A program made the position numbers and the translations under genes. Of a DNA stretch of 64,000 nucleotides, positions 1-64,000 are shown one piece after another. This stretch comes from Phyllobacterium endophyticum (GTDB lineage: Bacteria; Pseudomonadota; Alphaproteobacteria; Rhizobiales; Rhizobiaceae): NCBI RefSeq assembly GCF_003010935.1, contig NZ_PGGN01000004.1, forward strand, positions 310,001-374,000, given 5' to 3'. Position 1 is the stretch's first letter. The number at the start of each line of letters is the position of its first letter. The notes under the pieces were generated by a model. It had not been told where the DNA came from, did not search any database, and was given only the letters and a program-made list of their open reading frames with translations.

Positions 1-1638
1 ACTTTGGTCAGAGCGTTCATTGCGACTGGGGAACTCGTTCAAGGTCTTGCCGATCGGGAGTTCGATAAGACAGGCGCTGACGACGTGTCCATGATTCAGG
101 ATGCGGGCGCCAAGCTCCTGCTCGGGCAGGCCCAGGCCATACTGCAATCATGGCGGAACGGGTTTGACGGATTATTGCCGCTGCCAGAGAACTGGCGCAC
201 CACATTGAGGCATCTGGATAGCGGCGAACCCGTGCGGATGAAGCGGGGAGAGGGCTACGCTTTTTACGCGCTTTATCCCGAAACCTACATCGAAGCGGCA
301 TCAAAGTCGAAATTGACGCCTGAAGCGATCGTTATCGGGATAAGAAGTATCGGTCTCGGACTTGCAGCTCTCGTCTGTGCAACAATCGGGGCTCGGCCCG
401 CGTACTCGCTCCGGCCGGTCGGAAATCCCTACGAGCGATGCGTGCGGCTCACATCGAAGCTCTCGCGGTGCATACTCGCCAATCCCCGCGCCGATTTCGC
501 CGTCGTCGATGAGGGGCCGGGGTTGTCGGGGAGTTCCTTTGGCAGTGTTGCAGACTGGCTGGAGGCCAACGGGGTGGCCCCCAATCGAATTCATTTCTTC
601 CCAAGCCACGCCTGCGATCCTGGACCCCATGCAAGTGCGCCGCACCGGATGCGCTGGAAACAAAGGCCACGTCACGTGGTCGGGTTCGACGACGCCATTC
701 TCAATTCCCCGTCTCACGAGCATCGCCTCCAAACATGGGTAACCGATCTTGTTGGAAGTGCGAATTGGTCGCGTCGCGACTTATCCGGCGGAGCATGGCG
801 TTCCGTTCGGTATAGTGATCCCTCACTCTGGCCCCCGAGCTATAGCCAGATGGAAAAACGCAAGTTCCTGATGCAGGCAGAAGGTGGTGCGTGGCATGTG
901 AAGTTTGCGGGTCTGCATGAAAGTGCGCACAAGGCGCAAAGAGGCTCTCTACTTGCTGAAGCCGGGTTCAGTCCGAAGATTGCCGGCGCCTGTTACGGTT
1001 TCATCGTGGAAAGATGGGCCGATGGTGCCAGTCTGGACAGTGTGAATGTGCGCAAACGCAAGATGGTAGATCATCTTGGCAGATACCTGAGCTTTCGAGC
1101 GCGCCATCTTCCGGCACCCGGCGGGGGTGCATCGATCCAGATGTTGTGCGACATGGCTGTATTCAACGTTGAAAAAGCGGTTGGCGCCAAGTCAGCGGAA
1201 AAGCTTCGTCCGCTGATTGGCTCGCCCGATCGGCTTTGCCGGAACTTGCACAGGGTCGATACGGATAATCGGCTGCATCCCTGGGAATGGCTGATTACGG
1301 GGGATCAGAATTTGCTCAAGACCGACGCGCTCGATCACAGTAGCGCCCATGATCTGGTCGGTTGCCAGGATGTCGCCTGGGACGTCGCTGGCGCCTGCGT
1401 CGAATTCGACCTTTCGAGCGGGGAACGGCAACGCCTTGCTGAACTCATCGCACAGGAGGTGGACTGTGATTTGCGCGATCATGTACTCGATGTATTCGAG
1501 GCCTGTTATCTCGGGTTTCAGATTGGGCTGTGGTCGCAGGCAAGTGCAATAGCCGATGGCGCCGAAAGACCGCGCATCGAAGGCACTATCAAGCGGTACC
1601 TGACGCGGTTGCGACAATTCTCGGATCGGCTCGACTGA
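1..1638 (+). CDS. PRTase-like / kinase-like protein of unknown function (5' truncated by window edge)
   Basis: The reading frame is open from the first base, so the true start is probably upstream of the window; a TTG at 4 is only the first possible start codon here. Around residues 160-185 there is a stretch reading VVDEGPGLSGSSF, which resembles the PRPP-binding loop of type I phosphoribosyltransferases. The C-terminal half has a segment (KFLMQAEGGAWHVKFAG, then FIVERWADG) that loosely resembles aminoglycoside-phosphotransferase/kinase-like proteins. No signal peptide or membrane segment is visible. It ends 29 bases before the convergent small HhH gene. I do not recognise a named family; a nucleotide- or sugar-phosphate-related role is only inference. 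Confidence 0.7.
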   Translation, partial: TLVRAFIATGELVQGLADREFDKTGADDVSMIQDAGAKLLLGQAQAILQSWRNGFDGLLPLPENWRTTLRHLDSGEPVRMKRGEGYAFYALYPETYIEAASKSKLTPEAIVIGIRSIGLGLAALVCATIGARPAYSLRPVGNPYERCVRLTSKLSRCILANPRADFAVVDEGPGLSGSSFGSVADWLEANGVAPNRIHFFPSHACDPGPHASAPHRMRWKQRPRHVVGFDDAILNSPSHEHRLQTWVTDLVGSANWSRRDLSGGAWRSVRYSDPSLWPPSYSQMEKRKFLMQAEGGAWHVKFAGLHESAHKAQRGSLLAEAGFSPKIAGACYGFIVERWADGASLDSVNVRKRKMVDHLGRYLSFRARHLPAPGGGASIQMLCDMAVFNVEKAVGAKSAEKLRPLIGSPDRLCRNLHRVDTDNRLHPWEWLITGDQNLLKTDALDHSSAHDLVGCQDVAWDVAGACVEFDLSSGERQRLAELIAQEVDCDLRDHVLDVFEACYLGFQIGLWSQASAIADGAERPRIEGTIKRYLTRLRQFSDRLD

Positions 1639-1667
1639 CTCATCAGGGACAATGAGCTCTGGATGGA

Positions 1668-1931
1668 TCATTCCCGCGAATGCGCCACAGAACTGTGTTT
1701 TCTGGTGCGGCTGAACTTCCTGATTGCCGACCGGATCAGCTTGACGGATCGGGGTCCAACTCCAGGGAGCTTCAGGAGCTCGGCATTCTTTTTGCCCGAA
1801 AGCTGGCTCATTCGATCGATCCCACTCATCGACAAGGATCGTGCAATCCATCCAGGCAGGCAATCGTGCAGCAAGAGATCTTCGTCATCTTGCCATAAAT
1901 TTTGCATTCCCATTTGAGACGTCCGCGGCAT
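1668..1931 (-). CDS. Small helix-hairpin-helix protein
   Basis: An 87-residue protein. I chose the ATG at 1931 because an AAAGGAA ribosome-binding site lies just upstream and a stress-type promoter precedes it; the frame is open further upstream but that part overlaps the promoters. Residues about 30-75 (ARSLSMSGIDRMSQLSGKKN, then LLKLPGVGPRSVKLIRSAI) form a typical helix-hairpin-helix with the LPGVGP hairpin, similar to the alpha-CTD/RuvA type of DNA-binding HhH. The tail is basic. It is divergent from the GH13 gene at 2163 and shares a 230-bp promoter region with it. A DNA-binding or nucleoid role under stress is plausible but not shown. Confidence 0.65.
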   Translation of the reverse strand: MPRTSQMGMQNLWQDDEDLLLHDCLPGWIARSLSMSGIDRMSQLSGKKNAELLKLPGVGPRSVKLIRSAIRKFSRTRKHSSVAHSRE

Positions 1932-1965
1932 GTGTTCCTTTGCCGGCTGCTCGGATTTGCGATCG

Positions 1966-1990
1966 AACTGTTTTGACGGGCGTCTGTTCC
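1966..1990 (-). promoter_or_regulatory. Stress-type (EcfG/RpoE2-like) promoter, minus strand
   Basis: On the minus strand GGAAC (1990-1986) is followed after 16 bases by AGTT (1969-1966). This matches the alphaproteobacterial general-stress consensus GGAAC-N16-17-cGTT. It lies 35 bases upstream of the ATG of the HhH gene at 1931. Confidence 0.6.
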
Positions 1991-2097
1991 CGGAGAAATG
2001 AAAATTCCGGCGATAGGTCCCAGGTATTCCCCTGATGAAAGAACTGCTGGGCACAGTTTTGATCGAACTTAGGGTCACCCGGTTTTTCGCCCTCGCG

Positions 2098-2122
2098 GGA
2101 ACTTGCTGGTGACACGTCCGTT
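2098..2122 (+). promoter_or_regulatory. Stress-type (EcfG/RpoE2-like) promoter before the GH13 operon
   Basis: GGAAC (2098-2102), 16 bases, then CGTT (2119-2122): a perfect match to the EcfG consensus. It overlaps the upstream-most possible start of the GH13 frame (2103), which argues for the later GTG start at 2163. Confidence 0.75.
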
Positions 2123-2162
2123 TAGCCATTCCTTGGAAGGAAATCACAGGAGACAATCAGGA

Positions 2163-3806
2163 GTGCCGAACAGGAGCAGCACCTGGTACGAAGAGGCCGT
2201 GATTTACAGCATTGATGTCGAGAAGTTTGCCGATGGAAATGGCGATGGCATCGGGGACTTCGTCGGGCTCACGGAGAAGCTGACCTATCTGTCAGAACTC
2301 GGCATCACTTGCATCTGGCTTCTGCCCTTCTACCGCAGCCCCGACCGCGACAATGGCTATGATGTCAGCGATTTTTATTCCATCAATCCAAAGGTCGGCA
2401 CGCTCGACGACTTCCTGAAATTTCTGCACAGCGCTGGAGAACACGGCATACGGGTGATAATCGATCTGGTCGTCAATCACACGTCCGACCAGCACCCCTG
2501 GTTTCAGGCAGCGCGGCGGGACGACCAGACGCGGTATCGCGACTACTACATCTGGACCAGCGATCCTCCCCCCGTCGCGGCGGGCGCGAAATCGATCTTT
2601 CCAGGCGAAGTCGATAGTCTCTGGACATATGACGAGGTTGCCCGCGCCTACTATTTTCATCACTTCTATGATTTTCAGCCGGAGCTGAATGCCGCAAATC
2701 CCGACGTTCGCGAAGAAGTGCTGCGGATCGTGGACTACTGGATTGCATTTGGTGTCAGCGGCTTCCGGTTGGATGCGGCCCCGCTGATCATCGCAAACAA
2801 GGGGCTGGAACATGCCAACCCCCGCGACCCGCATGGCATTCTCCGGCAAATAGGTGCCTACCTGCAGAGCCGCCGGCCAGGCGGCGTCATTCTCGGGGAA
2901 GTTAATCTGCCGCCCGAAGACTCCGATGCTTTCTTTGGCGAGGGTGATCAACTTCAGCTCCTTCTCAACTTCATGCTGGCTTGCTATGTCTTCGCTGGCT
3001 TGGCGAAAGAGAACGCTGACATCATCAACCAGGGCCTGAGCCTCCTTCCCGAGCCTCCGCCGGGCTGCGGGTGGGTGAATTTTCTCCGCAATCTGGACGA
3101 ACTCGACTTCTCAAGGGTACCGCCGGACTTGAAGCAAGCGGTGTTTGAGGTCTTTGCGCCGAAGGAGGACATGCAGGTCTTCGGACGCGGAGTTCGACGT
3201 CGTGTCGCACCCATGTTGAATGGAGATCGGCGCCGGATCGAATTGGCCCTCAGCATCGTGTTCTCCCTGAGGGGACCGCCGATGATCGTGTACGGAGACG
3301 AGATTGGGATCGGCGAGGACCTCTCACAACCCGGGCGAAACTCCGTGCGGGTTCCGATGCAATGGTCGACCGAGAAGAACGGTGGGTTTTCCAGCGCAAA
3401 CGCCGGAAAGCTGTGTCAGCCAGTCATCACCGAGGGGCCGTTTTCCTTTGAAAGGGTGAACGTCGCAGATCAGCAAAAGGATGCCGACTCCCTCTTGAAC
3501 AGGGTTAAACGGTTTATTCGCATGCGCCGCATGCAGCCGATCTTTACAAAGGGGCGACCGGTGAGACTGAGCGCAGGCGATCCCGCAGTTCTGGTGCATG
3601 GTTTCGAAGATGCAGGCGACCTTCTTTTGCTCGTACACAACCTGTCTGGACGAAAAATCGAGACAGAGATCGATTTCGGCGGAATGCAGCCTAAGCGCTT
3701 CCGCGACCTTTTGAACGAGGTCGAACACGACATCGCCAAAAAGCCGCGCCTGGTATTGGAACCATATGCCTATCGCTGGCTGATTTCGCAGGGCAATGGA
3801 TCATGA
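2163..3806 (+). CDS. Trehalose-synthase-like GH13 alpha-amylase family protein
   Basis: A 547-residue GH13 protein of the TreS type (maltose/trehalose interconversion). The GTG start at 2163 is preferred: an AGGAGA ribosome-binding site precedes it and a perfect EcfG-type promoter lies at 2098-2122. GH13 motifs are visible: [20 protein letters not shown] with nucleophile D204, GEVN with acid E246, and FLRNLDELD with D312. The last motif is normally RNHDE; here the conserved transition-state histidine is Leu311. It has no C-terminal maltokinase, unlike the TreS at 13465. The stop overlaps the next gene by 4 bases (ATGA), so the pair is translationally coupled. The catalytic triad is intact, but specificity may differ from true TreS. 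Confidence 0.85.
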   Translation: MPNRSSTWYEEAVIYSIDVEKFADGNGDGIGDFVGLTEKLTYLSELGITCIWLLPFYRSPDRDNGYDVSDFYSINPKVGTLDDFLKFLHSAGEHGIRVIIDLVVNHTSDQHPWFQAARRDDQTRYRDYYIWTSDPPPVAAGAKSIFPGEVDSLWTYDEVARAYYFHHFYDFQPELNAANPDVREEVLRIVDYWIAFGVSGFRLDAAPLIIANKGLEHANPRDPHGILRQIGAYLQSRRPGGVILGEVNLPPEDSDAFFGEGDQLQLLLNFMLACYVFAGLAKENADIINQGLSLLPEPPPGCGWVNFLRNLDELDFSRVPPDLKQAVFEVFAPKEDMQVFGRGVRRRVAPMLNGDRRRIELALSIVFSLRGPPMIVYGDEIGIGEDLSQPGRNSVRVPMQWSTEKNGGFSSANAGKLCQPVITEGPFSFERVNVADQQKDADSLLNRVKRFIRMRRMQPIFTKGRPVRLSAGDPAVLVHGFEDAGDLLLLVHNLSGRKIETEIDFGGMQPKRFRDLLNEVEHDIAKKPRLVLEPYAYRWLISQGNGS

Positions 3807-4795
3807 CGCTTGTTGGTTACCACGCCTCCCATGAACAATTTTCGCCGAGCGAACTCCTGTCCTATGTCCAGGCCGCGGAGGCAGCAGGCTTCGGAGCGGT
3901 AATGTCCTCTGATCATCTGACTCCCTGGAGCGAGCGACAGGGCCAGTCAGGATTTGCCTGGGCCTGGCTGGGTGCGGCGTTGCAGGTTACCCAAGCCATT
4001 CCGTTCGGGATTATCACGGTTCCGTCGGGATGGCGCTATCACCCGGTGGTGACAGCCCAGGCAGCCGCAACAATCGCCGAGATGTTTCCCCGCCGGTTCC
4101 CGTGGATGGCGGTTGGCAGCGGGCAGGCCATGAATGAACACGTTACCGGCGAGCGCTGGCCCTCAAAGCGGGAGCGGAATGAACGGCTTCAGGCAGCCGT
4201 GGAAACCATCCGCGATTTGTGGTCGGGTAAGCTGGTCAGCCGCGACGAATCTATCAAGGTCGACGAGGCGCGCATTTACACCCTTCCCGGGGAACTACCC
4301 CGCCTTGTCGCGGGGGCCTTGTCGCCGGAGACAGCAAGATGGGCGGGAAGCTGGGCCGACGCGCTGATTACAGTCAACCAAACTCCGGAGAAACTCAAGG
4401 AGATCGTGGAGGCCTTCAGACGTGGAGGTGGCCAGGGCAAGCCGCTCTACCTGCAGGCGCATGTGTCTTATGCCTCTTCCGAGGAAGAGGCGCGGGCGAA
4501 TGCCTTCGATCAGTGGCGGAGTAACGCGGTGACGGCAGCGGTTTCGGAAACCCTGCGTCTACCCGAGGAATTCGATCAGGCATGTGCCAAGGTGCGGCCG
4601 GAGGATATGGATCAGCATGTGCGCATCTCTTCCGACATATCTCAGCATGTCGAGTGGCTTAGAGCCGATGCGGCCATGGGTTTCGAGCAGATCTACGTCC
4701 ATAATGTCGGCCGCAACCAGCGGGAATTTATCGAGGCTTTCGGACGGCAGGTCCTCCCGAAGTTCGATGCGCTCGAGTGCGGCAAGTCAACTTGA
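3803..4795 (+). CDS. LLM-class flavin-dependent oxidoreductase (non-F420 type)
   Basis: A 330-residue member of the bacterial luciferase-like (LLM) TIM-barrel superfamily. The opening VGYHASHEQFSPSELLSYVQ, the SSDHLTPW segment and the GSGQAMNEHVTG stretch are typical of the subgroup annotated as probable non-F420 flavin oxidoreductases, often found in rhizobial stress and trehalose clusters. The substrate is unknown. It overlaps the upstream GH13 gene by ATGA and is followed after 49 bases by the permease gene, suggesting one operon driven from the 2098 promoter. Confidence 0.8.
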   Translation: MTLVGYHASHEQFSPSELLSYVQAAEAAGFGAVMSSDHLTPWSERQGQSGFAWAWLGAALQVTQAIPFGIITVPSGWRYHPVVTAQAAATIAEMFPRRFPWMAVGSGQAMNEHVTGERWPSKRERNERLQAAVETIRDLWSGKLVSRDESIKVDEARIYTLPGELPRLVAGALSPETARWAGSWADALITVNQTPEKLKEIVEAFRRGGGQGKPLYLQAHVSYASSEEEARANAFDQWRSNAVTAAVSETLRLPEEFDQACAKVRPEDMDQHVRISSDISQHVEWLRADAAMGFEQIYVHNVGRNQREFIEAFGRQVLPKFDALECGKST

Positions 4796-4844
4796 TCGTT
4801 GCTCGACGTTGTTCAAGCCGGGATTCGCACTGAGACGGAGGCCC

Positions 4845-6617
4845 ATGACAACACAACAGATATTGGCTTTCACGGTGATCGGCCTGATGATGGCTGCATT
4901 TGTGTGGGGGCGCATCCGCTACGATGTGGTGGCGATGTGTTCGCTGCTGATGGCCATCGCTCTCGGAGTGGTTCCTTTCAGCGTCGCTTTCAGCGGGTTC
5001 AGCGATGAGATCGTTATTATCGTCGGCAGCGCGCTCGTCGTCAGTGCGGGGGTGGCGCGTTCCGGCCTTGTGGAGGCAGCGGTACAGCGCTTCGTGCCGC
5101 AATTGTCCTCCGTAAGGGGGCAACTTGCCGTGCTCGTGATCGTTGTGACGCTTTTGTCGGCGTTTGTGAAGAATATCGGCGCGCTCGCTATCATGATCCC
5201 CGTTGCCTTCCAGTTCGCCCGTCGCTCCAATGTTTCGGCGTCGGTGTTTCTCATGCCCATGGCTTTTGGAGCCCTGATAGGCGGACTCATGACCCAGGTT
5301 GGCACTTCGCCGAACATCGTGGTTTCGCGTGTGCGCGCAGAGATGGTTGGCGAGCGCTTTTCGATGTTCGATTTCACCCCGGTCGGCGCAACGCTCGCTG
5401 TCGTAGGCATCATCTATCTCGTCGTGTTCTACCGGCTGGTACCGGAGAGGACGCGGGAAACAGCCTCGACCGACGAAGCGATAGAAATACGCAATTATGT
5501 CTCGGAGGCTGCGGTAGCGAAGGGTTCGGCGGCAGTCGGCAAGACGGTGACAGATCTCGTCAAGCCTGCAGAAGGCGGGGCGATGGTGACATCGATCGTT
5601 CGGGCCGATCACCGCGTTACGCCGCTACCCGATTCCGTGCTCGCCGAAGGAGACGTTCTGGTACTTGAAGGCAATCCTCATGCGCTCGACGCCATCGTGA
5701 CCAGCGGAAAGCTGAAGCTGTCAAGCGATCGCTCGCCGTTGGACAAGGAGCGGTCATCTGAAATCGAATCCATAGAAGCGGTCATCGGCCAACGTTCGCC
5801 ATTGATCGATACGTCGGCACAACGCCTTGCAATGTTCGATCGCTACAATGTCAACCTGCTTGCCGTCAGCCGCCATGGCGAAAGGATAAAGGAGCGCCTC
5901 GGCGAAATCAGGTTCCGGTTCGGCGATGTCATTGTGCTGCAAGGACAAAGCAATGTGTTGCCGACACTGCTGCGCGAGTTTGGCTGCCTGCCCCTGGCGA
6001 AACGCACGATCATGCTGGGCAGCGTCAGGCGTGGGCTCATTCCATTGTTCATCTTGATTGCAGCCATCGGAACGACCGCATTCGGCTTGCTTCCCGTATC
6101 CATCGCATTCTTTGCAGGTGCAGTTGCGATGGTCGTATTTCGCGCCATTCCTCTCGGCGAAGTTTATACGGCGATCGATGGCCCGATACTGATCATGCTG
6201 GCGACGCTCATTCCTGTCAGCGACGCCTTGAGGGCGACAGGCGGCACCGATCTGATCGCGCAGTGGCTCACCCATATAGCGCACCAGTTGCCGCCCTTCG
6301 GCGCGTTAGGCTTGATACTGATGGCAGCGATGGCAGTTACGCCTTTTCTGAACAATGCCGCGACCGTTCTGGTCATGGCACCGATTGCCACAAGCTTTGC
6401 GAGCACGCTTGGCTTCCGGCCCGAGGCGTTTCTGATGGCGGTCGCGATCGGCGCCGGCTGTGATTTCCTGACGCCGATAGGGCATCAATGCAATACGCTG
6501 GTGATGGGACCGGGTGGCTACAGGTTCAGCGATTATCCGCGCCTGGGCTTGCCTCTATCGGTGATCATAGTGCTTACCGCAGTACCGGCACTGATGCTCT
6601 TCTGGCCACTGAAATAA
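4845..6617 (+). CDS. SLC13-type (DASS) permease with two TrkA-C domains
   Basis: A 590-residue inner-membrane transporter. The ATG at 4845 is chosen because GGAG precedes it and the protein then starts with a first membrane helix (ILAFTVIGLMMAAFVWG); the longer frame from 4584 runs through the LLM gene. The N-terminal half has several helices, including FVKNIGALAIMIPVAF and a TQVGTSPNIVVSR loop typical of the Na+/sulfate-dicarboxylate family. Residues about 205-380 hold two RCK_C (TrkA-C) regulatory domains, each with a GDVLVLEG/GDVIVLQG strand. More helices and a second LNNAATVLVMAPIA hairpin follow. The family moves sulfate, dicarboxylates or similar anions; substrate not deducible. Confidence 0.85.
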   Translation: MTTQQILAFTVIGLMMAAFVWGRIRYDVVAMCSLLMAIALGVVPFSVAFSGFSDEIVIIVGSALVVSAGVARSGLVEAAVQRFVPQLSSVRGQLAVLVIVVTLLSAFVKNIGALAIMIPVAFQFARRSNVSASVFLMPMAFGALIGGLMTQVGTSPNIVVSRVRAEMVGERFSMFDFTPVGATLAVVGIIYLVVFYRLVPERTRETASTDEAIEIRNYVSEAAVAKGSAAVGKTVTDLVKPAEGGAMVTSIVRADHRVTPLPDSVLAEGDVLVLEGNPHALDAIVTSGKLKLSSDRSPLDKERSSEIESIEAVIGQRSPLIDTSAQRLAMFDRYNVNLLAVSRHGERIKERLGEIRFRFGDVIVLQGQSNVLPTLLREFGCLPLAKRTIMLGSVRRGLIPLFILIAAIGTTAFGLLPVSIAFFAGAVAMVVFRAIPLGEVYTAIDGPILIMLATLIPVSDALRATGGTDLIAQWLTHIAHQLPPFGALGLILMAAMAVTPFLNNAATVLVMAPIATSFASTLGFRPEAFLMAVAIGAGCDFLTPIGHQCNTLVMGPGGYRFSDYPRLGLPLSVIIVLTAVPALMLFWPLK

Positions 6618-6714
6618 GCTGCAAGCGCGGCATCATCGAGACCCGTTCATTCGCCATTCATATTGAGGAATTATTTTCTCGTAAACGGGGGCATGTTGAA
6701 AGGAGGTATGTCAA

Positions 6715-7035
6715 ATGTCGCTAAAATCAGGACTTTCTGCACTTGTGCTTCTGGGCGGATTGGTTTCTTTCGGCACCCCCGCCTGGTCGTCCCCGATAAT
6801 GCTTGTGGGAGGCTCACCGGAAGTGTCGGGTTCAGTTGAGCAAGTTGGTTGGCGCTGCGGTCGCGGATGGCATATGAACCGTTGGGGGCGTTGCGTACCC
6901 AATCGAAGAGTCATGCGTTGTGGCCCTGGCAGGCACATGAACCGCTTCGGCGACTGTGTCCGGAACCGTCCGGCATATCGAGTGTGCCCACGCGGTTTTC
7001 ACTTAACGCGGCGCGGGTTTTGCGTACCCAATTAG
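6715..7035 (+). CDS. Small secreted Cys-rich repeat protein (GCG_CRPN-like)
   Basis: A 106-residue protein behind a very strong AAAGGAGG ribosome-binding site. It has a signal peptide (helix ALVLLGGLVSFGTPAWS, likely cleaved near residue 25). The mature part holds three tandem repeats of about 22 residues, pattern C-G-x-G-x-H-x-N-x-x-G-x-C-x-x-N, with six cysteines in all. This matches small periplasmic proteins of rhizobia described as GCG_CRPN prefix-to-repeats. The function of the family is unknown. The first two repeats are close; the third is more divergent (CPRGFHLTRRGFCVPN). No EcfG-type promoter was found in the 97-base gap upstream. Confidence 0.75.
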   Translation: MSLKSGLSALVLLGGLVSFGTPAWSSPIMLVGGSPEVSGSVEQVGWRCGRGWHMNRWGRCVPNRRVMRCGPGRHMNRFGDCVRNRPAYRVCPRGFHLTRRGFCVPN

Positions 7036-7050
7036 CGGTGTATTCTTGAG

Positions 7051-7072
7051 CTGGCGCCCTCAGAGGCGCCAG
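7051..7072. terminator. Hairpin after the Cys-rich repeat gene
   Basis: A perfect 8-bp stem (CTGGCGCC / GGCGCCAG) with a 6-base loop lies 16 bases after the stop codon at 7035. No T-run follows, so it is either a weak terminator or an mRNA-stabilising hairpin. Confidence 0.45.
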
Positions 7073-7162
7073 CGTTGCGAAACAGATCGATAGAGGGTCC
7101 GAGCATCGCCCTCCGGCAGTGAGAGCCGTTATCCGCGCCGGCTCAACCGCGACCGGCCTCCC

Positions 7163-7187
7163 GGAACAAACAATCCGAATGATTGTT
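7163..7187 (+). promoter_or_regulatory. Stress-type promoter before the DUF2231 gene
   Basis: GGAAC (7163-7167), 16 bases, TGTT (7184-7187). It ends 23 bases before the ATG at 7211, with a GGAGG ribosome-binding site in between. Confidence 0.65.
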
Positions 7188-7210
7188 TCGACGTTTTCAG
7201 GCTGGAGGCA

Positions 7211-7729
7211 ATGACAATGGCACGTGAACTTTTGGGCTTGGCGACGACGGCCAAGATCGGAGGACATCCAATACACCCGATGCTCATCCCATTTCCTATC
7301 GCGTTTCTTGTTGCAGCTTTTTTATGTGACCTCGCTTATTGGATTTTAGCGGAAGCATTTTGGGCTGATGCGTCCGTTTGGGCTATCGGAAGTGCACTTG
7401 TGTTTTCTCTTGCGGCCGCGGTCGCAGGACTGGCGGATTTCTTCGGCAATCCGGCTATTCGCGCCTTAACTACGGCTTGGCAGCACATGATCGGGAACAT
7501 CGTTGCGGTGTTGCTGTCATTAGGAAATTTCGCCCTGCGTTTGAGCCAAGGCTCAAGTGAAGCAGTGCTGCCCTGGGGCTTCGCCCTGTCGGCAGTCGTT
7601 GTCCTGCTTCTCCTCTACACAGGGTGGAAGGGCGGCGATCTCGTCTACCGCCACCGCGTCGGCATGCATCCTGAGGCTACAAAAGAAAATACTGAACAAG
7701 TCCCGAGCAGGCGAACGGCAATACCTTGA
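7211..7729 (+). CDS. DUF2231 family membrane protein
   Basis: A 172-residue integral membrane protein with about four hydrophobic segments. The N-terminal IGGHPIHPMLIPFPIAFL is the characteristic motif of DUF2231, followed by DLAYWI, AAAVAGLADF and WKGGDLVYRHRVGM segments. The conserved histidines suggest metal or haem contact, but the family role is unknown. A GGAGG ribosome-binding site precedes the ATG. The gene carries its own EcfG-type promoter, so it is probably stress-induced. Confidence 0.8.
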   Translation: MTMARELLGLATTAKIGGHPIHPMLIPFPIAFLVAAFLCDLAYWILAEAFWADASVWAIGSALVFSLAAAVAGLADFFGNPAIRALTTAWQHMIGNIVAVLLSLGNFALRLSQGSSEAVLPWGFALSAVVVLLLLYTGWKGGDLVYRHRVGMHPEATKENTEQVPSRRTAIP

Positions 7730-7798
7730 TGCATTAGCACTTCGACGTGGGGAAACAGCGCCTGTTCATCGGGGAAGTGGCGGAGTTCATGGTATCAG

Positions 7799-7978
7799 TC
7801 AATCATCCGCGTCGGATCGATCCGTATCGCCATTCTGGAACATGCGCCGTTTCCTTTTGGCTTTGGGGACCTCGACGGGCGTCGCAGGACCATTTGGCAC
7901 AGCTGTGGCGCCGATCGAGGCTACCCTGTCCGTGTTTTCCTGTTCTTTCGTGCTGTCATTCGACCGGTCGTCGTCCAT
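7799..7978 (-). CDS. Small hydrophilic protein, 59 residues
   Basis: A short gene on the minus strand, below the usual length cut-off for ORF calling. It begins with ATG at 7978 behind a near-perfect AGGAGG ribosome-binding site and ends in TGA at 7799. The product is very acidic at the N terminus (MDDDRSNDSTKEQE), has a basic patch KAKRKRRMF near residue 40 and ends in DRSDADD; it looks disordered. A stress-type promoter with a slightly weaker -35 (GAAAC-N16-AGTT, 8028-8004) lies 26 bases upstream, in the same layout as neighbouring genes. It is divergent from the small membrane protein at 8111. No family recognised. Confidence 0.6.
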   Translation of the reverse strand: MDDDRSNDSTKEQENTDRVASIGATAVPNGPATPVEVPKAKRKRRMFQNGDTDRSDADD

Positions 7979-8003
7979 TTGTCTTCCTCCTGGTTAGCAT
8001 ACG

Positions 8004-8028
8004 AACTCCGCAACCGGTTGATTGTTTC
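8004..8028 (-). promoter_or_regulatory. Weaker stress-type promoter, minus strand
   Basis: On the minus strand GAAAC (8028-8024), 16 bases, AGTT (8007-8004). One base of the -35 differs from GGAAC. The position relative to the ATG at 7978 matches the other sites in the island. Confidence 0.4.
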
Positions 8029-8060
8029 AACTGATGTAGGGCGCGCTGTGCCATTTATTC

Positions 8061-8085
8061 GGAACGAAATTCGATGCGAGCGGTT
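8061..8085 (+). promoter_or_regulatory. Stress-type promoter before the 79-residue membrane protein
   Basis: GGAAC (8061-8065), 16 bases, GGTT (8082-8085), ending 25 bases before the ATG at 8111. Confidence 0.65.
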
Positions 8086-8110
8086 CAACCTCTCACAGGA
8101 GGAATGCGAC

Positions 8111-8350
8111 ATGAACCAGGACAATCCGAAGCGTCAAGTACGAGAAACTGCCTCAGAAGCGCGACAGGGTCGCCGCGGAGCTCCGGTGCTTTGGGTATTG
8201 GTCATCGGGTTGATCTTGGCGGGAATAGCCTGGGGTGCTGCAGAAATATTCGGAGAAGCTTCTGATAATAGCGCAACTATGGAGAAGGGCGGGGATCAGC
8301 CGCAACCTGCGGCGCCGACCAACAACGCTCCCGGGGGGACGTCTCAATAA
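8111..8350 (+). CDS. Small single-pass membrane protein, 79 residues
   Basis: The start at 8111 is set by a CAGGAGG ribosome-binding site and by the stress-type promoter at 8061-8085; an upstream extension of the frame overlaps that promoter. The protein has a basic cytoplasmic N terminus, one transmembrane helix (residues about 25-46, VLWVLVIGLILAGIAWGAAE) and a Pro/Ala/Asn-rich periplasmic tail. Similar small proteins are common among general-stress genes in rhizobia. Function unknown. Confidence 0.65.
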   Translation: MNQDNPKRQVRETASEARQGRRGAPVLWVLVIGLILAGIAWGAAEIFGEASDNSATMEKGGDQPQPAAPTNNAPGGTSQ

Positions 8351-8430
8351 TTGGAGCCTGAGTTGTCAAAGCAGCCTGGGGCCCCCGGGGGCGACGTCCT
8401 TGTGGCTGACAAGCCGAATTACTCATCCCA

Positions 8431-9315
8431 TCATTGTGGTTCCATTCGCGTGGCAGCGGCGCTGATCCAAGTGGAGAACGCGAGCATGGCGGGAGTTAGC
8501 GGGCGCGACTGAAGGCGCGTCAACCAATAGCTGCCGAGCGAGATTGTCACCGGAAAGGGTTGCTCGAGGGCTCCCGACGCGAGATGTCTTGAAAACATCG
8601 ACGGCGGAGCCAATGCGACGCCGATCCCTTGCAGAGCAGCCTCGACCATTGCAAGCGAGGAATCGAAGACGACGGCTTTGTTGGCCTGTGGCGGCAGCGG
8701 AATTCCGGCAGCCGCAAACCACTTCGGCCATTCGTCCGATCGGTAGCTTCTCAGGAGCGTGCAATGCGCAAGGTCCGCTGGATCACGCAGCGTTTCGGCC
8801 AGCCCTGGGGCACAGAGTGGCGATAACGGCGCCTCGAAAAGCCGGGTTGTATCCGTGGCGTGCCATGCTCCGTTGCCGAACCGGATGGCAAAATCGAGGC
8901 CTTCAGCGGCAAGATCGACGCGGTTGTTGTTTGTCGACAGCCGAATGTCGACATAGGGAAACTGCTGATGAAAGTCTGCCAGCCGCGGTAGCAACCAGCC
9001 GATGGCGAAGGTGCCGACTGCGCCGACAAAGAGCAATTCTCGAAGCTGTCCGCCTTCAACCCTCCCCAACGTATCCGCTAGCTGATCAAAAGAATGCGAA
9101 ACCGTAGGCAGCAGCGCTTCGCCTTCTGCTGTCAACATGAGCCCTCGCGGCAGGCGATGAAAGAGCTTTACGCCGAGTCTCGTTTCCAGGCTCTTGACCT
9201 GCTGGCTTACAGCCGCCTGGGTGACGAACAGCTCGATGGCCGCTCGAGTAAAACTTAGATGTCTTGCCGATGCCTCGAATGCCCGAAGCCCGTTAAGAGG
9301 AAGAAACGGTCGCAC
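8431..9315 (-). CDS. ampR: AmpR-like LysR-family transcriptional regulator
   Basis: A 294-residue LysR regulator. The N-terminal winged helix-turn-helix is clear (LNGLRAFEASARHLSFTRAA, then VTQAAVSQQVKSLE), followed by a periplasmic-binding-like effector domain. The opening PLPLNGLRAFEASARHLSF type sequence is that of the GcvA/AmpR branch. It is transcribed divergently from a class C beta-lactamase gene across a 112-base gap, the classic ampR-ampC arrangement. In the family, AmpR senses cell-wall muropeptides and activates ampC when beta-lactams disturb peptidoglycan recycling. The assignment rests on sequence branch plus context. Confidence 0.85.
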   Translation of the reverse strand: MRPFLPLNGLRAFEASARHLSFTRAAIELFVTQAAVSQQVKSLETRLGVKLFHRLPRGLMLTAEGEALLPTVSHSFDQLADTLGRVEGGQLRELLFVGAVGTFAIGWLLPRLADFHQQFPYVDIRLSTNNNRVDLAAEGLDFAIRFGNGAWHATDTTRLFEAPLSPLCAPGLAETLRDPADLAHCTLLRSYRSDEWPKWFAAAGIPLPPQANKAVVFDSSLAMVEAALQGIGVALAPPSMFSRHLASGALEQPFPVTISLGSYWLTRLQSRPLTPAMLAFSTWISAAATRMEPQ

Positions 9316-9427
9316 CCAGTCAGCCCCAAGAATTTCTAATGTGAGCTTGCAGATATCATTGTTTGTGAGCCGACGACAGCTCCCTTATGGCTCAAGTCCC
9401 TGCAGAATACGTTGGAAGGAAAAGTAG
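9316..9427. promoter_or_regulatory. Divergent ampR-ampC regulatory region
   Basis: The 112-base gap between the two divergent start codons must hold both promoters and the AmpR operator. LysR regulators bind a T-N11-A palindrome; I could not fix one site with confidence. A GGAAGGAAAAG ribosome-binding stretch precedes ampC. No EcfG-type site is present here, so this pair appears to be outside the stress regulon. Confidence 0.5.
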
Positions 9428-10603
9428 ATGAGCTTGAAATGTTTCGCACCCGCGCTGGTCGCCGTTCTTCTTTCGGCAGCCGCATTAAACACAGTCCAGG
9501 CGGCGGAAATTTCGCGAAGCCGGGTTGAGGGCTGGGTCAATGAGGCAGTACGGCCCGTGATGAAACAGTACGACATTCCAGGCATGGCGGTGGGTATCAT
9601 CATTCGAGGTAAATCGTTCGTTTTCAACCATGGTAGTGTCACTATGGACGGTTCGAGGCCGATAACCGATAGAACGTTGTTCGAGATAGGCTCAATCAGC
9701 AAGACCTTCACGGCAACCCTTGCTTCCTACGCCGAAGTCAACGGCGATCTTTCGTTGACGGATGCCACCGAAAAATATGTCCCGGTTCTGCGTGGCTCTC
9801 CCTTTGGTGCTGTCGACCTCGTGCATCTGGCGACACACACCCCGGGCGGATTTCCGCTACAATTTCCGGATCATGTCAAAAACGAAAAGCAGATGCTGGA
9901 CTATTTCAGACAATGGCAGCCGGCTTTTCGTCCAGGAACGCACCGGACCTATGCCAATCCCAGTATCGGTATGCTCGGCTATATAGCCGCCCGATCGATG
10001 CGAGAGGACTTCTCGACCCTGGTTGAGCAGAAACTGTTCGGGCCGCTCGATATGAGCAGCAGCTATGTCAACGTGCCAAACGAGAGGATGGCGGACTACG
10101 CCCAAGGATACACCAAGGATGGCCGGCCGGTACGTATGAGCAATGCGGTCCTGTCTGCAGAGGCATACGGCGTCCGCACCACGGCTAGAGATCTTGTACA
10201 ATTCCTCAAGGCCAACATGAGCCTCGTACCGTTGGATAAAAAGCTTGGTGTCGCCATAACAAATACGCATGCCGGCTATTTCAGAGTTGGCGCGATGACC
10301 CAGGATCTCGTTTGGGAACAATATGATTATCCGGCAAAACTTGCCACATTGCTCGAAGGTAATTCCCAGACGACTTCCAGGTCGTCGCCTGCCGTGGAGC
10401 AGATACAGCCGCCGCTACCCCCACGAGATGACGTGCTTATCAACAAGACGGGATCGACCAACGGGTTTGGCGCCTACGTTGCTTTCATTCCTGAAGAGCA
10501 AATGGGCTTTGTGATCCTGGCGAACAGGTATTATCCTAATGAGGAACGAGTGAGGATCGTCCATCAACTATTGGAACGCCTGGCCGGTGCGAATCAAGAC
10601 TGA
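9428..10603 (+). CDS. ampC: Class C beta-lactamase
   Basis: A 391-residue periplasmic serine beta-lactamase with a signal peptide (cut near AAALNTVQAAE, residue about 26). All class C motifs are present: S89-I-S-K92 (acylation serine), Y175-A-N177 and K340-T-G342 within NKTGSTNGFGAY. The TPGGFPLQFPD and YANPSIGMLGYIAARSM segments resemble the chromosomal AmpC of Ochrobactrum. It hydrolyses cephalosporins and penicillins. Regulation by the divergent AmpR is expected. It lies next to stress genes but has no EcfG-type site of its own. Confidence 0.93.
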   Translation: MSLKCFAPALVAVLLSAAALNTVQAAEISRSRVEGWVNEAVRPVMKQYDIPGMAVGIIIRGKSFVFNHGSVTMDGSRPITDRTLFEIGSISKTFTATLASYAEVNGDLSLTDATEKYVPVLRGSPFGAVDLVHLATHTPGGFPLQFPDHVKNEKQMLDYFRQWQPAFRPGTHRTYANPSIGMLGYIAARSMREDFSTLVEQKLFGPLDMSSSYVNVPNERMADYAQGYTKDGRPVRMSNAVLSAEAYGVRTTARDLVQFLKANMSLVPLDKKLGVAITNTHAGYFRVGAMTQDLVWEQYDYPAKLATLLEGNSQTTSRSSPAVEQIQPPLPPRDDVLINKTGSTNGFGAYVAFIPEEQMGFVILANRYYPNEERVRIVHQLLERLAGANQD

Positions 10604-10665
10604 AGCGCTTGACGTATAGTCGTATAGGTGACCTCCGGCCCCCAATATCCATCGCCTCTAATCTT

Positions 10666-10689
10666 GTCGCCTGTGGCTTTGCAGGCGAC
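10666..10689. terminator. Hairpin downstream of ampC
   Basis: A perfect 8-bp inverted repeat (GTCGCCTG / CAGGCGAC) with an 8-base loop, 63 bases after the ampC stop. No T-run follows, so a terminator role is only possible. The rest of 10604-10773 shows no coding signal. Confidence 0.35.
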
Positions 10690-10773
10690 GAACAAGTCAG
10701 GCACGCAGTTGCGTTCCGCCCGATAGTATTCAATCAAGCCAGTGTCTCGTAGTGGACAGTTTCAAGACATAAG

Positions 10774-10798
10774 GGAACCCTCATCAAAAATAATCATT
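10774..10798 (+). promoter_or_regulatory. Stress-type promoter before the ECF sigma gene (autoregulation candidate)
   Basis: GGAAC (10774-10778), 16 bases, CATT (10795-10798). It sits 25 bases before the TTG start at 10823, so the sigma factor may activate its own gene. Confidence 0.6.
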
Positions 10799-10822
10799 GA
10801 ACTTTCCGAAGGGAGAGTTTTC

Positions 10823-11359
10823 TTGAGCATTAGCCAAGATGTTGACAATACGGACGATATTCGCAGCCAATTCGTGGCCTTGCTGCCCGCGCTGAGGTCG
10901 TTTGCCCGCGGTTTCTACCCCAACCCGGATGAGGCGGACGATCTGGTACAGGAGACATTGGGCCGGGCGCTTGGCGGCTTGCATACGTTCACACCCGGCA
11001 CAAGCCTCAAGTCCTGGATGTTCACCATTATGCGCAATACTTTCTACACGGCGATCAAGCGCCGCAGGCGGGAACCGGCGGGAATGAAGGCTGATGTTGC
11101 CGAAAGTGAAATTCCGCGTGAGCCAAGCCAGGAATGGGTTCTTCGTGCAAAAGAACTGGAAGCAGCGCTGCACCAGCTTGAGCCGGAAAACCGGGAGGCG
11201 ATCATGCTGGTATGCGTGTCCGGTGTATCCTATGCGGAGGCTTCGGAGATTTGCGGCTGCGCTATAGGAACGATCAAGAGTCGCATTAGCAGAGGCAAAG
11301 CGCAGCTCCTGCTGACGCTCGGCAATGAAACTCGAAGCTCCATCGTCGAAAAAATATGA
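10823..11359 (+). CDS. ECF sigma-70 factor, EcfG/RpoE2-like
   Basis: A 178-residue ECF sigma factor. I prefer the TTG start at 10823: GGGAG lies 8 bases upstream and the promoter at 10774-10798 excludes the earlier GTG at 10742. Region 2 is clear (FARGFYPNPDEADDLVQETL, then PGTSLKSWMFTIMRNTFYT and a RRRRE basic patch). Region 4 has the helix-turn-helix SYAEASEICGCAIGTIKSRISRGKAQL. The region 2.4 pattern fits the EcfG (general stress) group. Neither NepR nor PhyR is in the window, so it would be an orphan EcfG paralogue. It is followed 81 bases later by the glgE operon, which also has an EcfG-type promoter. Confidence 0.82.
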   Translation: MSISQDVDNTDDIRSQFVALLPALRSFARGFYPNPDEADDLVQETLGRALGGLHTFTPGTSLKSWMFTIMRNTFYTAIKRRRREPAGMKADVAESEIPREPSQEWVLRAKELEAALHQLEPENREAIMLVCVSGVSYAEASEICGCAIGTIKSRISRGKAQLLLTLGNETRSSIVEKI

Positions 11360-11385
11360 GCAGAGACAAAAAACGAGCAAAGCGA

Positions 11386-11410
11386 GGAACTTTGCCCCCG
11401 GACCGGGGTT
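11386..11410 (+). promoter_or_regulatory. Stress-type promoter before the glgE-treS-glgB-glgX-treZ-malQ-treY operon
   Basis: GGAAC (11386-11390), 16 bases, GGTT (11407-11410), 30 bases before the GTG at 11441. It would place the whole 16-kb glucan/trehalose operon under the stress sigma factor. Confidence 0.65.
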
Positions 11411-11440
11411 GAAGGCTCTCCAGCCGGAGATGTCATTGCG

Positions 11441-13462
11441 GTGAAATTCCAAAAGTCGAATGAGCTCTATCCCTCCTCCTCCGTAACACGCGGGCGCGCC
11501 TTCCGTCTTCCCGACATGTCCGCGGCGAGGATAGCGATCGAAAACGTCACGCCCGAAATCAATGCGGGCAGGTTTCCCGCCAAAGCCATCCAAACGGAGG
11601 ACTTCGTCGTTGAGGCGGATATTTTCAGCGATGGTCATGATGTCCTTCAGGCCGCGCTCGTGCTCGACCGAGGAGGCAAATCGGTTGAATATCCAATGCG
11701 CCTTGTTGACAACGACAGGTGGGAAACTCGAGTACAGCTCGCTGACCTTGGCCTCTACAAATACACCATCGTTGCGTGGAGGGATCTGTTTGCAAGCTGG
11801 TCGAAGGAAATCCGCAAGAAAATAGAGGCGGCGCAGGACGTTACGGTTGAGATAGTCGAAGGGCACGATCTCGTTCAATCGGCGCTCGCAGCCTTGAAGC
11901 GGGGAACGCGTTCGAAGCTAGACGAATATTCGAAGCGCTTGGCGGCCGCCTCGAATGATGAAGAGAAACTCGCGATACTGCTATCGGGGCAGCTGCTCGA
12001 TGAGATGGCTCGCACCGGAATTAAATCCAATCTGAGCCGCTACGACAGAGAATTAGAGGTCATCGTCGATCGTTCACTGGCAGGTTTCGGAGCCTGGTAC
12101 GAACTTTTTCCCCGGTCCCAATCCACGATCCCGGGAAGGCACGGAACGTTCGAGGATGTCATTCAAAGGCTGCCTTATGTGAAGCAGCTCGGATTTGACG
12201 TGCTATATTTTCCACCGATCCACCCCATTGGCACAACGAACCGCAAGGGGCCAAACAACAGTCTGATAGCAAGCCCTGGAGATCCGGGTAGCCCCTATGC
12301 CATTGGCGCGGAGGCAGGTGGACACGATGCCATACATCCGGAACTCGGGACGATCGAGGACTTCGAGCGGCTCGTCAGGGCTGCGTACGACGAGGGCCTG
12401 GAAATTGCATTGGATTTCGCCATCCAATGTTCTCCCGATCATCCTTGGGTGAAAGATCACCCCGAATGGTTCAATCGACGTCCCGACGGCAGCATAAAGT
12501 TTGCCGAGAATCCTCCCAAGAAATACGAGGATATCGTCAATGTGGAGTTTTATGGTAGCGGCAAGGAAGAGGTGTGGGCGGCTCTCCTGGACGTCGTGCT
12601 GTTCTGGATAGCGCGAGGCGTGAAGATATTCCGCGTCGACAACCCGCATACGAAACCATTTCCTTTTTGGGAATGGCTCATTGCCGAAGCACGCAGGGTC
12701 GATCCAGCGGTGATATTCCTTGCCGAAGCCTTCACTCGGCCAAAGATCATGGCCCGCCTCGCCAAGCTCGGTTTCACGCAATCCTACAGCTACTTCACCT
12801 GGCGGAACGAAAAACATGAATTGCAGGAATATCTGACGCAACTCACGCAAGGTGAAGCGAAGCACTTCATGCGCCCCAACTTCTTTGCCAATACGCCGGA
12901 TATAAATCCATTTTATCTGCAGGGGAGCGGCAGGCCGGGCTTTCAGGTTCGTCTCATACTCGCGGCAACACTTGCAGGCAGCTACGGCATCTATAATGGA
13001 TTTGAAATCTGCGAGGCAGCAGCTGTTCCCGGTAAGGAGGAATATCTCAACTCGGAAAAGTACCAGTTGCGAGAATGGAAGCTCGACGGGCCTGGGAATA
13101 TCAGCGAAGACATTAGTCGGATCAATCGGCTTCGGCGCGAGCATCCGGCATTACGCTCCTATACAAGTTTGAAGTTTTATAATGCCTGGAATGATAACAT
13201 TCTGTACTACGGCAAGATCGACGGTGCGAGAGACAGTTTCCTCCTGTTCCACGTAAACCTCGACCCCAACAGTGCCCAGGAATTTCAGTTCGAGGTACCG
13301 CTGTGGGAGTTCGATCTTCCCGACGATGCCTCTGTCGAAGTGGAAGACCTTGTTCACGGAAACCGCTTTACCTGGCACGGCAAGGTTCACACCCTGCGTC
13401 TCGATCCGAACGTTCTTCCCTATGCCATCTGGCGGCTTTTCCCACCGGGCTCAGGTCGCTGA
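11441..13462 (+). CDS. glgE: Alpha-1,4-glucan:maltose-1-phosphate maltosyltransferase
   Basis: A 673-residue GH13_3 enzyme that adds maltosyl units from maltose-1-phosphate to alpha-1,4-glucan. The N-terminal beta-domain (residues about 25-125) and a helical segment precede the TIM barrel. Diagnostic GlgE stretches are present: YFPPIHPIGTTNRKGPNN, GSPYAIGA, IQCSPDHPWVKDHPEWF and ENPPKKYEDIVN. The nucleophile is D400 in FRVDNPHTKPFPFWEW and the acid E429 in LAEAFTRPK. The GTG at 11441 is used; ATG at 11518 is an alternative. It is first in the operon and ends 2 bases before treS-mak, which supplies its donor. Confidence 0.95.
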   Translation: MKFQKSNELYPSSSVTRGRAFRLPDMSAARIAIENVTPEINAGRFPAKAIQTEDFVVEADIFSDGHDVLQAALVLDRGGKSVEYPMRLVDNDRWETRVQLADLGLYKYTIVAWRDLFASWSKEIRKKIEAAQDVTVEIVEGHDLVQSALAALKRGTRSKLDEYSKRLAAASNDEEKLAILLSGQLLDEMARTGIKSNLSRYDRELEVIVDRSLAGFGAWYELFPRSQSTIPGRHGTFEDVIQRLPYVKQLGFDVLYFPPIHPIGTTNRKGPNNSLIASPGDPGSPYAIGAEAGGHDAIHPELGTIEDFERLVRAAYDEGLEIALDFAIQCSPDHPWVKDHPEWFNRRPDGSIKFAENPPKKYEDIVNVEFYGSGKEEVWAALLDVVLFWIARGVKIFRVDNPHTKPFPFWEWLIAEARRVDPAVIFLAEAFTRPKIMARLAKLGFTQSYSYFTWRNEKHELQEYLTQLTQGEAKHFMRPNFFANTPDINPFYLQGSGRPGFQVRLILAATLAGSYGIYNGFEICEAAAVPGKEEYLNSEKYQLREWKLDGPGNISEDISRINRLRREHPALRSYTSLKFYNAWNDNILYYGKIDGARDSFLLFHVNLDPNSAQEFQFEVPLWEFDLPDDASVEVEDLVHGNRFTWHGKVHTLRLDPNVLPYAIWRLFPPGSGR

Positions 13463-13464
13463 CC

Positions 13465-16400
13465 ATGGATGCATCTGTCAAGGAAAAGCCAGCGATCGAT
13501 CGTACCCAGTCCGACTGGTACAAGGACGCGATCATTTACCAGCTCCATATCAAGGCATTTCAGGATACGAACGATGATGGAGTTGGCGATTTCGCGGGGT
13601 TGCTGAGGCGTCTCGACCACATCGAGCAGCTGGGTGCGAACACGATCTGGCTGCTGCCCTTCTATCCTTCGCCGCTTCGCGATGATGGCTACGACATCTC
13701 CGACTACAGAGCCATCAATCCGTCCTATGGCGACATGCGTGATTTTCGAAGGTTTATCACTGAAGCTCATTTGAGAGGCTTGCGTGTCGTGACGGAACTT
13801 GTGATCAACCACACATCCGATCAGCACCCGTGGTTCCAGCGCGCCCGCAGGGCGAAACCCGGCTCCAATGCCAGAAATTTCTACGTTTGGAGCGATACGG
13901 ACAAGAAGTTCCCGGAAACCCGTATCATCTTCACCGATACGGAAAAGTCAAACTGGACGTGGGACGAGGTTGCCGGGGCGTACTTCTGGCACCGGTTCTA
14001 TTCGCACCAGCCCGATCTCAACTTCGACAATCCGCGGGTTTTCAGAGAAGTCCTCAGGGCCATGCACTTCTGGCTGGAGATGGGTGTGGACGGATTGCGG
14101 CTCGATGCGATCCCGTACCTTGTCGAACGGGAAGGCACGAACAATGAGAACCTGCCCGAAACTCACGACGTGCTGAAGCGCATTCGCGCCGAGCTCGATG
14201 CGCATTACGGTGACCGCATGCTTCTTGCGGAAGCCAATCAATGGCCGGAAGATACACGGCCCTATTTCGGTGCAGGCGATGAATGCCACATGGGCTTTCA
14301 TTTCCCGATCATGCCTCGGATGTACATGGCGGTTGCGCAGGAGGATCGGCATCCGCTGACCGATATTATCCGGCAGACGCCAGACATTCCTGAAAGCTGT
14401 CAGTGGGGCATCTTTCTCCGGAACCATGATGAGTTGACACTGGAAATGGTCACGGAAAAAGAACGTGACTATCTGTGGCAGACATATGCCGAGGACAGCC
14501 GCGCCCGCATCAATCTTGGAATCCGCCGCAGGTTGGCGCCTCTGATGCAGAACGACCGGCGCAAGATCGAGTTGATGAACTCCTTGCTTCTATCACTGCC
14601 AGGCTCACCCATTCTCTACTACGGTGACGAGATCGGCATGGGTGATAACTACTATCTCGGGGACCGGGACGGCGTGCGGACGCCCATGCAGTGGTCGAGC
14701 GACAGGAATGGCGGCTTTTCCCGCGCCGATCCGCAGAGGCTATATCTGCCGGCGATCTCCGACCCGATCTATGGCTTCCAGGCTATCAATGTCGAAACCC
14801 AGAATCGTGACACGTCGTCCCTCCTGAACTGGATGCGCCGGATGGTCGCGGTCCGAAAGGAACACCTAGCGTTTGGACGCGGTACAATGACCTTGCTGTA
14901 CCCGCTCAACCGCAAAATATTTGCCTATGTACGGTCGTATGGCGACGAGATAATCCTTTGTGTCGCAAATCTTTCCCGTACGGCGGAGGCAGTCGAGCTT
15001 GATCTTTCGGCTTGGAAATCCTTTGTTCCGGTCGAACTGAATGGACGCTCCAGTTTCCCCCCGATCGGCGATCTTCCTTATCTACTCACCCTAAGTCCGT
15101 ATGGGTTTTACTGGTTCCGCTTGGCTGACAAGGTTGATGCGCCTGCCTGGCACCAGCAGATGCCGGAAATATTACCGGAATTCGTTACCCTCACCGCACG
15201 TGACGGCCAGCTGAGTTCCGTTCTTGATGGACGGGAAAAACTCCAGTTGGAACGAGACGTCTTGCCGAAGTTCCTCCCGCTTCAACGGTGGTTCGGAGAA
15301 AAGGGCCAGAAGATCGAGAGCGTGCAGCTCGAAGCCATCGCAACCATTGGTAAGGAAAACTTTGCGCTTACCCGCGCGGAAGTTTCCGTCGGCGGTGAGG
15401 TGCAGAATTACTTCATTCCCTTGTCGGCGCGGTGGGGCGAGGAAAATCTGGCATTTGGTTCTCCGAAGCTCTCTTATACGATGGCCAAGTTGCGGCACGG
15501 GCCGAAGGTCGGGGCCCTGCTGGACGGAGCCCAGGATGAAGCATTCGCGGCCGCAATCGTCCAAGCATTGCAGAATGCCGAAGCGAACGAAACAGATGGT
15601 CTCATGTTCCACTGTTCTCAAAAACTCAGGCTCTCGGACACGCTCCCGGCGCCGCGCCTCCTCATGGCCGACCAGAGCAATGTTTCCCTGGCGTTCGGAG
15701 ATACCATTCTGCTCAAGCTGTACAGGCGGTTGAAACCGGGACTACAGCCTGAAGTAGAGATGGTGCGTATGCTAACCGAACGGACGGGCTTCGAGAACAC
15801 CCCGGCCTACCTCGGACATATCGAGGCCACAGGACCAGACGCGGGCCCTGCGACCATAGCGGCAGTCTTTGCGTTCGTCAGAAATCAAGGTAACGCATGG
15901 GAGGGCATTACCAGCGCTATGAAACGGATCGCCGATGAGGCGATAACCGGCTCAATACCGGATCCTTTGCCGGAGTCGATGCCCGACCATTCGCTTTTGC
16001 CTGTAAATGTCGGTGAATTGCTGGGGCGCCGCACTGCCGAGTTACACCAGGCACTTGCAAGCCCGGTCGATGATCCGGCCTTCGTGCCGGAGGAAATTAC
16101 CCCGGCATATGTTCGGTCGGTCGTCAAAAGCGCCTTGGCAGACGTCGACGGACTGTTTGACCGGCTGCGGGGTAGCCAGCCGGCACTTGCTCAAAGTGAG
16201 CAGCTGGAAGTCATCCTTTCGGGCCGCGAAAACCTCGTCGAGACAATTCGCGACCTTGAGAAGTTACCTCCGTCCGGAGGTTGCTCGAGGATCCATGGGG
16301 ATTATCATCTCGGCCAAGTGCTGGTTGTTGAAAATGATCTGATGATCATCGACTTCGAGGGTGAGCCGGGCCGGCCTCTTGAGCACCGGCGGCGCAAAGC

Positions 16401-16737
16401 CTCACCGCTGGTCGACGTGGCGGGAATGCTGCGGTCCCTCGACTACGCCGCCGAGTCCGTTGTCGCTGAGAGCCTGTCTACGGTAGGTGCAACGGCAAAC
16501 CATCCGGTTCTCAAATGCCGCGACGCAATGACGGCGTCGTTCTTGTCCGCATATCACGAGCACATGTCTGGCAGCGTCACCTATCCCGAACAGACAGAAT
16601 TCTCCAAGCGCCTGCTACAGGTGTTCCTGATCCAAAAGGCCTCGTATGAAATCGTCTACGAACTGGACAACCGCCCGGCCTGGCAGCACATCCCCTTGCG
16701 TGGCCTGGCGAAGCTCTTGAAGGACGGTGACCGATGA
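13465..16737 (+). CDS. treS: Trehalose synthase - maltokinase fusion
   Basis: A 1090-residue fusion. Residues about 15-560 are TreS (GH13_16), which interconverts trehalose and maltose: [22 protein letters not shown] with D214, [10 protein letters not shown] with E256 and [11 protein letters not shown] with D322 are all intact. Residues about 610-1090 are a maltokinase (Mak/Pep2), which makes maltose-1-phosphate with [16 protein letters not shown] at its start, the kinase loop [11 protein letters not shown] (near residue 944) and the metal site [29 protein letters not shown]. The fusion channels trehalose to the GlgE donor. The ATG at 13465 follows the glgE stop by 2 bases, and the end overlaps glgB by 4 bases. 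Confidence 0.95.
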
Positions 16738-18932
16738 ACCTGCGCCCTCAAGAAATCGAGGCGATCCTGCGCGGGCGTCACGAAAATCCCTTCTCCATCC
16801 TGGGCATGCATCGCGGCGACGATGACCTTATCTATGTAAACGCGTTCGCTCCGCAGGCAGCAACAGTTGAAGTCATTGAAAAAGCGTCCGATGCGCCTTT
16901 GGCCAAGTTGGTCCGCCTCAGCGACGAGGGTTTCTTTTCGGGCCCTGTAGCAAACAGGAACACAAGATTCCCCTATCTCTTGAGATTTGGCGCCGGCGAT
17001 CAAAGCTGGACCTCGGAGGACCCCTTCCGGTTTCCTCCACTCCTCGGTGATCTCGACGACTACCTGTTCGCCGAGGGAAAGCACTTTGACCTTTATCGCC
17101 GCCTTGGCGCCCATCCTTGTACCCTTGAGGGCGTGGACGGCACGGCCTTTTCGGTATGGGCACCGAATGCCCGGAGAGTAAGCGTCGTCGGTGACTTCAA
17201 CGCCTGGGACGGAAGGAGGCACCCAATGCGCAAACGCCTGGGGTCAGGCATCTGGGAAATATTCATTCCCGAACTGGCTCATGGTGCGCGGTACAAACTC
17301 GAAATACTCGGCGTCCACGGAGAGATCATGCCGCTCAAGGCAGATCCCGTATCGCTGTCTCAAGAAGCGCCTCCCGCAACTGCTTCAATTGTGACGGGGA
17401 TCCCGGATCATGACTGGGGTGACAAAAATTGGCTTGCCGAACGAGCCAACCGGCAATCGGTTTCCTCGCCGATATCCATTTATGAAGTTCACCTCGGCAG
17501 TTGGCGGCGCGATGAAAATAACCAGCTCCTGAACTATGACGAGCTTGCAGACTATCTCGTTGACTATGTCACAGACATGGGCTTCACCCATGTCGAACTC
17601 ATGCCGGTCACGGAGCATCCTTTTACCGGCTCCTGGGGTTATCAGCCGATCGGCCTTTTTGCACCAACCAAGCGCTTCGGAACGCCTCAACAATTCTGCC
17701 AGTTCGTAGACCGCCTTCACCGCGCCGGTATCGGGGTCATCGCCGATTGGGTGCCTGCCCATTTTCCTTCCGACACGCATGGACTTGCGCGCTTCGACGG
17801 TACGGCGCTCTACGAACATGAGGATCCGCGACTGGGCTTTCACCAGGACTGGAACACGCTCATCTATAATTTCGGCCGTACCGAGGTGGCCAATTTCCTG
17901 CAGGCGAGTGCTTTATACTGGCTGGATACTTTTCACATCGACGCACTGCGCGTCGATGCCGTCGCATCGATGCTCTATCTCGACTACAGCCGAAAGGAGG
18001 GCGAATGGATACCCAACAGGCTTGGCGGCAATCACAATCTGGACGCTGTTGATTTTTTAAGAACCACGAACGAGAACGTTCACGCGCGCCACTTGGGAGC
18101 GCTTACGATAGCCGAGGAGTCCACCGCATGGCCGGGCGTCAGCCGCCCGGTAAGGGATGGTGGCCTGGGCTTCGATTTCAAATGGAACATGGGCTGGATG
18201 CACGACACGCTCGAGTACATGAAGCGCGATCCGATCCATCGCAGATTTCACCACTGGGAAATGACGTTCGGATTGCTTTACGCCTACAGCGAAAACTTCG
18301 TGTTGCCGCTTTCGCATGACGAAGTCGTCCATGGAAAGGGTTCGCTTTTGCAGAAGATGCCCGGCGACCCGTGGCAGAAGTTCGCCAACCTGCGCGCCTA
18401 TCTCGCTTTCATGTGGGCGCATCCTGGAAAGAAGCTGCTTTTCATGGGCGGAGAGTTTGCGCAGGAACGCGAGTGGAACCATGACCACTCCCTGGATTGG
18501 CACCTGCTTGCGGATCATTCGCATCGAGGAATTCAGGATCTGGTGCGGGATCTCAATAGTACCTACCGGAATAATGGCGCGCTGCACGAACTCGACTGCG
18601 ACCCGGACGGTTTCGAGTGGATAGAGCAGAATGATGCCGACAGAAGCATTTTTGCCTTTCTTCGCAAGGGGAAGAATGGGAGCCCGCCTATACTCGCGGT
18701 TTGCAACATGACGCCTGTTCCGCACACTGACTACCGCATCGGCGTTCCCCTTCACGGAAGGTGGACGGAGATACTCAATAGCGATGCCGAACGGTATGGG
18801 GGTTCGAATGTCGGCAATTGCGGGGGACTGGATGCTCAGGACATCCCGTCGCACGGAAGACCTGCATCTTTGTCAATGACGTTGCCTCCTCTGGCGACAA
18901 TAATGTTCCGGCCGGAAAGGCATCATGGTTAG
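16734..18932 (+). CDS. glgB: 1,4-alpha-glucan branching enzyme
   Basis: A 732-residue GH13_9 branching enzyme, the usual length with two N-terminal CBM48-type domains: residues about 5-105 ([19 protein letters not shown]) and about 125-225 ([22 protein letters not shown]). The catalytic barrel has [36 protein letters not shown] with nucleophile D408, the IAEESTAWP acid region (E461/E462) and [13 protein letters not shown]. It forms alpha-1,6 branches in the glucan made by GlgE. It overlaps treS by ATGA and overlaps glgX by 8 bases. Confidence 0.95.
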
Positions 18933-21012
18933 ACAGAGATCAACGGTAAGAGCAGGATCGTCCTTCCCGCTCGGGGCGCATTGGGATGGAGCAGGCGTAA
19001 ACTTCGCCATCTTTTCTGCCAATGCCACAAAGGTCGAGCTCTGCCTGTTCGACAGCGCCGGACGCCGGGAACTGGAGCGCGTTGCTCTGCCAGAGTACAC
19101 GCATGAGATCTGGCATGGGTATCTTCCCGATATTCGCCCCGGACAATTATACGGCTACCGCGTTCATGGTCCGTATGCGCCCGAAGCAGGGCACCGTTTC
19201 AACCCAAACAAGCTGCTCCTTGACCCGTACGCTCTGGCGTTCCACGGCGAAATAAAATGGCATGATGCAGTGTTTGGCTACCGCGTGGGCCATCCGCGCC
19301 AGGATCTTACCTTGGATCGCCGGGATTCCGCCTTCGTCATGCCAAAGTGCGTGGTGGTTGATCCCGCCGTCACCTGGGGTCCTGATATACGGCCGAATGT
19401 CCCTTGGTCAGAAACAATTATCTACGAGGCGCATGTCAAGGGCATGACCGCCCGCTATGAGGCTCTGCAAGAGCATATGCGGGGAACCTTTGCCGGTCTG
19501 TCCGACGAGCGCGTGATCGAGCGCCTCGTCAAGCTCGGTGTGACCTCGATCGAACTTTTGCCGATCCAGTCATTCTTCAATGACCGCTACCTGGTCGAGC
19601 GCGGCTTGACCAATTATTGGGGCTACAACACCGCCGGCTTCTTCGCTCCGGCCGCGCGGTACATCTCTCCTGGCGGGACCATACATGAATTCAAATTCAT
19701 GGTGCGAAAACTGCACGAAGCAGGTTTGGAAGTCATTCTCGACGTCGTTTACAACCATACCGCAGAGGGCAATGAACTCGGCCCTACATTGTCGTTCCGC
19801 GGCATCGACAATGCGAGCTACTACATGCTCGGCGACGACCCTCGTTTTTACTTCGACACGACCGGATGCGGCAATACGGTCAACCTGAGGAATCAGCGCG
19901 TCCTGCAAATGGTCATGGATTCCCTGCGATACTGGGTCCAGGAATGCCACGTGGATGGATTTCGCTTCGATCTTGCCTCTGCTCTCGGTCGAGACCGCGC
20001 AAGTTTCGACCACGATGCAGTCTTCTTCGAAGCCGTCAGGCAGGATCCCACACTCTCGATGGTCAAGCTTATCGCAGAGCCTTGGGACATGGGTCCCGAA
20101 GGATACCAGCTTGGCAATTATCCCCCGGGATGGGCGGAGTGGAATGATCAGTTCCGGGACACGGCACGATCATTCTGGAAGGGCGATGAAGGCGTGGCGT
20201 CGGCGCTCTCCAGCAAATTACTCGGATCTGCCGAGCTGTTTGAAAAGCGTGGACGACGCCCTTGGGCGAGTGTGAACTTCGTGGCGGCACATGATGGATT
20301 CACCCTGCGGGACCTTGTCAGCTACAACGAAAAACACAACGAAGCCAATGGCGAAGATAATAATGATGGGCATTCGGCGAACTTCAGCTGGAACTGTGGC
20401 GTCGAAGGCGAGACCGACGACGCCAATGTTCTCGACTTGCGTGATCGCCTCAGGCGAAGTCTCCTTGCGACAGTGTTTCTATCGCAAGGAACGCCGATGT
20501 TGCTGATGGGCGATGAGCGCGGGCGATCGCAGCAGGGCAACAATAATTCCTACTGCCAGGATAACGAGACGACCTGGCTAGATTGGAGCGAGCCCAGCGA
20601 CCGCGACCATGCCTTCATGGAGTTTGTCCGCGAGATCATCGCCATCCGCAGGGCTCGTCCTTTGCTGCGGCAGGAAAAATATGTTCACGATCAACCAGCC
20701 GACGGAAACAGCCTGGCGGAGCCAGAATGGTTGAGACCAGATGGCAAGCGCCTGGAAATCTCCGACTGGGAAGACCCTCAAACAAGGAGCATGGCGCTCC
20801 TCCTGTCGCGGCAAGGAGAACGGCTCTGCGTCCTGCTCAACGCTCATTTCGATGAGGTAACGTTTGAACTTCCGCCAACAGAACATGGCAAATGGCTAGT
20901 TCTGGCCGATACGTCTAACGGCGAAGCGTCAGTGGCTGGTGTCCGTGGGATCGATGGAGACGCGCTTCCTGTTTCCGGACGATCGCTGATCCTGCTCGAG
21001 GACCGGAAATGA
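18925..21012 (+). CDS. glgX: Glycogen debranching enzyme GlgX (isoamylase type)
   Basis: A 695-residue GH13_11 debranching enzyme. The N-terminal CBM48 carries [29 protein letters not shown]. The catalytic domain shows the family stretches [48 protein letters not shown] (nucleophile Asp), [20 protein letters not shown] (acid Glu) and [19 protein letters not shown]. It removes alpha-1,6 branches, giving linear chains for TreY and MalQ. The ATG at 18925 lies inside the end of glgB, and the stop overlaps treZ by 4 bases. Confidence 0.94.
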
Positions 21013-22841
21013 AACAGGCCAACCTGCGAACGGAGCGCGCAACATACTCCTGGGGACCACAGAAGATTGCAGACGATCAGGTTCGCTTTCGCTTGTGGGC
21101 TCCGGACTGCCAGTCGATAAGCGTTCAAATTGGCGATCGAGATCTTTCCATGCAGAACGCCGGAGACGGCTGGCACGAGATCGTCGCAAACGGTGTCACA
21201 CCCGGCTGCGAATACTTGTTCCTCCTCCCAGATGGCTCGGTGGTTCCCGACCCGGCAAGCCGTCGTCAGGCAGGTGACGTTCACGGACCCTCGGTGGTCG
21301 TCGATCATAGTGCCTATCGCTGGACCAATTTGGAATGGCAGGGGAGGCCGTGGGAGCAAGCGGTCATATACGAATTGCACATGGGCACCTTCACCGCAGA
21401 GGGAACATTTCGTGCTGCGATAGAAAAACTGCACTTGCTTTCAGAGCTGGGAATTACTGCGGTAGAAGTGATGCCCGTCGCCCAATTCGGTGGCAGACGC
21501 GGATGGGGTTACGACGGCACGCTGCTTTTCGCGCCTCACAACGAGTATGGCACGCCGGAAGACATGAAAGCCTTTGTTGATGCCGCCCATGGCTATGGAA
21601 TCATGGTTTTTCTAGACGTCGTCTATAATCACTTCGGTCCGGAAGGGAACTATATCGGAAACTACGCATCAGCCTTTTTTGATCCCGCCCGTCAGACCCC
21701 TTGGGGCTCTGCCATCAATTTCAGCCAGCCAGCGGTGCGTGATTTCTTTATCGACAATGCGCTCTACTGGCTTGCAGAGTTCCGGCTGGATGGGCTGCGT
21801 TTCGATGCGGTCGATCATCTGGCGGATAACGAGTCCGAGGTAGAGATCCTTGTCGAGCTTGGGCAGCGCATTCGCGCCGCTTTTCCAGAGAGGGAAATCC
21901 ATCTGACGACGGAAGACAACCGCAACGTCACGTATCTGCACCGCCGTGAAAGCGGCCTACTGCACACTGCCGAGTGGAATGATGATTTCCACAGTGTTGC
22001 GCACGTGATTGCAACAGGGGAGACCGAGGGACACTACAAGGATTTCGTTGCGGACAGGTGGACCAAGCTGGCCCGTGCGCTGGCGGAGGGCTACGTCTAC
22101 CAAGGAGAGATTTCCAGCCTATCGGGCCGCCCGCGCGGAGAACGAAGCGCCGGTCTTCCCCCGGTCGCCTTTGTGGATTTTCTGCAAAACCACGATCAGA
22201 TCGGCAACCGGGCTTTGGGTGAGCGGCTGACCTGTCTCACCAATCAAGAAATGCTGAAAGCTTTCACCTCGATCCTGATGCTATCGCCGCAGATGCCGCT
22301 GCTTTTCATGGGCCAGGAATGGGGCGAGACGCAGCCATTTCAGTTTTTCACGGATTTCAGCGGCGAACTCGCAGACGCGGTGAGGGAAGGACGCAGGCGC
22401 GAGTTCGCCAACTTCTCGGCTTTCAACAAGTGTGAATCAGGAACGGATACCATTCCAGATCCGAACGACCCAGGAACATTTCGTAATTCGAAAATCAACT
22501 GGCATGGGCGAGAGGAGGGAAAGGGTAGGGCATGGCTTCTGTTTTTCCGTGAACTTATCACGCTGCGCAGGACGCACATCGTTCCGTTGCTGGAAACAAC
22601 CGGCGGCAGTGCCGGGCGTATTCTCAAGGCGCAAGATGGAGCGGTCGCCGTCGAATGGCAATTGAGCGAGACGGCGATCTTGAGACTCTTTGCAAACCTT
22701 TCAGATGATCGCCGCGAATTCGACAGCCTTCCCCGCAATCCACTGTTCAGCTGTGTTCCAGCGGACCTCGAGGTGAACGAGACATCTCTACCGCCGTTGT
22801 CAGTTGTGGTTGCGCTTGAGCAGGAAAGCCGTAAGGCATGA
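21009..22841 (+). CDS. treZ: Malto-oligosyltrehalose trehalohydrolase
   Basis: A 610-residue GH13_10 enzyme that releases trehalose from malto-oligosyltrehalose made by TreY. The CBM48-like N terminus (VRFRLWAPDCQSISVQI) is followed by the TreZ stretch PDPASRRQAGDVHGPSVVVD. The barrel has YELHMGTFTAEGTF, VFLDVVYNHFGPEGNY, GLRFDAVDH with nucleophile D266, TTEDNRN with acid E302, HTAEWNDDFHS and FLQNHDQIGNRA. It is joined to glgX and malQ by ATGA overlaps. Together with TreY it converts glucan back into trehalose. Confidence 0.95.
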   Translation: MKQANLRTERATYSWGPQKIADDQVRFRLWAPDCQSISVQIGDRDLSMQNAGDGWHEIVANGVTPGCEYLFLLPDGSVVPDPASRRQAGDVHGPSVVVDHSAYRWTNLEWQGRPWEQAVIYELHMGTFTAEGTFRAAIEKLHLLSELGITAVEVMPVAQFGGRRGWGYDGTLLFAPHNEYGTPEDMKAFVDAAHGYGIMVFLDVVYNHFGPEGNYIGNYASAFFDPARQTPWGSAINFSQPAVRDFFIDNALYWLAEFRLDGLRFDAVDHLADNESEVEILVELGQRIRAAFPEREIHLTTEDNRNVTYLHRRESGLLHTAEWNDDFHSVAHVIATGETEGHYKDFVADRWTKLARALAEGYVYQGEISSLSGRPRGERSAGLPPVAFVDFLQNHDQIGNRALGERLTCLTNQEMLKAFTSILMLSPQMPLLFMGQEWGETQPFQFFTDFSGELADAVREGRRREFANFSAFNKCESGTDTIPDPNDPGTFRNSKINWHGREEGKGRAWLLFFRELITLRRTHIVPLLETTGGSAGRILKAQDGAVAVEWQLSETAILRLFANLSDDRREFDSLPRNPLFSCVPADLEVNETSLPPLSVVVALEQESRKA

Positions 22842-24697
22842 CCTCCAGGATCGACCTTTTGGCAGCGCAGCATGGTATCTCGAGAGAATATGAGGGTGCT
22901 GACGGTGTCAGAAGGCTTGCCCCCCATGATACCAAGCTCAAGTTGTTGAAGGCGTTGGGAGTCGACCCGGAAACCCCTGGAGGGGAAGCGCACCTCGGGT
23001 CAACAGATTGCCCGCATCAGGAATCATTGCGGTGCTTCCTGCCAGACTGGCTTGAAAGCGCCCGTTGCTGGGGCATTTCGCTGCAACTGTATGAGCTTCG
23101 TTCGGCACGAAACTGGGGCATCGGCGATTTTGCCGATTTGCTCAAGGCAATCCAGCTGTTCGCAAACGCCGGCGCGGATTTCATCGGGCTAAACCCGCTA
23201 CACGCCTTGTTCCTCGCCGAGCCGGAACGCAACAGCCCGTTCTCCCCTTCCAATCGCCGCTTCCTGAACCCGCTTTATATATCTGTTCCAAACGTCCCGG
23301 GATATCAACCCGTGGCCGATGAGCTCGAAGAGTGTGAAAGAATAAGGGAGGGCGATCTTGTCGACTATGGTGGGGTCGCTGCGCTCAAGGTTCGTGCACT
23401 GCGCCGATTATGGGCTCGGTGGCGCGACGAAATCGGCGCGAGAGAGTTGGCTAAAGACTTTGAGCGCTTTCAGGACGATAATGGTCCTGAGTTAAGGGCC
23501 CACGCGCTGTTTGAGAGCCTTTCTTCGGAAATGACGCGGAGGGGTCACGGGGCGGGATGGAAAAGCTGGCCAAAGCAGTTTCAGAACCGGGAAACCCCTG
23601 CCGTCCGGTCCTATGCCTCGACACATGCTGGCGATGTCAATTTCCATATGTGGTTGCAATGGCTGGCAAAACAACAATTGGACGTTGCGCAAAAGGAAGC
23701 TCGCAGACTCGGCATGCGAGTGGGTCTTTACCTCGACTTTGCCGTTGGAGAAGCGCCGGACGGCTCGGCGACATGGATCAATCGCGACGCCTATATCGAG
23801 GGCTTCAACATAGGGGCACCGCCGGACTTTTTCAGCGCTATCGGCCAAGACTGGGGCCTTGTGCCACCGTCCCCGGCTGCTTTGCTGAATCCGCACGGGA
23901 CTTGGGCCAATCTTCTGGGCCGCACCATGTCAAACGGCGGGGCGCTGCGACTTGACCACGCCATGTCGCTTAGGCAACTTTTCCTTGTGCCCAACGGCGA
24001 ACCTGCATCTTCGGGCACCTACCTGCGCTATCCGTTTCGAATATTGCTGGAACACCTCGCGAAGGCTTCGCTCGACCAGAGCTGTATGGTCATTGGAGAG
24101 GACCTCGGCAACGTGCCGGGAGGATTCCGCGAGGAAATGGAACGCGCAGCAGTCCTTTCCTACCGCGTTTTCTGTTTTGAAAAGGAAGGCACTTCATTCG
24201 TGCCGCCCGAACGATATCCGCGTCTGGCCCTTGCTTGCCTGTCCACCCATGACTTGCCCACGCTGCGGGCCTGGTGGGGATGCGATGACATTGCCCTGCG
24301 TCAAGAGCACAACCTCATCGATCAAAAACAGGCCGCTGCGCAGACGGAACAGCGTTTGTCAGAACGCGAGAGTTTGCTGGAGATCATGGCGCGCTATCAC
24401 TTGATCGACCCGCTGAGCGCTGCCGAAGTGACCGGACGTATCAGGGACGTGGCGTTTCCATTACCGGACACTGTCATGATCGCAGCCCATTGCTTGATTG
24501 CGAGGACGCCCTCCTTGCTGGTCAGCATCAGGCTGGCGGACCTGACGGGCGAAGAGCATCCTACGAACTTGCCCGGAACCGATCCATCCATCTATCCGAA
24601 TTGGCGCCGGAAGAATTCCATTGATCTGGATGAGCTCGCCGGAGGGGAGCGGTTCAGGTCACTCGTTGCGGCGGTGAACCAGGAGCGGCCGAGGTGA
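22838..24697 (+). CDS. malQ: 4-alpha-glucanotransferase (amylomaltase, GH77)
   Basis: A 619-residue GH77 enzyme that disproportionates malto-oligosaccharides. GH77 signatures are clear: LYELRSARNWGIGDFADL, FIGLNPLHALF, SPFSPSNRRFLNPLYI, GLYLDFAVGEAPDGSATW, GGALRLDHAMSLRQLFLVP (nucleophile Asp) and VIGEDLGNVPGGF (acid Glu), then LACLSTHDLPTLRAWW. It can lengthen short chains left by GlgX and TreY/TreZ. It overlaps treZ by 4 bases and is followed 4 bases later by treY. Confidence 0.94.
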   Translation: MTSRIDLLAAQHGISREYEGADGVRRLAPHDTKLKLLKALGVDPETPGGEAHLGSTDCPHQESLRCFLPDWLESARCWGISLQLYELRSARNWGIGDFADLLKAIQLFANAGADFIGLNPLHALFLAEPERNSPFSPSNRRFLNPLYISVPNVPGYQPVADELEECERIREGDLVDYGGVAALKVRALRRLWARWRDEIGARELAKDFERFQDDNGPELRAHALFESLSSEMTRRGHGAGWKSWPKQFQNRETPAVRSYASTHAGDVNFHMWLQWLAKQQLDVAQKEARRLGMRVGLYLDFAVGEAPDGSATWINRDAYIEGFNIGAPPDFFSAIGQDWGLVPPSPAALLNPHGTWANLLGRTMSNGGALRLDHAMSLRQLFLVPNGEPASSGTYLRYPFRILLEHLAKASLDQSCMVIGEDLGNVPGGFREEMERAAVLSYRVFCFEKEGTSFVPPERYPRLALACLSTHDLPTLRAWWGCDDIALRQEHNLIDQKQAAAQTEQRLSERESLLEIMARYHLIDPLSAAEVTGRIRDVAFPLPDTVMIAAHCLIARTPSLLVSIRLADLTGEEHPTNLPGTDPSIYPNWRRKNSIDLDELAGGERFRSLVAAVNQERPR

Positions 24698-24701
24698 AAA
24701 G

Positions 24702-27275
24702 ATGATCCCGATCGCAACCTACCGCCTGCAGTTTCGCAATGGCATGACCTTTAGCCGTGCCTGCTCCCTCATCCCCCACTTGAAAGAGCTCGGAATAAGC
24801 CATCTCTATGCCTCGCCAATTTTCACAGCCGCAACCGGCTCGACCCATGGATATGACGTTGTCAACTGCAATGAAATCGATCCGGCGCTTGGAGGACAGC
24901 AAGGGTTCAACCGACTTCACGCAGAGTTGCTAAAGCACGGTATGGGGATCATTCTCGACATTGTTCCCAACCACATGGCGGCCTCTCTTGAGAACCCCTG
25001 GTGGTATGATCTGATTGAATGGGGTCAAAGAAGCCCCTACAGCGGCCATTTCGATATAGACTGGCGATCAAGGCTGAGCCTGCCGGTGCTTGACAGGCCG
25101 TTCACGCAATTGGTGAGCGCCCGAGAGGTCGCGCTGGTTCTTGCAGACGATCATGTTATTGCGATTGAAGCTGCAGGTGGGAAATATCCCCTCAGCCCGC
25201 AGAGCTATGCTGTGGTCTTTGAAACACTGGAGAGCCCGGTTGGTTCGCAGCTCATCCAGGCTGCCACCGAGGCGACACCGCGTGGAACCGCGAGCTTCCA
25301 CGCCAGAATAAACAATGTCCTATCCACGCCGTCGGCAAGGAACGTCACCTTATCGTTTCTCGAGCACCTCTCGTCGGACGAGAAGATGATGGAGCGCATC
25401 CATGACGCGCAGCCATGGCATCTGATCCCGTGGCGCGATGCTTCGAGGCACCTGAACTACCGGCGTTTTTTCGACATTAACGGCCTTGTAGGCCTAAGGG
25501 TTGAAGACCCTGGTGTGTTCGAGGACGTCCACCAGTTGGCTTTCAAGCTCATTGATGCCGGGCAGATAGACGGACTGAGGATAGACCACATCGACGGTCT
25601 GGCAGACCCAACGGACTATCTGGCGCGGCTGCGGGATCGCATCGGAAAGGACAAGTATCTGATCGTTGAAAAGATACTTCAGCACGATGAAACTTTGCCG
25701 GCCGAATGGCCGGTCGACGGGACGACAGGTTATGAATTCATCGCTGCGGCAGCGGACGTGTTTGTCGACCCCGCCGGATGGTCCGCGCTTGGCGACGCAT
25801 ATGCCTCGACGCGAGACGAACCTTTGGACATCGTCGCCGAAAAAAGAAGAGCCAAGCTTCAGCTATTGCGCCAGAATTTTCAAACTGAGTTGTCCGCGCT
25901 TGCCGCTCTTGCGGCAAAATTGTCCGGAGGCACATCCGGTGGACAGAATCCAGAGGCGTTCGAAGCCGCCATCGCAGAGCTTATTGCGGCGTTCCCTGTT
26001 TACCGCACCTATGGTACCCGCGGAGGGATGACGGACCGCGACGCCGAGCTAATCGACGACGTGACCGCAGCCGCTTCAAAAGCGAACTTGGCCTCTGATC
26101 CTGAAACATTGTGGCAGGTTGTTACCTTGCTTAAGCGCTGCGACGATGACCGGTCGTGGGAATTACGCAAGAGATTTCAGCAATTGAGTGGACCAGTCAT
26201 GGCCAAGGCAGTGGAGGATACGCTTTTCTACAGACACAATCAGCTCCTGGGCTTAAACGAAGTTGGAGGTGAGCTGACACCAGATACCGCAGGAGCGCAG
26301 CATTTTCACCAACTGATGGTCCAGCGTGTCGTCTCGCGCGATCACTCGCTGTCGGCCACCTCAACCCACGATACGAAGCGAGGTGAGGATGCGCGTGCAT
26401 TGCTTTACTCACTCAGTGATGCGCCCCAACGCTGGATCGACGGATTTCAGCGATGGCGGCAAATGAACGACGCTCTGCGCCAAACAGAATGTGCAGTTCC
26501 AGACGCCAGCGATGAATGGTTTATCTATCAAGGGCTCGCCGGTGTCTGGCCATCACGAACGTCCGGTGCGGGGGGATGGTCTCAATTTCAAAGCCGTTTT
26601 GCGCAATATCTGGAAAAGGCAATGCGCGAGGCCAAGCTCCATACATCATGGCACGAAGTGAATGCGCCGTACGAGGATGCCATGCAGAAGTTTGTCGCGA
26701 AGATTCTGGGGGATGCACGTTCCAGTTTTGTCAAAGATTTCGAAACCACTCTGCGGCCGTTCGAGGACGCTGGGCGCATCAAATCCCTTGCTCAGACGCT
26801 GATGAAGATTACCGCCCCAGGAGTTCCGGACTTCTACCAGGGAACCGAGCTATGGGATTATAGCCTCGTCGATCCCGATAATCGCCGGCCACTGAGCGAG
26901 AATGTGATCTCCGCTCGGACGGATGGATCCGCGGTAACAATCGCCAAGCGGGAAATCATTATTCGGGCCTTGGAGTTCAGGTCGAAAAATTTGACGCTCT
27001 TTGAACTTGGGGAGTACCGCGCCCTTGAGATCGAAGGCGGTCATCATGGAAAATACTTCGCCTTCTTACGCGAATACCAAGAGGCAATTGCAATTACACT
27101 CGTCACTGTGTCGCCGCTTGCGGAGGGATCTGCACCCGTCACTCTCGACCTGCCCCCACAGTATCATGCGAGGCGCTTCACCGACATCATTTCAGGCAAG
27201 ACCGGCATTGAAGCAGGCCGGGAAGTCGCGGAGATTCTTGCCGAATCGCCCGTTGCGCTACTCGTCTCAATTTAG
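24702..27275 (+). CDS. treY: Malto-oligosyltrehalose synthase
   Basis: An 857-residue GH13_26 enzyme that isomerises the reducing-end bond of maltodextrins to the alpha,alpha-1,1 bond of trehalose. It starts with the hallmark PIATYRLQFRNGMTFSRA and LKELGISHLYASPIF, then GSTHGYDVVNCNEIDPALGG, ILDIVPNHMA, LRIDHIDGLADP (nucleophile D295), LIVEKIL (acid Glu) and SATSTHDTKRGEDAR. The C-terminal part has the typical GVPDFYQGTELWDYSLVDPDNRRP. It is the last gene of the operon. The downstream 70 bases carry a weaker stress-type promoter for the DUF2934 gene. Confidence 0.95.
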   Translation: MIPIATYRLQFRNGMTFSRACSLIPHLKELGISHLYASPIFTAATGSTHGYDVVNCNEIDPALGGQQGFNRLHAELLKHGMGIILDIVPNHMAASLENPWWYDLIEWGQRSPYSGHFDIDWRSRLSLPVLDRPFTQLVSAREVALVLADDHVIAIEAAGGKYPLSPQSYAVVFETLESPVGSQLIQAATEATPRGTASFHARINNVLSTPSARNVTLSFLEHLSSDEKMMERIHDAQPWHLIPWRDASRHLNYRRFFDINGLVGLRVEDPGVFEDVHQLAFKLIDAGQIDGLRIDHIDGLADPTDYLARLRDRIGKDKYLIVEKILQHDETLPAEWPVDGTTGYEFIAAAADVFVDPAGWSALGDAYASTRDEPLDIVAEKRRAKLQLLRQNFQTELSALAALAAKLSGGTSGGQNPEAFEAAIAELIAAFPVYRTYGTRGGMTDRDAELIDDVTAAASKANLASDPETLWQVVTLLKRCDDDRSWELRKRFQQLSGPVMAKAVEDTLFYRHNQLLGLNEVGGELTPDTAGAQHFHQLMVQRVVSRDHSLSATSTHDTKRGEDARALLYSLSDAPQRWIDGFQRWRQMNDALRQTECAVPDASDEWFIYQGLAGVWPSRTSGAGGWSQFQSRFAQYLEKAMREAKLHTSWHEVNAPYEDAMQKFVAKILGDARSSFVKDFETTLRPFEDAGRIKSLAQTLMKITAPGVPDFYQGTELWDYSLVDPDNRRPLSENVISARTDGSAVTIAKREIIIRALEFRSKNLTLFELGEYRALEIEGGHHGKYFAFLREYQEAIAITLVTVSPLAEGSAPVTLDLPPQYHARRFTDIISGKTGIEAGREVAEILAESPVALLVSI

Positions 27276-27287
27276 TGGCTGATGCGA

Positions 27288-27312
27288 TGAACTTTTCCTC
27301 GTCTCGGTAGTT
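27288..27312 (+). promoter_or_regulatory. Weaker stress-type promoter before the DUF2934 gene
   Basis: TGAAC (27288-27292), 16 bases, AGTT (27309-27312). The -35 has one mismatch to GGAAC; the distance to the ATG at 27347 (34 bases) fits the other sites. Confidence 0.35.
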
Positions 27313-27346
27313 CGGAGCCAAGAAATATCATGTGAGGATTGTGAAA

Positions 27347-27577
27347 ATGGAAGACGAAAAGAATAACCGCCTCAAGACCCGCGCATACGAACTGTGGGAA
27401 AAGCAGGGCAGGCCGGAAGGGAAGCACGAAGAACATTGGCAACTAGCAGAGAAAGAGTTCAGCAGCGAAGAGGGATTTACGACTTCGGAAACTCCTCATG
27501 ACGGGGCAGGAACAGGTCAAGCACCTTCCGAGCCCCTGGAGCAGACTAAGCGGAGGTCCCGAAAGACAATCATCTGA
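27347..27577 (+). CDS. DUF2934 family small protein
   Basis: A 76-residue hydrophilic protein. Residues about 5-35 (RLKTRAYELWEKQGRPEGKH, then EEHWQLAEKE) are a typical DUF2934 domain, which contains R-A-Y-x-L-W-E-x-x-G-R-P-x-G-x-x-x-x-H-W. The rest is Ser/Thr/Pro-rich with a basic end (KRRSRKTII). I chose the ATG at 27347, with GAGG about 10 bases upstream; a GTG at 27332 is possible. DUF2934 proteins are frequent in rhizobia and often stress-linked; the biochemical role is unknown. Confidence 0.75.
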   Translation: MEDEKNNRLKTRAYELWEKQGRPEGKHEEHWQLAEKEFSSEEGFTTSETPHDGAGTGQAPSEPLEQTKRRSRKTII

Positions 27578-27678
27578 ACAGCTTTTTCTATGGTGGGAGG
27601 TGCCCCTACCTGTAACGTTGCCCCGAAATCGGCATTCGCGCGGAGTGCGTCAGGGCTGCGCCCTTCGCCTGTTTCTTA

Positions 27679-28093
<415 letters not shown>

Positions 28094-28118
28094 CTGGCAG
28101 CTTCAAACTGGCAGCCTA

Positions 28119-28385
28119 TCACTCGTGTATGGTGAACTTGACGGTTCCGTCCGCTCCGGGACCCACCAGGCTAATATGGAGGACCTCACCATCCTCAAGC
28201 CTGAGACTGACCGCTGAAGCATTTTTGAACTGTTGCAGAATTTCCGGTGCGATGTTGGTTATAGCTCCGACCGGGCTTCTTTCCTTGAGCGCGTCTCCCT
28301 TGTCGCCAATCGTATAAGACACAGTAGTCTCCGTGTCCCTGTCGAACAGGGTCCCTGTTCCTGATGCGTTGGTAACCTGAGCCAT
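28119..28385 (-). CDS. Conserved hypothetical protein, 88 residues
   Basis: The ATG at 28385 is set by a GAGGAACC ribosome-binding site and by the stress-type promoter at 28446-28422; a longer frame reaches 28556 but runs across both divergent promoters. The product is a small beta-strand-rich protein (TGTLFDRDTETTVSYTIGDKG, DGEVLHISLVGPGADGTVKF) without membrane helices. No family recognised. It is divergent from the short-chain dehydrogenase gene, each with its own EcfG-type site. Confidence 0.6.
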   Translation of the reverse strand: MAQVTNASGTGTLFDRDTETTVSYTIGDKGDALKERSPVGAITNIAPEILQQFKNASAVSLRLEDGEVLHISLVGPGADGTVKFTIHE

Positions 28386-28421
28386 CGAGGTTCCTCTTTT
28401 CGATTCTGAACGCAAGCTTTC

Positions 28422-28446
28422 AACACTTGGAAAGGCGTTCTGTTCC
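28422..28446 (-). promoter_or_regulatory. Stress-type promoter, minus strand
   Basis: On the minus strand GGAAC (28446-28442), 16 bases, TGTT (28425-28422), 36 bases before the ATG at 28385. Confidence 0.65.
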
Positions 28447-28495
28447 AGCCTGCTCCCCTGGTGAGCAACTGATCCGACACTTGGCAAAAAACGCC

Positions 28496-28520
28496 GGAAC
28501 CTCATTTCCCAACAAACGTT
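28496..28520 (+). promoter_or_regulatory. Stress-type promoter before the short-chain dehydrogenase
   Basis: GGAAC (28496-28500), 16 bases, CGTT (28517-28520): a perfect match to the EcfG consensus, 34 bases before the ATG at 28555. Confidence 0.75.
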
Positions 28521-28554
28521 GCGCCTTGATCGGACAGAAAAAGAGGTATGTGAC

Positions 28555-29412
28555 ATGTCAACCTATCCCACCCCCCCATTTCCCTCCCAACCCCAACCAA
28601 TGCCAGGTCTGACGGGCGCTATGGATCCCGTGCCGGACCACGGAGAAAACTCCTACAAGGGCGCGGGCCGGCTGGTCGGCAAAAAGGCGGTCATCACCGG
28701 CGGCGACAGCGGCATTGGACGCGCCGTCGCGATCGCCTATGCAAGGGAGGGAGCAGACGTGTTGATCGCCTATCTTGACGAACACGAGGATGCACAGGAG
28801 ACCAAACGTTTCGTAGAGGAGGCCGGACGCAAGGCCATCCTTATGGCTGGAGATATCCAGTCATCGGCCCATTGCCGCTCCATTGTCGAGAAAGCCGTAT
28901 CGGAACTCGGTGGCATCGATATTCTTGTAAACAATGCTGCGCATCAGGCAAGCTTCAACGACATTGGCGAAATCTCCGACGAGGAGTGGGAGCTTACCTT
29001 CAAGGTCAACATCCATGCGATGTTCTATCTTACCAAGGCCGCGGTGCCACACATGCGCCCTGGCAGCGCTATTATCAACACCGCATCGATAAATGCAGAC
29101 ACTCCGAGCCCTTCGCTCCTTGCCTATGCGACGACGAAAGGTGCCATCCAGAATTTCACAGCCGGCCTCGCGCAGCTCCTTGCGGAGAAGAATATCCGCG
29201 CCAATGCTGTTGCGCCCGGTCCCATCTGGACGCCGCTCATTCCTTCGACCATGCCCGATGAGGCTGTGAAAAACTTCGGAAAACAGGTGCCAATGAAGCG
29301 CCCGGGTCAGCCGGCTGAGCTTGCAACTGCCTATGTCATGCTCGCGGACCCCGCATCCAGCTACGTGTCGGGTGCAACGATTGCGGTAACCGGCGGCAAG
29401 CCCATTCTTTGA
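28555..29412 (+). CDS. Short-chain dehydrogenase/reductase (SDR)
   Basis: A 285-residue classical SDR of the YghA-like group. The start at 28555 has GAGG upstream and lies after the promoter; a TTG at 28519 overlaps the -10. After a Pro-rich leader (residues 1-40) comes the NAD(P)-binding motif TGGDSGIGRAVAIAYA, then NNAAH, the catalytic Ser in INTASINAD and YATTK (Tyr and Lys). The C-terminal YVSGATIAVTGGKPIL is typical. The substrate is unknown; related enzymes reduce aldehydes or sugars. The perfect EcfG-type promoter makes it a likely stress gene. Confidence 0.88.
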   Translation: MSTYPTPPFPSQPQPMPGLTGAMDPVPDHGENSYKGAGRLVGKKAVITGGDSGIGRAVAIAYAREGADVLIAYLDEHEDAQETKRFVEEAGRKAILMAGDIQSSAHCRSIVEKAVSELGGIDILVNNAAHQASFNDIGEISDEEWELTFKVNIHAMFYLTKAAVPHMRPGSAIINTASINADTPSPSLLAYATTKGAIQNFTAGLAQLLAEKNIRANAVAPGPIWTPLIPSTMPDEAVKNFGKQVPMKRPGQPAELATAYVMLADPASSYVSGATIAVTGGKPIL

Positions 29413-29463
29413 ACACGAAGCTCGGTCGCGAGTGCCTGCTCGTTCTCCGATCTAGGGATCGAA

Positions 29464-29488
29464 GGAACATTCCGGAGCTACGCGAGTT
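29464..29488 (+). promoter_or_regulatory. Stress-type promoter before the DUF4142 gene
   Basis: GGAAC (29464-29468), 16 bases, AGTT (29485-29488), 26 bases before the ATG at 29515, with a CAGGAGA ribosome-binding site between. Confidence 0.6.
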
Positions 29489-29514
29489 CGGCCAGCAACC
29501 ACAGGAGAACTAAC

Positions 29515-30042
29515 ATGAAGATATACGCAATCGGCGCCATCGCTCTCGTCCTGGCTGCACCCGCTTATGCACAGTCTGCAGCCGAGAAAACGGGTGTCAA
29601 TTCATTGGCGGGCGTCGCTCCGAAAACAGAAGATTTTGTTCTTGAAGCAGCGTCAAGCGACATGTTCGAAATCGAGTCGAGCAAACTTGCCGTTGAGCGC
29701 GCAGATGCGTCGACGAAAACATTCGCGCAACAGATGATCGATGACCATCAGAAAACATCGATGGAAATGAAGCAGCTTGTCGAAAGCGGTAAGGTCAAGG
29801 CAGCGATTCCCGCCGCCATGACGGCCGCACAGCAGGAAACCCTCGACAAACTGAAGAGCCTGCAGGGTGCTGACTTCACCAAACAGTATCATGCTGATCA
29901 AGTCGACGCGCATGAGGACGCCGTTGATCTCTTCAAGCGGTACGGCGAGGAAGGCGAAAATGCGGATCTGAAAGCGTGGGCCGCCAAGACTCGTCCTGCC
30001 CTGGAGCATCACCTCCACATGGCGCAAGAATTGAACAAATAG
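29515..30042 (+). CDS. DUF4142 periplasmic protein
   Basis: A 175-residue secreted protein with a signal peptide cut after APAYA (residue about 19). The mature part is helical with the DUF4142 pattern: FVLEAASSDMFEIESSKLA, FAQQMIDDHQKTSMEMKQL, HADQVDAHEDAVDLFKRYGEEGENADLKAWAAKTRPALEHHL (shown in part). DUF4142 belongs to a ferritin-like helical fold and is common among general-stress genes of alphaproteobacteria; its role is unknown. EcfG-type promoter upstream. Confidence 0.85.
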   Translation: MKIYAIGAIALVLAAPAYAQSAAEKTGVNSLAGVAPKTEDFVLEAASSDMFEIESSKLAVERADASTKTFAQQMIDDHQKTSMEMKQLVESGKVKAAIPAAMTAAQQETLDKLKSLQGADFTKQYHADQVDAHEDAVDLFKRYGEEGENADLKAWAAKTRPALEHHLHMAQELNK

Positions 30043-30079
30043 CTTTATCTGCGGAGAGAACGTCCAGGCGGAGTATCGG

Positions 30080-31270
30080 TTACGCTGCCTTTGTGCGTTC
30101 CCTCGGCTCCGCCCCCGGCATTTGACGTTCCTGAAACAGCGCGGCTATCAGGTCGGACTGCGTCACGATGCCGACGACGCGGTTGTCTGCGTCGACGACC
30201 GGCATGTGATGCAAGCCCATGTCGGCCATAGGCGGTACAAGCTTGGCAATCATTGTCTCGGGCAGTGCAGACTGTACCTTTCGCGTCATGATATCGCTGA
30301 CCACGTGCTTCGGTTGCCGCGCTAGCCTCAACGTCGTTCCGACACGCATTCGCCAGCCAAGATGAAGGCGGCCATCCTCGGCAAGGAGCGATGCACGCAT
30401 GAAGTCCGTCTGGGTGACTATGCCCACTAATTCTCCATTATCCCCAGTGACTGGCAGCGCTTTGATACGATGATCGATGAGGAGCCGCCATGCCTCTCGT
30501 AAGGCCGTTCCGGGCCGCACGGTGGCAACATCTCTGGACATGATATGCGAGCAAGTGATCTCGCCTGACCGTCTCTCGTAAGCGCGAATTTGAGCTTGGT
30601 GTAGCAAAGCGTCAAGCTCGTCTGGACTGACATTTACGATTTCGTCATATTGCGCAAGCACCTCCTGCAGATCGCTTGGAACAAACCCGATCCGCTCGGA
30701 GGGAACCGGATCCGTTGTCTTGTGAGGACTCACGGGCTTCGCTGGCGCAAGATGTGGATACCGGCGGCCCGTCAAGTTGTTAAAAAGCAAGGCTGCGCCC
30801 AGCAAAAGCAGCGAGTTCAACCCGACCGGCCAAAACACGAAGGCATATCCCTCAGCGTGTAGTGCGGGGCCGCCCAAGACAGCGGTCAGAGCCACCGCGC
30901 CGCTAGGAGGATGCAAGCAGCCCAGCGCGAGCATCAGACCGATCGCCACGGAAACGGCAAGCGCCGAGGCGACGATCGGGTCGGTTACAAACAATGCGAA
31001 AGTCACGCCAACGAGCGCCGAAAGAACGTTTCCACCAAGGATGGACCAAGGCTGCGCCAATGGACTTGTTGGAGCGGCAAAGAGGAGAACCGCTGATGCC
31101 CCCATTGGCGCGATCAAAAGCGGCAGGTTAACGTCCGGGCCAAGTGCCAGCTTACTGGTGAAGCCCGTCAGCATGATACCGACGAGAGCACCAACACAGG
31201 CCCTTATCCGCTCGGTCGGACTGGTTGGCGCAACAGAAGGGCGCAGGCGCTTGAGTGTGCTGAAAAGCAT
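30080..31270 (-). CDS. HPP-family membrane protein with two CBS domains
   Basis: A 396-residue protein. The first 165 residues form a 4-5 helix HPP domain with the diagnostic LGCLHPPSGAVALTAVLGG. A linker precedes two CBS domains at about 235-295 (SHIMSRDVATVRPGTALREA) and 320-380 (VVSDIMTRKVQSALPETMIA), which usually bind adenosine nucleotides. The HPP family has been linked to nitrite transport in plastids and cyanobacteria; a transport or channel role is likely, the ligand unknown. It is convergent with the DUF4142 gene; I saw no EcfG-type site upstream. Confidence 0.85.
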   Translation of the reverse strand: MLFSTLKRLRPSVAPTSPTERIRACVGALVGIMLTGFTSKLALGPDVNLPLLIAPMGASAVLLFAAPTSPLAQPWSILGGNVLSALVGVTFALFVTDPIVASALAVSVAIGLMLALGCLHPPSGAVALTAVLGGPALHAEGYAFVFWPVGLNSLLLLGAALLFNNLTGRRYPHLAPAKPVSPHKTTDPVPSERIGFVPSDLQEVLAQYDEIVNVSPDELDALLHQAQIRAYERRSGEITCSHIMSRDVATVRPGTALREAWRLLIDHRIKALPVTGDNGELVGIVTQTDFMRASLLAEDGRLHLGWRMRVGTTLRLARQPKHVVSDIMTRKVQSALPETMIAKLVPPMADMGLHHMPVVDADNRVVGIVTQSDLIAALFQERQMPGAEPRERTKAA

Positions 31271-31510
31271 CGGGATTCAATCTGAGATGTGGGGCGCGGT
31301 TTCTGGCGGCGCTATCGCGGGAGTCGCGGGGATTGCCTAAAGTCATAGCAGGCAGGCTATATTTTCGGCAACGGTAAAACTTCCTCATTTTGGCCGGATC
31401 GAAGAAATGAGTTTCCACGCGTTGCCCGAAGAGAGAAAACCCTGATCAATTGGAAGAGCAGATGTGGTCAGAGGTGGATGGAACGGCCCGGTGCCGCCTC
31501 TACAACAAAG

Positions 31511-31717
31511 TCATCGCGCATCTGTGGGATTGGGAGTGTCGACAGCGCTCGGTGGTTTCTTTTCCACATCAAGAGGTGCTTCGGCACCGACCTCCGGCGT
31601 CTCGGGACCGACGATCGGGGCTGCGCGACGATCTTGAACGTAAAGATAGAAGCCTCCAGCAGTTACAGCGACTATTGCTGCGAAGACAACTGCGTATGTT
31701 TGCCATCGTTTCAACAT
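31511..31717 (-). CDS. Small single-pass membrane protein, 68 residues
   Basis: The ATG at 31717 is selected by an AAGGAG ribosome-binding site and by the stress-type promoter at 31766-31742. The protein has a short basic N terminus, one transmembrane helix (residues about 8-27, YAVVFAAIVAVTAGGFYLYV) and a Pro/Glu-rich periplasmic tail. It resembles the 79-residue protein at 8111 in layout but not in sequence. Function unknown. Confidence 0.6.
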   Translation of the reverse strand: MLKRWQTYAVVFAAIVAVTAGGFYLYVQDRRAAPIVGPETPEVGAEAPLDVEKKPPSAVDTPNPTDAR

Positions 31718-31741
31718 CAGCGAGCTCCTTGAAGGTACTCT

Positions 31742-31766
31742 AACTCGCACTTGTCTGTATCGTTCC
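31742..31766 (-). promoter_or_regulatory. Stress-type promoter, minus strand
   Basis: On the minus strand GGAAC (31766-31762), 16 bases, AGTT (31745-31742), 24 bases before the ATG at 31717. Confidence 0.6.
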
Positions 31767-31813
31767 AGAGAACCGGAATCGGCCGGCGTGCTGCTGCAGC
31801 TAGCCGAAGTGAT

Positions 31814-31912
31814 TCAGGTCAGGAACTGACGAATTATCAGGCCGACGGCAGCGACGGAGATAACGCCTGCGATCCACAGACCGACAAACCACAAGATGCG
31901 GCCGAGCCACAT
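31814..31912 (-). CDS. DUF2474 small subunit-like peptide of cytochrome bd (CIO type)
   Basis: A 32-residue peptide beginning MWLGRILWFVGLWIAG and made almost entirely of one transmembrane helix. Such DUF2474 peptides follow cydB in cyanide-insensitive-type oxidase operons and are analogous to CydX, which stabilises the oxidase. It starts 11 bases after the cydB stop; a TTG at 31927 overlapping that stop would give a 37-residue form. Length and composition fit DUF2474 well. It was found by reading the sequence, being too short for ORF calling. Confidence 0.7.
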   Translation of the reverse strand: MWLGRILWFVGLWIAGVISVAAVGLIIRQFLT

Positions 31913-31923
31913 GCGACCGCCGG

Positions 31924-32928
31924 TCAATGGTATCCCTCTTCAGGATCGATCTTCCCGCGGAACACCCAATATGCGTATCCAGTGTAGGCAAGAATTATCG
32001 GTATCAAAACAACAGCGCCGACCAGCAGGAAAATTAGACTGCTGTCGGGTGCCGCTGCTTCCTCGATGGTCAATGCACCGGGGACAATATAGGGATAGAA
32101 GCTGATCCCCAAACCGGCGTAGCTGAGTACGAAGAGGCCAAGCGCTGCAAGAAATGGCTGCAAATGCTTGTCTTGTGTCAATCCGTGCCACAACGCGACA
32201 GCACACATGGCCACGAGCAATGGCACGAACGCTGAGAAGAACGCGGTAGGCCAGCCGAACCATCGCTCGAAGTAGAGATGGTTGATGAACGGTGTCCAAA
32301 GCGAAACGACGGCAATAAGCACCAGGAGAGCGACGCCAAGGGCCATGGCCATTCTCCGTGCTCGGTGCTGGAGCTCCCCCGTCGTTTTCAAATTCAGCCA
32401 AGTTGCTCCCAGCAACGCGTAGCCAACAACAACGGCAACTCCCGTCAGAATTGAAAACGGTGTCAGCCAATCCCACCAACCACCGGCGTAGGAGCGATTT
32501 TCGATCTTGATGCCCTGAACCAGCGCCCCCAAGGCTATGCCCTGCATCATTGCCGCGACGGAGGAACCAAGCCAGAAGCCGCCATCCCACAGACGGGAAT
32601 CAGGCCCGCTGCGCCAGCGGAACTCAAAAGCGACGCCACGAAATATCAGCCCCAGGAGCATCAGAATGATTGGCATGTAAAGCGCAGGCAACACCGTTGC
32701 GTAAGCGAGCGGAAATACGGCCATAAGGCCCCCGCCGCCCAGCACCAGCCATGTCTCGTTTCCGTCCCATACGGGCGCTATCGAGTTGGTCATCACGTCG
32801 CGGTCATGGCGATGCGGAAAGAGCGGAAACAATATGCCCACTCCAAGGTCAAACCCGTCGAGCACAACATAAGCCAGTACCGCAAAGGCGATAATCGCTG
32901 CCCAGATTATTGGAAGGTCAATGGACAT
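31924..32928 (-). CDS. cydB: Cytochrome bd ubiquinol oxidase subunit II (CIO type)
   Basis: A 334-residue membrane protein with about eight helices. It opens with IIWAAIIAFAVLAYVVLDGFDLGVGILFP and contains SIAPVWDGNETWLVLGGGGLMAVFPLAYA, both hallmarks of subunit II, then FRGVAFEFRWRS. It pairs with CydA to reduce oxygen with ubiquinol, working at low oxygen or when cyanide or other inhibitors block haem-copper oxidases. The start overlaps the end of cydA by 11 bases, and a DUF2474 gene follows, as is usual in this operon type. Confidence 0.93.
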   Translation of the reverse strand: MSIDLPIIWAAIIAFAVLAYVVLDGFDLGVGILFPLFPHRHDRDVMTNSIAPVWDGNETWLVLGGGGLMAVFPLAYATVLPALYMPIILMLLGLIFRGVAFEFRWRSGPDSRLWDGGFWLGSSVAAMMQGIALGALVQGIKIENRSYAGGWWDWLTPFSILTGVAVVVGYALLGATWLNLKTTGELQHRARRMAMALGVALLVLIAVVSLWTPFINHLYFERWFGWPTAFFSAFVPLLVAMCAVALWHGLTQDKHLQPFLAALGLFVLSYAGLGISFYPYIVPGALTIEEAAAPDSSLIFLLVGAVVLIPIILAYTGYAYWVFRGKIDPEEGYH

Positions 32929-34339
32929 TCTCGCCTCCCATCGGATCGTCTTGCGCCGGGCCCGGCGTCGTGCCTGCCGCCCGAGTGGGTCCCCTGTCGA
33001 GTTCGGGGTCCTCAGTGAGTTCCGGCACGCGCCGCATCAGCTTTAGCAGGTAAAACGTGCCGGTACCGAAGACAATAAAATACACTGCGATGAATGCCAG
33101 CAAAGACGTTCCCACCGCAGGTGCCGACACGGGGGAGAGACTGTCGCTCGTACGCAGCAGGCCGTAGATCGTGTACGGCTGTCTGCCCACCTCAGTAGTA
33201 TACCATCCAGCCAGTACGGCGACAAAGCCGGACGGGCCCATGATGAGTGCTGACCGAAGGAGAGCTCTATTGGAATAAAGCGATCCTTTCGCACGTGCAT
33301 AGAGCGACCAGATCCCGAGAGCAAGCATCAGGAAACCTATGCCGACCATGACCCGGAACGTGATGAACGGCATCAGCGCCGGAGGACGGTCCTGCCGCGG
33401 CCAGTCCTTCAGACCCTGCACTCTCCCATTCAGATGATGCGTCAAGATCAGCGAGCCGAGCTTTGGTATTTCTAAGGCATAGCGCGTTACTTCGGCTTCA
33501 TCGTCAGGGATTCCGAACAGGATGAGGGGAGCGCCGTTCTCGTGTGTCTCGAAATGCCCTTCCATCGCAGCGATTTTGGCTGGCTGATGCTCCAACGTGT
33601 TTAAGCCATGCTGATCGCCTACAAAGATTTGAATGGGAGTTACGATGGCTGCCATCCACATCGCCATCGAAAACATGATGCGGGATTGGCGGTTCTCCTC
33701 GTTGTGGAGGAGATGCCATGCACCCACGCCACCGACAGCGAATGCTGTCGTCAGGAATGCCGCGAGTACCGTGTGAGTCATCCGGTAGGGAAACGACGGG
33801 TTGAATACGATTGCCCACCAATCCTCAGGCACGAAGCTGCCGGCTGCGTCGATACTAAATCCGGCGGGCGTATGCATCCAACTGTTGGCTGATGTGATCC
33901 AAGTGGCCGAGATGAGTGTTCCCACGGCAACCGCAACGACAGCTACCATGTGCATTGTATCGCCTACCCGCTTGCGCCCGAAGAGCGCAATGCCAAGAAA
34001 TCCTGCCTCCAGGAAGAAGGCGGTCAGAACCTCGTACCCCATCAAAGGTCCGATGACCGCGCCGGCCTTGTCGGAGAACCGGGCCCAGTTCGTACCGAAT
34101 TGATAGCTCATCACAATACCCGAGACGACGCCCATGCCGAAGGTAATGGCGAAGATCGTTTTCCAGTATTCGAACAGCTTCAGATACGCCTCGTCGCGTT
34201 TCCACAGCCACAGGCCATTTAAAACGGCAAGAAAACTGGCAGTTCCAATTGAGAATGCCGGAAAAAGGAAGTGGAATGAAACGGTAAACGCAAATTGGAG
34301 CCGCGCCAGCATTTCGGCTGTAAGGCCAAGAAAGGTCAT
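32918..34339 (-). CDS. cydA: Cytochrome bd ubiquinol oxidase subunit I (CIO type)
   Basis: A 473-residue membrane protein, the shorter length typical of the CIO branch (short Q-loop). The ATG at 34339 has GGAGAT 5-6 bases upstream; the GTG at 34351 would overlap that site. Visible family features: ARLQFAFTVSFHFLFPAFSIG with the haem-ligand His, FGMGVVSGIVMSYQFGTNW, EAGFLGIALFG, and the C-terminal GWYTTEVGRQPYTIYGLLRTSDS. It carries haems b558, b595 and d and the quinol site. I saw no EcfG-type site upstream. Confidence 0.93.
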   Translation of the reverse strand: MTFLGLTAEMLARLQFAFTVSFHFLFPAFSIGTASFLAVLNGLWLWKRDEAYLKLFEYWKTIFAITFGMGVVSGIVMSYQFGTNWARFSDKAGAVIGPLMGYEVLTAFFLEAGFLGIALFGRKRVGDTMHMVAVVAVAVGTLISATWITSANSWMHTPAGFSIDAAGSFVPEDWWAIVFNPSFPYRMTHTVLAAFLTTAFAVGGVGAWHLLHNEENRQSRIMFSMAMWMAAIVTPIQIFVGDQHGLNTLEHQPAKIAAMEGHFETHENGAPLILFGIPDDEAEVTRYALEIPKLGSLILTHHLNGRVQGLKDWPRQDRPPALMPFITFRVMVGIGFLMLALGIWSLYARAKGSLYSNRALLRSALIMGPSGFVAVLAGWYTTEVGRQPYTIYGLLRTSDSLSPVSAPAVGTSLLAFIAVYFIVFGTGTFYLLKLMRRVPELTEDPELDRGPTRAAGTTPGPAQDDPMGGENVH

Positions 34340-34601
34340 GGATATCTCCACACGATTTGCTTGCTCTGGCGTGACTGCGTAAAGCGTATCACGACTCGCG
34401 TCTGTATTGGATCACCATTTCAAAGGAACTTGCCTAGCGCCATTAGTCTTTTTGTCACGACTGTCATACTGTCACGCCTCCACGGCAAAAACGCGGAGGA
34501 GGTCGTCGGAGGATGAGGGTTGTAATGGTGGCAAGTTTTCGCGCCAGCCATTTTGTTATCAGCCATGGAACTCCAAGCTATGAAGTGGCGTTCAGCGCGG
34601 T

Positions 34602-34883
34602 ATGGAGGACGTTCATTTCAAAGCCGTCGCGATAGAGGCTGCCCATCCTGAGGAGATCAGGTGCGTGCGCACTGCCAAAGAGGCGTACGAGTGCCTGGTT
34701 AATGAATGGCATGACCGGCGTCGTGGTCCCGCTTACGCACGTGCAAAACTTGCATGTATGGGTGCAATGGACGGAAGTTCATCCGCCGATGAGGCAAGAG
34801 CAGCATTCATCGATGCCGCATCGGAAGCCGATATACTGGTGGCAACACATACCAGGGTATTCAACGCTATCCTGCCTGGGTAA
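34602..34883 (+). CDS. DUF982 family protein
   Basis: A 93-residue protein matching DUF982, a family nearly confined to rhizobia: IRCVRTAKEAYECLVNEW, then RRGPAYARAKLACMGAMDG and ARAAFIDAASEADIL. The function is unknown. No clear ribosome-binding site precedes the ATG. A 40-codon frame at 34513-34635, with a strong GGAGG just ahead, overlaps this start and may couple translation. The 3' end overlaps the convergent zinc-ribbon gene by 17 bases. A poor EcfG-like site (GGAAC-N17-TCTT, 34424-34449) lies far upstream. Confidence 0.7.
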   Translation: MEDVHFKAVAIEAAHPEEIRCVRTAKEAYECLVNEWHDRRRGPAYARAKLACMGAMDGSSSADEARAAFIDAASEADILVATHTRVFNAILPG

Positions 34884-35079
34884 CCAGTCCTTCGCGTATC
34901 TCGATGCCATCGCTACCACCCTGCGCGATGAACGATGCCTCAGTCTCGAGCCATGTCCCAAGCGGCATGTCGCAGGTGCTACAGTAAATCACCGTTGAGT
35001 TTGTGATCCCGTTCGGGATGTGGAGATATATGACACCGCAGTCTCGGCACAGAAGCTTGAAATTAAATCTCTGGGGCAT
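34867..35079 (-). CDS. Small zinc-ribbon-like protein, 70 residues
   Basis: The ATG at 35079 has GGGAG nearby. The product has two CxxC pairs, LLCRDCG (residues about 10-13) and IYCSTCD (about 32-35), 18 residues apart, as in small treble-clef or rubredoxin-like zinc ribbons. The remainder is LGTWLETEASFIAQGG. No DNA-binding helix is obvious. I do not recognise a named family. It overlaps the tail of the DUF982 gene on the other strand. Confidence 0.6.
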   Translation of the reverse strand: MPQRFNFKLLCRDCGVIYLHIPNGITNSTVIYCSTCDMPLGTWLETEASFIAQGGSDGIEIREGLVTQAG

Positions 35080-35281
35080 GTCGCGTGCTCCCTTGGATCG
35101 GCGGGAGCGTTGCATCTCTCAAGCGCTGGGGTGCCGTTGCGTGGTCCAGCGACGCCAATCATTAAAAAACTGAAGCATGCCTGCGTCAATGGCATGTCTG
35201 CTTGCGGACAGTCAGTGACCTACCCTTTTTGAGCGAAGCATCGCCGGGTGGATCAGGTCTTCACATCTGGAAGTTATCTCC

Positions 35282-35515
35282 TCAGGCTGGCGGTACGCTG
35301 CCAATACCGAGCTCCAGCAGGGTCCGTGCCGCTATGAGGTGACGAATGCCCAATCTGACCTCCTCGGGCTCCCACCCGGCATCCATCGCCTCGGCAGAAA
35401 GTTTGAAGAAGTTGGGGGTGTTGTAGAGTTCGTTGAATCGCATTTGCATGGCTTCTTCGCAGGCAACATCCCGGTCCGGATGATCGTAGGGCAGCTTCGG
35501 CAATTTGATGGGCAT
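35282..35515 (-). CDS. Conserved hypothetical protein, 77 residues
   Basis: A small soluble helical protein with an AAGGAATTC ribosome-binding region before the ATG at 35515. It begins PIKLPKLPYDHPDRDVACEEAM and ends in a helix EEVRLGIRHLIAARTLLELG. No family recognised. It is divergent from the 101-residue gene at 35708; both have stress-type promoters in the shared gap. Confidence 0.55.
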   Translation of the reverse strand: MPIKLPKLPYDHPDRDVACEEAMQMRFNELYNTPNFFKLSAEAMDAGWEPEEVRLGIRHLIAARTLLELGIGSVPPA

Positions 35516-35551
35516 GACTGAATTCCTTGTAATTGGGTCAACCTTTCCTGA

Positions 35552-35576
35552 AATTCCTCCAATCGAGATAGGTTCC
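35552..35576 (-). promoter_or_regulatory. Stress-type promoter, minus strand (weaker -10)
   Basis: On the minus strand GGAAC (35576-35572), 16 bases, AATT (35555-35552), that is GGAAC-N18-TT. It lies 36 bases before the ATG at 35515. Confidence 0.45.
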
Positions 35577-35644
35577 TTGTCGCCTGTCCAAACAGGAGCG
35601 TTCCTACAGCTCTATGCTCGGTGCCACATCCTTCGCATGTAGCC

Positions 35645-35669
35645 GGAACCAACAAGCTTCACCCGTGTT
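35645..35669 (+). promoter_or_regulatory. Stress-type promoter before the 101-residue protein
   Basis: GGAAC (35645-35649), 16 bases, TGTT (35666-35669), 38 bases before the ATG at 35708. Confidence 0.65.
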
Positions 35670-35707
35670 GTGTTCCTGCAAAACCACACGGTGAGGGCGG
35701 CAAGGGA

Positions 35708-36013
35708 ATGGAAATAAAGCCGAGTAGCAGGACGAACGAATATATCGTCGAGTTCGAAAACGAGGACGGGGCGAGCGTCTCGATTGTCGTGGAAAATGAT
35801 AACCCGGGGGGTTACGACGAGGATTATCTCATCGGCAAGGCACGTGCCATGCTGGCTCGACGAGAGGCGGACGGCAATCTCCAGCCTGAAATGACGCACC
35901 AGCAACCAGCCCAACCCGAAGGTCCAGTCCCAAAACCCAATCCGTTGCTTGAAGAACAGGGTCAGGACGGAAACGTTGTTCGGGTAAAAGGTGAGGGTTT
36001 CATTGAGCCCTGA
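35708..36013 (+). CDS. Conserved hypothetical protein, 101 residues
   Basis: The ATG at 35708 is preferred over an earlier ATG at 35621, which would place the promoter inside the gene. The first 55 residues are beta-rich (NEYIVEFENEDGASVSIVVEN, then YDEDYLIGKARAMLARRE); this opening resembles the small protein at 27740 in style (TVEFISGGG). The rest is Pro/Gln-rich and probably disordered. Function unknown. It is followed by the repABC operon 118 bases later, but belongs by its promoter to the stress group. Confidence 0.55.
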   Translation: MEIKPSSRTNEYIVEFENEDGASVSIVVENDNPGGYDEDYLIGKARAMLARREADGNLQPEMTHQQPAQPEGPVPKPNPLLEEQGQDGNVVRVKGEGFIEP

Positions 36014-36131
36014 GCTGCTCACGCAAAATAGCGGGGTTTGAGCCGGTCTCGTTAACCTTTAATCGCTTGACGACTCACGCAGACTCAGTTGAATTTACGC
36101 TTTAATCGTAGAAATTGGATTTAGAGCGTTT

Positions 36132-37355
36132 ATGCTGTCTCCAACTGAAAAAGACCAGAGTCACCGGACCGGCAAGAGGGTGCGCTCGCTGACGCGTCTG
36201 GTGGAGGCAGATGCTGATCTCCTGAGCGCGCAGCTGCAGGAGCTGCGCTCACGGGCTTTCCCGCCTACGGCAGAAAAGCAACTTCGAAAGTTCACATCCG
36301 GCGAGGCTGCCAAGCTGATCGGTATAACGGACGCCTATATACGGCATCTATCGCTGGCAGGCGAGGGCCCGGAAGCGGAAAAGACCTCTGGTGGGCGAAG
36401 GCTCTATTCGCTTGAACAGGTTCATGAAATCCGCCGTTACCTTGCGAAATCGAAGAAGAGCTATCTTCCAATCCGCCAGGCCAATGAACATATGCAGGTC
36501 ATTGCCGTCACCAACTTCAAGGGCGGTTCCGGCAAGACAACGACTGCGGCTCACGTGGCGCAATATTTTGCCATGCGTGGCTATCGCACACTCGCGATCG
36601 ACCTTGATCCGCAGGCTTCGCTCTCTGCTTTGTTTGGAATCCAGCCGGAATTTGACCTTGAGGACAATGATACGATTTATGGTGCGATCCGCTATGATGA
36701 TCAGCAGCGCCCGCTGACAGATATCATTCGCAAAACCTATTTCCATGGACTCGATATTATTCCGGGCAATCTGGAACTGCAGGAATTCGAACACGACACG
36801 CCACGCATACTTGCCGAGAAGAGGCGCGGCGCCGAGCGCCTTTTCTTCTCGCGTATTGCCGGTGCGCTGGCAACAGTTGACGATCGTTACGACGTGGTCG
36901 TCCTTGACTGTCCACCCTCGCTGGGCTTCCTGACACTCTCGGCATTATGCGCAGCGCGCAGCGTTCTCGTCACCATCCATCCGCAAATGCTCGATGTTGC
37001 CTCCATGTCGCAGTTTTTGCATATGACAGCTGGATTGCTCGATGTGGTCGAGCAGGCGGGCGGAGACGCTGACTATGATTTCTTTCGGTATGTCATCACA
37101 CGCTATGAACCGAGCGATGGCCCGCAAGGACAGATTGTCGGGTTGATGAAGAGCCTGTTCGGAGAACGTGTGCTGACCAACGCTTTGCTCAAGTCGACTG
37201 CGATTTCGGATGCGGGCCTGACCAAGCAGACGCTGTACGAAGTAGGCCGCGAATATTTTACTCGCGCAACCTATGACCGCGCTATCGAGGCACTCGATGC
37301 GGTCAACCTGGAGATTGAAGATCTTGTGCGCGAAGCATGGGGCCGTGCGCCATGA
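36132..37355 (+). CDS. repA: Plasmid partitioning protein RepA (ParA-type ATPase)
   Basis: A 407-residue RepA of the alphaproteobacterial repABC system. The N-terminal part has a MerR-like helix-turn-helix (FTSGEAAKLIGITDAYIRHLS) for operator binding. The ATPase has the deviant Walker A FKGGSGKTTTAAHVAQYFA, then LAIDLDPQASLSALFG and VVLDCPPSLGFLTLSAL. RepA drives segregation with RepB and represses its own operon. The end overlaps repB by ATGA. The 118-base upstream gap contains GTTAAC at about 36049 but no promoter I can fix with confidence. Confidence 0.96.
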   Translation: MLSPTEKDQSHRTGKRVRSLTRLVEADADLLSAQLQELRSRAFPPTAEKQLRKFTSGEAAKLIGITDAYIRHLSLAGEGPEAEKTSGGRRLYSLEQVHEIRRYLAKSKKSYLPIRQANEHMQVIAVTNFKGGSGKTTTAAHVAQYFAMRGYRTLAIDLDPQASLSALFGIQPEFDLEDNDTIYGAIRYDDQQRPLTDIIRKTYFHGLDIIPGNLELQEFEHDTPRILAEKRRGAERLFFSRIAGALATVDDRYDVVVLDCPPSLGFLTLSALCAARSVLVTIHPQMLDVASMSQFLHMTAGLLDVVEQAGGDADYDFFRYVITRYEPSDGPQGQIVGLMKSLFGERVLTNALLKSTAISDAGLTKQTLYEVGREYFTRATYDRAIEALDAVNLEIEDLVREAWGRAP

Positions 37356-38359
37356 ACAAGCGGAGAGATGCCCTTAAAGCAATGATGACGCCTATAAACG
37401 AGGCGTCGCAGAACGAGCACCGATTGGCGAAGCCGGCGCAGAAGTCCGGATCGTTGAAAGCCATGGGTCTGTCACTGCAAAGTCTCTCCGACGATGCCGA
37501 AGATGCACAGGCTTTACGTGAACAACTTCAGTCCGGCGAATATGTCGTCGACATCGACCCGAAATTGATCGATGCGTCGTTCATTCGCGATCGGCTCGAA
37601 GATATTGATACAGCTGACTTCGAAGAGCTGAAGGCGAGTATTGAAGAGCACGGGCAGCAGGTGCCGATCCTGGTGCGGCCCCATCCCCAAAGTGCAGATC
37701 GCTATCAGGTCGCCTATGGCCACCGCCGCCTCGCTGCACTGCAAGCCCTTGGCCGCCCAGTGAAAGCTGTCGTGCGCGATCTTTCCGACGAGGACCTGAT
37801 CGTCGCTCAGGGCAAAGAAAATCTGGAGCGCAAGGACCTATCATTTATCGAGCGGGCGCTGTTTGCCGCAAGACTTGAGGCGCACGGGATCGAGCGGCAG
37901 GCGCTCATGGCCGCCCTGTCGGTGCACAAAGGCAACTTATCTACCATGATCGCTGTCGCCAATTCGCTGCCATTAGAGTTGATCGAGGCGATTGGAGCTG
38001 CGCCCAAGGTAGGCCGGCCGCGCTGGGAGCAACTATCGCAACTGCTGCGGCAAACGTCAGAATATTGGAAGGATCGGGTGGACATGGAACGGTTCATGCG
38101 ACTCGATAGCAATGCGCGCTTCGCGCTGCTCCTGAAAAGCCTGACGCCGAAGAGGAAGTCAGGCACCTATCTCTATCCGCTCAAATCCAGCGATGGGGTG
38201 TCTTTCGCCCAGATCGAGCAGAACGGTAGCAAGACCAAGGTGACCGTTGATGAGGCAATAGCCCCGGAGTTCGGTAGCTACTTGATAACCCACCTGCCGG
38301 ATCTCTACGCTGCCTATTTGCGCGGCGGGGAGAGTGAACCGCGTATTAGAAAACTCTAA
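37352..38359 (+). CDS. repB: Plasmid partitioning protein RepB (ParB-type)
   Basis: A 335-residue ParB/RepB protein. The ATG at 37352 overlaps the repA stop. Domains: N-terminal RepA-contact region, then the ParB nuclease-like fold with VDIDPKLIDASFIRDRL, IEEHGQQVPILVRPHP, YQVAYGHRRLAALQALGR and the IVAQGKENLERKDLSFIERALFA segment, followed by a helix-turn-helix (ALMAALSVHKGNLSTMIAVAN) that contacts the parS centromere. Length and order are standard for RepB. Confidence 0.95.
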   Translation: MNKRRDALKAMMTPINEASQNEHRLAKPAQKSGSLKAMGLSLQSLSDDAEDAQALREQLQSGEYVVDIDPKLIDASFIRDRLEDIDTADFEELKASIEEHGQQVPILVRPHPQSADRYQVAYGHRRLAALQALGRPVKAVVRDLSDEDLIVAQGKENLERKDLSFIERALFAARLEAHGIERQALMAALSVHKGNLSTMIAVANSLPLELIEAIGAAPKVGRPRWEQLSQLLRQTSEYWKDRVDMERFMRLDSNARFALLLKSLTPKRKSGTYLYPLKSSDGVSFAQIEQNGSKTKVTVDEAIAPEFGSYLITHLPDLYAAYLRGGESEPRIRKL

Positions 38360-38371
38360 CGGAGAGATCGC

Positions 38372-38406
38372 AAAAGAAAAGGCCCCCGAAACAAGTCCCG
38401 GAAGCC
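38372..38406 (-). terminator. Intrinsic terminator of the ctRNA
   Basis: On the minus strand an 8-bp stem (38406-38399 with 38388-38381, two G-U pairs) and a 10-base loop are followed by TTTTCTTTT. This is the expected ctRNA terminator; read in the repC sense it may also act in attenuating repC. Confidence 0.75.
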
Positions 38407-38422
38407 CTCTCAAAGTCTAAGC
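38372..38422 (-). ncRNA. Counter-transcribed antisense RNA (ctRNA, inc-alpha) of repABC
   Basis: In repABC replicons a small antisense RNA between repB and repC limits RepC synthesis and sets incompatibility. Here the minus strand has TTGACA (38457-38452), a 17-base spacer and GATTCT (38434-38429), predicting a start near 38422. The RNA ends at a GC-rich hairpin with a T-run. The predicted length is about 50 nt, close to known ctRNAs. Start position is inferred. Confidence 0.75.
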
Positions 38423-38428
38423 AGCTTG

Positions 38429-38457
38429 AGAATCGCATTTCCGAGAATCACTGTCAA
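38429..38457 (-). promoter_or_regulatory. ctRNA promoter
   Basis: Consensus -35 TTGACA (38457-38452), 17-base spacer, -10 GATTCT (38434-38429) on the minus strand, in the repB-repC gap. Confidence 0.65.
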
Positions 38458-38513
38458 GCATTAAGCGTCGTTTCGGCGAGCAGATTTCTTTTGCCTGATT
38501 GAGGGTAAAAGCT

Positions 38514-39794
38514 ATGAACAGGGAAATGACAACGACGCCCTTTGGGCGGCGGCCGGTGTCGCACGTCATGCTGGAAACGCAGGCTTCGGTGCGAAATTGT
38601 CCGTCCACACAGGTCGCCGACAAGTGGCGATTGTTCCGTACGATTACCGAGGCACGGCCGGTTCTTGGCGTCTCCGACAGAGCTTTGGCAGTGCTGCATG
38701 CGCTGCTGAGTTTTCACAAACCGGTGGAACTCGACAGTGAGAGCAACCTTATCGTCTTTCCCTCCAATCGCGAACTCTCGATGCGTGCGCACGGCATGGC
38801 GGCGGTCACGTTGCGCCGGCATTTGGCTGCGCTGGTTGAGGCTGGCCTTATCGTCAGGCGTGACAGTCCCAACGGCAAGCGTTATGTGCGCCGCGACCAG
38901 GAGGGCGATGTTAAAACGGCTTTTGGCTTTGATTTGACCCCGTTGGTGGCACGGGCAGTTGAGCTGGAACAATTTGCGAGCGCTATTCGCGACGAAGATC
39001 TGTCAAAGCGACTTCTTCGGGAACATATCAGCCTGCACCGCCGCGACATCGCGAAGATGATCATTTTTGCCGACGAGCAGCAACTGGACGGCCCCTGGGA
39101 TGCTATCAGAGAGCGCTTCTCTCCACTCACTCGATCATTATTGCGCAGCTATGACAAGGAGGGCCTCACAGCATTGGCAGAGTCGCTTGATGATCTGCGC
39201 GCTGACGTAGAGAAGCTCATGAATATTCATGCTAATTTCGATAAAACGAACGGCAATGACGTTCGAAATGAACGGCACATACAGAATCAAAATTCCGACT
39301 TGCAATCTGATCTTGAACCCGGCTTTAGAAAAGACCAGGGGGCAAACGCTGGTACGAGCTGGAACAATGCTGGCGAACAGAGGGACGAAGACGCTGTTTA
39401 TGACGAAGTGTCCGATCAACCCCTACATGACGGCGGCAGGTTACCGCCTAAGGCCTTTCCCCTCGGTTTGATCCTGAAAGCTTGTCCGGACATTGTGGAC
39501 TACGCCTTACGGGGCATCGATAGCTGGTCCGACCTCGTGCAAACGGCCAACCTTGTTCGTGTGACGCTCGGGGTCAGCCCTGACGCCTGGAACCAGGCGG
39601 TCGAAACTTTTGGACGCGATGAGGCGGCAATAGTTTTGGCGGCAATCCTGCAAAAAGGTGAAACCATCGCCAGCCCAGGCGGTTATCTACGATCCCTTAC
39701 TGATAAGGCTCGCACTGGTTCGTTTTCCTCGGGTCCGTTGCTGATGGGGCTTCTGAAGGCCAACCAGCAACGGCAGGATGCCAGGACGGGATGA
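38514..39794 (+). CDS. repC: Plasmid replication initiator RepC
   Basis: A 426-residue RepC. The ATG at 38514 has GAGGG 8 bases upstream. The N-terminal domain reads TPFGRRPVSHVMLETQA, then a winged helix with FPSNRELSMRAHGMAAVTLRRHLAALVEAGLIVRRDSPNGKRY. A linker of low complexity (about residues 235-300) precedes the C-terminal domain LGVSPDAWNQAVETFGRDEAAIVLAAILQ. RepC binds the origin, which in this family lies inside repC, usually in an AT-rich stretch; here 39210-39310 is the most AT-rich part. Its expression should be controlled by the ctRNA in the leader. Confidence 0.95.
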   Translation: MNREMTTTPFGRRPVSHVMLETQASVRNCPSTQVADKWRLFRTITEARPVLGVSDRALAVLHALLSFHKPVELDSESNLIVFPSNRELSMRAHGMAAVTLRRHLAALVEAGLIVRRDSPNGKRYVRRDQEGDVKTAFGFDLTPLVARAVELEQFASAIRDEDLSKRLLREHISLHRRDIAKMIIFADEQQLDGPWDAIRERFSPLTRSLLRSYDKEGLTALAESLDDLRADVEKLMNIHANFDKTNGNDVRNERHIQNQNSDLQSDLEPGFRKDQGANAGTSWNNAGEQRDEDAVYDEVSDQPLHDGGRLPPKAFPLGLILKACPDIVDYALRGIDSWSDLVQTANLVRVTLGVSPDAWNQAVETFGRDEAAIVLAAILQKGETIASPGGYLRSLTDKARTGSFSSGPLLMGLLKANQQRQDARTG

Positions 39795-39807
39795 TAGAAA
39801 ATTGTTA

Positions 39808-39827
39808 GTTAACAAAAGCTTGATAAC
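39808..39827. other. Candidate parS partition site (imperfect palindrome)
   Basis: A 20-base imperfect palindrome with arms GTTAxCAA and TTGxTAAC lies 13 bases after the repC stop. RepB binding sites in repABC plasmids are palindromes of this GTT...AAC kind and are often just downstream of repC. I found no second perfect copy; a lone GTTAAC occurs near 36049. Confidence 0.45.
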
Positions 39828-39839
39828 CATGCGAAACGC

Positions 39840-40394
39840 ATGCCATCGACCCCGCGAACATCCGGTGCTAAGCGAGGTGATCTGCACATCAACCATGGAC
39901 CTTTTCAATTTATGAGTCGTCTCGACAGCTTCATCCGCCGCATGACGGCGCAGCGCGATGTTCTTAACCATATTGGTGATATGGTGAAAGAGTTGGAGGG
40001 CCCCGTTCTTGAATTGGGCCTGGGCAACGGGCGGACCTTCGACCATTTGCGAACGCACTTTCCGGAACGCAGGATCATTGCTTTTGATCGCGCATTGGCG
40101 TGCCACAAGAGTTCGACGCCCGATAAGGAAGATCTTGTCATCGGCGAGATCCGGGATACGGCGCAGCAATTCACCGGTATCAATGCGGCTCTTGTGCATG
40201 TGGACATCGGCACCGGGTACGAAGAAAGAGATGCAGTGACGTTGACATGGCTGCCCCAACTTGCGGCCGCGCTACTTGCGCCGGGCGGTATCGTTGCCAG
40301 TGGGCTCGAGCTAAACCATTCGCAGCTCGAAAACTTGCCCTTGCCGCATCACGTCAAGAAGGGCCGGTACTTCCTATACCGTCGAATCGAATAA
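39840..40394 (+). CDS. SAM-dependent methyltransferase (Methyltransf_17-like)
   Basis: A 184-residue class I methyltransferase. The SAM-binding motif is GPVLELGLGNGRTFDHL, with IIAFDRA as the acidic-loop strand and APGGIVASGLEL later. The opening SRLDSFIRRMTAQRDVLNHI matches a small bacterial family annotated only as S-adenosyl-L-methionine methyltransferase. ATG 39912 is an alternative start that begins exactly at that conserved opening; neither start has a clear ribosome-binding site. The 3' end overlaps the convergent FkbM gene by 21 bases. Substrate unknown. Confidence 0.75.
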   Translation: MPSTPRTSGAKRGDLHINHGPFQFMSRLDSFIRRMTAQRDVLNHIGDMVKELEGPVLELGLGNGRTFDHLRTHFPERRIIAFDRALACHKSSTPDKEDLVIGEIRDTAQQFTGINAALVHVDIGTGYEERDAVTLTWLPQLAAALLAPGGIVASGLELNHSQLENLPLPHHVKKGRYFLYRRIE

Positions 40395-41246
40395 CAGAAC
40401 GTCGAATTGTTTTTCATTGACCGGAATGTCTTTTACCTTGGCTGACCTGTCGACACCTTCGTGGAAGATCAGACATTCGTCGTAAAACTTCGCAAGGTAT
40501 TGCACGAAGGCTGCGGATTCCCGCGCGCCGTAGAATTCCGGCGAGAATTCCATGTAGACCGGAGTCCTCCGGGCGAGGAGAGGTTGCATCGAGCGGCAGG
40601 CGACAGGCTCATAGCCCTCGATGTCCATCCATACGAGCCCAACCTCATTGAAATCCGTGCCGGATTCGTCGAGTATCGAACCAACAGACTTGACCGGCAC
40701 TACGATCTTGCAATCTTTAGCACTCTTGCGGCTGGCGCTGCTCTTGCCGTGGTTATTCTGATGTTGAAAGAAATCAATCTCGCCTGACCTCTCGCCAGCA
40801 GCACAATTGATCGTAATTACACAGTGTTCCAACTTGTTCTGAGCGACGTTGGCACGCAGTAACGCGAAGTTGCGAGGATCCGGTTCGACACTGATGATGC
40901 GGCCGAAGTGGCCACTTAAGGCGAAGTAGACCGTCTGCGTACCGATATTTCCACCAAGTTCCAGTACTGTGGTACCTTCCTGCAGAAGACGCCGCTCCTT
41001 TAAAATGCCAATCAACCGATCGACGTGCTCGCGTTCGAAATGGCCCTTCCGGAACACTTTTCTGCCGATATAGTCGTTCGGCGAGAAAGTCAGGAAATGA
41101 TCGCCGCAATCCAGTGTGATCGTCTGAACGCGGGGGCCAAGCGAGCTTACCAGCAGCTCTCGTCCGTAACGCGTGTCGAAGAACATTCGACTCCAGTTAT
41201 TTCTGGTTTCACGCAGATGGCGGCGGATCGATTTAAGCCTCAGCAT
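40374..41246 (-). CDS. FkbM-family methyltransferase
   Basis: A 290-residue protein with the FkbM fold: VLELGGNIGTQTVYFALSG (SAM site), IISVEPDPRNFALLRANVAQN, and WMDIEGYEPVACRSM with the Asp/Glu typical of the family. FkbM enzymes O-methylate sugars or polyketides; in rhizobia they are often in surface-polysaccharide loci. The ATG at 41246 is preferred (AGGGA upstream); a GTG at 41282 would add 12 residues. The next gene upstream on this strand, the cyclase, ends 72 bases before. Confidence 0.82.
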   Translation of the reverse strand: MLRLKSIRRHLRETRNNWSRMFFDTRYGRELLVSSLGPRVQTITLDCGDHFLTFSPNDYIGRKVFRKGHFEREHVDRLIGILKERRLLQEGTTVLELGGNIGTQTVYFALSGHFGRIISVEPDPRNFALLRANVAQNKLEHCVITINCAAGERSGEIDFFQHQNNHGKSSASRKSAKDCKIVVPVKSVGSILDESGTDFNEVGLVWMDIEGYEPVACRSMQPLLARRTPVYMEFSPEFYGARESAAFVQYLAKFYDECLIFHEGVDRSAKVKDIPVNEKQFDVLLFDSTV

Positions 41247-41318
41247 TCTTGGTCCCTGTCCAGCTTCACTCTTCACTTCCACAAGATGCGAATGATCGCG
41301 ATACGGATAGTACTCTCA

Positions 41319-43043
41319 TCAGGCAAACCTCCCGGTGAGTTCCTCGTGAATTATGTAAACACGCAGCGGCTCGGCTCGGCCGCGGATGGTGATCTCTTGA
41401 CTTTGCAGTTCAGAAACATCGGAGCCGGCAAGGAGAATAGTCGGTTCTGAGACGACAAGCGTCGAATCAAGCTCCTTGGCCACGGTTTCTAGTCGGCTGG
41501 CAACATTGACGGTGTCACCAATGGCAGTGAGATTTTTCACGTTTCCATAACCCATTGCGCCGACTATGGCGGGTCCGCTATGGACCCCAATGGCAACACG
41601 GAGCGGCATGGAAAGCTCGGTAGACAGTTCGTCGTTTAGCCGGTCTATTTCGCTGGCGATCCTCGCGGCCGCTTTCAGAGCATTGCGGCAGGCTTCCTCG
41701 GGAGAGCCCCTTAGCCCGAAAAGCGCCATGGCACCATCGCCTATGAACTTGTCCAGGCGGCCTCCCGAGCCTTCTACGGCCTGTCCCACGATGGCGAAAT
41801 AACGGTTGAGCAGGAAAACGATGTCATAGGGGAGCTGTGACTGGGTAAGCATGGTAAAGTTGCGGATGTCGCAAAAGAGAATGACGATCTCCTGCTCGCG
41901 TCCCGGATTGGTTTGCTGGCTGCCGATCGGGAGGGCGGCCTCAAGGGTTGGTACAAGCATCGGCACCACGCTGATATCGTTGGTCGGGCGCAATTGACAG
42001 GCGAGACGCACGCCGGGATCTGCATTGATGCGGTCGAGCGTTGCCAGTTCTGTTGTTTCAGCTGGAGGAAGAGACGCCGCGCCTTGCAAAACCTGGACCC
42101 GGCAAGTCGAGCAGCGGCCCTTGCCGCCGCAGACCGCATAATGCGGGATTCCGCCCAGCCGGCTCGCTTCAAGCACACTGAAGCCCCGCGGAACGTTGAC
42201 GACCTGCCCTTCCGGATAACGGATTGCGATCTGATCGGACCGCTCGCGCCAATTGCGGCGCGTACGCATGGCAAAGACCGTCAGCAGACCGCCGGCAAAA
42301 CCGCCATAGAGGGTGAACTTGGCCAATCGAACCCGTTCCTTGCCGACCACGGTGGCTGACGAATAGGCGGCGTTATCGCTTTTAAGAGCGCTACCTGAAG
42401 CGGGGTATCCGCTTCCAAGGCTGGACTGCAGCGGCTCGCTGGCGAGTATCCGCCCCGTGCTAGCAAACCCGAGCAAAGCGAGTACGGGTAGGAGAATTGC
42501 GAAGGTAAGAAGAAGTGGTGCCGCCCTGTGATACCAAGGGCGGTAGCGCAGCCAGAAATGAACCCCGATACAGCCGTGCATCCAAACCACGACGAGTGCG
42601 ATCGATTGGCGCAGGCCGCTCATTGGCGAGTTGATCCATAGCGAGCGGATCACCGACGCGTAGACGTCAGGCGTGCCCAACAGCTCGGAGCTGATGCGTG
42701 TTGCGATGACATGTTCAATGATCAAAAGGGGGATGAGGAGGCCCAAAATGATCTGCATGGCCTCTCGAAGCGGCATGACGAGAGTTCTGCGTTTATAGAG
42801 CGAGCGCATGACGAGCAGGATGTGAACGAGAACTGAACCATAAAGCAGAGCGCTGCCAAGCGGATTGCGCCATGTGGCGGTAAACCACAGTCTGCCCTTT
42901 TCCGCGGCATCGAGAGAGATCAGGTTCAGCGCATGATTTGCAAGATGAAGGGTCACGAAGACAAGCATGACCAACCCCGAAACCAATCGCGCCCTTCGCA
43001 GGGATCGCTCGGACAAGAGGGGAAATGTGTCGACTACTGTCAT
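41319..43043 (-). CDS. cyaC: Membrane adenylate cyclase with haem-b-type anchor and [2Fe-2S] domain (CyaC-like)
   Basis: A 574-residue protein. Residues about 20-235 form six helices like the succinate dehydrogenase membrane anchor, with His in TLHLANHALNL, SVLVHILLVM, IIEHVIATRI and WMHGCIGVHFWLR placed to bind haem. Residues about 280-375 are a plant-type ferredoxin domain with CGGKGRCSTC and a later Cys (RLACQLRP). The C terminus (about 385-560) is a class III cyclase: VILFCDIRNFTML and FIGDGAMALFG give the metal Asp pair. This matches S. meliloti CyaC, a quinone/redox-responsive cyclase with a dihaem anchor. The ATG at 43043 is chosen; the frame extends to 43196. Confidence 0.85.
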   Translation of the reverse strand: MTVVDTFPLLSERSLRRARLVSGLVMLVFVTLHLANHALNLISLDAAEKGRLWFTATWRNPLGSALLYGSVLVHILLVMRSLYKRRTLVMPLREAMQIILGLLIPLLIIEHVIATRISSELLGTPDVYASVIRSLWINSPMSGLRQSIALVVVWMHGCIGVHFWLRYRPWYHRAAPLLLTFAILLPVLALLGFASTGRILASEPLQSSLGSGYPASGSALKSDNAAYSSATVVGKERVRLAKFTLYGGFAGGLLTVFAMRTRRNWRERSDQIAIRYPEGQVVNVPRGFSVLEASRLGGIPHYAVCGGKGRCSTCRVQVLQGAASLPPAETTELATLDRINADPGVRLACQLRPTNDISVVPMLVPTLEAALPIGSQQTNPGREQEIVILFCDIRNFTMLTQSQLPYDIVFLLNRYFAIVGQAVEGSGGRLDKFIGDGAMALFGLRGSPEEACRNALKAAARIASEIDRLNDELSTELSMPLRVAIGVHSGPAIVGAMGYGNVKNLTAIGDTVNVASRLETVAKELDSTLVVSEPTILLAGSDVSELQSQEITIRGRAEPLRVYIIHEELTGRFA

Positions 43044-43123
43044 GAATACCGTGGATTTCTCTCGAATCAATCTATGCGACGAATGCTGATTTGGCGAGAC
43101 GATGAAGCTACCCCGAATCGTTC

Positions 43124-43129
43124 TATAAT
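43124..43129 (+). promoter_or_regulatory. Possible -10 element before the glycosyltransferase gene
   Basis: A perfect TATAAT in the divergent gap between the cyclase and the glycosyltransferase. The -35 is poor. If used, transcription would begin near 43137, excluding the GTG at 43135 as the start of the downstream gene. Confidence 0.3.
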
Positions 43130-43209
43130 GTGATGTGACACCGCTCTTGCAATTGCAGCCGGAACGTTCGAAAGCTAGCCGAGATGCAATGCTCAAAGCA
43201 CGAAGACAA

Positions 43210-44301
43210 ATGCATATCGCGTTCTATGCTCCGCTGAAATCGCCCAATCATCCGGTTCCTTCGGGCGATCGTCAGATGGCGAAGCTGCTTGTCGCTGCGC
43301 TTCGCCTGGCTGGACATGAGGTTGACGTGGTGTCGGAGTTGCGTAGTTTTACGCCGACGCCTGATGCTGCCGAACGTGGGAAAATTGTGGCGTTGGCCAA
43401 ACGTGAAGTGGAGCGGCTTTTGCGGCAATGGCAGCATGGCGCCAAGCCCGATTTGTGGTTCTGTTATCATCCCTACTACAAAGCACCTGATTTGATCGGT
43501 ACACCGATCACCACTGCTCTTCGTCTACCATCTGTAACGGCGGAAGCTTCCTATTCAAAGCGAAGGGACGACAGTGGCTGGGCCGAGATGCAATCGCTGG
43601 TGGTGGATGCAATTCAGCAAGCCTCGGTTAACATCTGTTTTACCAAGAGGGACGAGATAGGACTGGCCAGTCAAGTCGCGACGGCCAGGCTGGCGCGCAT
43701 GCAGCCATTCATAGACGCTTCCGCTTTTCTGAAGGAACCGGCTGCAAATGACCGGAACCGGTTGATAACCGTCGCGATGATGCGGCATGGCGACAAGCTC
43801 ATGAGCTATCGGATGCTGGCAGAGGCGCTGACCCTGCTGGGCGACAGACCCTTCAAGTTAAGCATTATTGGCGATGGTCCAGCTCGCGAGGCTGTACAAT
43901 CGATGTTCGCGCATTTCGGCGAACAGGTAGAGTGGCTCGGGCAGAAGCGGGCAGGGGAGGTCGTAGATATCCTTTACCGTGGCGGAACTTATATCTGGCC
44001 AGGTACCGGTGAAGCCTACGGCCTCGCCTATCTGGAGGCGCAAGCGGCCGGTTTGCCGGTAGTGGCGCAGAATACGGCCGGCGTTCCCGAAGTCGTAAGC
44101 GACGGCGTGACAGGAACGCTGACCGAGGCTGGCGATACGCAAGCGTTTGCCGACGCCATAGCAACGATGATGGATTTCGACGAGCAACGTAGTGCAATGG
44201 GCCGCGCGGCGCGACGTTTCGTGGTGGAGGAGCGATCACTGGAAATTGCGGCGAGGCGGCTGGATACGATATTGAGGGAGTACGTGGCCGATGGAGGCTG
44301 A
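43210..44301 (+). CDS. Glycosyltransferase family 4 protein
   Basis: A 363-residue GT-B glycosyltransferase starting MHIAFYAPLKSPNHPVPSGDRQMAKLL, typical of the N-terminal domain with its glycine-rich acceptor loop. The C-terminal donor domain has LSIIGDGPAREAVQ, VEWLGQK and GEAYGLAYLEAQAAGLPVVAQN with the EX7E pair, then TAGVPEVV. ATGs at 43189 and a GTG at 43135 are possible earlier starts. It is retaining and probably uses a nucleotide sugar. The end overlaps the deacetylase-like gene by 11 bases, so the two work together. Confidence 0.85.
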   Translation: MHIAFYAPLKSPNHPVPSGDRQMAKLLVAALRLAGHEVDVVSELRSFTPTPDAAERGKIVALAKREVERLLRQWQHGAKPDLWFCYHPYYKAPDLIGTPITTALRLPSVTAEASYSKRRDDSGWAEMQSLVVDAIQQASVNICFTKRDEIGLASQVATARLARMQPFIDASAFLKEPAANDRNRLITVAMMRHGDKLMSYRMLAEALTLLGDRPFKLSIIGDGPAREAVQSMFAHFGEQVEWLGQKRAGEVVDILYRGGTYIWPGTGEAYGLAYLEAQAAGLPVVAQNTAGVPEVVSDGVTGTLTEAGDTQAFADAIATMMDFDEQRSAMGRAARRFVVEERSLEIAARRLDTILREYVADGG

Positions 44302-45043
44302 TGCGGTGTGGCGGCCCTTGCAGGAAGAACTTGCACGCTGGAGTGATGCCAATCGATGCGCCCGTTTTTGGCTGCGTGACGATGACGCGGTCGAGCCAAC
44401 TGATGCGCTGGAGCGGCTACTCAGTTTGAGCGACGGATACGGCATACCCCTGACGCTCGCAGTGATACCGTTGCGAGCGGATGCACGGCTGGCGAGGCGA
44501 TTGGCACAGCAGCAGAACGTCACTGTCGCCGTGCATGGATGGTCGCACCGTAATTACGCGCCGCCGGATGAGAAAAAGCAGGAGTTGGGGCCTCACCGGG
44601 CGCAGGAGGTAGTATCTGATGAGCTACGTGGCGGGCACAGGCGCCTGAACGAGCTATTTCCCGCAAGTTTTGTACCTGTGCTGGTACCGCCCTGGAACCG
44701 TATCGATCCGCTGCTCGTATCCGTGTTGCAGGGCATCGGGTTCAAAGCCCTGTCAGTTTTCGGTCCCACCAGGATGAATCATGCTGCATACCTGCCTGTG
44801 GTCAATACGCACATTGACCTGATGGATTGGCACGGGACGCGCGGTTGCCGGGATCATGGACAATTGGTCGAAGCGCTCGTCAACGAACTACGGCTTCGCT
44901 TCGGGGGCGACGAGGAGCCCATCGGTATTCTCACGCATCATCTTGTGCATGATGAATCCGCTTGGTCTTTCTTGCAAAAGCTTTTCGCCATTATGGCCGC
45001 GGGTTCAGGAGCTCGTTGGGTTTCACTGCGAGAGCTGATCTAG
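44291..45043 (+). CDS. Polysaccharide-deacetylase-like protein
   Basis: A 250-residue cytosolic protein resembling the NodB/CE4 barrel group: FWLRDDDAVEPT (the Asp-Asp at the first metal motif), TLAVIP, VAVHGWSHRNYAPP (second motif HxxSHRN), PPWNRIDP and ILTHHLVHDESAW near the end. No signal peptide. It probably removes N- or O-acetyl groups from a lipid-linked or soluble sugar made by the coupled glycosyltransferase. The stop overlaps the MBL gene on the other strand by 4 bases. Confidence 0.75.
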   Translation: MEADAVWRPLQEELARWSDANRCARFWLRDDDAVEPTDALERLLSLSDGYGIPLTLAVIPLRADARLARRLAQQQNVTVAVHGWSHRNYAPPDEKKQELGPHRAQEVVSDELRGGHRRLNELFPASFVPVLVPPWNRIDPLLVSVLQGIGFKALSVFGPTRMNHAAYLPVVNTHIDLMDWHGTRGCRDHGQLVEALVNELRLRFGGDEEPIGILTHHLVHDESAWSFLQKLFAIMAAGSGARWVSLRELI

Positions 45044-45870
45044 AGCTCGATCACCTGAAAATCACGCGCCGCAAATGCGCCAGCGAACCGCTCTCTGGAA
45101 AGGCGCTCGAATGCGTCGAGTTCGTCATCCGTCCTGTCTGGTGCATGATGGAATAAGGCGAGTCTGCCGATTTTCGCCGCCTTCGCCAACAGGACTCCAT
45201 GTTGCCATGTTGAGTGGCCGTAGCCGAACCGCCTTGGCATTTCGTCTTCGGTATAGGTGCAGTCGTATACGACAAGATCGGCGTTCTGAATCAACTCGAG
45301 CACGATGGGGTCAAGCTTACCGGCTTCATGCTCCGTGTCGTAGATTAGTGCGAGTACGCGGCCGGCAAATTCGATTCGATAGCCGATACAGCCGCCGGGA
45401 TGATTAAGGCTGCGGGTATGGATCGCGACCGCGGGGAACGGTTCCAATGTGTCGCCGGAGCGGAAGTCGCGAAAGCCGAGACTCGCCTTGCAGATGTCCG
45501 GCTCCACCGGAAACCAGGGCGGACGCATGAATTGTTTGACCATTTCCCGCGTCGTCATGATCCCGGCCAGGTGCCCGGACCAGAGACGGACATTCATCAT
45601 CGGATTGTAAAGTGGCATGAAATAAGGAAGACCAATAATGTGGTCGTAGTGGCAATGCGTGTAGAAGATATCGAGATTATCGACGCCTTCCAGTGTCAGG
45701 GCGTCACCGGCCTGTCGTATGCCGGTACCAGAATCGAAGATCAAACGACGCTTGCCGCACTGGACTTCGATACATGCGGTATTACCACCATACCGCCTGA
45801 AGTCGGGACCCGATACGGAAACGCTCCCCCGCGTTCCCCAGAATTTCACCCGAAACACTTCGTCGTTCAT
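45040..45870 (-). CDS. MBL-fold metallohydrolase
   Basis: A 276-residue metallo-beta-lactamase-fold protein. The metal motif is THCHYDHIIGLPYF (HxHxDH), with the second His in SLNHPGGCIGYRIE, Asp in LALIYDTEH and a final His in LFHHAPDRTDDEL. The VKFWGTRGSVSVSGPDFRRYGGNTACIEV opening (quoted in part: GTRGSVSVSG) is shared with RNase Z-like and cyclic-nucleotide phosphodiesterase-type members. The ATG at 45870 is chosen; the frame reaches 45921. Its position near two cyclases and a cNMP-binding protein makes a phosphodiesterase role possible, but this is inference. Confidence 0.8.
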   Translation of the reverse strand: MNDEVFRVKFWGTRGSVSVSGPDFRRYGGNTACIEVQCGKRRLIFDSGTGIRQAGDALTLEGVDNLDIFYTHCHYDHIIGLPYFMPLYNPMMNVRLWSGHLAGIMTTREMVKQFMRPPWFPVEPDICKASLGFRDFRSGDTLEPFPAVAIHTRSLNHPGGCIGYRIEFAGRVLALIYDTEHEAGKLDPIVLELIQNADLVVYDCTYTEDEMPRRFGYGHSTWQHGVLLAKAAKIGRLALFHHAPDRTDDELDAFERLSRERFAGAFAARDFQVIEL

Positions 45871-46082
45871 TATGCTTTTTTCACCCAATCCCCTTTTCGC
45901 GGCATCGTAACCAAACTCCAATCGTTAGGCGAGGCTTCGCTTTCGATTTATTTGGCTCCACGCAATAAAAAGCTGCGATAAATGACATATAAGCGATAGC
46001 AGTCTGGATTTTAAGCTTTACTACAATCATTGATAGCAACGTATACGCAAGGCAGTTTTCATCAATTCAGAACCTGGATTTC

Positions 46083-47834
46083 ATGTCTTCTTCGAAGTTC
46101 CCACAAATTGCTGTCATAGCTGATGCCCATTTCCACGATCTTTACGGCGATTATGATTTCGACGGCATCGACGTAAGCGGTCGCAGGATGACAGCACGCC
46201 GTCTTACCGATACAATGCGTTCTACTCGCGTGTTCAACGAAAGCTATCAGGCCTTGCGGGCCGCTCTCGACGACGCGGTAACGCGTGGCATAAAGCACAT
46301 CGTACTCCTTGGTGACTATTCCGACGACGGGCAAAACGCAACTCTTGCTGCGCTGCGGCGATTGCTCGACACTTATGTTCGCGAACACGGATTGATCTTT
46401 GCGGCAACGCCGGGAAATCACGATATTTTCGGACTGAACGGCAGGCACCATGCCAAACGTCTGCTCAACTCCGATGGATCTTACACTATCGTGGCGAGCG
46501 ATAGTGAGTTCGTTGATGACGACGCGGCCGGTATGGTTGTCACCGAAAAGATGTATTGCCCCGGGTACCCGGGCGGCCTCCAGGCATTGGCGAGTACCGG
46601 CTTTTTCCGGCGCCAGGCGGACTTGCATTGGGAGACACCTTTCGGAACTGACGATGACCCGGCGGCACGATCATACTCGGTCTTTTCGGAAGACGGACAG
46701 AACCACTACCGCCTGATGGATGGCTCCTACCTGGTCGAGCCTGTTCCAGATCTTTGGCTGATGATGATTGACGCGAATGTTTTTGAGCCGCGCAATGGAG
46801 CTTATCTTGCTGGTGACGCCGGAGCATTCATAGACAGCACCAACGCTGGATGGAATGCTGTTTTGAGACACAAGCGCTTTATCCTCGACTGGATCAAAGA
46901 TGTAACGGCAAGAGCCACGCGTTCTGGCAAGCAACTGCTGACATTCTCGCACTATCCGATGCTGGACATGCTTAACGCAACGGAGAAGGACGAACGAGCG
47001 CTGATGGGTGAAACTAGTTCCGTAAGGAGAACCCCCAGCCAAGATGTGGCCGATGCAGCGCTGGACGCCGGCCTGCACCTTCATTTCAGCGGACATCTCC
47101 ATATCAACGATACCGCACTCCTCAAGCGAGGAACCGAGTACCTCGTCAATATTGGCGTGCCGTCCCTCGTTGCATTTCCGGCGGCTTTCAAGGTGATCAC
47201 ACTCGACGATACAAGTCTGAACGTCGAAACCGTGAGCCTTGATCACCTGCCGATTGATCCTTCTATCAGTCGGCAGTACCGTATCGAGATTGAACTCACC
47301 GGAAAAAGCGCCGGCCGCATGCTCCAGGCAACGAACTATGGAGAGTTCATTTCTGAACACGTTCAGCAACTCGTCGTGTATCGCTATTTACGCCGCGAGT
47401 GGCCACTAGACATGGCACGAATAATTCCGCTGCTCAGTTTGGCCGATTTGTATGTCCTCGGCCGTTGCCAGCAATCGGTTGCTGCCGATGATGTCCTTGC
47501 GCTTGTCCGTTCGGAGCGTTCCCGCAAGGGATTCGAAGGTGATGACGCCTTGCTGGAAAGGCTCGATGCGTTATCCGTGGTTGAACTTCTTGGCGACTGG
47601 TACAGGCTGCGCACAGCCCGCGAAATGGCATTGGAATACATCCGTTCAGAACGACTTGCCATATACCGTTTGCTGATTACGACTTACGCAGATAGTTCGG
47701 CAATAGAGTTAGGAAGCGTCAGGGAGAAATTTGCTCGAATGCTGCGGATGATGGGCCAATACATGACGGGCGTGCCGTCGCGTGACTTTTGCGTCGACCT
47801 GACGACGGGAGCAATCACTAGAGAAAAGCAGTAG
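46083..47834 (+). CDS. Metallophosphoesterase (calcineurin-like)
   Basis: A 583-residue protein. The N-terminal 390 residues carry the calcineurin-type motifs: IADAHFHD (DxH), VLLGDYSDDGQN (GD), PGNHDIF (GNHD), TFSHYPM and FSGHLHIN (GHxH). The C-terminal 190 residues are helical and unique. Family members cleave phosphomono- or diesters, including cAMP and lipid-linked diphosphates. It lies alone on the plus strand in a gap of AT-rich sequence (45922-46082). A nucleotide or glycolipid substrate would fit the neighbourhood, but is not shown. Confidence 0.8.
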   Translation: MSSSKFPQIAVIADAHFHDLYGDYDFDGIDVSGRRMTARRLTDTMRSTRVFNESYQALRAALDDAVTRGIKHIVLLGDYSDDGQNATLAALRRLLDTYVREHGLIFAATPGNHDIFGLNGRHHAKRLLNSDGSYTIVASDSEFVDDDAAGMVVTEKMYCPGYPGGLQALASTGFFRRQADLHWETPFGTDDDPAARSYSVFSEDGQNHYRLMDGSYLVEPVPDLWLMMIDANVFEPRNGAYLAGDAGAFIDSTNAGWNAVLRHKRFILDWIKDVTARATRSGKQLLTFSHYPMLDMLNATEKDERALMGETSSVRRTPSQDVADAALDAGLHLHFSGHLHINDTALLKRGTEYLVNIGVPSLVAFPAAFKVITLDDTSLNVETVSLDHLPIDPSISRQYRIEIELTGKSAGRMLQATNYGEFISEHVQQLVVYRYLRREWPLDMARIIPLLSLADLYVLGRCQQSVAADDVLALVRSERSRKGFEGDDALLERLDALSVVELLGDWYRLRTAREMALEYIRSERLAIYRLLITTYADSSAIELGSVREKFARMLRMMGQYMTGVPSRDFCVDLTTGAITREKQ

Positions 47835-47892
47835 TGCCGGCAATTTGCCCAACCACGCGGATCTGACCCGGGGCTTGCTGCTGCCAATGCTG

Positions 47893-48357
47893 CTATTTCG
47901 CCGCCTGCCTTTGCTTGCTGCGGGCTTCGCTGAGTTCCGTAGTGGTGTGGCTTAGACGGTCTGCGAGGACACGCATGATCTCAATGGTCATTTCCGGGTA
48001 GTCGCTCAAGAGCTTGAGAAAGTGGTCCTTGCTGATCCGCAGGGCCTCGAGAGCCGAGTTTGCCCGGACAGTCGCCGTGCGGGAAACGTCGCAGAGAATT
48101 GCGATTTCGCCAACGATCGAATCGTGTTCGATCTCTGCAACCTTGATCTCGCCGCTAGGGGTGTCAGAAAGAATATCGGCACCACCCGACAGGATGACGT
48201 AAGCCGCGTCGGCCGGGTCACCTTGGCGAAAAAGTGTCTGGCCCGATTTGTAACTCACGCGCTCCGATGTGAACGCCAGAAGCTTGAGCTTTGCCGGCGC
48301 AACTCCCGAAAACAGCGGTATTCGCCGCAACATTTCAACTTCATCTTTCAGCAGCAT
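47893..48357 (-). CDS. Cyclic-nucleotide-binding domain protein without DNA-binding domain
   Basis: A 154-residue protein consisting of one cNMP-binding domain: LFSGVAPAKLKLLAF, GQTLFRQGDPADAAYVILSGG, the phosphate-binding cassette VGEIAILCDVSRTATVRA and ALRISKDHFLKLLSDYPEM. It ends in a helix and lacks the CRP/FNR helix-turn-helix. It sits 74 bases after the large ABC-like gene on the same strand. It probably senses cAMP or cGMP and acts on a partner protein; the window encodes two class III cyclases that could supply the ligand. Confidence 0.8.
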   Translation of the reverse strand: MLLKDEVEMLRRIPLFSGVAPAKLKLLAFTSERVSYKSGQTLFRQGDPADAAYVILSGGADILSDTPSGEIKVAEIEHDSIVGEIAILCDVSRTATVRANSALEALRISKDHFLKLLSDYPEMTIEIMRVLADRLSHTTTELSEARSKQRQAAK

Positions 48358-48431
48358 GAACGTCCAATACCCCCTGCTAAGACCCTTCTACGATTTCAAA
48401 CGCGCCAAGCGAATTCTCAAAGTCCCCGCCA

Positions 48432-51146
48432 TTACGATACCAGCTCTCTGAATATACCGTCTTTCTCCAAAAGAGTCGCGTGAGTTCCATCTTCGACCAG
48501 TGTTCCCTTGTCGAATACAATCACGCGGTCGAACAGGTTTGCAAGCGCAGTATTGGATAGGACCCAGATGATCGCCGGCGCGTGACCCTCCTCATGCAGG
48601 TCCTTCATTATGTTGCGGGTGATTTGGTCCTGAACACGTTGGTCGAGGGCAGGAAGCGGGCGATTCAGGATGACGTAATCGGCCCGTTTGAGCAGGGCTC
48701 TGGCAACATTGAGCTTTTGCCTCTGTACATTTGTCAGTCGCTTGCCCCCAGAACCTACATCGAAATCCATGCCTATCGAAAGCACGCTTTCGAATAGCCC
48801 AAGCCGATCAAACAGATCGCGCAGAATGGTGCGAATACGGTCCGAGCCGTCGGCTTGGGTGAAGCCGATGCGGCCAAACAGTACATTGTCCAACAGGGTT
48901 GCCGAAGCTGCAAACCGCTCGGGGTCGTAACGCTCGATCACCGCTTTGAGATCGTCGGGCATGTTCTGATGGAATCGGGCACGGGCATCGACAATCTTGG
49001 CCATGAGTTGAGCGTTCAAGAGGCCGAAGCGATGCCTGGGTTCGATATAGGAGAAGCTGAGGCGGATGATACTTGTCCGCTCGTCCGCCGATGCAGCTTC
49101 AATGCCGCGACCTTGCAGTTTCTGCAGGAGAGCCTGATAGGTTGGTATATCATCGGCGGTCATGAACGTAAGTTGCTGGAAGAAGGGATGATCTGGAGGC
49201 AGATCCTGGAATAATTCGACGGCATTGGCGGCGATCTCGAGCCCCATTGTATAGAGATCGATATAAAGGTCGTTCTCGCGCAGGATCGACCGGAAATATG
49301 GATGCGCCGCCAGTTTCCTGTTGGTCATCATCGGACGCTTCATGCTACCGAACAGAAGGTTTTCGCCTATGGTCGCCTGCGGATTATATTCGTCCAGCCT
49401 GAACGGCACGACGAGATCGTCGAGTTGTTCTTTTTTCAGGCGTTTTCGCAGTGCCTGGCGCAACTCTACGATGCGGTCGGTAAGATCGGTATGCGTAGCC
49501 GTATTTACCAAGGAGCGCAGAGCCATATCCAGAATATCCTGGGAGATCAGCACTGCATCAAGCACCGGGCGCACCACCTTGAACAAGTCCTCCGGGCCCG
49601 TCACACCCGCAGAGGCATAGTCGACCCAATCGCTATTGAGGTCGAGTTCGGGATTGCCGGCGCGGCGCGCTTCGTTGATTTCCCATCTATACCTCGTGGC
49701 GCTCTTACCTTCATACTCGACCTTTGTAAGCGGGGCGTGCTTGAGGCCGTAGAGCAAATTGTCTCTCAGTGTTCCGTGGAAGAAATAGGTATCCGATGCA
49801 GCGTAGGCTATGCGGCGGCCTGTAACGGATTCCGGCAGCTCCAGGATGTCGGTTCCATCGATGGTTATGCGTCCCTGTTCGGGCCAGACGAGCCGCGCGA
49901 AAGCTTCGGCAAGGGCCTCTGCACCGCTACCGCTATTTCCCACGATCGCGACGGTTTCACCCGGCTTGATCTCGAGAGTGACATGCCTGAGTAGTGGTGC
50001 GCCACTGTCATCGGAGACCGTCAGGTTTACCGCATTCAGTGAATGTTCGAGACGGTTTACCGGCTGGGGTACCAGAGCCTGAATCTTGGGGTCGACGAGC
50101 CTGTCGACATTAAACTGTTCCACCACCTGATTGTATTTGACCTGAACGTCCTGACGAGCCTGATCCCAGTCGATCAGCTCCTTCAACGGTCCAGGAAGGT
50201 CCTTATATGCATTGATGACAGCGACAAGTTGGCCGATATCGAGTCGTCCCTGCAGGGCGAGAAACCCGCCGATCGAATAGAACAGGAAGGGAGTAACCTG
50301 CGCCAGAAAATTATTGATGAACTTGACCAGAAATTTCCACTGATAGAGATCATAGCGAATCGAAAAGATGAGACCGAGGCGCGCTGCGATATCGGCCCGT
50401 TCGAAGTTCGACGTGTCGTTGCCGTGGATGGTGCCGATGCCCTCGACGATTTCGCCGACGCGACCCGAAAGTTCGCGCGCCGTCAATTGACGCTGGCGTC
50501 CGAGTTCAAGCAGCCGCTTGCGCATGCGCGGAATGACGACGCCCTGGATCGCGACGATACCGGCTGCGATCATGCCGAGCCAGAAATTCTGCATGATGAT
50601 GAATACAAGGGCGGTAATCGCCTGTCCACCCAAGAGAGCGGGCTGGACGAAAGCGTCCCCGGTGAAGCCGCCCATAGGCTCCACTTCGTCCTTGATCATG
50701 GTTGCTATTTCGGCTGATTTAATGCGTTTGAATTGCGCAGGCGGAAAGCGCAACACACGATCGATCAATTCGAAGCGTATGCGTCGCAACATACGCTCAC
50801 CGAGGCGGCCCTTGTAGGTATTGATGTAGAGCTTGAATAGGCCGTTGATGATGACCAGCAACAAGAAAACGAGACTGAGTGCCATCAACGTCTGGAAGCG
50901 CGTGAGCTCGAGCCCTTGAAACAACTCTATCTTGCCCAGAAGCGGGACATCGTATTCCAGATGCATGAACGTGCGGGTGGCGCCCGGCGTCTCAAAGCCG
51001 TTCCCTTGTATCGGCCCATTGACGATCTGCTTCGGCAGATCGAATGACATGAAATAGGGAATCATGGAGACTGCCACGACAAACAGAATCCATATCTGCT
51101 GTAGCCGTGTGTTCGACCAGATGTAACGTGTTAGACTTGTTTCCAT
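48432..51146 (-). CDS. ABC-exporter-like protein with degenerate nucleotide-binding domain
   Basis: A 904-residue protein. Residues about 15-310 are an ABC exporter membrane domain (six helices; GRLGERMLRRIRFELIDRVL). Residues about 365-460 start a nucleotide-binding domain, but Walker A reads GNSGSGAE (Lys to Ala409), the Q-loop region AYAASDTYFF has no Gln, the signature is LTNVQRQKL instead of LSGGQ, Walker B reads YVILNRPLPALD (no DE) and the switch His is missing (VLSNTALA). A 290-residue helical insert lies between residues 470 and 760. NLLYG (463-467), NLLFG (596-600) and NVLFG (754-758) occur three times. It cannot hydrolyse ATP in the usual way; export or regulation is unknown. Confidence 0.8.
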   Translation of the reverse strand: METSLTRYIWSNTRLQQIWILFVVAVSMIPYFMSFDLPKQIVNGPIQGNGFETPGATRTFMHLEYDVPLLGKIELFQGLELTRFQTLMALSLVFLLLVIINGLFKLYINTYKGRLGERMLRRIRFELIDRVLRFPPAQFKRIKSAEIATMIKDEVEPMGGFTGDAFVQPALLGGQAITALVFIIMQNFWLGMIAAGIVAIQGVVIPRMRKRLLELGRQRQLTARELSGRVGEIVEGIGTIHGNDTSNFERADIAARLGLIFSIRYDLYQWKFLVKFINNFLAQVTPFLFYSIGGFLALQGRLDIGQLVAVINAYKDLPGPLKELIDWDQARQDVQVKYNQVVEQFNVDRLVDPKIQALVPQPVNRLEHSLNAVNLTVSDDSGAPLLRHVTLEIKPGETVAIVGNSGSGAEALAEAFARLVWPEQGRITIDGTDILELPESVTGRRIAYAASDTYFFHGTLRDNLLYGLKHAPLTKVEYEGKSATRYRWEINEARRAGNPELDLNSDWVDYASAGVTGPEDLFKVVRPVLDAVLISQDILDMALRSLVNTATHTDLTDRIVELRQALRKRLKKEQLDDLVVPFRLDEYNPQATIGENLLFGSMKRPMMTNRKLAAHPYFRSILRENDLYIDLYTMGLEIAANAVELFQDLPPDHPFFQQLTFMTADDIPTYQALLQKLQGRGIEAASADERTSIIRLSFSYIEPRHRFGLLNAQLMAKIVDARARFHQNMPDDLKAVIERYDPERFAASATLLDNVLFGRIGFTQADGSDRIRTILRDLFDRLGLFESVLSIGMDFDVGSGGKRLTNVQRQKLNVARALLKRADYVILNRPLPALDQRVQDQITRNIMKDLHEEGHAPAIIWVLSNTALANLFDRVIVFDKGTLVEDGTHATLLEKDGIFRELVS

Positions 51147-51314
51147 TGAAAACCGGGGGCTGTGAATTCAGCAAGAATCGCAAGTACTGAAACGTTTGAA
51201 GTGCACATGGACGAACTCCATGGATTGTATTGGCTTAGCCTACAGCATCAGGTTCGTGAAGGCTATATGACATGGGTGTGGGACATTGTATTGTCAATTC
51301 AAGGAAGCAGGTTG

Positions 51315-52451
51315 TTAGCGTTCCAACAAGTTCCGCAGGATCTCCGCCGTACGCTCGGCGCCGTCCAGATTGAGCCTATGTGATGGCGGTTTCGGCTGTT
51401 CCATAGCTGCCGTGATCGCTTCGGAGAGAATATCGCCATTCAAACCATTCTCGGGCAGTGCGATTGCAAGCCCGAGCGCTTCCAGCCGGGTTGCCCGGAC
51501 ACTCTGCTCCGTCTCACCGCCTGCGGTAAAGGGAACCAGTATCGAGCGACATTGCGCCCGGAGAATGTCGCAGACCGTGTTATATCCCGCTTGAGATATC
51601 GAAAGCTCGGCTCCTTTGAGCAATGAGGGAAAGTCCCGTCGGAAACGAAAAAGACTGACATTGTCAGGCGCTTCAGCTGCCAGAGCGGCGAAATCAGTTT
51701 TTGGCATGTTGGGGCCGGCGATCAGGCACCATGCTCCACCAAAGTTCGAATTTCTTGCGGCATAGAGGGCCGAACGAATGAGTTCAGTTCCCACTGCCCC
51801 ACCTCCAGCCGACACAACTATGTCGAAAACATCGGACGGGTTGTCCGGAGAAGGTCCTGCTACGAGCCCGGTATAGATGATCTTCTTCGAGATTTCCCCT
51901 GAAAGTGGAAACGTATCCTGCAGGGCCACAAACGAAGGATCGCCATGTACGAGCACATGGCCGAAATGCTTGTTGATGAGGCTGACGGTCTCCTGATCCC
52001 GTCCGGGCTTCATCCGCTCCTGCAGAATATCCCGGACTGAGGTCAACAGAAGCGGGCGTGGCCTGGATCGTTCGATCGCCTCAAGCAATGGCATCAGTTC
52101 GAAGCGCATTTGCCTGCGGCCGAAGGGAAAGGCCTCAATGATTACGACGTCAGCTTGTGTCGTGCTGAACGCTTCAAGCAGGAGATCACGACGTCGGGCG
52201 AGATAGCCGTCATCTGCGGAATCGCCGTGATGATCGACCAAGCCGGAAAATCCGGCGCTGTCGGCAAACAGAGGTGGTAGTGCAAGTGACTTGACGTCGG
52301 GTCCGGGAAAGCCGGGAACACTGGAACCGCCGGTCACCACAGTGACATCAAAACGATTTGCCGCTAGAGCAGAGGCGATGCGGCTGGCGCGAGCCAGGTG
52401 GCCGATACCGAGGAGGTGCTGGACATAAAAGAAGACACGCGGCTCACTCAT
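51315..52451 (-). CDS. Glycosyltransferase (GT28/MurG-like)
   Basis: A 378-residue GT-B protein. It opens VFFYVQHLLGIGHLARASRIA, the GxGHxxR nucleotide-sugar loop pattern of the MurG-like group. The C-terminal part has VVSAGGGAVGTELI, SISQAGYNTVCDIL and LVPFTAGGETEQSVRA, typical of the donor site. The ATG at 52451 overlaps the stop of the GT4 gene (52448) by 4 bases. It is related in layout to the glycosyltransferase at 53703-54914; the two flank a GT4. Confidence 0.82.
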   Translation of the reverse strand: MSEPRVFFYVQHLLGIGHLARASRIASALAANRFDVTVVTGGSSVPGFPGPDVKSLALPPLFADSAGFSGLVDHHGDSADDGYLARRRDLLLEAFSTTQADVVIIEAFPFGRRQMRFELMPLLEAIERSRPRPLLLTSVRDILQERMKPGRDQETVSLINKHFGHVLVHGDPSFVALQDTFPLSGEISKKIIYTGLVAGPSPDNPSDVFDIVVSAGGGAVGTELIRSALYAARNSNFGGAWCLIAGPNMPKTDFAALAAEAPDNVSLFRFRRDFPSLLKGAELSISQAGYNTVCDILRAQCRSILVPFTAGGETEQSVRATRLEALGLAIALPENGLNGDILSEAITAAMEQPKPPSHRLNLDGAERTAEILRNLLER

Positions 52452-53692
52452 ATTTTTGCCCACTCTGTTTCAAACAGCCCGGTCAACTGGCGAATGCTGG
52501 AATCGTGGTCAAAGTGTTCGAGCACCCTTTTCTCCGCAGCTTTGCCCAAGCGGTACCTTAGATCAGGCTCACGAATGGCGCGTTCGAGGGCGATAGCGAA
52601 CAACCGGGGGTCTTCTGGCGGCACGACAAAGCCGTTTTCTCCGCCAGTAAGAAGTTCCGGGACACCGGAAATGGCGGTCGAAATGCAAACAAGGTTCTGG
52701 CTACAAGCCTCAACGAGGACATTTGGAAGACCGTCTCGATCTCCATCCTGCGCTATCCTGCAGGCAAGCGCAAAAATGTCAGCGCGACGGTAGTGGGCGA
52801 GTACCTCTTCCTGCGCAAGTGCCCCTTTCCAGACGATGCGATTTTCAATGCCAAGCCTTTTTGCCAGCGATCTCAGTCGCGGGAGTTCGTCACCGCCGCC
52901 AATATGAACAAAGCGCCATTGAAGGCGCGCCGGGAGCATCGCCAAGGCATTCAGCAGAATGTCATATCCCTTCTTGGGAACAGCACGTCCAACGCTCAAG
53001 ATCTCGACCGGTTGGGCTCGATCCGACCCATCCCGGCCAGGCCGAACCGCGGTAAAGCGCCCGAAGCGACCAAGATCAAGACCATGATAACTCAGATGCA
53101 CCTGCTCCTTTCGGGGTGTCAGCGCGCGCATATGTTCAAATCCGGAGCGCGTGCAAGTAACGCTCCAGCGTGCCTCGGCGAGCTTCTCGGTCAGCTCCCA
53201 GTCAGGAGATGTCCAAATGTCCTTGGCATGCGCGGAGCAGCTCCAGGGGATACCGGTCAAAATGCTCGTATATCGCGCAACAGAAGCCGGGGTATGTATG
53301 AAATGGGCGTGCAACCATCTGCCTGCATCGGGCCATTCATGGGCAAGGACCAGCGCCTGACCGAGACGCCGCACACGATTGCGAGAGATATCCCGTTTCA
53401 GATCGTCCCAAAAACGTCGCAGCAGGGGCTTGAAGTTCGGTTTCCTCCAGGTCGCAGCCAAGGCTCGGAACACTCTAAATGGCTCTTCATGGAGATACTC
53501 GGGCAAGTAAACCACACGAGCTTTAATCTCGTCATGGATCGGATGGCGTTTCTTGTCCGTTGGCCGGCGCATGGAAATGAGAGTCAGGTCGAACCCGGCT
53601 CGTTCGAGTCCTAGCAGTTCCTGTGCAATAAAGGTTTCCGACAGCCGCGGATAACCCTTCAGAAGCACCAAAGTTTTGAGGCGATGAGGCAA
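52448..53692 (-). CDS. Glycosyltransferase family 4 protein
   Basis: A 414-residue GT-B enzyme: KGYPRLSETFIAQELLGLERAGFDL at the N terminus (quoted in part: YPRLSETFIAQE), HLHAHFIH-type pocket, GIPWSCSAHAKDIW, SVGRAVPKKGYDILLNAL (donor domain), and DGDRDGLPNVLVEACSQNLV with the EX7E-like pair. The sequence KGYPRLSETFI is common in colanic-acid-type and exopolysaccharide glycosyltransferases. It overlaps the downstream GT by 4 bases and lies 10 bases after the GT upstream, so three transferases are co-transcribed. Confidence 0.85.
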   Translation of the reverse strand: MPHRLKTLVLLKGYPRLSETFIAQELLGLERAGFDLTLISMRRPTDKKRHPIHDEIKARVVYLPEYLHEEPFRVFRALAATWRKPNFKPLLRRFWDDLKRDISRNRVRRLGQALVLAHEWPDAGRWLHAHFIHTPASVARYTSILTGIPWSCSAHAKDIWTSPDWELTEKLAEARWSVTCTRSGFEHMRALTPRKEQVHLSYHGLDLGRFGRFTAVRPGRDGSDRAQPVEILSVGRAVPKKGYDILLNALAMLPARLQWRFVHIGGGDELPRLRSLAKRLGIENRIVWKGALAQEEVLAHYRRADIFALACRIAQDGDRDGLPNVLVEACSQNLVCISTAISGVPELLTGGENGFVVPPEDPRLFAIALERAIREPDLRYRLGKAAEKRVLEHFDHDSSIRQLTGLFETEWAKI

Positions 53693-53702
53693 ACTGATGC
53701 TC

Positions 53703-54914
53703 TTATTCCGCTACAGCTGGCAGGGGCCGTTCGCGTTCGTCCAGCCAGTCGCCGACGATTTCGGAGATATGCACGAGACCTTCCAGGCGCATACCATCGC
53801 CCTTGCCCGTTTGAGAAGGCGGTGCCCGGTCGGGCAGGCGCTTAAGCACCTGCGCAAATCGCAAGGGATCTTCGGCTTCCTCGGGTCGCAGCATTTCAAT
53901 GAGACCGAGTTCGGTAGCGCGTGTGGCCCGGATCAACTGTTCCTCGCGCGGCAGCACGCGCGGTACGATCAGCGCCGGCTTATCGAAAGAGAGTATCTCG
54001 CAATAGGTATTGTAGCCGCCCATGGCAACCACGGCCTTGGCGCCAGCGATGAGCTCCTCCATCCGATTGTCGAACTCGATAACCTGGATATAGGGAATCT
54101 TGCCGCCCTTCTTGACAAGCTTCGCTCGCTGCTTGGCCGGCATGTAAGGCCCCAGAACGATGAATGCCTTGTGCTGGAGAGTGGGATCCTGCTGATAAGC
54201 ATGGATGACATTATGGACGAGATCGGCGCCGTCGCCGCCACCGCCGGTGGTGACGAGAATATAATCGCCCTCGGGAACATGGGTGGGCGCGTTATCATTC
54301 GACAGACTGCGCTGCAGAAAACCCACGAATTTCATCTTGTCACGGAGCGTGGCGGGCACATCCAGATCCACCAGGGGGTCGTAGAAATCAGGCGGACCAT
54401 AGACCCAGACAGTATCGTAAAACTGGTCTATCTTACGCATCACGTTGTTGTTCTTCCACTCGGCTTCGAGCAGATGCGGTGCATCCATGACCTCACGCAG
54501 CCCAAGGACGAGTGTGGTGCCTCGCGATTTCAGATAGGCGAGGGTTTCCTCGATCTCACCCTTGAGTCCCATTGGCTCCTTGTCGACGATGAAAATATCC
54601 GGCTGAAACGTCTCCGCGGTGTGACGGATAATCGACTGGCGCATCTTCAGCGTTTCATGCAGATCGATATGCCTGGCGAGTGACGTGTACTCGCCATTGC
54701 GCAGCTTGATGACGCTCGGCACTTTCACGAAATCCACCCGCGCCCGATAGTCGAAGGCGCCTGCAATCGTCGCGCCTGAAATGATCAGTATGTTGAGACC
54801 ACGAAAATCCTCGACGAGCGAATGGGCGATTGTCCTGCACCGCCGCAAATGACCAAGGCCGAAGGTGTCGTGGCTGTACATCAAGATCCGGGCATCTTCG
54901 AAACGCCGCATCAT
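53703..54914 (-). CDS. Glycosyltransferase (predicted, MurG-like)
   Basis: A 403-residue GT-B protein beginning RILMYSHDTFGLGHLRRCRTIAHSL (quoted in part: DTFGLGHLRRC), the GLGHLRR loop of a predicted glycosyltransferase group related to MurG. Later come VTTGGGGDGADLVHN, FIVLGPYMPAKQR and AVVAMGGYNTYCEILSFDKPALIVPR. The ATG at 54914 has AGAGGG upstream. It is first of three glycosyltransferase genes in a row and 85 bases after the ABC permease gene. The product is likely cytoplasmic, building an extracellular glycan. Confidence 0.82.
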   Translation of the reverse strand: MMRRFEDARILMYSHDTFGLGHLRRCRTIAHSLVEDFRGLNILIISGATIAGAFDYRARVDFVKVPSVIKLRNGEYTSLARHIDLHETLKMRQSIIRHTAETFQPDIFIVDKEPMGLKGEIEETLAYLKSRGTTLVLGLREVMDAPHLLEAEWKNNNVMRKIDQFYDTVWVYGPPDFYDPLVDLDVPATLRDKMKFVGFLQRSLSNDNAPTHVPEGDYILVTTGGGGDGADLVHNVIHAYQQDPTLQHKAFIVLGPYMPAKQRAKLVKKGGKIPYIQVIEFDNRMEELIAGAKAVVAMGGYNTYCEILSFDKPALIVPRVLPREEQLIRATRATELGLIEMLRPEEAEDPLRFAQVLKRLPDRAPPSQTGKGDGMRLEGLVHISEIVGDWLDERERPLPAVAE

Positions 54915-54999
54915 GGTCAAAACCCTCTATTACGCGGGTTGACCCGCCCAGTGCATTCGAAAGCTAAGTGAGAACGCGAACTCATGGCCTCAACCTCCA

Positions 55000-56175
55000 C
55001 TATCTGTAGGGATCGGCGGCGTCGCGCAACCCATCTCCAAGGAAATTGAACGCCAGGATAACAAGAATGACAGGAATCATTGGAAAAAGCAGCCAGGGAT
55101 AAAATGCAATAACGCTCACACTGCGCGCCTCGGTCAACAGAATACCCCAGCTCGTGATCGGCGGCCTTAGGCCAAGACCGAGGAAGCTCAGCGCTGTCTC
55201 GCCCAGAATCATTCCGGGAATCGAGATGGTGGCCGTCGCGATCAGGTGCGACATGAAACCTGGAACAAGATGGCGCCCGATGATACGCGGACTTTTGGCA
55301 CCCATCAGCTGCGCTGCCAATACGTAATCTTCCTCACGAAGCGCCAGGAGCTTGGAACGAACCGAGCGGGCGAGACCAGTCCAGTCCAGCATTCCGAGAA
55401 TGATGGTGATGCCAAAATAGATCAGGATTGGGCTCCATGTCACAGGCATAATCGCCGCAAGCGCCATCCAGAGCGGTAAACTAGGCAATGATTGCAACAC
55501 CTCGATGACACGTTGGACCAGCAAATCAAACACTCCGCCGTGGTAACCGGCAAGACCGCCGATTACAATTCCCAGAACGAAACTGATGGTGATTCCAATC
55601 AAACCGATGGTCAGCGATATTCGAGCGCCATAAATGATGCGCGACAGGACATCACGACCAAGCCGATCAGTCCCCAGCAGGAACATCTGCCCGTCCTTGG
55701 CCGGGCAGACAAGATGGATATTACTGTCGATCAAACCCCAGAATCGGTAACTGTCACCGCGACAAAAGAAGCGAAGCGGTTCGACGTCAGCGCCATTGTT
55801 CGTGTAGACACGTTTCAGCGATTCCATGTCGAGCTTCATTTCCCGGCCGTACACGAATGGCCCGACAAAATTCCCGTCATGGAAGAAATGCACACGCTGT
55901 GGCGGCGAATGGATGAAATCGACATTCCGGGTGTGCAAATTATAGGGCGCAAGGAATTCGGCAATGACGATCATGCCGTAGAGTAGAAGAAGGAAAATCC
56001 CGGACACGAGTGCAAGCTTGTGACGTTTGAATTTCCACCACATCAGCCGCGTCTGCGATGCGAGATGGATCCTGGCCTGTTCGTCGGTCATTACCTCCAC
56101 TGACATAGGATCAAAAGGAGCAGTGGAAACGTAGTGCTGGAGGGGCGCGCCGGGCGAGGGAAGCGGTGCTGTCAC
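55000..56175 (-). CDS. ABC transporter permease (OppC/DppC type)
   Basis: A 391-residue inner-membrane permease. The GTG at 56175 overlaps the upstream permease stop (GTGA), so the longer open frame to 56622 is not the start. The N-terminal TM helix (LVSGIFLLLLYGMIVIAEFL) is followed by an unusually long periplasmic stretch (residues about 70-145, with a Cys pair FFCRG and LVCPAK). Then comes the permease core: GTDRLGRDVLSRIIYGARISL, the EAA-type loop REEDYVLAAQLMGAKSPRII and a final GDGLRDAADPYR. It imports peptides or oligosaccharides with the neighbouring subunits. Confidence 0.88.
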   Translation of the reverse strand: MTAPLPSPGAPLQHYVSTAPFDPMSVEVMTDEQARIHLASQTRLMWWKFKRHKLALVSGIFLLLLYGMIVIAEFLAPYNLHTRNVDFIHSPPQRVHFFHDGNFVGPFVYGREMKLDMESLKRVYTNNGADVEPLRFFCRGDSYRFWGLIDSNIHLVCPAKDGQMFLLGTDRLGRDVLSRIIYGARISLTIGLIGITISFVLGIVIGGLAGYHGGVFDLLVQRVIEVLQSLPSLPLWMALAAIMPVTWSPILIYFGITIILGMLDWTGLARSVRSKLLALREEDYVLAAQLMGAKSPRIIGRHLVPGFMSHLIATATISIPGMILGETALSFLGLGLRPPITSWGILLTEARSVSVIAFYPWLLFPMIPVILVILAFNFLGDGLRDAADPYR

Positions 56176-57170
56176 TTGGTGCTCCTGCCTTGCAGACGAA
56201 TGCGCGGATCGAGAAAAGCAAGGGCAATATCGGAAATGAGCACGCCGATTACGGTGAGGAATGCCAAAAACATCAGGAAAGACCCTGCAAGATACATATC
56301 CTGGCTTTGCAGCGCTTTGATGAGCATTGGCCCCGTCGTCTCCAAGGAGAGTACAATGGCGGTGATTTCGGCCCCGGATATGATGGAAGGCAAGATCGAG
56401 CCGATATCGGAGACGAAGAAATTGAGCGCCATGCGCAGCGGATACTTGACGAGCGTGCGGAACGGGTGAAGTCCCTTGGCGCGAGCCGTCATGACATATT
56501 GCTTCTGCAACTCGTCCAGGAGATTGGCGCGCAAGCGCCGGATCATGCCCGCCGTACCGGCTGTACCAACGATGATCACCGGAATCCACAAATGGGAAAG
56601 GATCGATCTTGCCTTCTCCCAACTCATCGGTTCGTTGAGATACTGCTGATCCATCAAATGGCCGATCGACGTGCCGAACCAGATATTGGCAAAGTACATC
56701 AGGATCAACGCCAACATGAAGTTCGGGATAGCGATGCCGATCAAGCCAAGGAACGTGAGGCCGTAATCGCTCCAGCTATACTGGTGGGTCGCGGAGTACA
56801 TGCCGATTGGAAAAGCGATCAACCAAGTGAAGAGGATTGTGACAAAGGAGACGAGGATCGTCAGCCACAGGCGGTCACCGACCACCTCGCTTACCGGTAG
56901 CTGGTATTCGAAGGAATAGCCGAAATCACCCTGCAACATGCCGCCGAGCCAATGAAAATATCGCAACACCGGAGGCCGGTCGAAACCGTACTGATGGCGC
57001 AATTCTTCGATTTCCTGCAGATTGACCGTTTCACCTTGGGCTCGCAGCTCGGCGATCTGACTTTCAAAGAAATTGCCGGGCGGCAGTTCTATTATGGTAA
57101 AGACCAGGGCTGAAATAACCAGCAGGGTGGGGATCATCGCGGCAATACGCCAAAGTATGTAACGCAGCAT
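56172..57170 (-). CDS. ABC transporter permease (OppB/DppB type)
   Basis: A 332-residue permease with six helices. The start LRYILWRIAAMIPTLLVISALVFTI is typical of OppB. Residues about 35-75 are a periplasmic loop (LRAQGETVNLQEIEELRHQYG). The EAA loop is ALVKYPLRMALN-like (ARAKGLHPFRTLVKYPLRMAL). It is 3 bases after the binding-protein gene and overlaps the OppC-type gene, so the importer is one operon. Confidence 0.9.
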   Translation of the reverse strand: MLRYILWRIAAMIPTLLVISALVFTIIELPPGNFFESQIAELRAQGETVNLQEIEELRHQYGFDRPPVLRYFHWLGGMLQGDFGYSFEYQLPVSEVVGDRLWLTILVSFVTILFTWLIAFPIGMYSATHQYSWSDYGLTFLGLIGIAIPNFMLALILMYFANIWFGTSIGHLMDQQYLNEPMSWEKARSILSHLWIPVIIVGTAGTAGMIRRLRANLLDELQKQYVMTARAKGLHPFRTLVKYPLRMALNFFVSDIGSILPSIISGAEITAIVLSLETTGPMLIKALQSQDMYLAGSFLMFLAFLTVIGVLISDIALAFLDPRIRLQGRSTK

Positions 57171-57173
57171 TCG

Positions 57174-59096
57174 CTAGACCTGCTCCTCACTCAGCCAGAA
57201 GGTATCCGGCATGTAAATGCCGAGGTAGCTCGTAGGATCAAATCCATAGAGGCCCTTCTCAGGTACATTCTGCAATCGCGACGAACGTACGATTGGTTGT
57301 AGCGTGCCATTGACAAGTCCGATGGAAAACACCTGCTGGCTGTAAATGCTGAGCATTTTCTGCCAAATTTCTGTCCGCTCCGCCAAATGGCCAGATCTCT
57401 GCCATCGTCCCAGCAAATCGGTGAGTTCCATGGCTTCAGGAAGATCCGGTGCCTTGCCCTGGCTGCCATGTGACAGGTAGTACATGCCCCAAAGAGGCCA
57501 TTGCAATTGGTCGTCCATCGTTGGAGCCAACTGTCCCGGATTCATGTCGGCCGTCGCCACACCATTGTCCATTCCGTACCATATGGACATCATGATCCGA
57601 CCGCCCATTGCACGGCTGCGGAATATGTCCCGCTGCGAGGTCCGTATAAAAAGCGCAATGCCGATCTTGCGCCAATGATCGGTGACAAGTTCGAGAACAT
57701 CCGTGTCGACAGAACTTTCGCCCGGTGTCTCGATCGTGATTTCGGCAGGCCTGCCATCAGGTAAAAGGCGGATGCCGTCCTCTCCGCGGTCCTGTAGGCC
57801 GGCCTCATCCAGCAGCGCATTGGCTTTATCGGGATCGTGATCGATCCAGGCACTCGCATATTCAGGTTTGAACAGTGGGCTCTCAGGCAGGAGCGTATCC
57901 GCGCTGGGGACACCGAGGCCGTAGAATACCGCCATGTTGATCTCATGCCGGTCAATCGCAAGAGACAAGGCTCTTCTTACCCTGACGTCGTGGAACAATG
58001 CGCGCCAGACGTCGTCGCCGCAGTTCAAATTGGGCAAGATAGCGACACGCGAACCGCGCGTTGCCTTCCATAGATCAACCTTTATCGGATAGCGATCTTC
58101 GGCATCCTTCAAGAATGTGTAGTCGGCAAAATCGATGCCCGTAGCTTGCAGGTCCGTTTCTCCAGCACCTGTCTTGGCCGCAATGATGGAGGATGAACTT
58201 ACGTTGAGGATAAAGCGATCGACGTAGGGCAGTTGCCTGCCGTTTTCATCCACGCGGTGGAAGAACGGGTTGCGCTCGAAGACAAACTGCTCAGCCGGCG
58301 CTGCTGTGGTGTTTCGCCAAGGATCGAGCGTTGGCAGCTCGGGGTTTTCTGGACGGTATGTCCGCGACATCTTGATATGCAGGTCGGCCCATTTCTTCAC
58401 CCGCTGTTCCTGCATCAAGGCGGAGAGCCTGAATTGATCCTGATATTTCTTGTGAAATCGTTTGAGATAGGCTGACGGTCCGACAAGAACCAGAGGCTGC
58501 GGCCCAGCAAGACTTGGTAGAAAGTCCGGATTGGGCTTATCCCAGGAATAGCGGATGGTCCATTCGTCGAGGATTTCGAAGCGTGGAAGGTTACCGTCGA
58601 CACGCAACACCATGGAGCCACCGCCGGGTGTCAGATCCTTGTTAAGGAGCACGTCGTCCCACCAGTAGCGGAAATCGTCGGTGGTAAAAGCCGAACCGTC
58701 GGACCATCTGTGCCCCTCACGAATCGTAAACGTGAACACCGTGTCGTTGTCGGAATGGAACGCCTCGAGAATGTCAGGCTGGAAAACGAGGTGTTCGTCA
58801 TATCCGATCAGCCGCGCGTAGCCATAGATCGTCATGAACCGAATATCTTTTGCGCTGCCAATGATCGTGCGAACCGTTCCACCATAGCGGCCGGGCGTGC
58901 GGCCCATTTCCTTGAGGCCGACAATGCGCGGCCTTTTTGGTAGTCGCTCAACAAGAGGTGGCAAGCTGCGGGCCCGAAGTTGATCAGCCAGATACTCAGG
59001 TTCAAGCTCCCGATCGGCTGCTTTACCCATGCTCGGCATCAGCGCCCAACCCATCGCAGCCAGGCTGGTGCCAAGTACGGAGCGGCGGCTTACCAC
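57174..59096 (-). CDS. ABC transporter substrate-binding protein, family 5
   Basis: A 640-residue periplasmic binding protein, longer than OppA (about 540). The N terminus [24 protein letters not shown] is a twin-arginine-type signal. Family 5 features include [25 protein letters not shown], and [24 protein letters not shown]. The length and C-terminal [16 protein letters not shown] resemble members that take up oligosaccharides rather than peptides, which would fit the nearby polysaccharide lyase. The 5' end overlaps the ATPase gene by 7 bases. Confidence 0.88.
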
Positions 59097-60982
59097 GACC
59101 GTAGCTCCCTTGCGTCGGCGTTGCGCCGAGCCAGGACAAGATGGCCACCGCCAAGATCCGCAGGTGCAAGCGTTTCGGTGCCGCCTGTGAATTGTGAGCC
59201 CCAGGCCTGCTTGTTCGATGTATCGTTAGCCTTCAAAGTATCAAAGTCGAGCGGTCTGTCGAGATCGGGGAAAGGAATGGCCGCAAGAAGCGAGCGCGTA
59301 TATGGGTGGACAGGATCGCGCAGAATTATCTCACGGGGAGCAATCTCCACAATGCGCCCCGCGTACATGACGGCAATGCGGTCAGCCATGTAATCGACAA
59401 CAGCGAGATTGTGCGAGATGAAGAGGTAGGTCAGGCCTAGTTCTTTTTGGAGGTCCTTGAGGAGATTGAGAATTTGCGCCTGCACCGAAACATCAAGGGC
59501 CGATACAGGTTCGTCGCAGATTAGGAGTTGGGGGCCAAGTGCCAGGGCCCTTGCGATGCCGATCCGTTGTCGCTGGCCGCCGGAAAAGCTGTGGGGATAG
59601 CGATTGAGAAATCGCTGATCGAGGCCTATCGCCTGCATGAGCGCGCGTACCTTCTTCAGACGATAGGCACTATCGCCAAGCCCGTGTATCTCCAACGGCT
59701 CGCTGAGGATGTTCTGCACGGTCATGCGCGGCGAGAGCGATGAAACCGGATCCTGAAAAACCATCTGCATGCGGGTGCGCAACTGCATGAGTTCGGCACC
59801 CTCTGCTTTGAGGACATCGATCTTGCCCCTGCCGTCGTCGAAAATGACGGAGCCACCGTCAGGCGTGACAGCGCGCATCAGGATCTTGCTCACGGTCGTC
59901 TTGCCGCTACCGCTCTCGCCGACGAGGCCGAGACATTCACCGCGCTTGATGTCGAAGCTGATGCCGTCCACAGCCTTAACCAGGGTCTTGTCCTGCTTGC
60001 CGAAAAGGCCAGACTTGCGAATACCATAGGTTTTTACCAGATCCCGGACAGACAGGAGAATCTCCGGAGCGTTTTCAACCGGTTTCTTCTTAGCCCAAAG
60101 TGTCTCCGAATTGACCGGAACTTCGCGAAGAGCCTTCAGGCGCTCGCCGGGTTTCATGTCGAAATGCGGAACGGCAGCCATCAGACCTTTCAGATAGGCA
60201 TGTTGCGGTTTTCGGTAGATGGCTCCGACGGTACCTGCTTCCATTATTTCGCCGTGATAAATGACCACCACCTCGTCTGCCATATTTGCGACGACGCCAA
60301 GATCATGCGTGATGAGAAGCATTGCCATGTTCAGCTTGTGCTGAAGATCACGTAGCAACTCCAGAATCTGCGCTTGAATCGTTACGTCGAGCGCCGTCGT
60401 CGGCTCGTCGGCGATAAGCAGGGCAGGGCGGCAGATTAGCGCCATAGCGATCATGGCGCGCTGTCGCATTCCTCCGGATAATTCGAAGGGATACATATCA
60501 TAGGTCCGGCTTGGCTTGGCGAAGCCAACGAGCCCGAGCATCTCCTCGGTTTTGAAGCGGCGCTCGTCCTTTGTCGATTCAGTATGGATCGCCAGGACCT
60601 CGCTGATCTGATTGCCCACAGTGTGCAACGGCGAAAGCGAAGTCATTGGCTCCTGGAAGATTTTCGCCATGCGACTACCGCGCAACGCGCGAATTTCAGG
60701 TCCGTCGCGCGATAACCTCAGGATGTCGGTACTCCTGCCGTCGACTGGATCCGTGAAGAGAATTTTGCCAGTCACCTTGGCGGTATTTGGCAGGATTCCC
60801 ATGACCGACTGGCTGATCACAGACTTGCCGGAACCGGACTCACCCACAAGGGCTGTCACTTTTCCGGGCAGGACGCGGAGGTTCACGCCCCTAACGACCT
60901 CTAACCGCCCACCAAGCATCGAAAAGGAAATGCCCAGATTTTCAATACGCAGCAGATCAGTTTCGGACTTCATGCCAGTCAA
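59090..60982 (-). CDS. Fused double ABC ATPase (OppDF type)
   Basis: A 630-residue protein with two nucleotide-binding domains. NBD1: Walker [10 protein letters not shown] (near residue 45), signature [12 protein letters not shown], Walker [13 protein letters not shown], His switch LITHDLG. NBD2: Walker [10 protein letters not shown], signature [12 protein letters not shown], Walker [20 protein letters not shown]. Both are catalytically intact. The TTG at 60982 has GAGGGA close upstream; the ATG at 60973 is an alternative. It energises the two permeases downstream. The 316 bases upstream to 61298 carry no gene I can support. Confidence 0.92.
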
Positions 60983-61298
60983 TCGTTCCCTCGGAGCCTT
61001 TTGTCAGCTGCTCACTTGAATTTGAACCTATCGTACGGCTTCAGGCGAGTCTAGTTGGCTCTATATGGCGATGCCGCTGTGTCTGTTGAAGCTAAAGGGC
61101 GTCTGAGTGCACCCGTTGGGACAAGGGCGCATCCCGCCAACGTATGGTCCCCACCGCATGGGATGGGTTCAAGAAGAAACTTGGAGAGAGTTCCTACACG
61201 CACGCCTTGCGTCGCCAATTTGGGCCAATCACCACGGCCTCGCTGTCACGGCGAGCGGTCAAACGGAAGAACAGTCGAAACGATCGGAAAGTCGATGA
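60983..61298. other. Non-coding gap between lyase and ABC ATPase genes
   Basis: This 316-base stretch holds only a short plus-strand frame (61107-61298) with no ribosome-binding site and no family resemblance. I see no hairpin, tRNA or EcfG-type site. It should contain the promoter of the importer operon, which I cannot locate. Confidence 0.5.
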
Positions 61299-62258
61299 TC
61301 AGAAAGCGGGGCACACACCAGTGCCCATCACATCCTCGCAGCGCGGCGAGCGGCGAAAATTATCGTAGTAAAGCGTCCACTCGGTTGTGTCGGCGGCTCT
61401 ATAGGGGCCAAACTTAAAATACTGGTTTGCACCGAGACCCTTGTCGCCGTGGCCAATGTGGCCCTTGACCGTTACGACCCACTTGCTGTTGGCGTAAATT
61501 TCGACATGACCCGACCCGTCGGGACCCGGCTTCGTATAGATAGCGAAATCAATCCAGCCGCTGTCCGGTGACGGTATCTTATTGCCACGGTCGATCACTG
61601 TAATCGCGTTCGTGCAACTGTTGAACTGGCTTCCGTCTTGAGGCGTCCAGTTCCCGTCCGTTGCGACAAGCGCCCGCATCTGGTTCGTGTCCGGTCGATA
61701 CCACACCGGTGTCTGGGCGTCGCCACAGGCCTGAACCGTGGTCGCGCCCTCCGCTTTTGCCGGTGGCACATAATTGGTCTCGACGGTGGCGAATAGCTTA
61801 CCGTTATTGAGACGCAGCGCCAGGAAAGGGCTGAAATCACCGACGGCATCGGGTCCAATCTCACGCTTCCACTGTGCGATGAGATAGCGATGGTCGCCTT
61901 CCGGGATCGGGTCGCCAAACTTGACCGCGAAACCGTACCAGACACCCTGCGTATAGGGTACGCGCCGATCGGTTTTCTCCCATATCTCGGCCCGCTCGCT
62001 GCAATTCTTTTTCACATCCGGGCAAAATGGCTTTACGCTTAGCTTCAGTGCGCCCGTACCCGTCTGTTTGACTTCCGACTGAAACTCGAAGGTTCCCGCC
62101 CGCTGCTCGAAATTCTTGCGATAATAAAGCCCGCCGCTTGCAGCAAAATCCGTGCCGTCAAACCCGTCGAAGAGCATATCGGCATTTGGCTCTGCGGCCG
62201 CACCGGCTAGATTGAGGCTGGTGGCGAGAAAAGCCATGGTGAGGATCTTTCCGGTCAT
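61299..62258 (-). CDS. Secreted polysaccharide lyase (PL20-like)
   Basis: A 319-residue protein with a signal peptide (ILTMAFLATSLNLAGAAA). The fold is a beta-jelly roll with RAEIWEKTDRRVPYTQGVWYGFAVKF, DHRYLIAQWKRE, DSGWIDFAIYTKPGPDGSG and the C-terminal YFKFGPYRAADTTEWTLYYDNFRR (each shown in short pieces); this is the polysaccharide lyase family near PL20, whose members cleave glucuronan or similar polyuronates by beta-elimination. Four or more cysteines suggest disulfides. The ATG overlaps the stop of the cyclase gene by 4 bases, a tight coupling. Confidence 0.78.
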   Translation of the reverse strand: MTGKILTMAFLATSLNLAGAAAEPNADMLFDGFDGTDFAASGGLYYRKNFEQRAGTFEFQSEVKQTGTGALKLSVKPFCPDVKKNCSERAEIWEKTDRRVPYTQGVWYGFAVKFGDPIPEGDHRYLIAQWKREIGPDAVGDFSPFLALRLNNGKLFATVETNYVPPAKAEGATTVQACGDAQTPVWYRPDTNQMRALVATDGNWTPQDGSQFNSCTNAITVIDRGNKIPSPDSGWIDFAIYTKPGPDGSGHVEIYANSKWVVTVKGHIGHGDKGLGANQYFKFGPYRAADTTEWTLYYDNFRRSPRCEDVMGTGVCPAF

Positions 62259-63598
62259 TGCATGAATTTGTCGATCATGGGACGCCGGTCCTGAGTTTTG
62301 CCGTCGCGGTGCAACAGCATCACCTGCTCCGCATCCGACAGGCCGTCGTAGGTAACCTGATCATAGGCGTCATCCAACTGTCCCGTCTGTTCGGAGGATT
62401 TCGGCAATAGAACCGTAACTTTCTGCCCAACCCCGCGCAATTTTTCCTCACCCAATGTGACCCAATCGCCGCCACAATAGGTTGCAAATGCTTGGCTGGC
62501 GATGACCTCACGCGAATATTTCTTGGTTAGACCCTGCAGCCGCTGAACCTCGTTAACTGCAGACCCAAAAGCCGAGAAGGTCAGCCGGTCTTTGAGGCCG
62601 ACATTGCCAAACATGACGTTGCCGACATGCAGACCGATACCGTAGCGAATGTCGCCAAGGCCATCGCTACGCCGTTCCTTGTTGAGTTCAGCGACACGTG
62701 CCTGCGCCTTGAAGACCGCGTTCAGAGCTGTCTGGCAGGCGATCTTCGATGGATCCTTGTGACGACCGCAGGGATAAACCGCGAGAAAGCCATCGCCCAT
62801 GAAGCTTAGAATTTCTCCGCCACCGCGATTGAATGGCGCTGCGATTGCATCGAAAAAATGGTTGAGCGTATCGATATACGCCTGCCTGCCTTCTTTTTCC
62901 GCCAGCACGGTCGACTCGCGCATGTCTCCCATGACGAGAGCTGCGCGAATAGTGTCACCATCGCCGCGCCGAATCTGACCGTTCAGGACGCGCTTGCCCG
63001 CATTGCCACCGAGATATGTTGTCAGCATGTTATCGGCAAGTTTGCCCAGGACGGCCATTTTGGCGGCAACGGCGAGATGATTCTGCAACCGCAAGAGCGC
63101 GGCGATCATGGCATCGCTGAATCCTTCCTTGCCGTCTGTTGACCATGAGCCCATCATTCCCTGCGTCGACTGACCACCGAAAGGCTGCAGGAAAGCCAAA
63201 TAGTCGGTGACCCCCTCGGCCTTGAGTTCATCGAGGACGGGAAACTCATGGGGGCCGTCGACATCGATTCGCCGGCGCAGATGCTCCAGATTGTTGCTGA
63301 GAAGGTAAAAATAGGGGCTCAGCAGGAATCTCTCCGGTTTTCCGGCAGGGTCATGCCGGTAACCTTCGACGCTCATGCCACTTGAACGTTTCCAAGTGAA
63401 TCCCAACGCGTCATAAAGGGGGTGCAGCATAGAGAATGACAGGTTGACACGAGCTATTGGCAGCCCTGCGGCGGCGATGCGCTCACAGAACCCGCGCACG
63501 ATCGTTTCCAGGTTTTCACCAGCAAGCGAAGTTTGCGTGAGCCAGTCAGCAACCTTGTCGAGAAGTATCGTCGATACGTCAAATTGGGTCGTGCTCAT
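62255..63598 (-). CDS. Class III adenylate/guanylate cyclase (soluble)
   Basis: A 447-residue protein; the ATG at 63598 has AAGGAC a few bases upstream, while the frame reaches 63739. The N-terminal 200 residues (VADWLTQTSLAGENLETIVRGFC, then RRRIDVDGPHEFPVLDELKAEGVTDY) are a rhizobial sensor-type region of unknown ligand. The C-terminal cyclase has the first metal Asp in ALVMGDMRESTVL, the second in SFMGDGFLAVYP, and FGSAVNEVQRLQ for the ribose contacts. It is coupled to the lyase gene by a 4-base overlap. Confidence 0.85.
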   Translation of the reverse strand: MSTTQFDVSTILLDKVADWLTQTSLAGENLETIVRGFCERIAAAGLPIARVNLSFSMLHPLYDALGFTWKRSSGMSVEGYRHDPAGKPERFLLSPYFYLLSNNLEHLRRRIDVDGPHEFPVLDELKAEGVTDYLAFLQPFGGQSTQGMMGSWSTDGKEGFSDAMIAALLRLQNHLAVAAKMAVLGKLADNMLTTYLGGNAGKRVLNGQIRRGDGDTIRAALVMGDMRESTVLAEKEGRQAYIDTLNHFFDAIAAPFNRGGGEILSFMGDGFLAVYPCGRHKDPSKIACQTALNAVFKAQARVAELNKERRSDGLGDIRYGIGLHVGNVMFGNVGLKDRLTFSAFGSAVNEVQRLQGLTKKYSREVIASQAFATYCGGDWVTLGEEKLRGVGQKVTVLLPKSSEQTGQLDDAYDQVTYDGLSDAEQVMLLHRDGKTQDRRPMIDKFMQ

Positions 63599-64000
63599 CC
63601 GTCGTCCTTGCAAATGCGAGCCACGTCCACTTTGCACGCACGGTCTTTCTCCTGACAAGAGTGCTAAGAATCGCACACAATTGGCAGAAAACAGGGAAAA
63701 GATGAGCGAATCGGGCAATTGTGTCAACGCTGGCAGCAAATGCGCCAGTAGTCATGCTCTTACCGGTCCGAGTTGCTCAGGCGGGCAGTTGGTGGGCGGT
63801 CCTCTAGCGGTCACTGTTGAAATTTTCAAATGGGCATTTCACCGATCAGAAACAATAGGCGATTGTCACTGATTGCGAGCACAGCACGACAGAACCCACC
63901 GTCGTACTCGCTTGACACCCAACTTCAGAGCGGTCATCTAAACGCCAACCCGCAACGGTGTTTGACTTGAAGAGAATGTCTTGGCCACTTCTGCTTTTCT
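63599..64000. other. No convincing gene at the right end
   Basis: The last 400 bases carry only shadow frames. A TTGACA at 63912-63917 has a poor -10 partner (CATCTA), so I do not call a promoter. The 5' end of the cyclase gene faces this gap and its promoter must lie here, unlocated. Confidence 0.5.

Follow-up and report, generated by a model that had tools for sequence, protein, structure and literature searches.

What can a protein with the body of an ABC exporter do when the residues that would power it have been replaced? Textbooks illustrate ATP-driven transport with the ABC exporters, and the question is raised by a gene lying in a stretch of 64,000 nucleotides from Phyllobacterium endophyticum (contig NZ_PGGN01000004.1, positions 310,001 to 374,000), hereafter the window. 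The gene occupies positions 48432-51146 of the minus strand as a frame of 904 codons, and its product, a pseudo-ATPase ABC-exporter-like protein, is called here pseudo-ABC. Pfam (E<=0.01) recognizes ABC_membrane at residues 85-311 (PF00664, E 5.3e-17), which satisfies the definition of a type IV exporter transmembrane domain, and ABC_tran at residues 386-481 (E 2.7e-14), with no further domain. All parts being on the minus strand, the transmembrane domain, delimited by Pfam and conservation, spans residues 85-345 (50112..50894), and the degenerate nucleotide-binding domain (NBD) is divided into an N-terminal half, residues 369-467 (49746..50042), and a C-terminal half, residues 751-904 (48435..48896), by a helical insert of about 283 residues (468-750; 48897..49745) that carries repeated units. 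The transmembrane domain is the best conserved part of the protein, with a mean of 2.91 bits over 96 sequences against 2.24 for the N-terminal NBD half, 2.17 for the insert and 2.21 for the C-terminal half. Many of the most conserved residues are charged and lie in the helix 83-131 and beyond (E117, R121, R122, R124, E154). Many database records name such genes 'ABC transporter ATP-binding protein', a label that misleads.

The ATP site is degraded throughout. With the motif residues placed by aligning the protein both to exporters and to other family members, Walker A reads GNSGSG-A409-E410 (remnant GNSGSGAE, 49917-49940, minus strand, in the N-terminal NBD half) and fails the GxxGxGK[ST] pattern, both the Lys and the Ser/Thr having been replaced; the Q-loop Gln is S451; the signature position 804-808 reads LTNVQ rather than LSGGQ (48723-48737, minus strand); the Asp-Glu of Walker B is N828-R829 within the remnant YVILNR (48660-48677, minus strand), these last two lying in the C-terminal half; and the switch His is S864. 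The D-loop-like A833-L834-D835 is retained. A reading made earlier from the letters alone, the sequence-only reading, had claimed the loss of every ATPase motif (Ala409 and LTNVQ among the stated residues), the retention of ALD and an intact frame of 904 codons, and it held on all three points. It had not remarked on an Asp at residue 379, which we take to be the A-loop position with its aromatic residue replaced; Asp or Glu is found there in 178 of 185 family members.

Across the family, neither an exact LSGGQ nor the complete set of six catalytic residues occurs in any of 185 sequences (one of them a split gene without the signature part). In the clade of the window none of the six is present in any of the 18 rows, the Walker A Lys being replaced by Ala, Gly, Ser, Thr or Val and the Walker B Asp by Asn in all of them. 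Distant members retain up to five of the six, the best preserved being L184 (37% identity), which has Lys409, Thr410, Asp828, Glu829 and His864 and lacks the Q-loop Gln and an exact LSGGQ. Since five of six is the most that distant members retain, the family descends from an ATPase and lost catalysis gradually. Homologues with intact Walker motifs would have counted against the sequence-only reading, and L184 meets that condition in part, having the Walker residues without the Gln or LSGGQ; the motif losses are thus complete in the clade of the window and incomplete in distant members. It could be argued that ATP or another nucleotide is still bound, without hydrolysis, through non-canonical residues, and that this is why distant members still show partial motifs. 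In favor of this view, the Walker A Lys is present in 43 of 178 sequences, the Walker B Glu in 37 and the switch His in 22, and in Lys-bearing members the residue right after Lys409 is mostly acidic. Against it stand the 18 rows of the window's clade, with no Walker A Lys and with Asn for the Walker B Asp, and the acidic residue at the presumed A-loop position in nearly the whole family; we regard it as unlikely. That pseudo-ABC is a pseudo-ATPase is very likely, the absence of ATP binding and hydrolysis being an inference from sequence alone.

Degenerate motifs may also be those of a gene in decay. Split frames, which would speak for this, are found in three lineages: P. brassicacearum STM 196 (L018/L087), Phyllobacterium sp. 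628 (L021/L124) and the record of Sinorhizobium meliloti 1021, where the frame is broken because a run of a single base differs in length by one. For the S. meliloti splits a sequencing error is possible, because those records contain further split frames in the cluster (the cyclase in 1021, GT28a and GT28b in strain R14). On the other side, the frame is single and unsplit in 195 of the 199 loci with a match, the remaining four being two strains each counted twice, and whole-gene dN/dS ranges from 0.026 to 0.108 in eight of nine pairs, the ninth not being computable, which establishes purifying selection. Matches at E<=1e-60 occur in 129 of 385 genomes of the class, and long homologues in 34 of 59 near relatives, the genome itself included (genomes counted at E<=2.7e-128). 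Decay, all but excluded, was therefore rejected on selection and conservation despite the three lineages, and the earlier claim of an evolved pseudo-ATPase is supported by the homologues, the low dN/dS and the 18 clade rows without catalytic residues.

The predicted structure agrees with an exporter origin. The modelled NBD halves superpose on the ComA NBD with Z 27.8 over 239 residues (rmsd 2.2), and exporters rank first in fold comparison of the model. Whole-chain Foldseek superpositions were poor (TM 0.11-0.42), and model confidence is low for the membrane part (pLDDT block means 31-82) and for residues 468-530. Pseudo-ABC shares ABC_membrane and the NBD fold with type IV exporters (ABCB, MsbA, Sav1866, TmrAB, PCAT1, ComA), but differs from them in the loss of Walker A and B, Q-loop, signature, switch His and A-loop, in its insert with repeated units, and in having a cyclic-nucleotide-binding (CNB) partner. 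Heterodimeric exporters (TM287/288, TmrAB, TAP) are known to tolerate one site that lacks catalytic residues, each chain keeping part of one working composite site, and pseudo-ABC could be the degenerate half of such a pair, its catalytic half being encoded elsewhere. Heterodimeric exporters of this kind rank high among the fold matches, the D-loop-like Asp is retained in 163 of 178 sequences, and a 38-kb region of Rhizobium johnstonii has two further exporter frames at a distance of 12-16 kb. However, the one chain of pseudo-ABC combines degraded forms of Walker A, Walker B and the signature, and no second full exporter frame was found in the fetched flanks at 88 of 89 loci, a count that covers linked genes only and leaves unlinked partners outside its scope. 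This alternative is considered unlikely.

Three elements of one type punctuate the chain, at the positions given by the sequence-only reading: NLLYG at 463-467 (49746-49760), inside the N-terminal NBD half, NLLFG at 596-600 (49347..49361) and NVLFG at 754-758 (48873..48887), all encoded on the minus strand. Asn596, Asn754 and Gly758 are invariant in 185 of 185 family sequences. In hhalign, family columns 545-605 match 698-763 with a probability of 99.3% (E 2.5e-20), and the first element (425-470) matches the other two units at 89% and 94%. As controls, 19 segments were aligned to 545-605: the 12 overlapping no unit reached at most 9.5%, against 65-100% for the seven that overlap one. The units are thus true homologous repeats, beyond chance, and the insert carries repeats of them. 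The earlier claim was that an exporter has one such element, and several type IV exporters do have a single NLLFG-like element before the signature: the genome encodes seven further exporter-like proteins, of which four carry one N-x-x-[FY]-G shortly ahead of the signature and three have none by this pattern. The insert had been described as a 290-residue helical segment, which held, the length being about 282-283 residues: by script column count, 127 of the 185 members have 282 columns in the stretch 468-750, the range being 255-354, and the insert is mostly helical in the structure models, with a mean pLDDT of 74.1 when modelled alone. Two identities for the insert were tried without support. 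As a known domain, its profile gave only chance-level matches to solved structures (best E 0.17), and Foldseek with the model of the insert alone returned no PDB match at E<=0.001, which is not proof of a new fold; as a duplicate of the entire NBD, it shows no recurrence beyond the NLLFG unit (about 50 residues) and a single short stretch of helix.

As the sequence-only reading had stated, a cNMP-binding protein follows on the same strand. This stand-alone CNB protein of 154 aa (47893..48357, minus strand) begins 74 bp downstream of the pseudo-ABC gene and meets the description of a CNB domain by both its Pfam match (cNMP_binding, PF00027, residues 34-119, E 4e-21) and its phosphate-binding cassette GEIAILCDVSRTA, with the Glu and Arg of GE...RTA; in CNB domains these two residues belong to the ligand site. 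Gly83 and Arg93 are kept in all 193 sequences and Glu84 in 187. A Crp/Fnr regulator was considered and rejected, as no C-terminal helix-turn-helix or other DNA-binding domain is found by Pfam (E<=0.01) in the 154 residues. CNB is found at 84 of 88 loci, with none seen at the other four; it is a separate frame in 71, of which 68 come immediately after pseudo-ABC on its strand and three lie in long overlapping frames, and it is fused to pseudo-ABC in 13, Pfam confirming the domain in all eight fused loci that were scanned. In five of the fused members (L194-L198) the cassette is weaker, and 12 of the 13 fused loci have none of the four glycosyltransferases described below in their fetched flanks. 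The linkage, the occasional fusion and the conserved ligand site are shown by sequence, and it is very likely that the two proteins form one functional unit, although their physical interaction is inferred. The name of NCBIfam TIGR03896, CNB proteins linked to bacteriocin-type exporters, likewise ties a CNB domain to an export system, but the match is weak (37.8 bits against a cutoff of 161.05).

The surrounding genes suggest the pathway in which this unit may act. Upstream of pseudo-ABC, on the minus strand, lie the GT28-like glycosyltransferase GT28a (51315..52463; present at 48 of 88 loci), the group 1 glycosyltransferase GT4b (52448..53692; 56 of 88), the GT28-like GT28b (53703..54920; 54 of 88), an oligopeptide-type ABC importer (OppC, OppB, substrate-binding protein and double ATPase; 55000..60982), a polysaccharide lyase (PF14099; 61299..62258) and an adenylate/guanylate cyclase domain protein (E 1.6e-6; 62255..63739). 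On the other side are a calcineurin-like metallophosphoesterase (46083..47834, plus; 2 of 88), a metallo-beta-lactamase-fold (MBL) hydrolase (45040..45921, minus; 12 of 88) weakly resembling RNase Z and a cyclic-nucleotide phosphodiesterase family, a polysaccharide-deacetylase-like protein (44291..45043, plus; 16 of 88), the group 1 glycosyltransferase GT4a (43135..44301, plus; 49 of 88) and a protein combining a 2Fe-2S ferredoxin domain with an adenylate/guanylate cyclase domain (41319..43196, minus). At least one of the four glycosyltransferases occurs at 59 of 88 loci. Neither Wzx, Wzy nor any other polysaccharide exporter was recognized by Pfam among 20 proteins of the window (36132-63739).

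This gene set corresponds, by sequence, to S. meliloti smb21252-smb21271, the cluster to which a putative surface polysaccharide, PPP, has been attributed, and thus meets the gene content of the PPP locus. The S. meliloti locus tags were assigned by counting and not taken from a record, so GT28b is the probable counterpart of smb21265 on that basis only; a degenerate DNA pattern search of the S. meliloti locus gave no match. In strains 1021 and R14 the order cyclase, lyase, Opp genes, GT28b, GT4b, GT28a, pseudo-ABC, CNB is kept, but GT4a, the deacetylase and the MBL genes flank this run at its cyclase end, and R14 has an additional methyltransferase gene before pseudo-ABC. Nine genes between smb21252 and smb21271 have been termed necessary for this uncharacterized polysaccharide, and insertions in them lower fitness under phazolicin, smb21252 and smb21265 mutants being confirmed as sensitive (PMC10128002). 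The authors regard PPP as putative and its barrier role as speculation, their 'necessary' citing the pSymB genome paper, and in the sections bearing on it the ABC protein is neither singled out nor placed among the nine. The same screen showed depletion of cyaA, an adenylate cyclase gene, but a single cyaA mutant changed little (PMC10128002). The screen used S. meliloti 1021, the strain whose record has the split pseudo-ABC frame. Seven of the nine genes are reported to be up-regulated under predation (PMC10315480). Clr-controlled polysaccharide genes belong to the neighboring nodP2-smb21248 cluster (PMC5498481), for which reason that work is no proof of cAMP control here; polysaccharide-export genes of a neighboring cluster lie close by in S. 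meliloti and could serve PPP. The gene pRL110056 is needed for root colonization (PMC11103875), but its old tag was not matched to any gene of the pseudo-ABC cluster, and a term search of the main text of PMC7268258 gave no match. No paper or experiment on pseudo-ABC or an orthologue was found in the open-licence literature searched, and with multi-term queries this is weak evidence of absence. It is likely that pseudo-ABC belongs to a surface-polysaccharide pathway, its own need for PPP being inferred, and we go no further because PPP itself is only putative in PMC10128002. The place of CNB in the unit, the homology of the repeats and the match to this presumed surface-polysaccharide cluster all go beyond the sequence-only reading.

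Given the presumed polysaccharide setting and the intact sensor, the pump body may possibly be controlled by a signal and not powered by ATP. The reading that we find best, for which arguments seem to us evenly weighted, is that of a cyclic-nucleotide-controlled, ATP-independent membrane component of ABC fold in the putative polysaccharide pathway, the mechanism being inferred. CNB would bind cAMP or cGMP, perhaps from the cyclases of the cluster, a step for which there are no binding data; docked on the degenerate cassette or on the insert, it would then move the membrane domain in place of ATP; and the membrane domain may gate, flip or help to assemble a lipid-linked intermediate made by the neighboring glycosyltransferases, this last step being proposed because no polysaccharide exporter was recognized in the scanned proteins. 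That pseudo-ABC is itself a translocator or gate under such control is a narrower claim that we would not quite favor, both ligand binding and transport being inferred. A bolder form, no more than possible, would be an ATP-independent, cyclic-nucleotide-gated translocator that acts as gate or scramblase on a lipid-linked envelope polysaccharide, CNB replacing ATP binding and the triplicated helical element replacing the catalytic interface.

Alternatively, by analogy, pseudo-ABC could possibly be a receptor or scaffold and not a translocator, its ABC body sensing through CNB and controlling or organizing the adjoining glycosyltransferases or the Opp importer. SUR1 and SUR2 (ABCC8/9) use the exporter fold for regulation and not for transport, and SUR in K-ATP channels is the model for an ABC body that only senses. 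SUR2 structures are among the fold matches of pseudo-ABC; however, SURs bind Mg-nucleotides, whereas in pseudo-ABC the ATP motifs are gone and the ligand sensor is CNB. The loss of these motifs with the sensor kept favors the receptor view, as do the many charged residues among the most conserved positions and a sister family, L212-L214, which has kept the counterpart of residues 541-842 (36-38%) but has a diverged membrane part, so that the insert may be a docking platform. On the other hand, conservation in the main family is highest in the membrane domain, and paralogues consisting of that domain alone exist (L215-L217), an indication that the membrane domain may have an activity of its own.

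Taken together, these data define a conserved family across the alphaproteobacteria in which an exporter-like body with degraded ATP parts adjoins an intact, probable cyclic-nucleotide sensor. If the cyclic-nucleotide-controlled reading is true, a ligand other than ATP is able to drive or gate an exporter cycle, and the pair would supply candidates for both a membrane component and a signal of a putative polysaccharide reported to protect a rhizobium against an antimicrobial peptide.

The minus-strand frame at 48432-51146 encodes a 904-residue ABC-exporter-like protein, here called the pseudo-ABC, in which Pfam (E<=0.01) recognises only an exporter membrane domain (residues 85-311) and, at 386-481, the leading portion of an ABC ATPase domain. 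It is present as a single copy in its own genome, the next seven matches being partial and of 22-31% identity. A sequence-only reading had claimed the loss of Walker A, Q-loop, signature, Walker B and switch His, and every one of these losses held when positions were set by alignment to solved exporters and within the family: Walker A carries Ala409 and Glu410, the Q-loop place is occupied by Ser451, the signature reads LTNVQ instead of LSGGQ, Walker B shows Asn828-Arg829, and Ser864 replaces the switch His.

Matches at E<=1e-60 were found in 129 of 385 genomes of the class (86 of 277 genera); at E<=1e-45 they occurred in 30 of 398 phylum genomes, all 30 from the same class, whose share of the 398 is not given. 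A first alignment of 178 distinct sequences, one of them a split gene represented by its 806-residue frame, was extended by seven more to 185. An Asp or Glu is present in 178 of these 185 at position 379, which we take to be the A-loop place. None of the 185 has an exact LSGGQ, and none combines all six catalytic residues (Lys409, Ser/Thr410, Gln451, Asp828, Glu829 and His864); none of the six is kept in 114 sequences, one in 22, two in 22, three in 18, four in eight and five in one, residues absent from shortened rows being scored as not kept. The family tree was built on the membrane domain only, from 96 of the 185 rows at under 75% identity. There the window's clade comprises 18 rows (SH-aLRT 97), all without any of the six residues, as are 11 of the remaining 78 (29 of 96 overall), and the tree requires at minimum 17 changes at Lys409, 18 at Glu829 and 15 at His864. 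The most canonical member, L184, has Walker A GKT, a Walker B Asp-Glu and the His, with a Ser in the Q-loop and LSGAQ as signature. Since the residue counts are graded, the clade is uniformly devoid of these residues and L184 keeps five of the six, we infer, from sequence alone, that catalytic loss in the family has been gradual and is complete within the window's clade.

Whole-gene dN/dS, calculated with our own NG86-type script, was 0.026, 0.040, 0.049 and 0.042 between the window and four of five Phyllobacterium loci, the fifth not being computable with dS near saturation. Four Rhizobium pairs gave dN and dS values, respectively, of 0.019/0.313, 0.009/0.150, 0.088/0.813 and 0.025/0.743, a ratio of 0.03-0.11. 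Single-domain ratios reached about 0.19 (NBD-N, the first degenerate ATPase half, in one pair); the membrane domain had the lowest dN in eight of nine pairs, and the ranking of domains by dN/dS was inconsistent among pairs. Mean information over 96 sequences was 2.91 bits in the membrane domain (85-345), 2.24 in NBD-N, 2.17 in the insert between the halves and 2.21 in NBD-C. The frame is split in the Sinorhizobium meliloti 1021 record (pSymB 841723-844432), by a one-base length difference within a single-base run, and in two Phyllobacterium strains (L087, L124); other S. meliloti strains carry unbroken copies, and these splits could represent either real loss or sequencing error.

The sequence-only reading had also proposed a triplicated element (NLLYG 463-467, NLLFG 596-600, NVLFG 754-758). 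In profile comparison, residues 545-605 proved homologous to 698-763, the two matching across 55 columns with a probability of 99.3% (E 2.5e-20); the first element was related to both later units (89% and 94%), while 12 of 12 controls overlapping no unit reached at most 9.5%. The triplication is therefore real, the repeated unit measuring about 50 residues at most and the first copy aligning only around NLLYG. Asn596, Asn754 and Gly758 are unchanged in all 185 sequences. A second, weak similarity links 522-544 to 615-637 (49%), with a possible third copy near 770-793 seen by eye only. An AlphaFold2 model built on 40 sequences had a mean pLDDT of 72.5, being good for the NBD and insert beyond residue 530 (mostly 78-94) and of low confidence at 468-530 and in portions of the membrane domain. 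Taken together, the modelled NBD halves superpose on a single ABC domain, that of ComA (Z 27.8, rmsd 2.2, 239 residues); superposition of the whole modelled chain was poor (TM 0.11-0.42), and the insert model by itself gave no convincing structural match.

Outside the main family, a sister family (L212:3934-6522, L213:3539-6586, L214:4798-7437) has frames of 863-1016 aa, whose counterpart of residues 541-842 is conserved (36-38% identity), in contrast to a divergent membrane domain and NBD core; the ATPase motifs are, by eye, missing as well. Three paralogues, L215:5043-6317 (-), L216:5016-6227 (+) and L217:4932-6197 (+), match the exporter membrane domain alone, their frames of 404-425 aa showing no NBD match; those of L215 and L216 lie directly after multicopper oxidase and CopB, copper-resistance genes, the neighbours of L217 not being covered.

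Downstream of the pseudo-ABC lies a cyclic-nucleotide-binding protein gene, CNB (47893-48357, minus strand). Among 89 loci surveyed, L122, without a strong match, was left out; a separate CNB frame occurs in 71 of the other 88. Of these frames, 68 come immediately after the pseudo-ABC gene and share its strand, and three (L143, L200, L205) sit inside long overlapping frames, also on the same strand. In 13 of the other 17 loci CNB is fused as a C-terminal domain of the pseudo-ABC (Pfam agreeing in 8/8 scanned), and four (L140, L144, L185, L187) show none, L144 and L187 with under 3 kb downstream. The CNB cassette is conserved in a set of 193 sequences that includes many close relatives (Gly 193, Glu 187, Arg 193, Thr/Ser 187, Ala 187). 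A probable cyclic-nucleotide site thus persists while the ATP site degenerates, use of the site being inferred only. The fused members L194-L198 have a weaker cassette (R, then Q, P or A, then L) and poor Walker regions, and may have lost both ligand sites.

At least one of four neighbouring glycosyltransferase genes was found in 59/88 loci (GT28b 54, GT4b 56, GT4a 49, GT28a 48), counts limited by flanks of about 5-6 kb and by contig ends; none of the four is seen in 12 of the 13 fused loci. The window and its relatives also carry genes for a deacetylase, a polysaccharide lyase, an importer of the Opp type, a hydrolase of the MBL fold and proteins with cyclase domains. In the scan of 20 window proteins, which left out the loci of relatives, nothing was recognised as Wzx, Wzy or another exporter of polysaccharide. 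A protein with 2Fe-2S ferredoxin and adenylate/guanylate cyclase domains (41319-43196) may be a cyclase that senses redox state, and could be a source of the ligand for CNB. The MBL-fold hydrolase (45040-45921), found in 12/88 loci, is similar to RNase Z, at 75.6 bits; its likeness to a cyclic-nucleotide phosphodiesterase family is weaker, with 39.6 bits where the cutoff is 400. Because repABC-type replication and partition genes (36132-39794) lie close to the cluster, the locus may belong to a plasmid or chromid-like replicon.

S. meliloti 1021 and R14 share with the window the run of cyclase, lyase, Opp genes, GT28b, GT4b, GT28a, pseudo-ABC and CNB, whereas GT4a, deacetylase and MBL genes lie across the cyclase, on its other side. 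Counting tags from published names, not from a record, we take smb21252 to be GT4a and smb21265 GT28b, and, likewise by counting, the pseudo-ABC and CNB genes to stand immediately ahead of smb21271. The cluster smb21252-smb21271 is assigned to a surface polysaccharide, PPP, termed putative by its authors, who regard its barrier role as speculation (PMC10128002); in their screen cyaA, an adenylate cyclase gene, was depleted, with little change in a single mutant. Of the nine genes in this cluster that the same paper calls necessary for PPP, seven are reported to be up-regulated under predation (PMC10315480); the pseudo-ABC gene may or may not be one of the nine.

In the simplest account, the pseudo-ABC would form the body of a homodimeric exporter, its motion governed by a bound CNB together with the ligand of that CNB; within the PPP pathway this body may serve as a gate, as a flippase or as a platform for assembly; every step beyond a CNB partner and a PPP-type locus is inference only. 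Nearly as likely, the protein is a regulator without transport. A hidden heterodimer is less likely but not excluded; in its favour, a 38-kb Rhizobium johnstonii region holds two further exporter frames at a distance of 12-16 kb. Searches of an open-licence literature collection by family, ATP-dead exporters, locus tags and polysaccharide name found no paper on the pseudo-ABC. There are separate precedents for NBDs that have degenerated, for ABC proteins with a regulatory role and for exporters linked to a CNB; what is apparently new in this family is the combination of complete motif loss, a repeated insert and a CNB partner.
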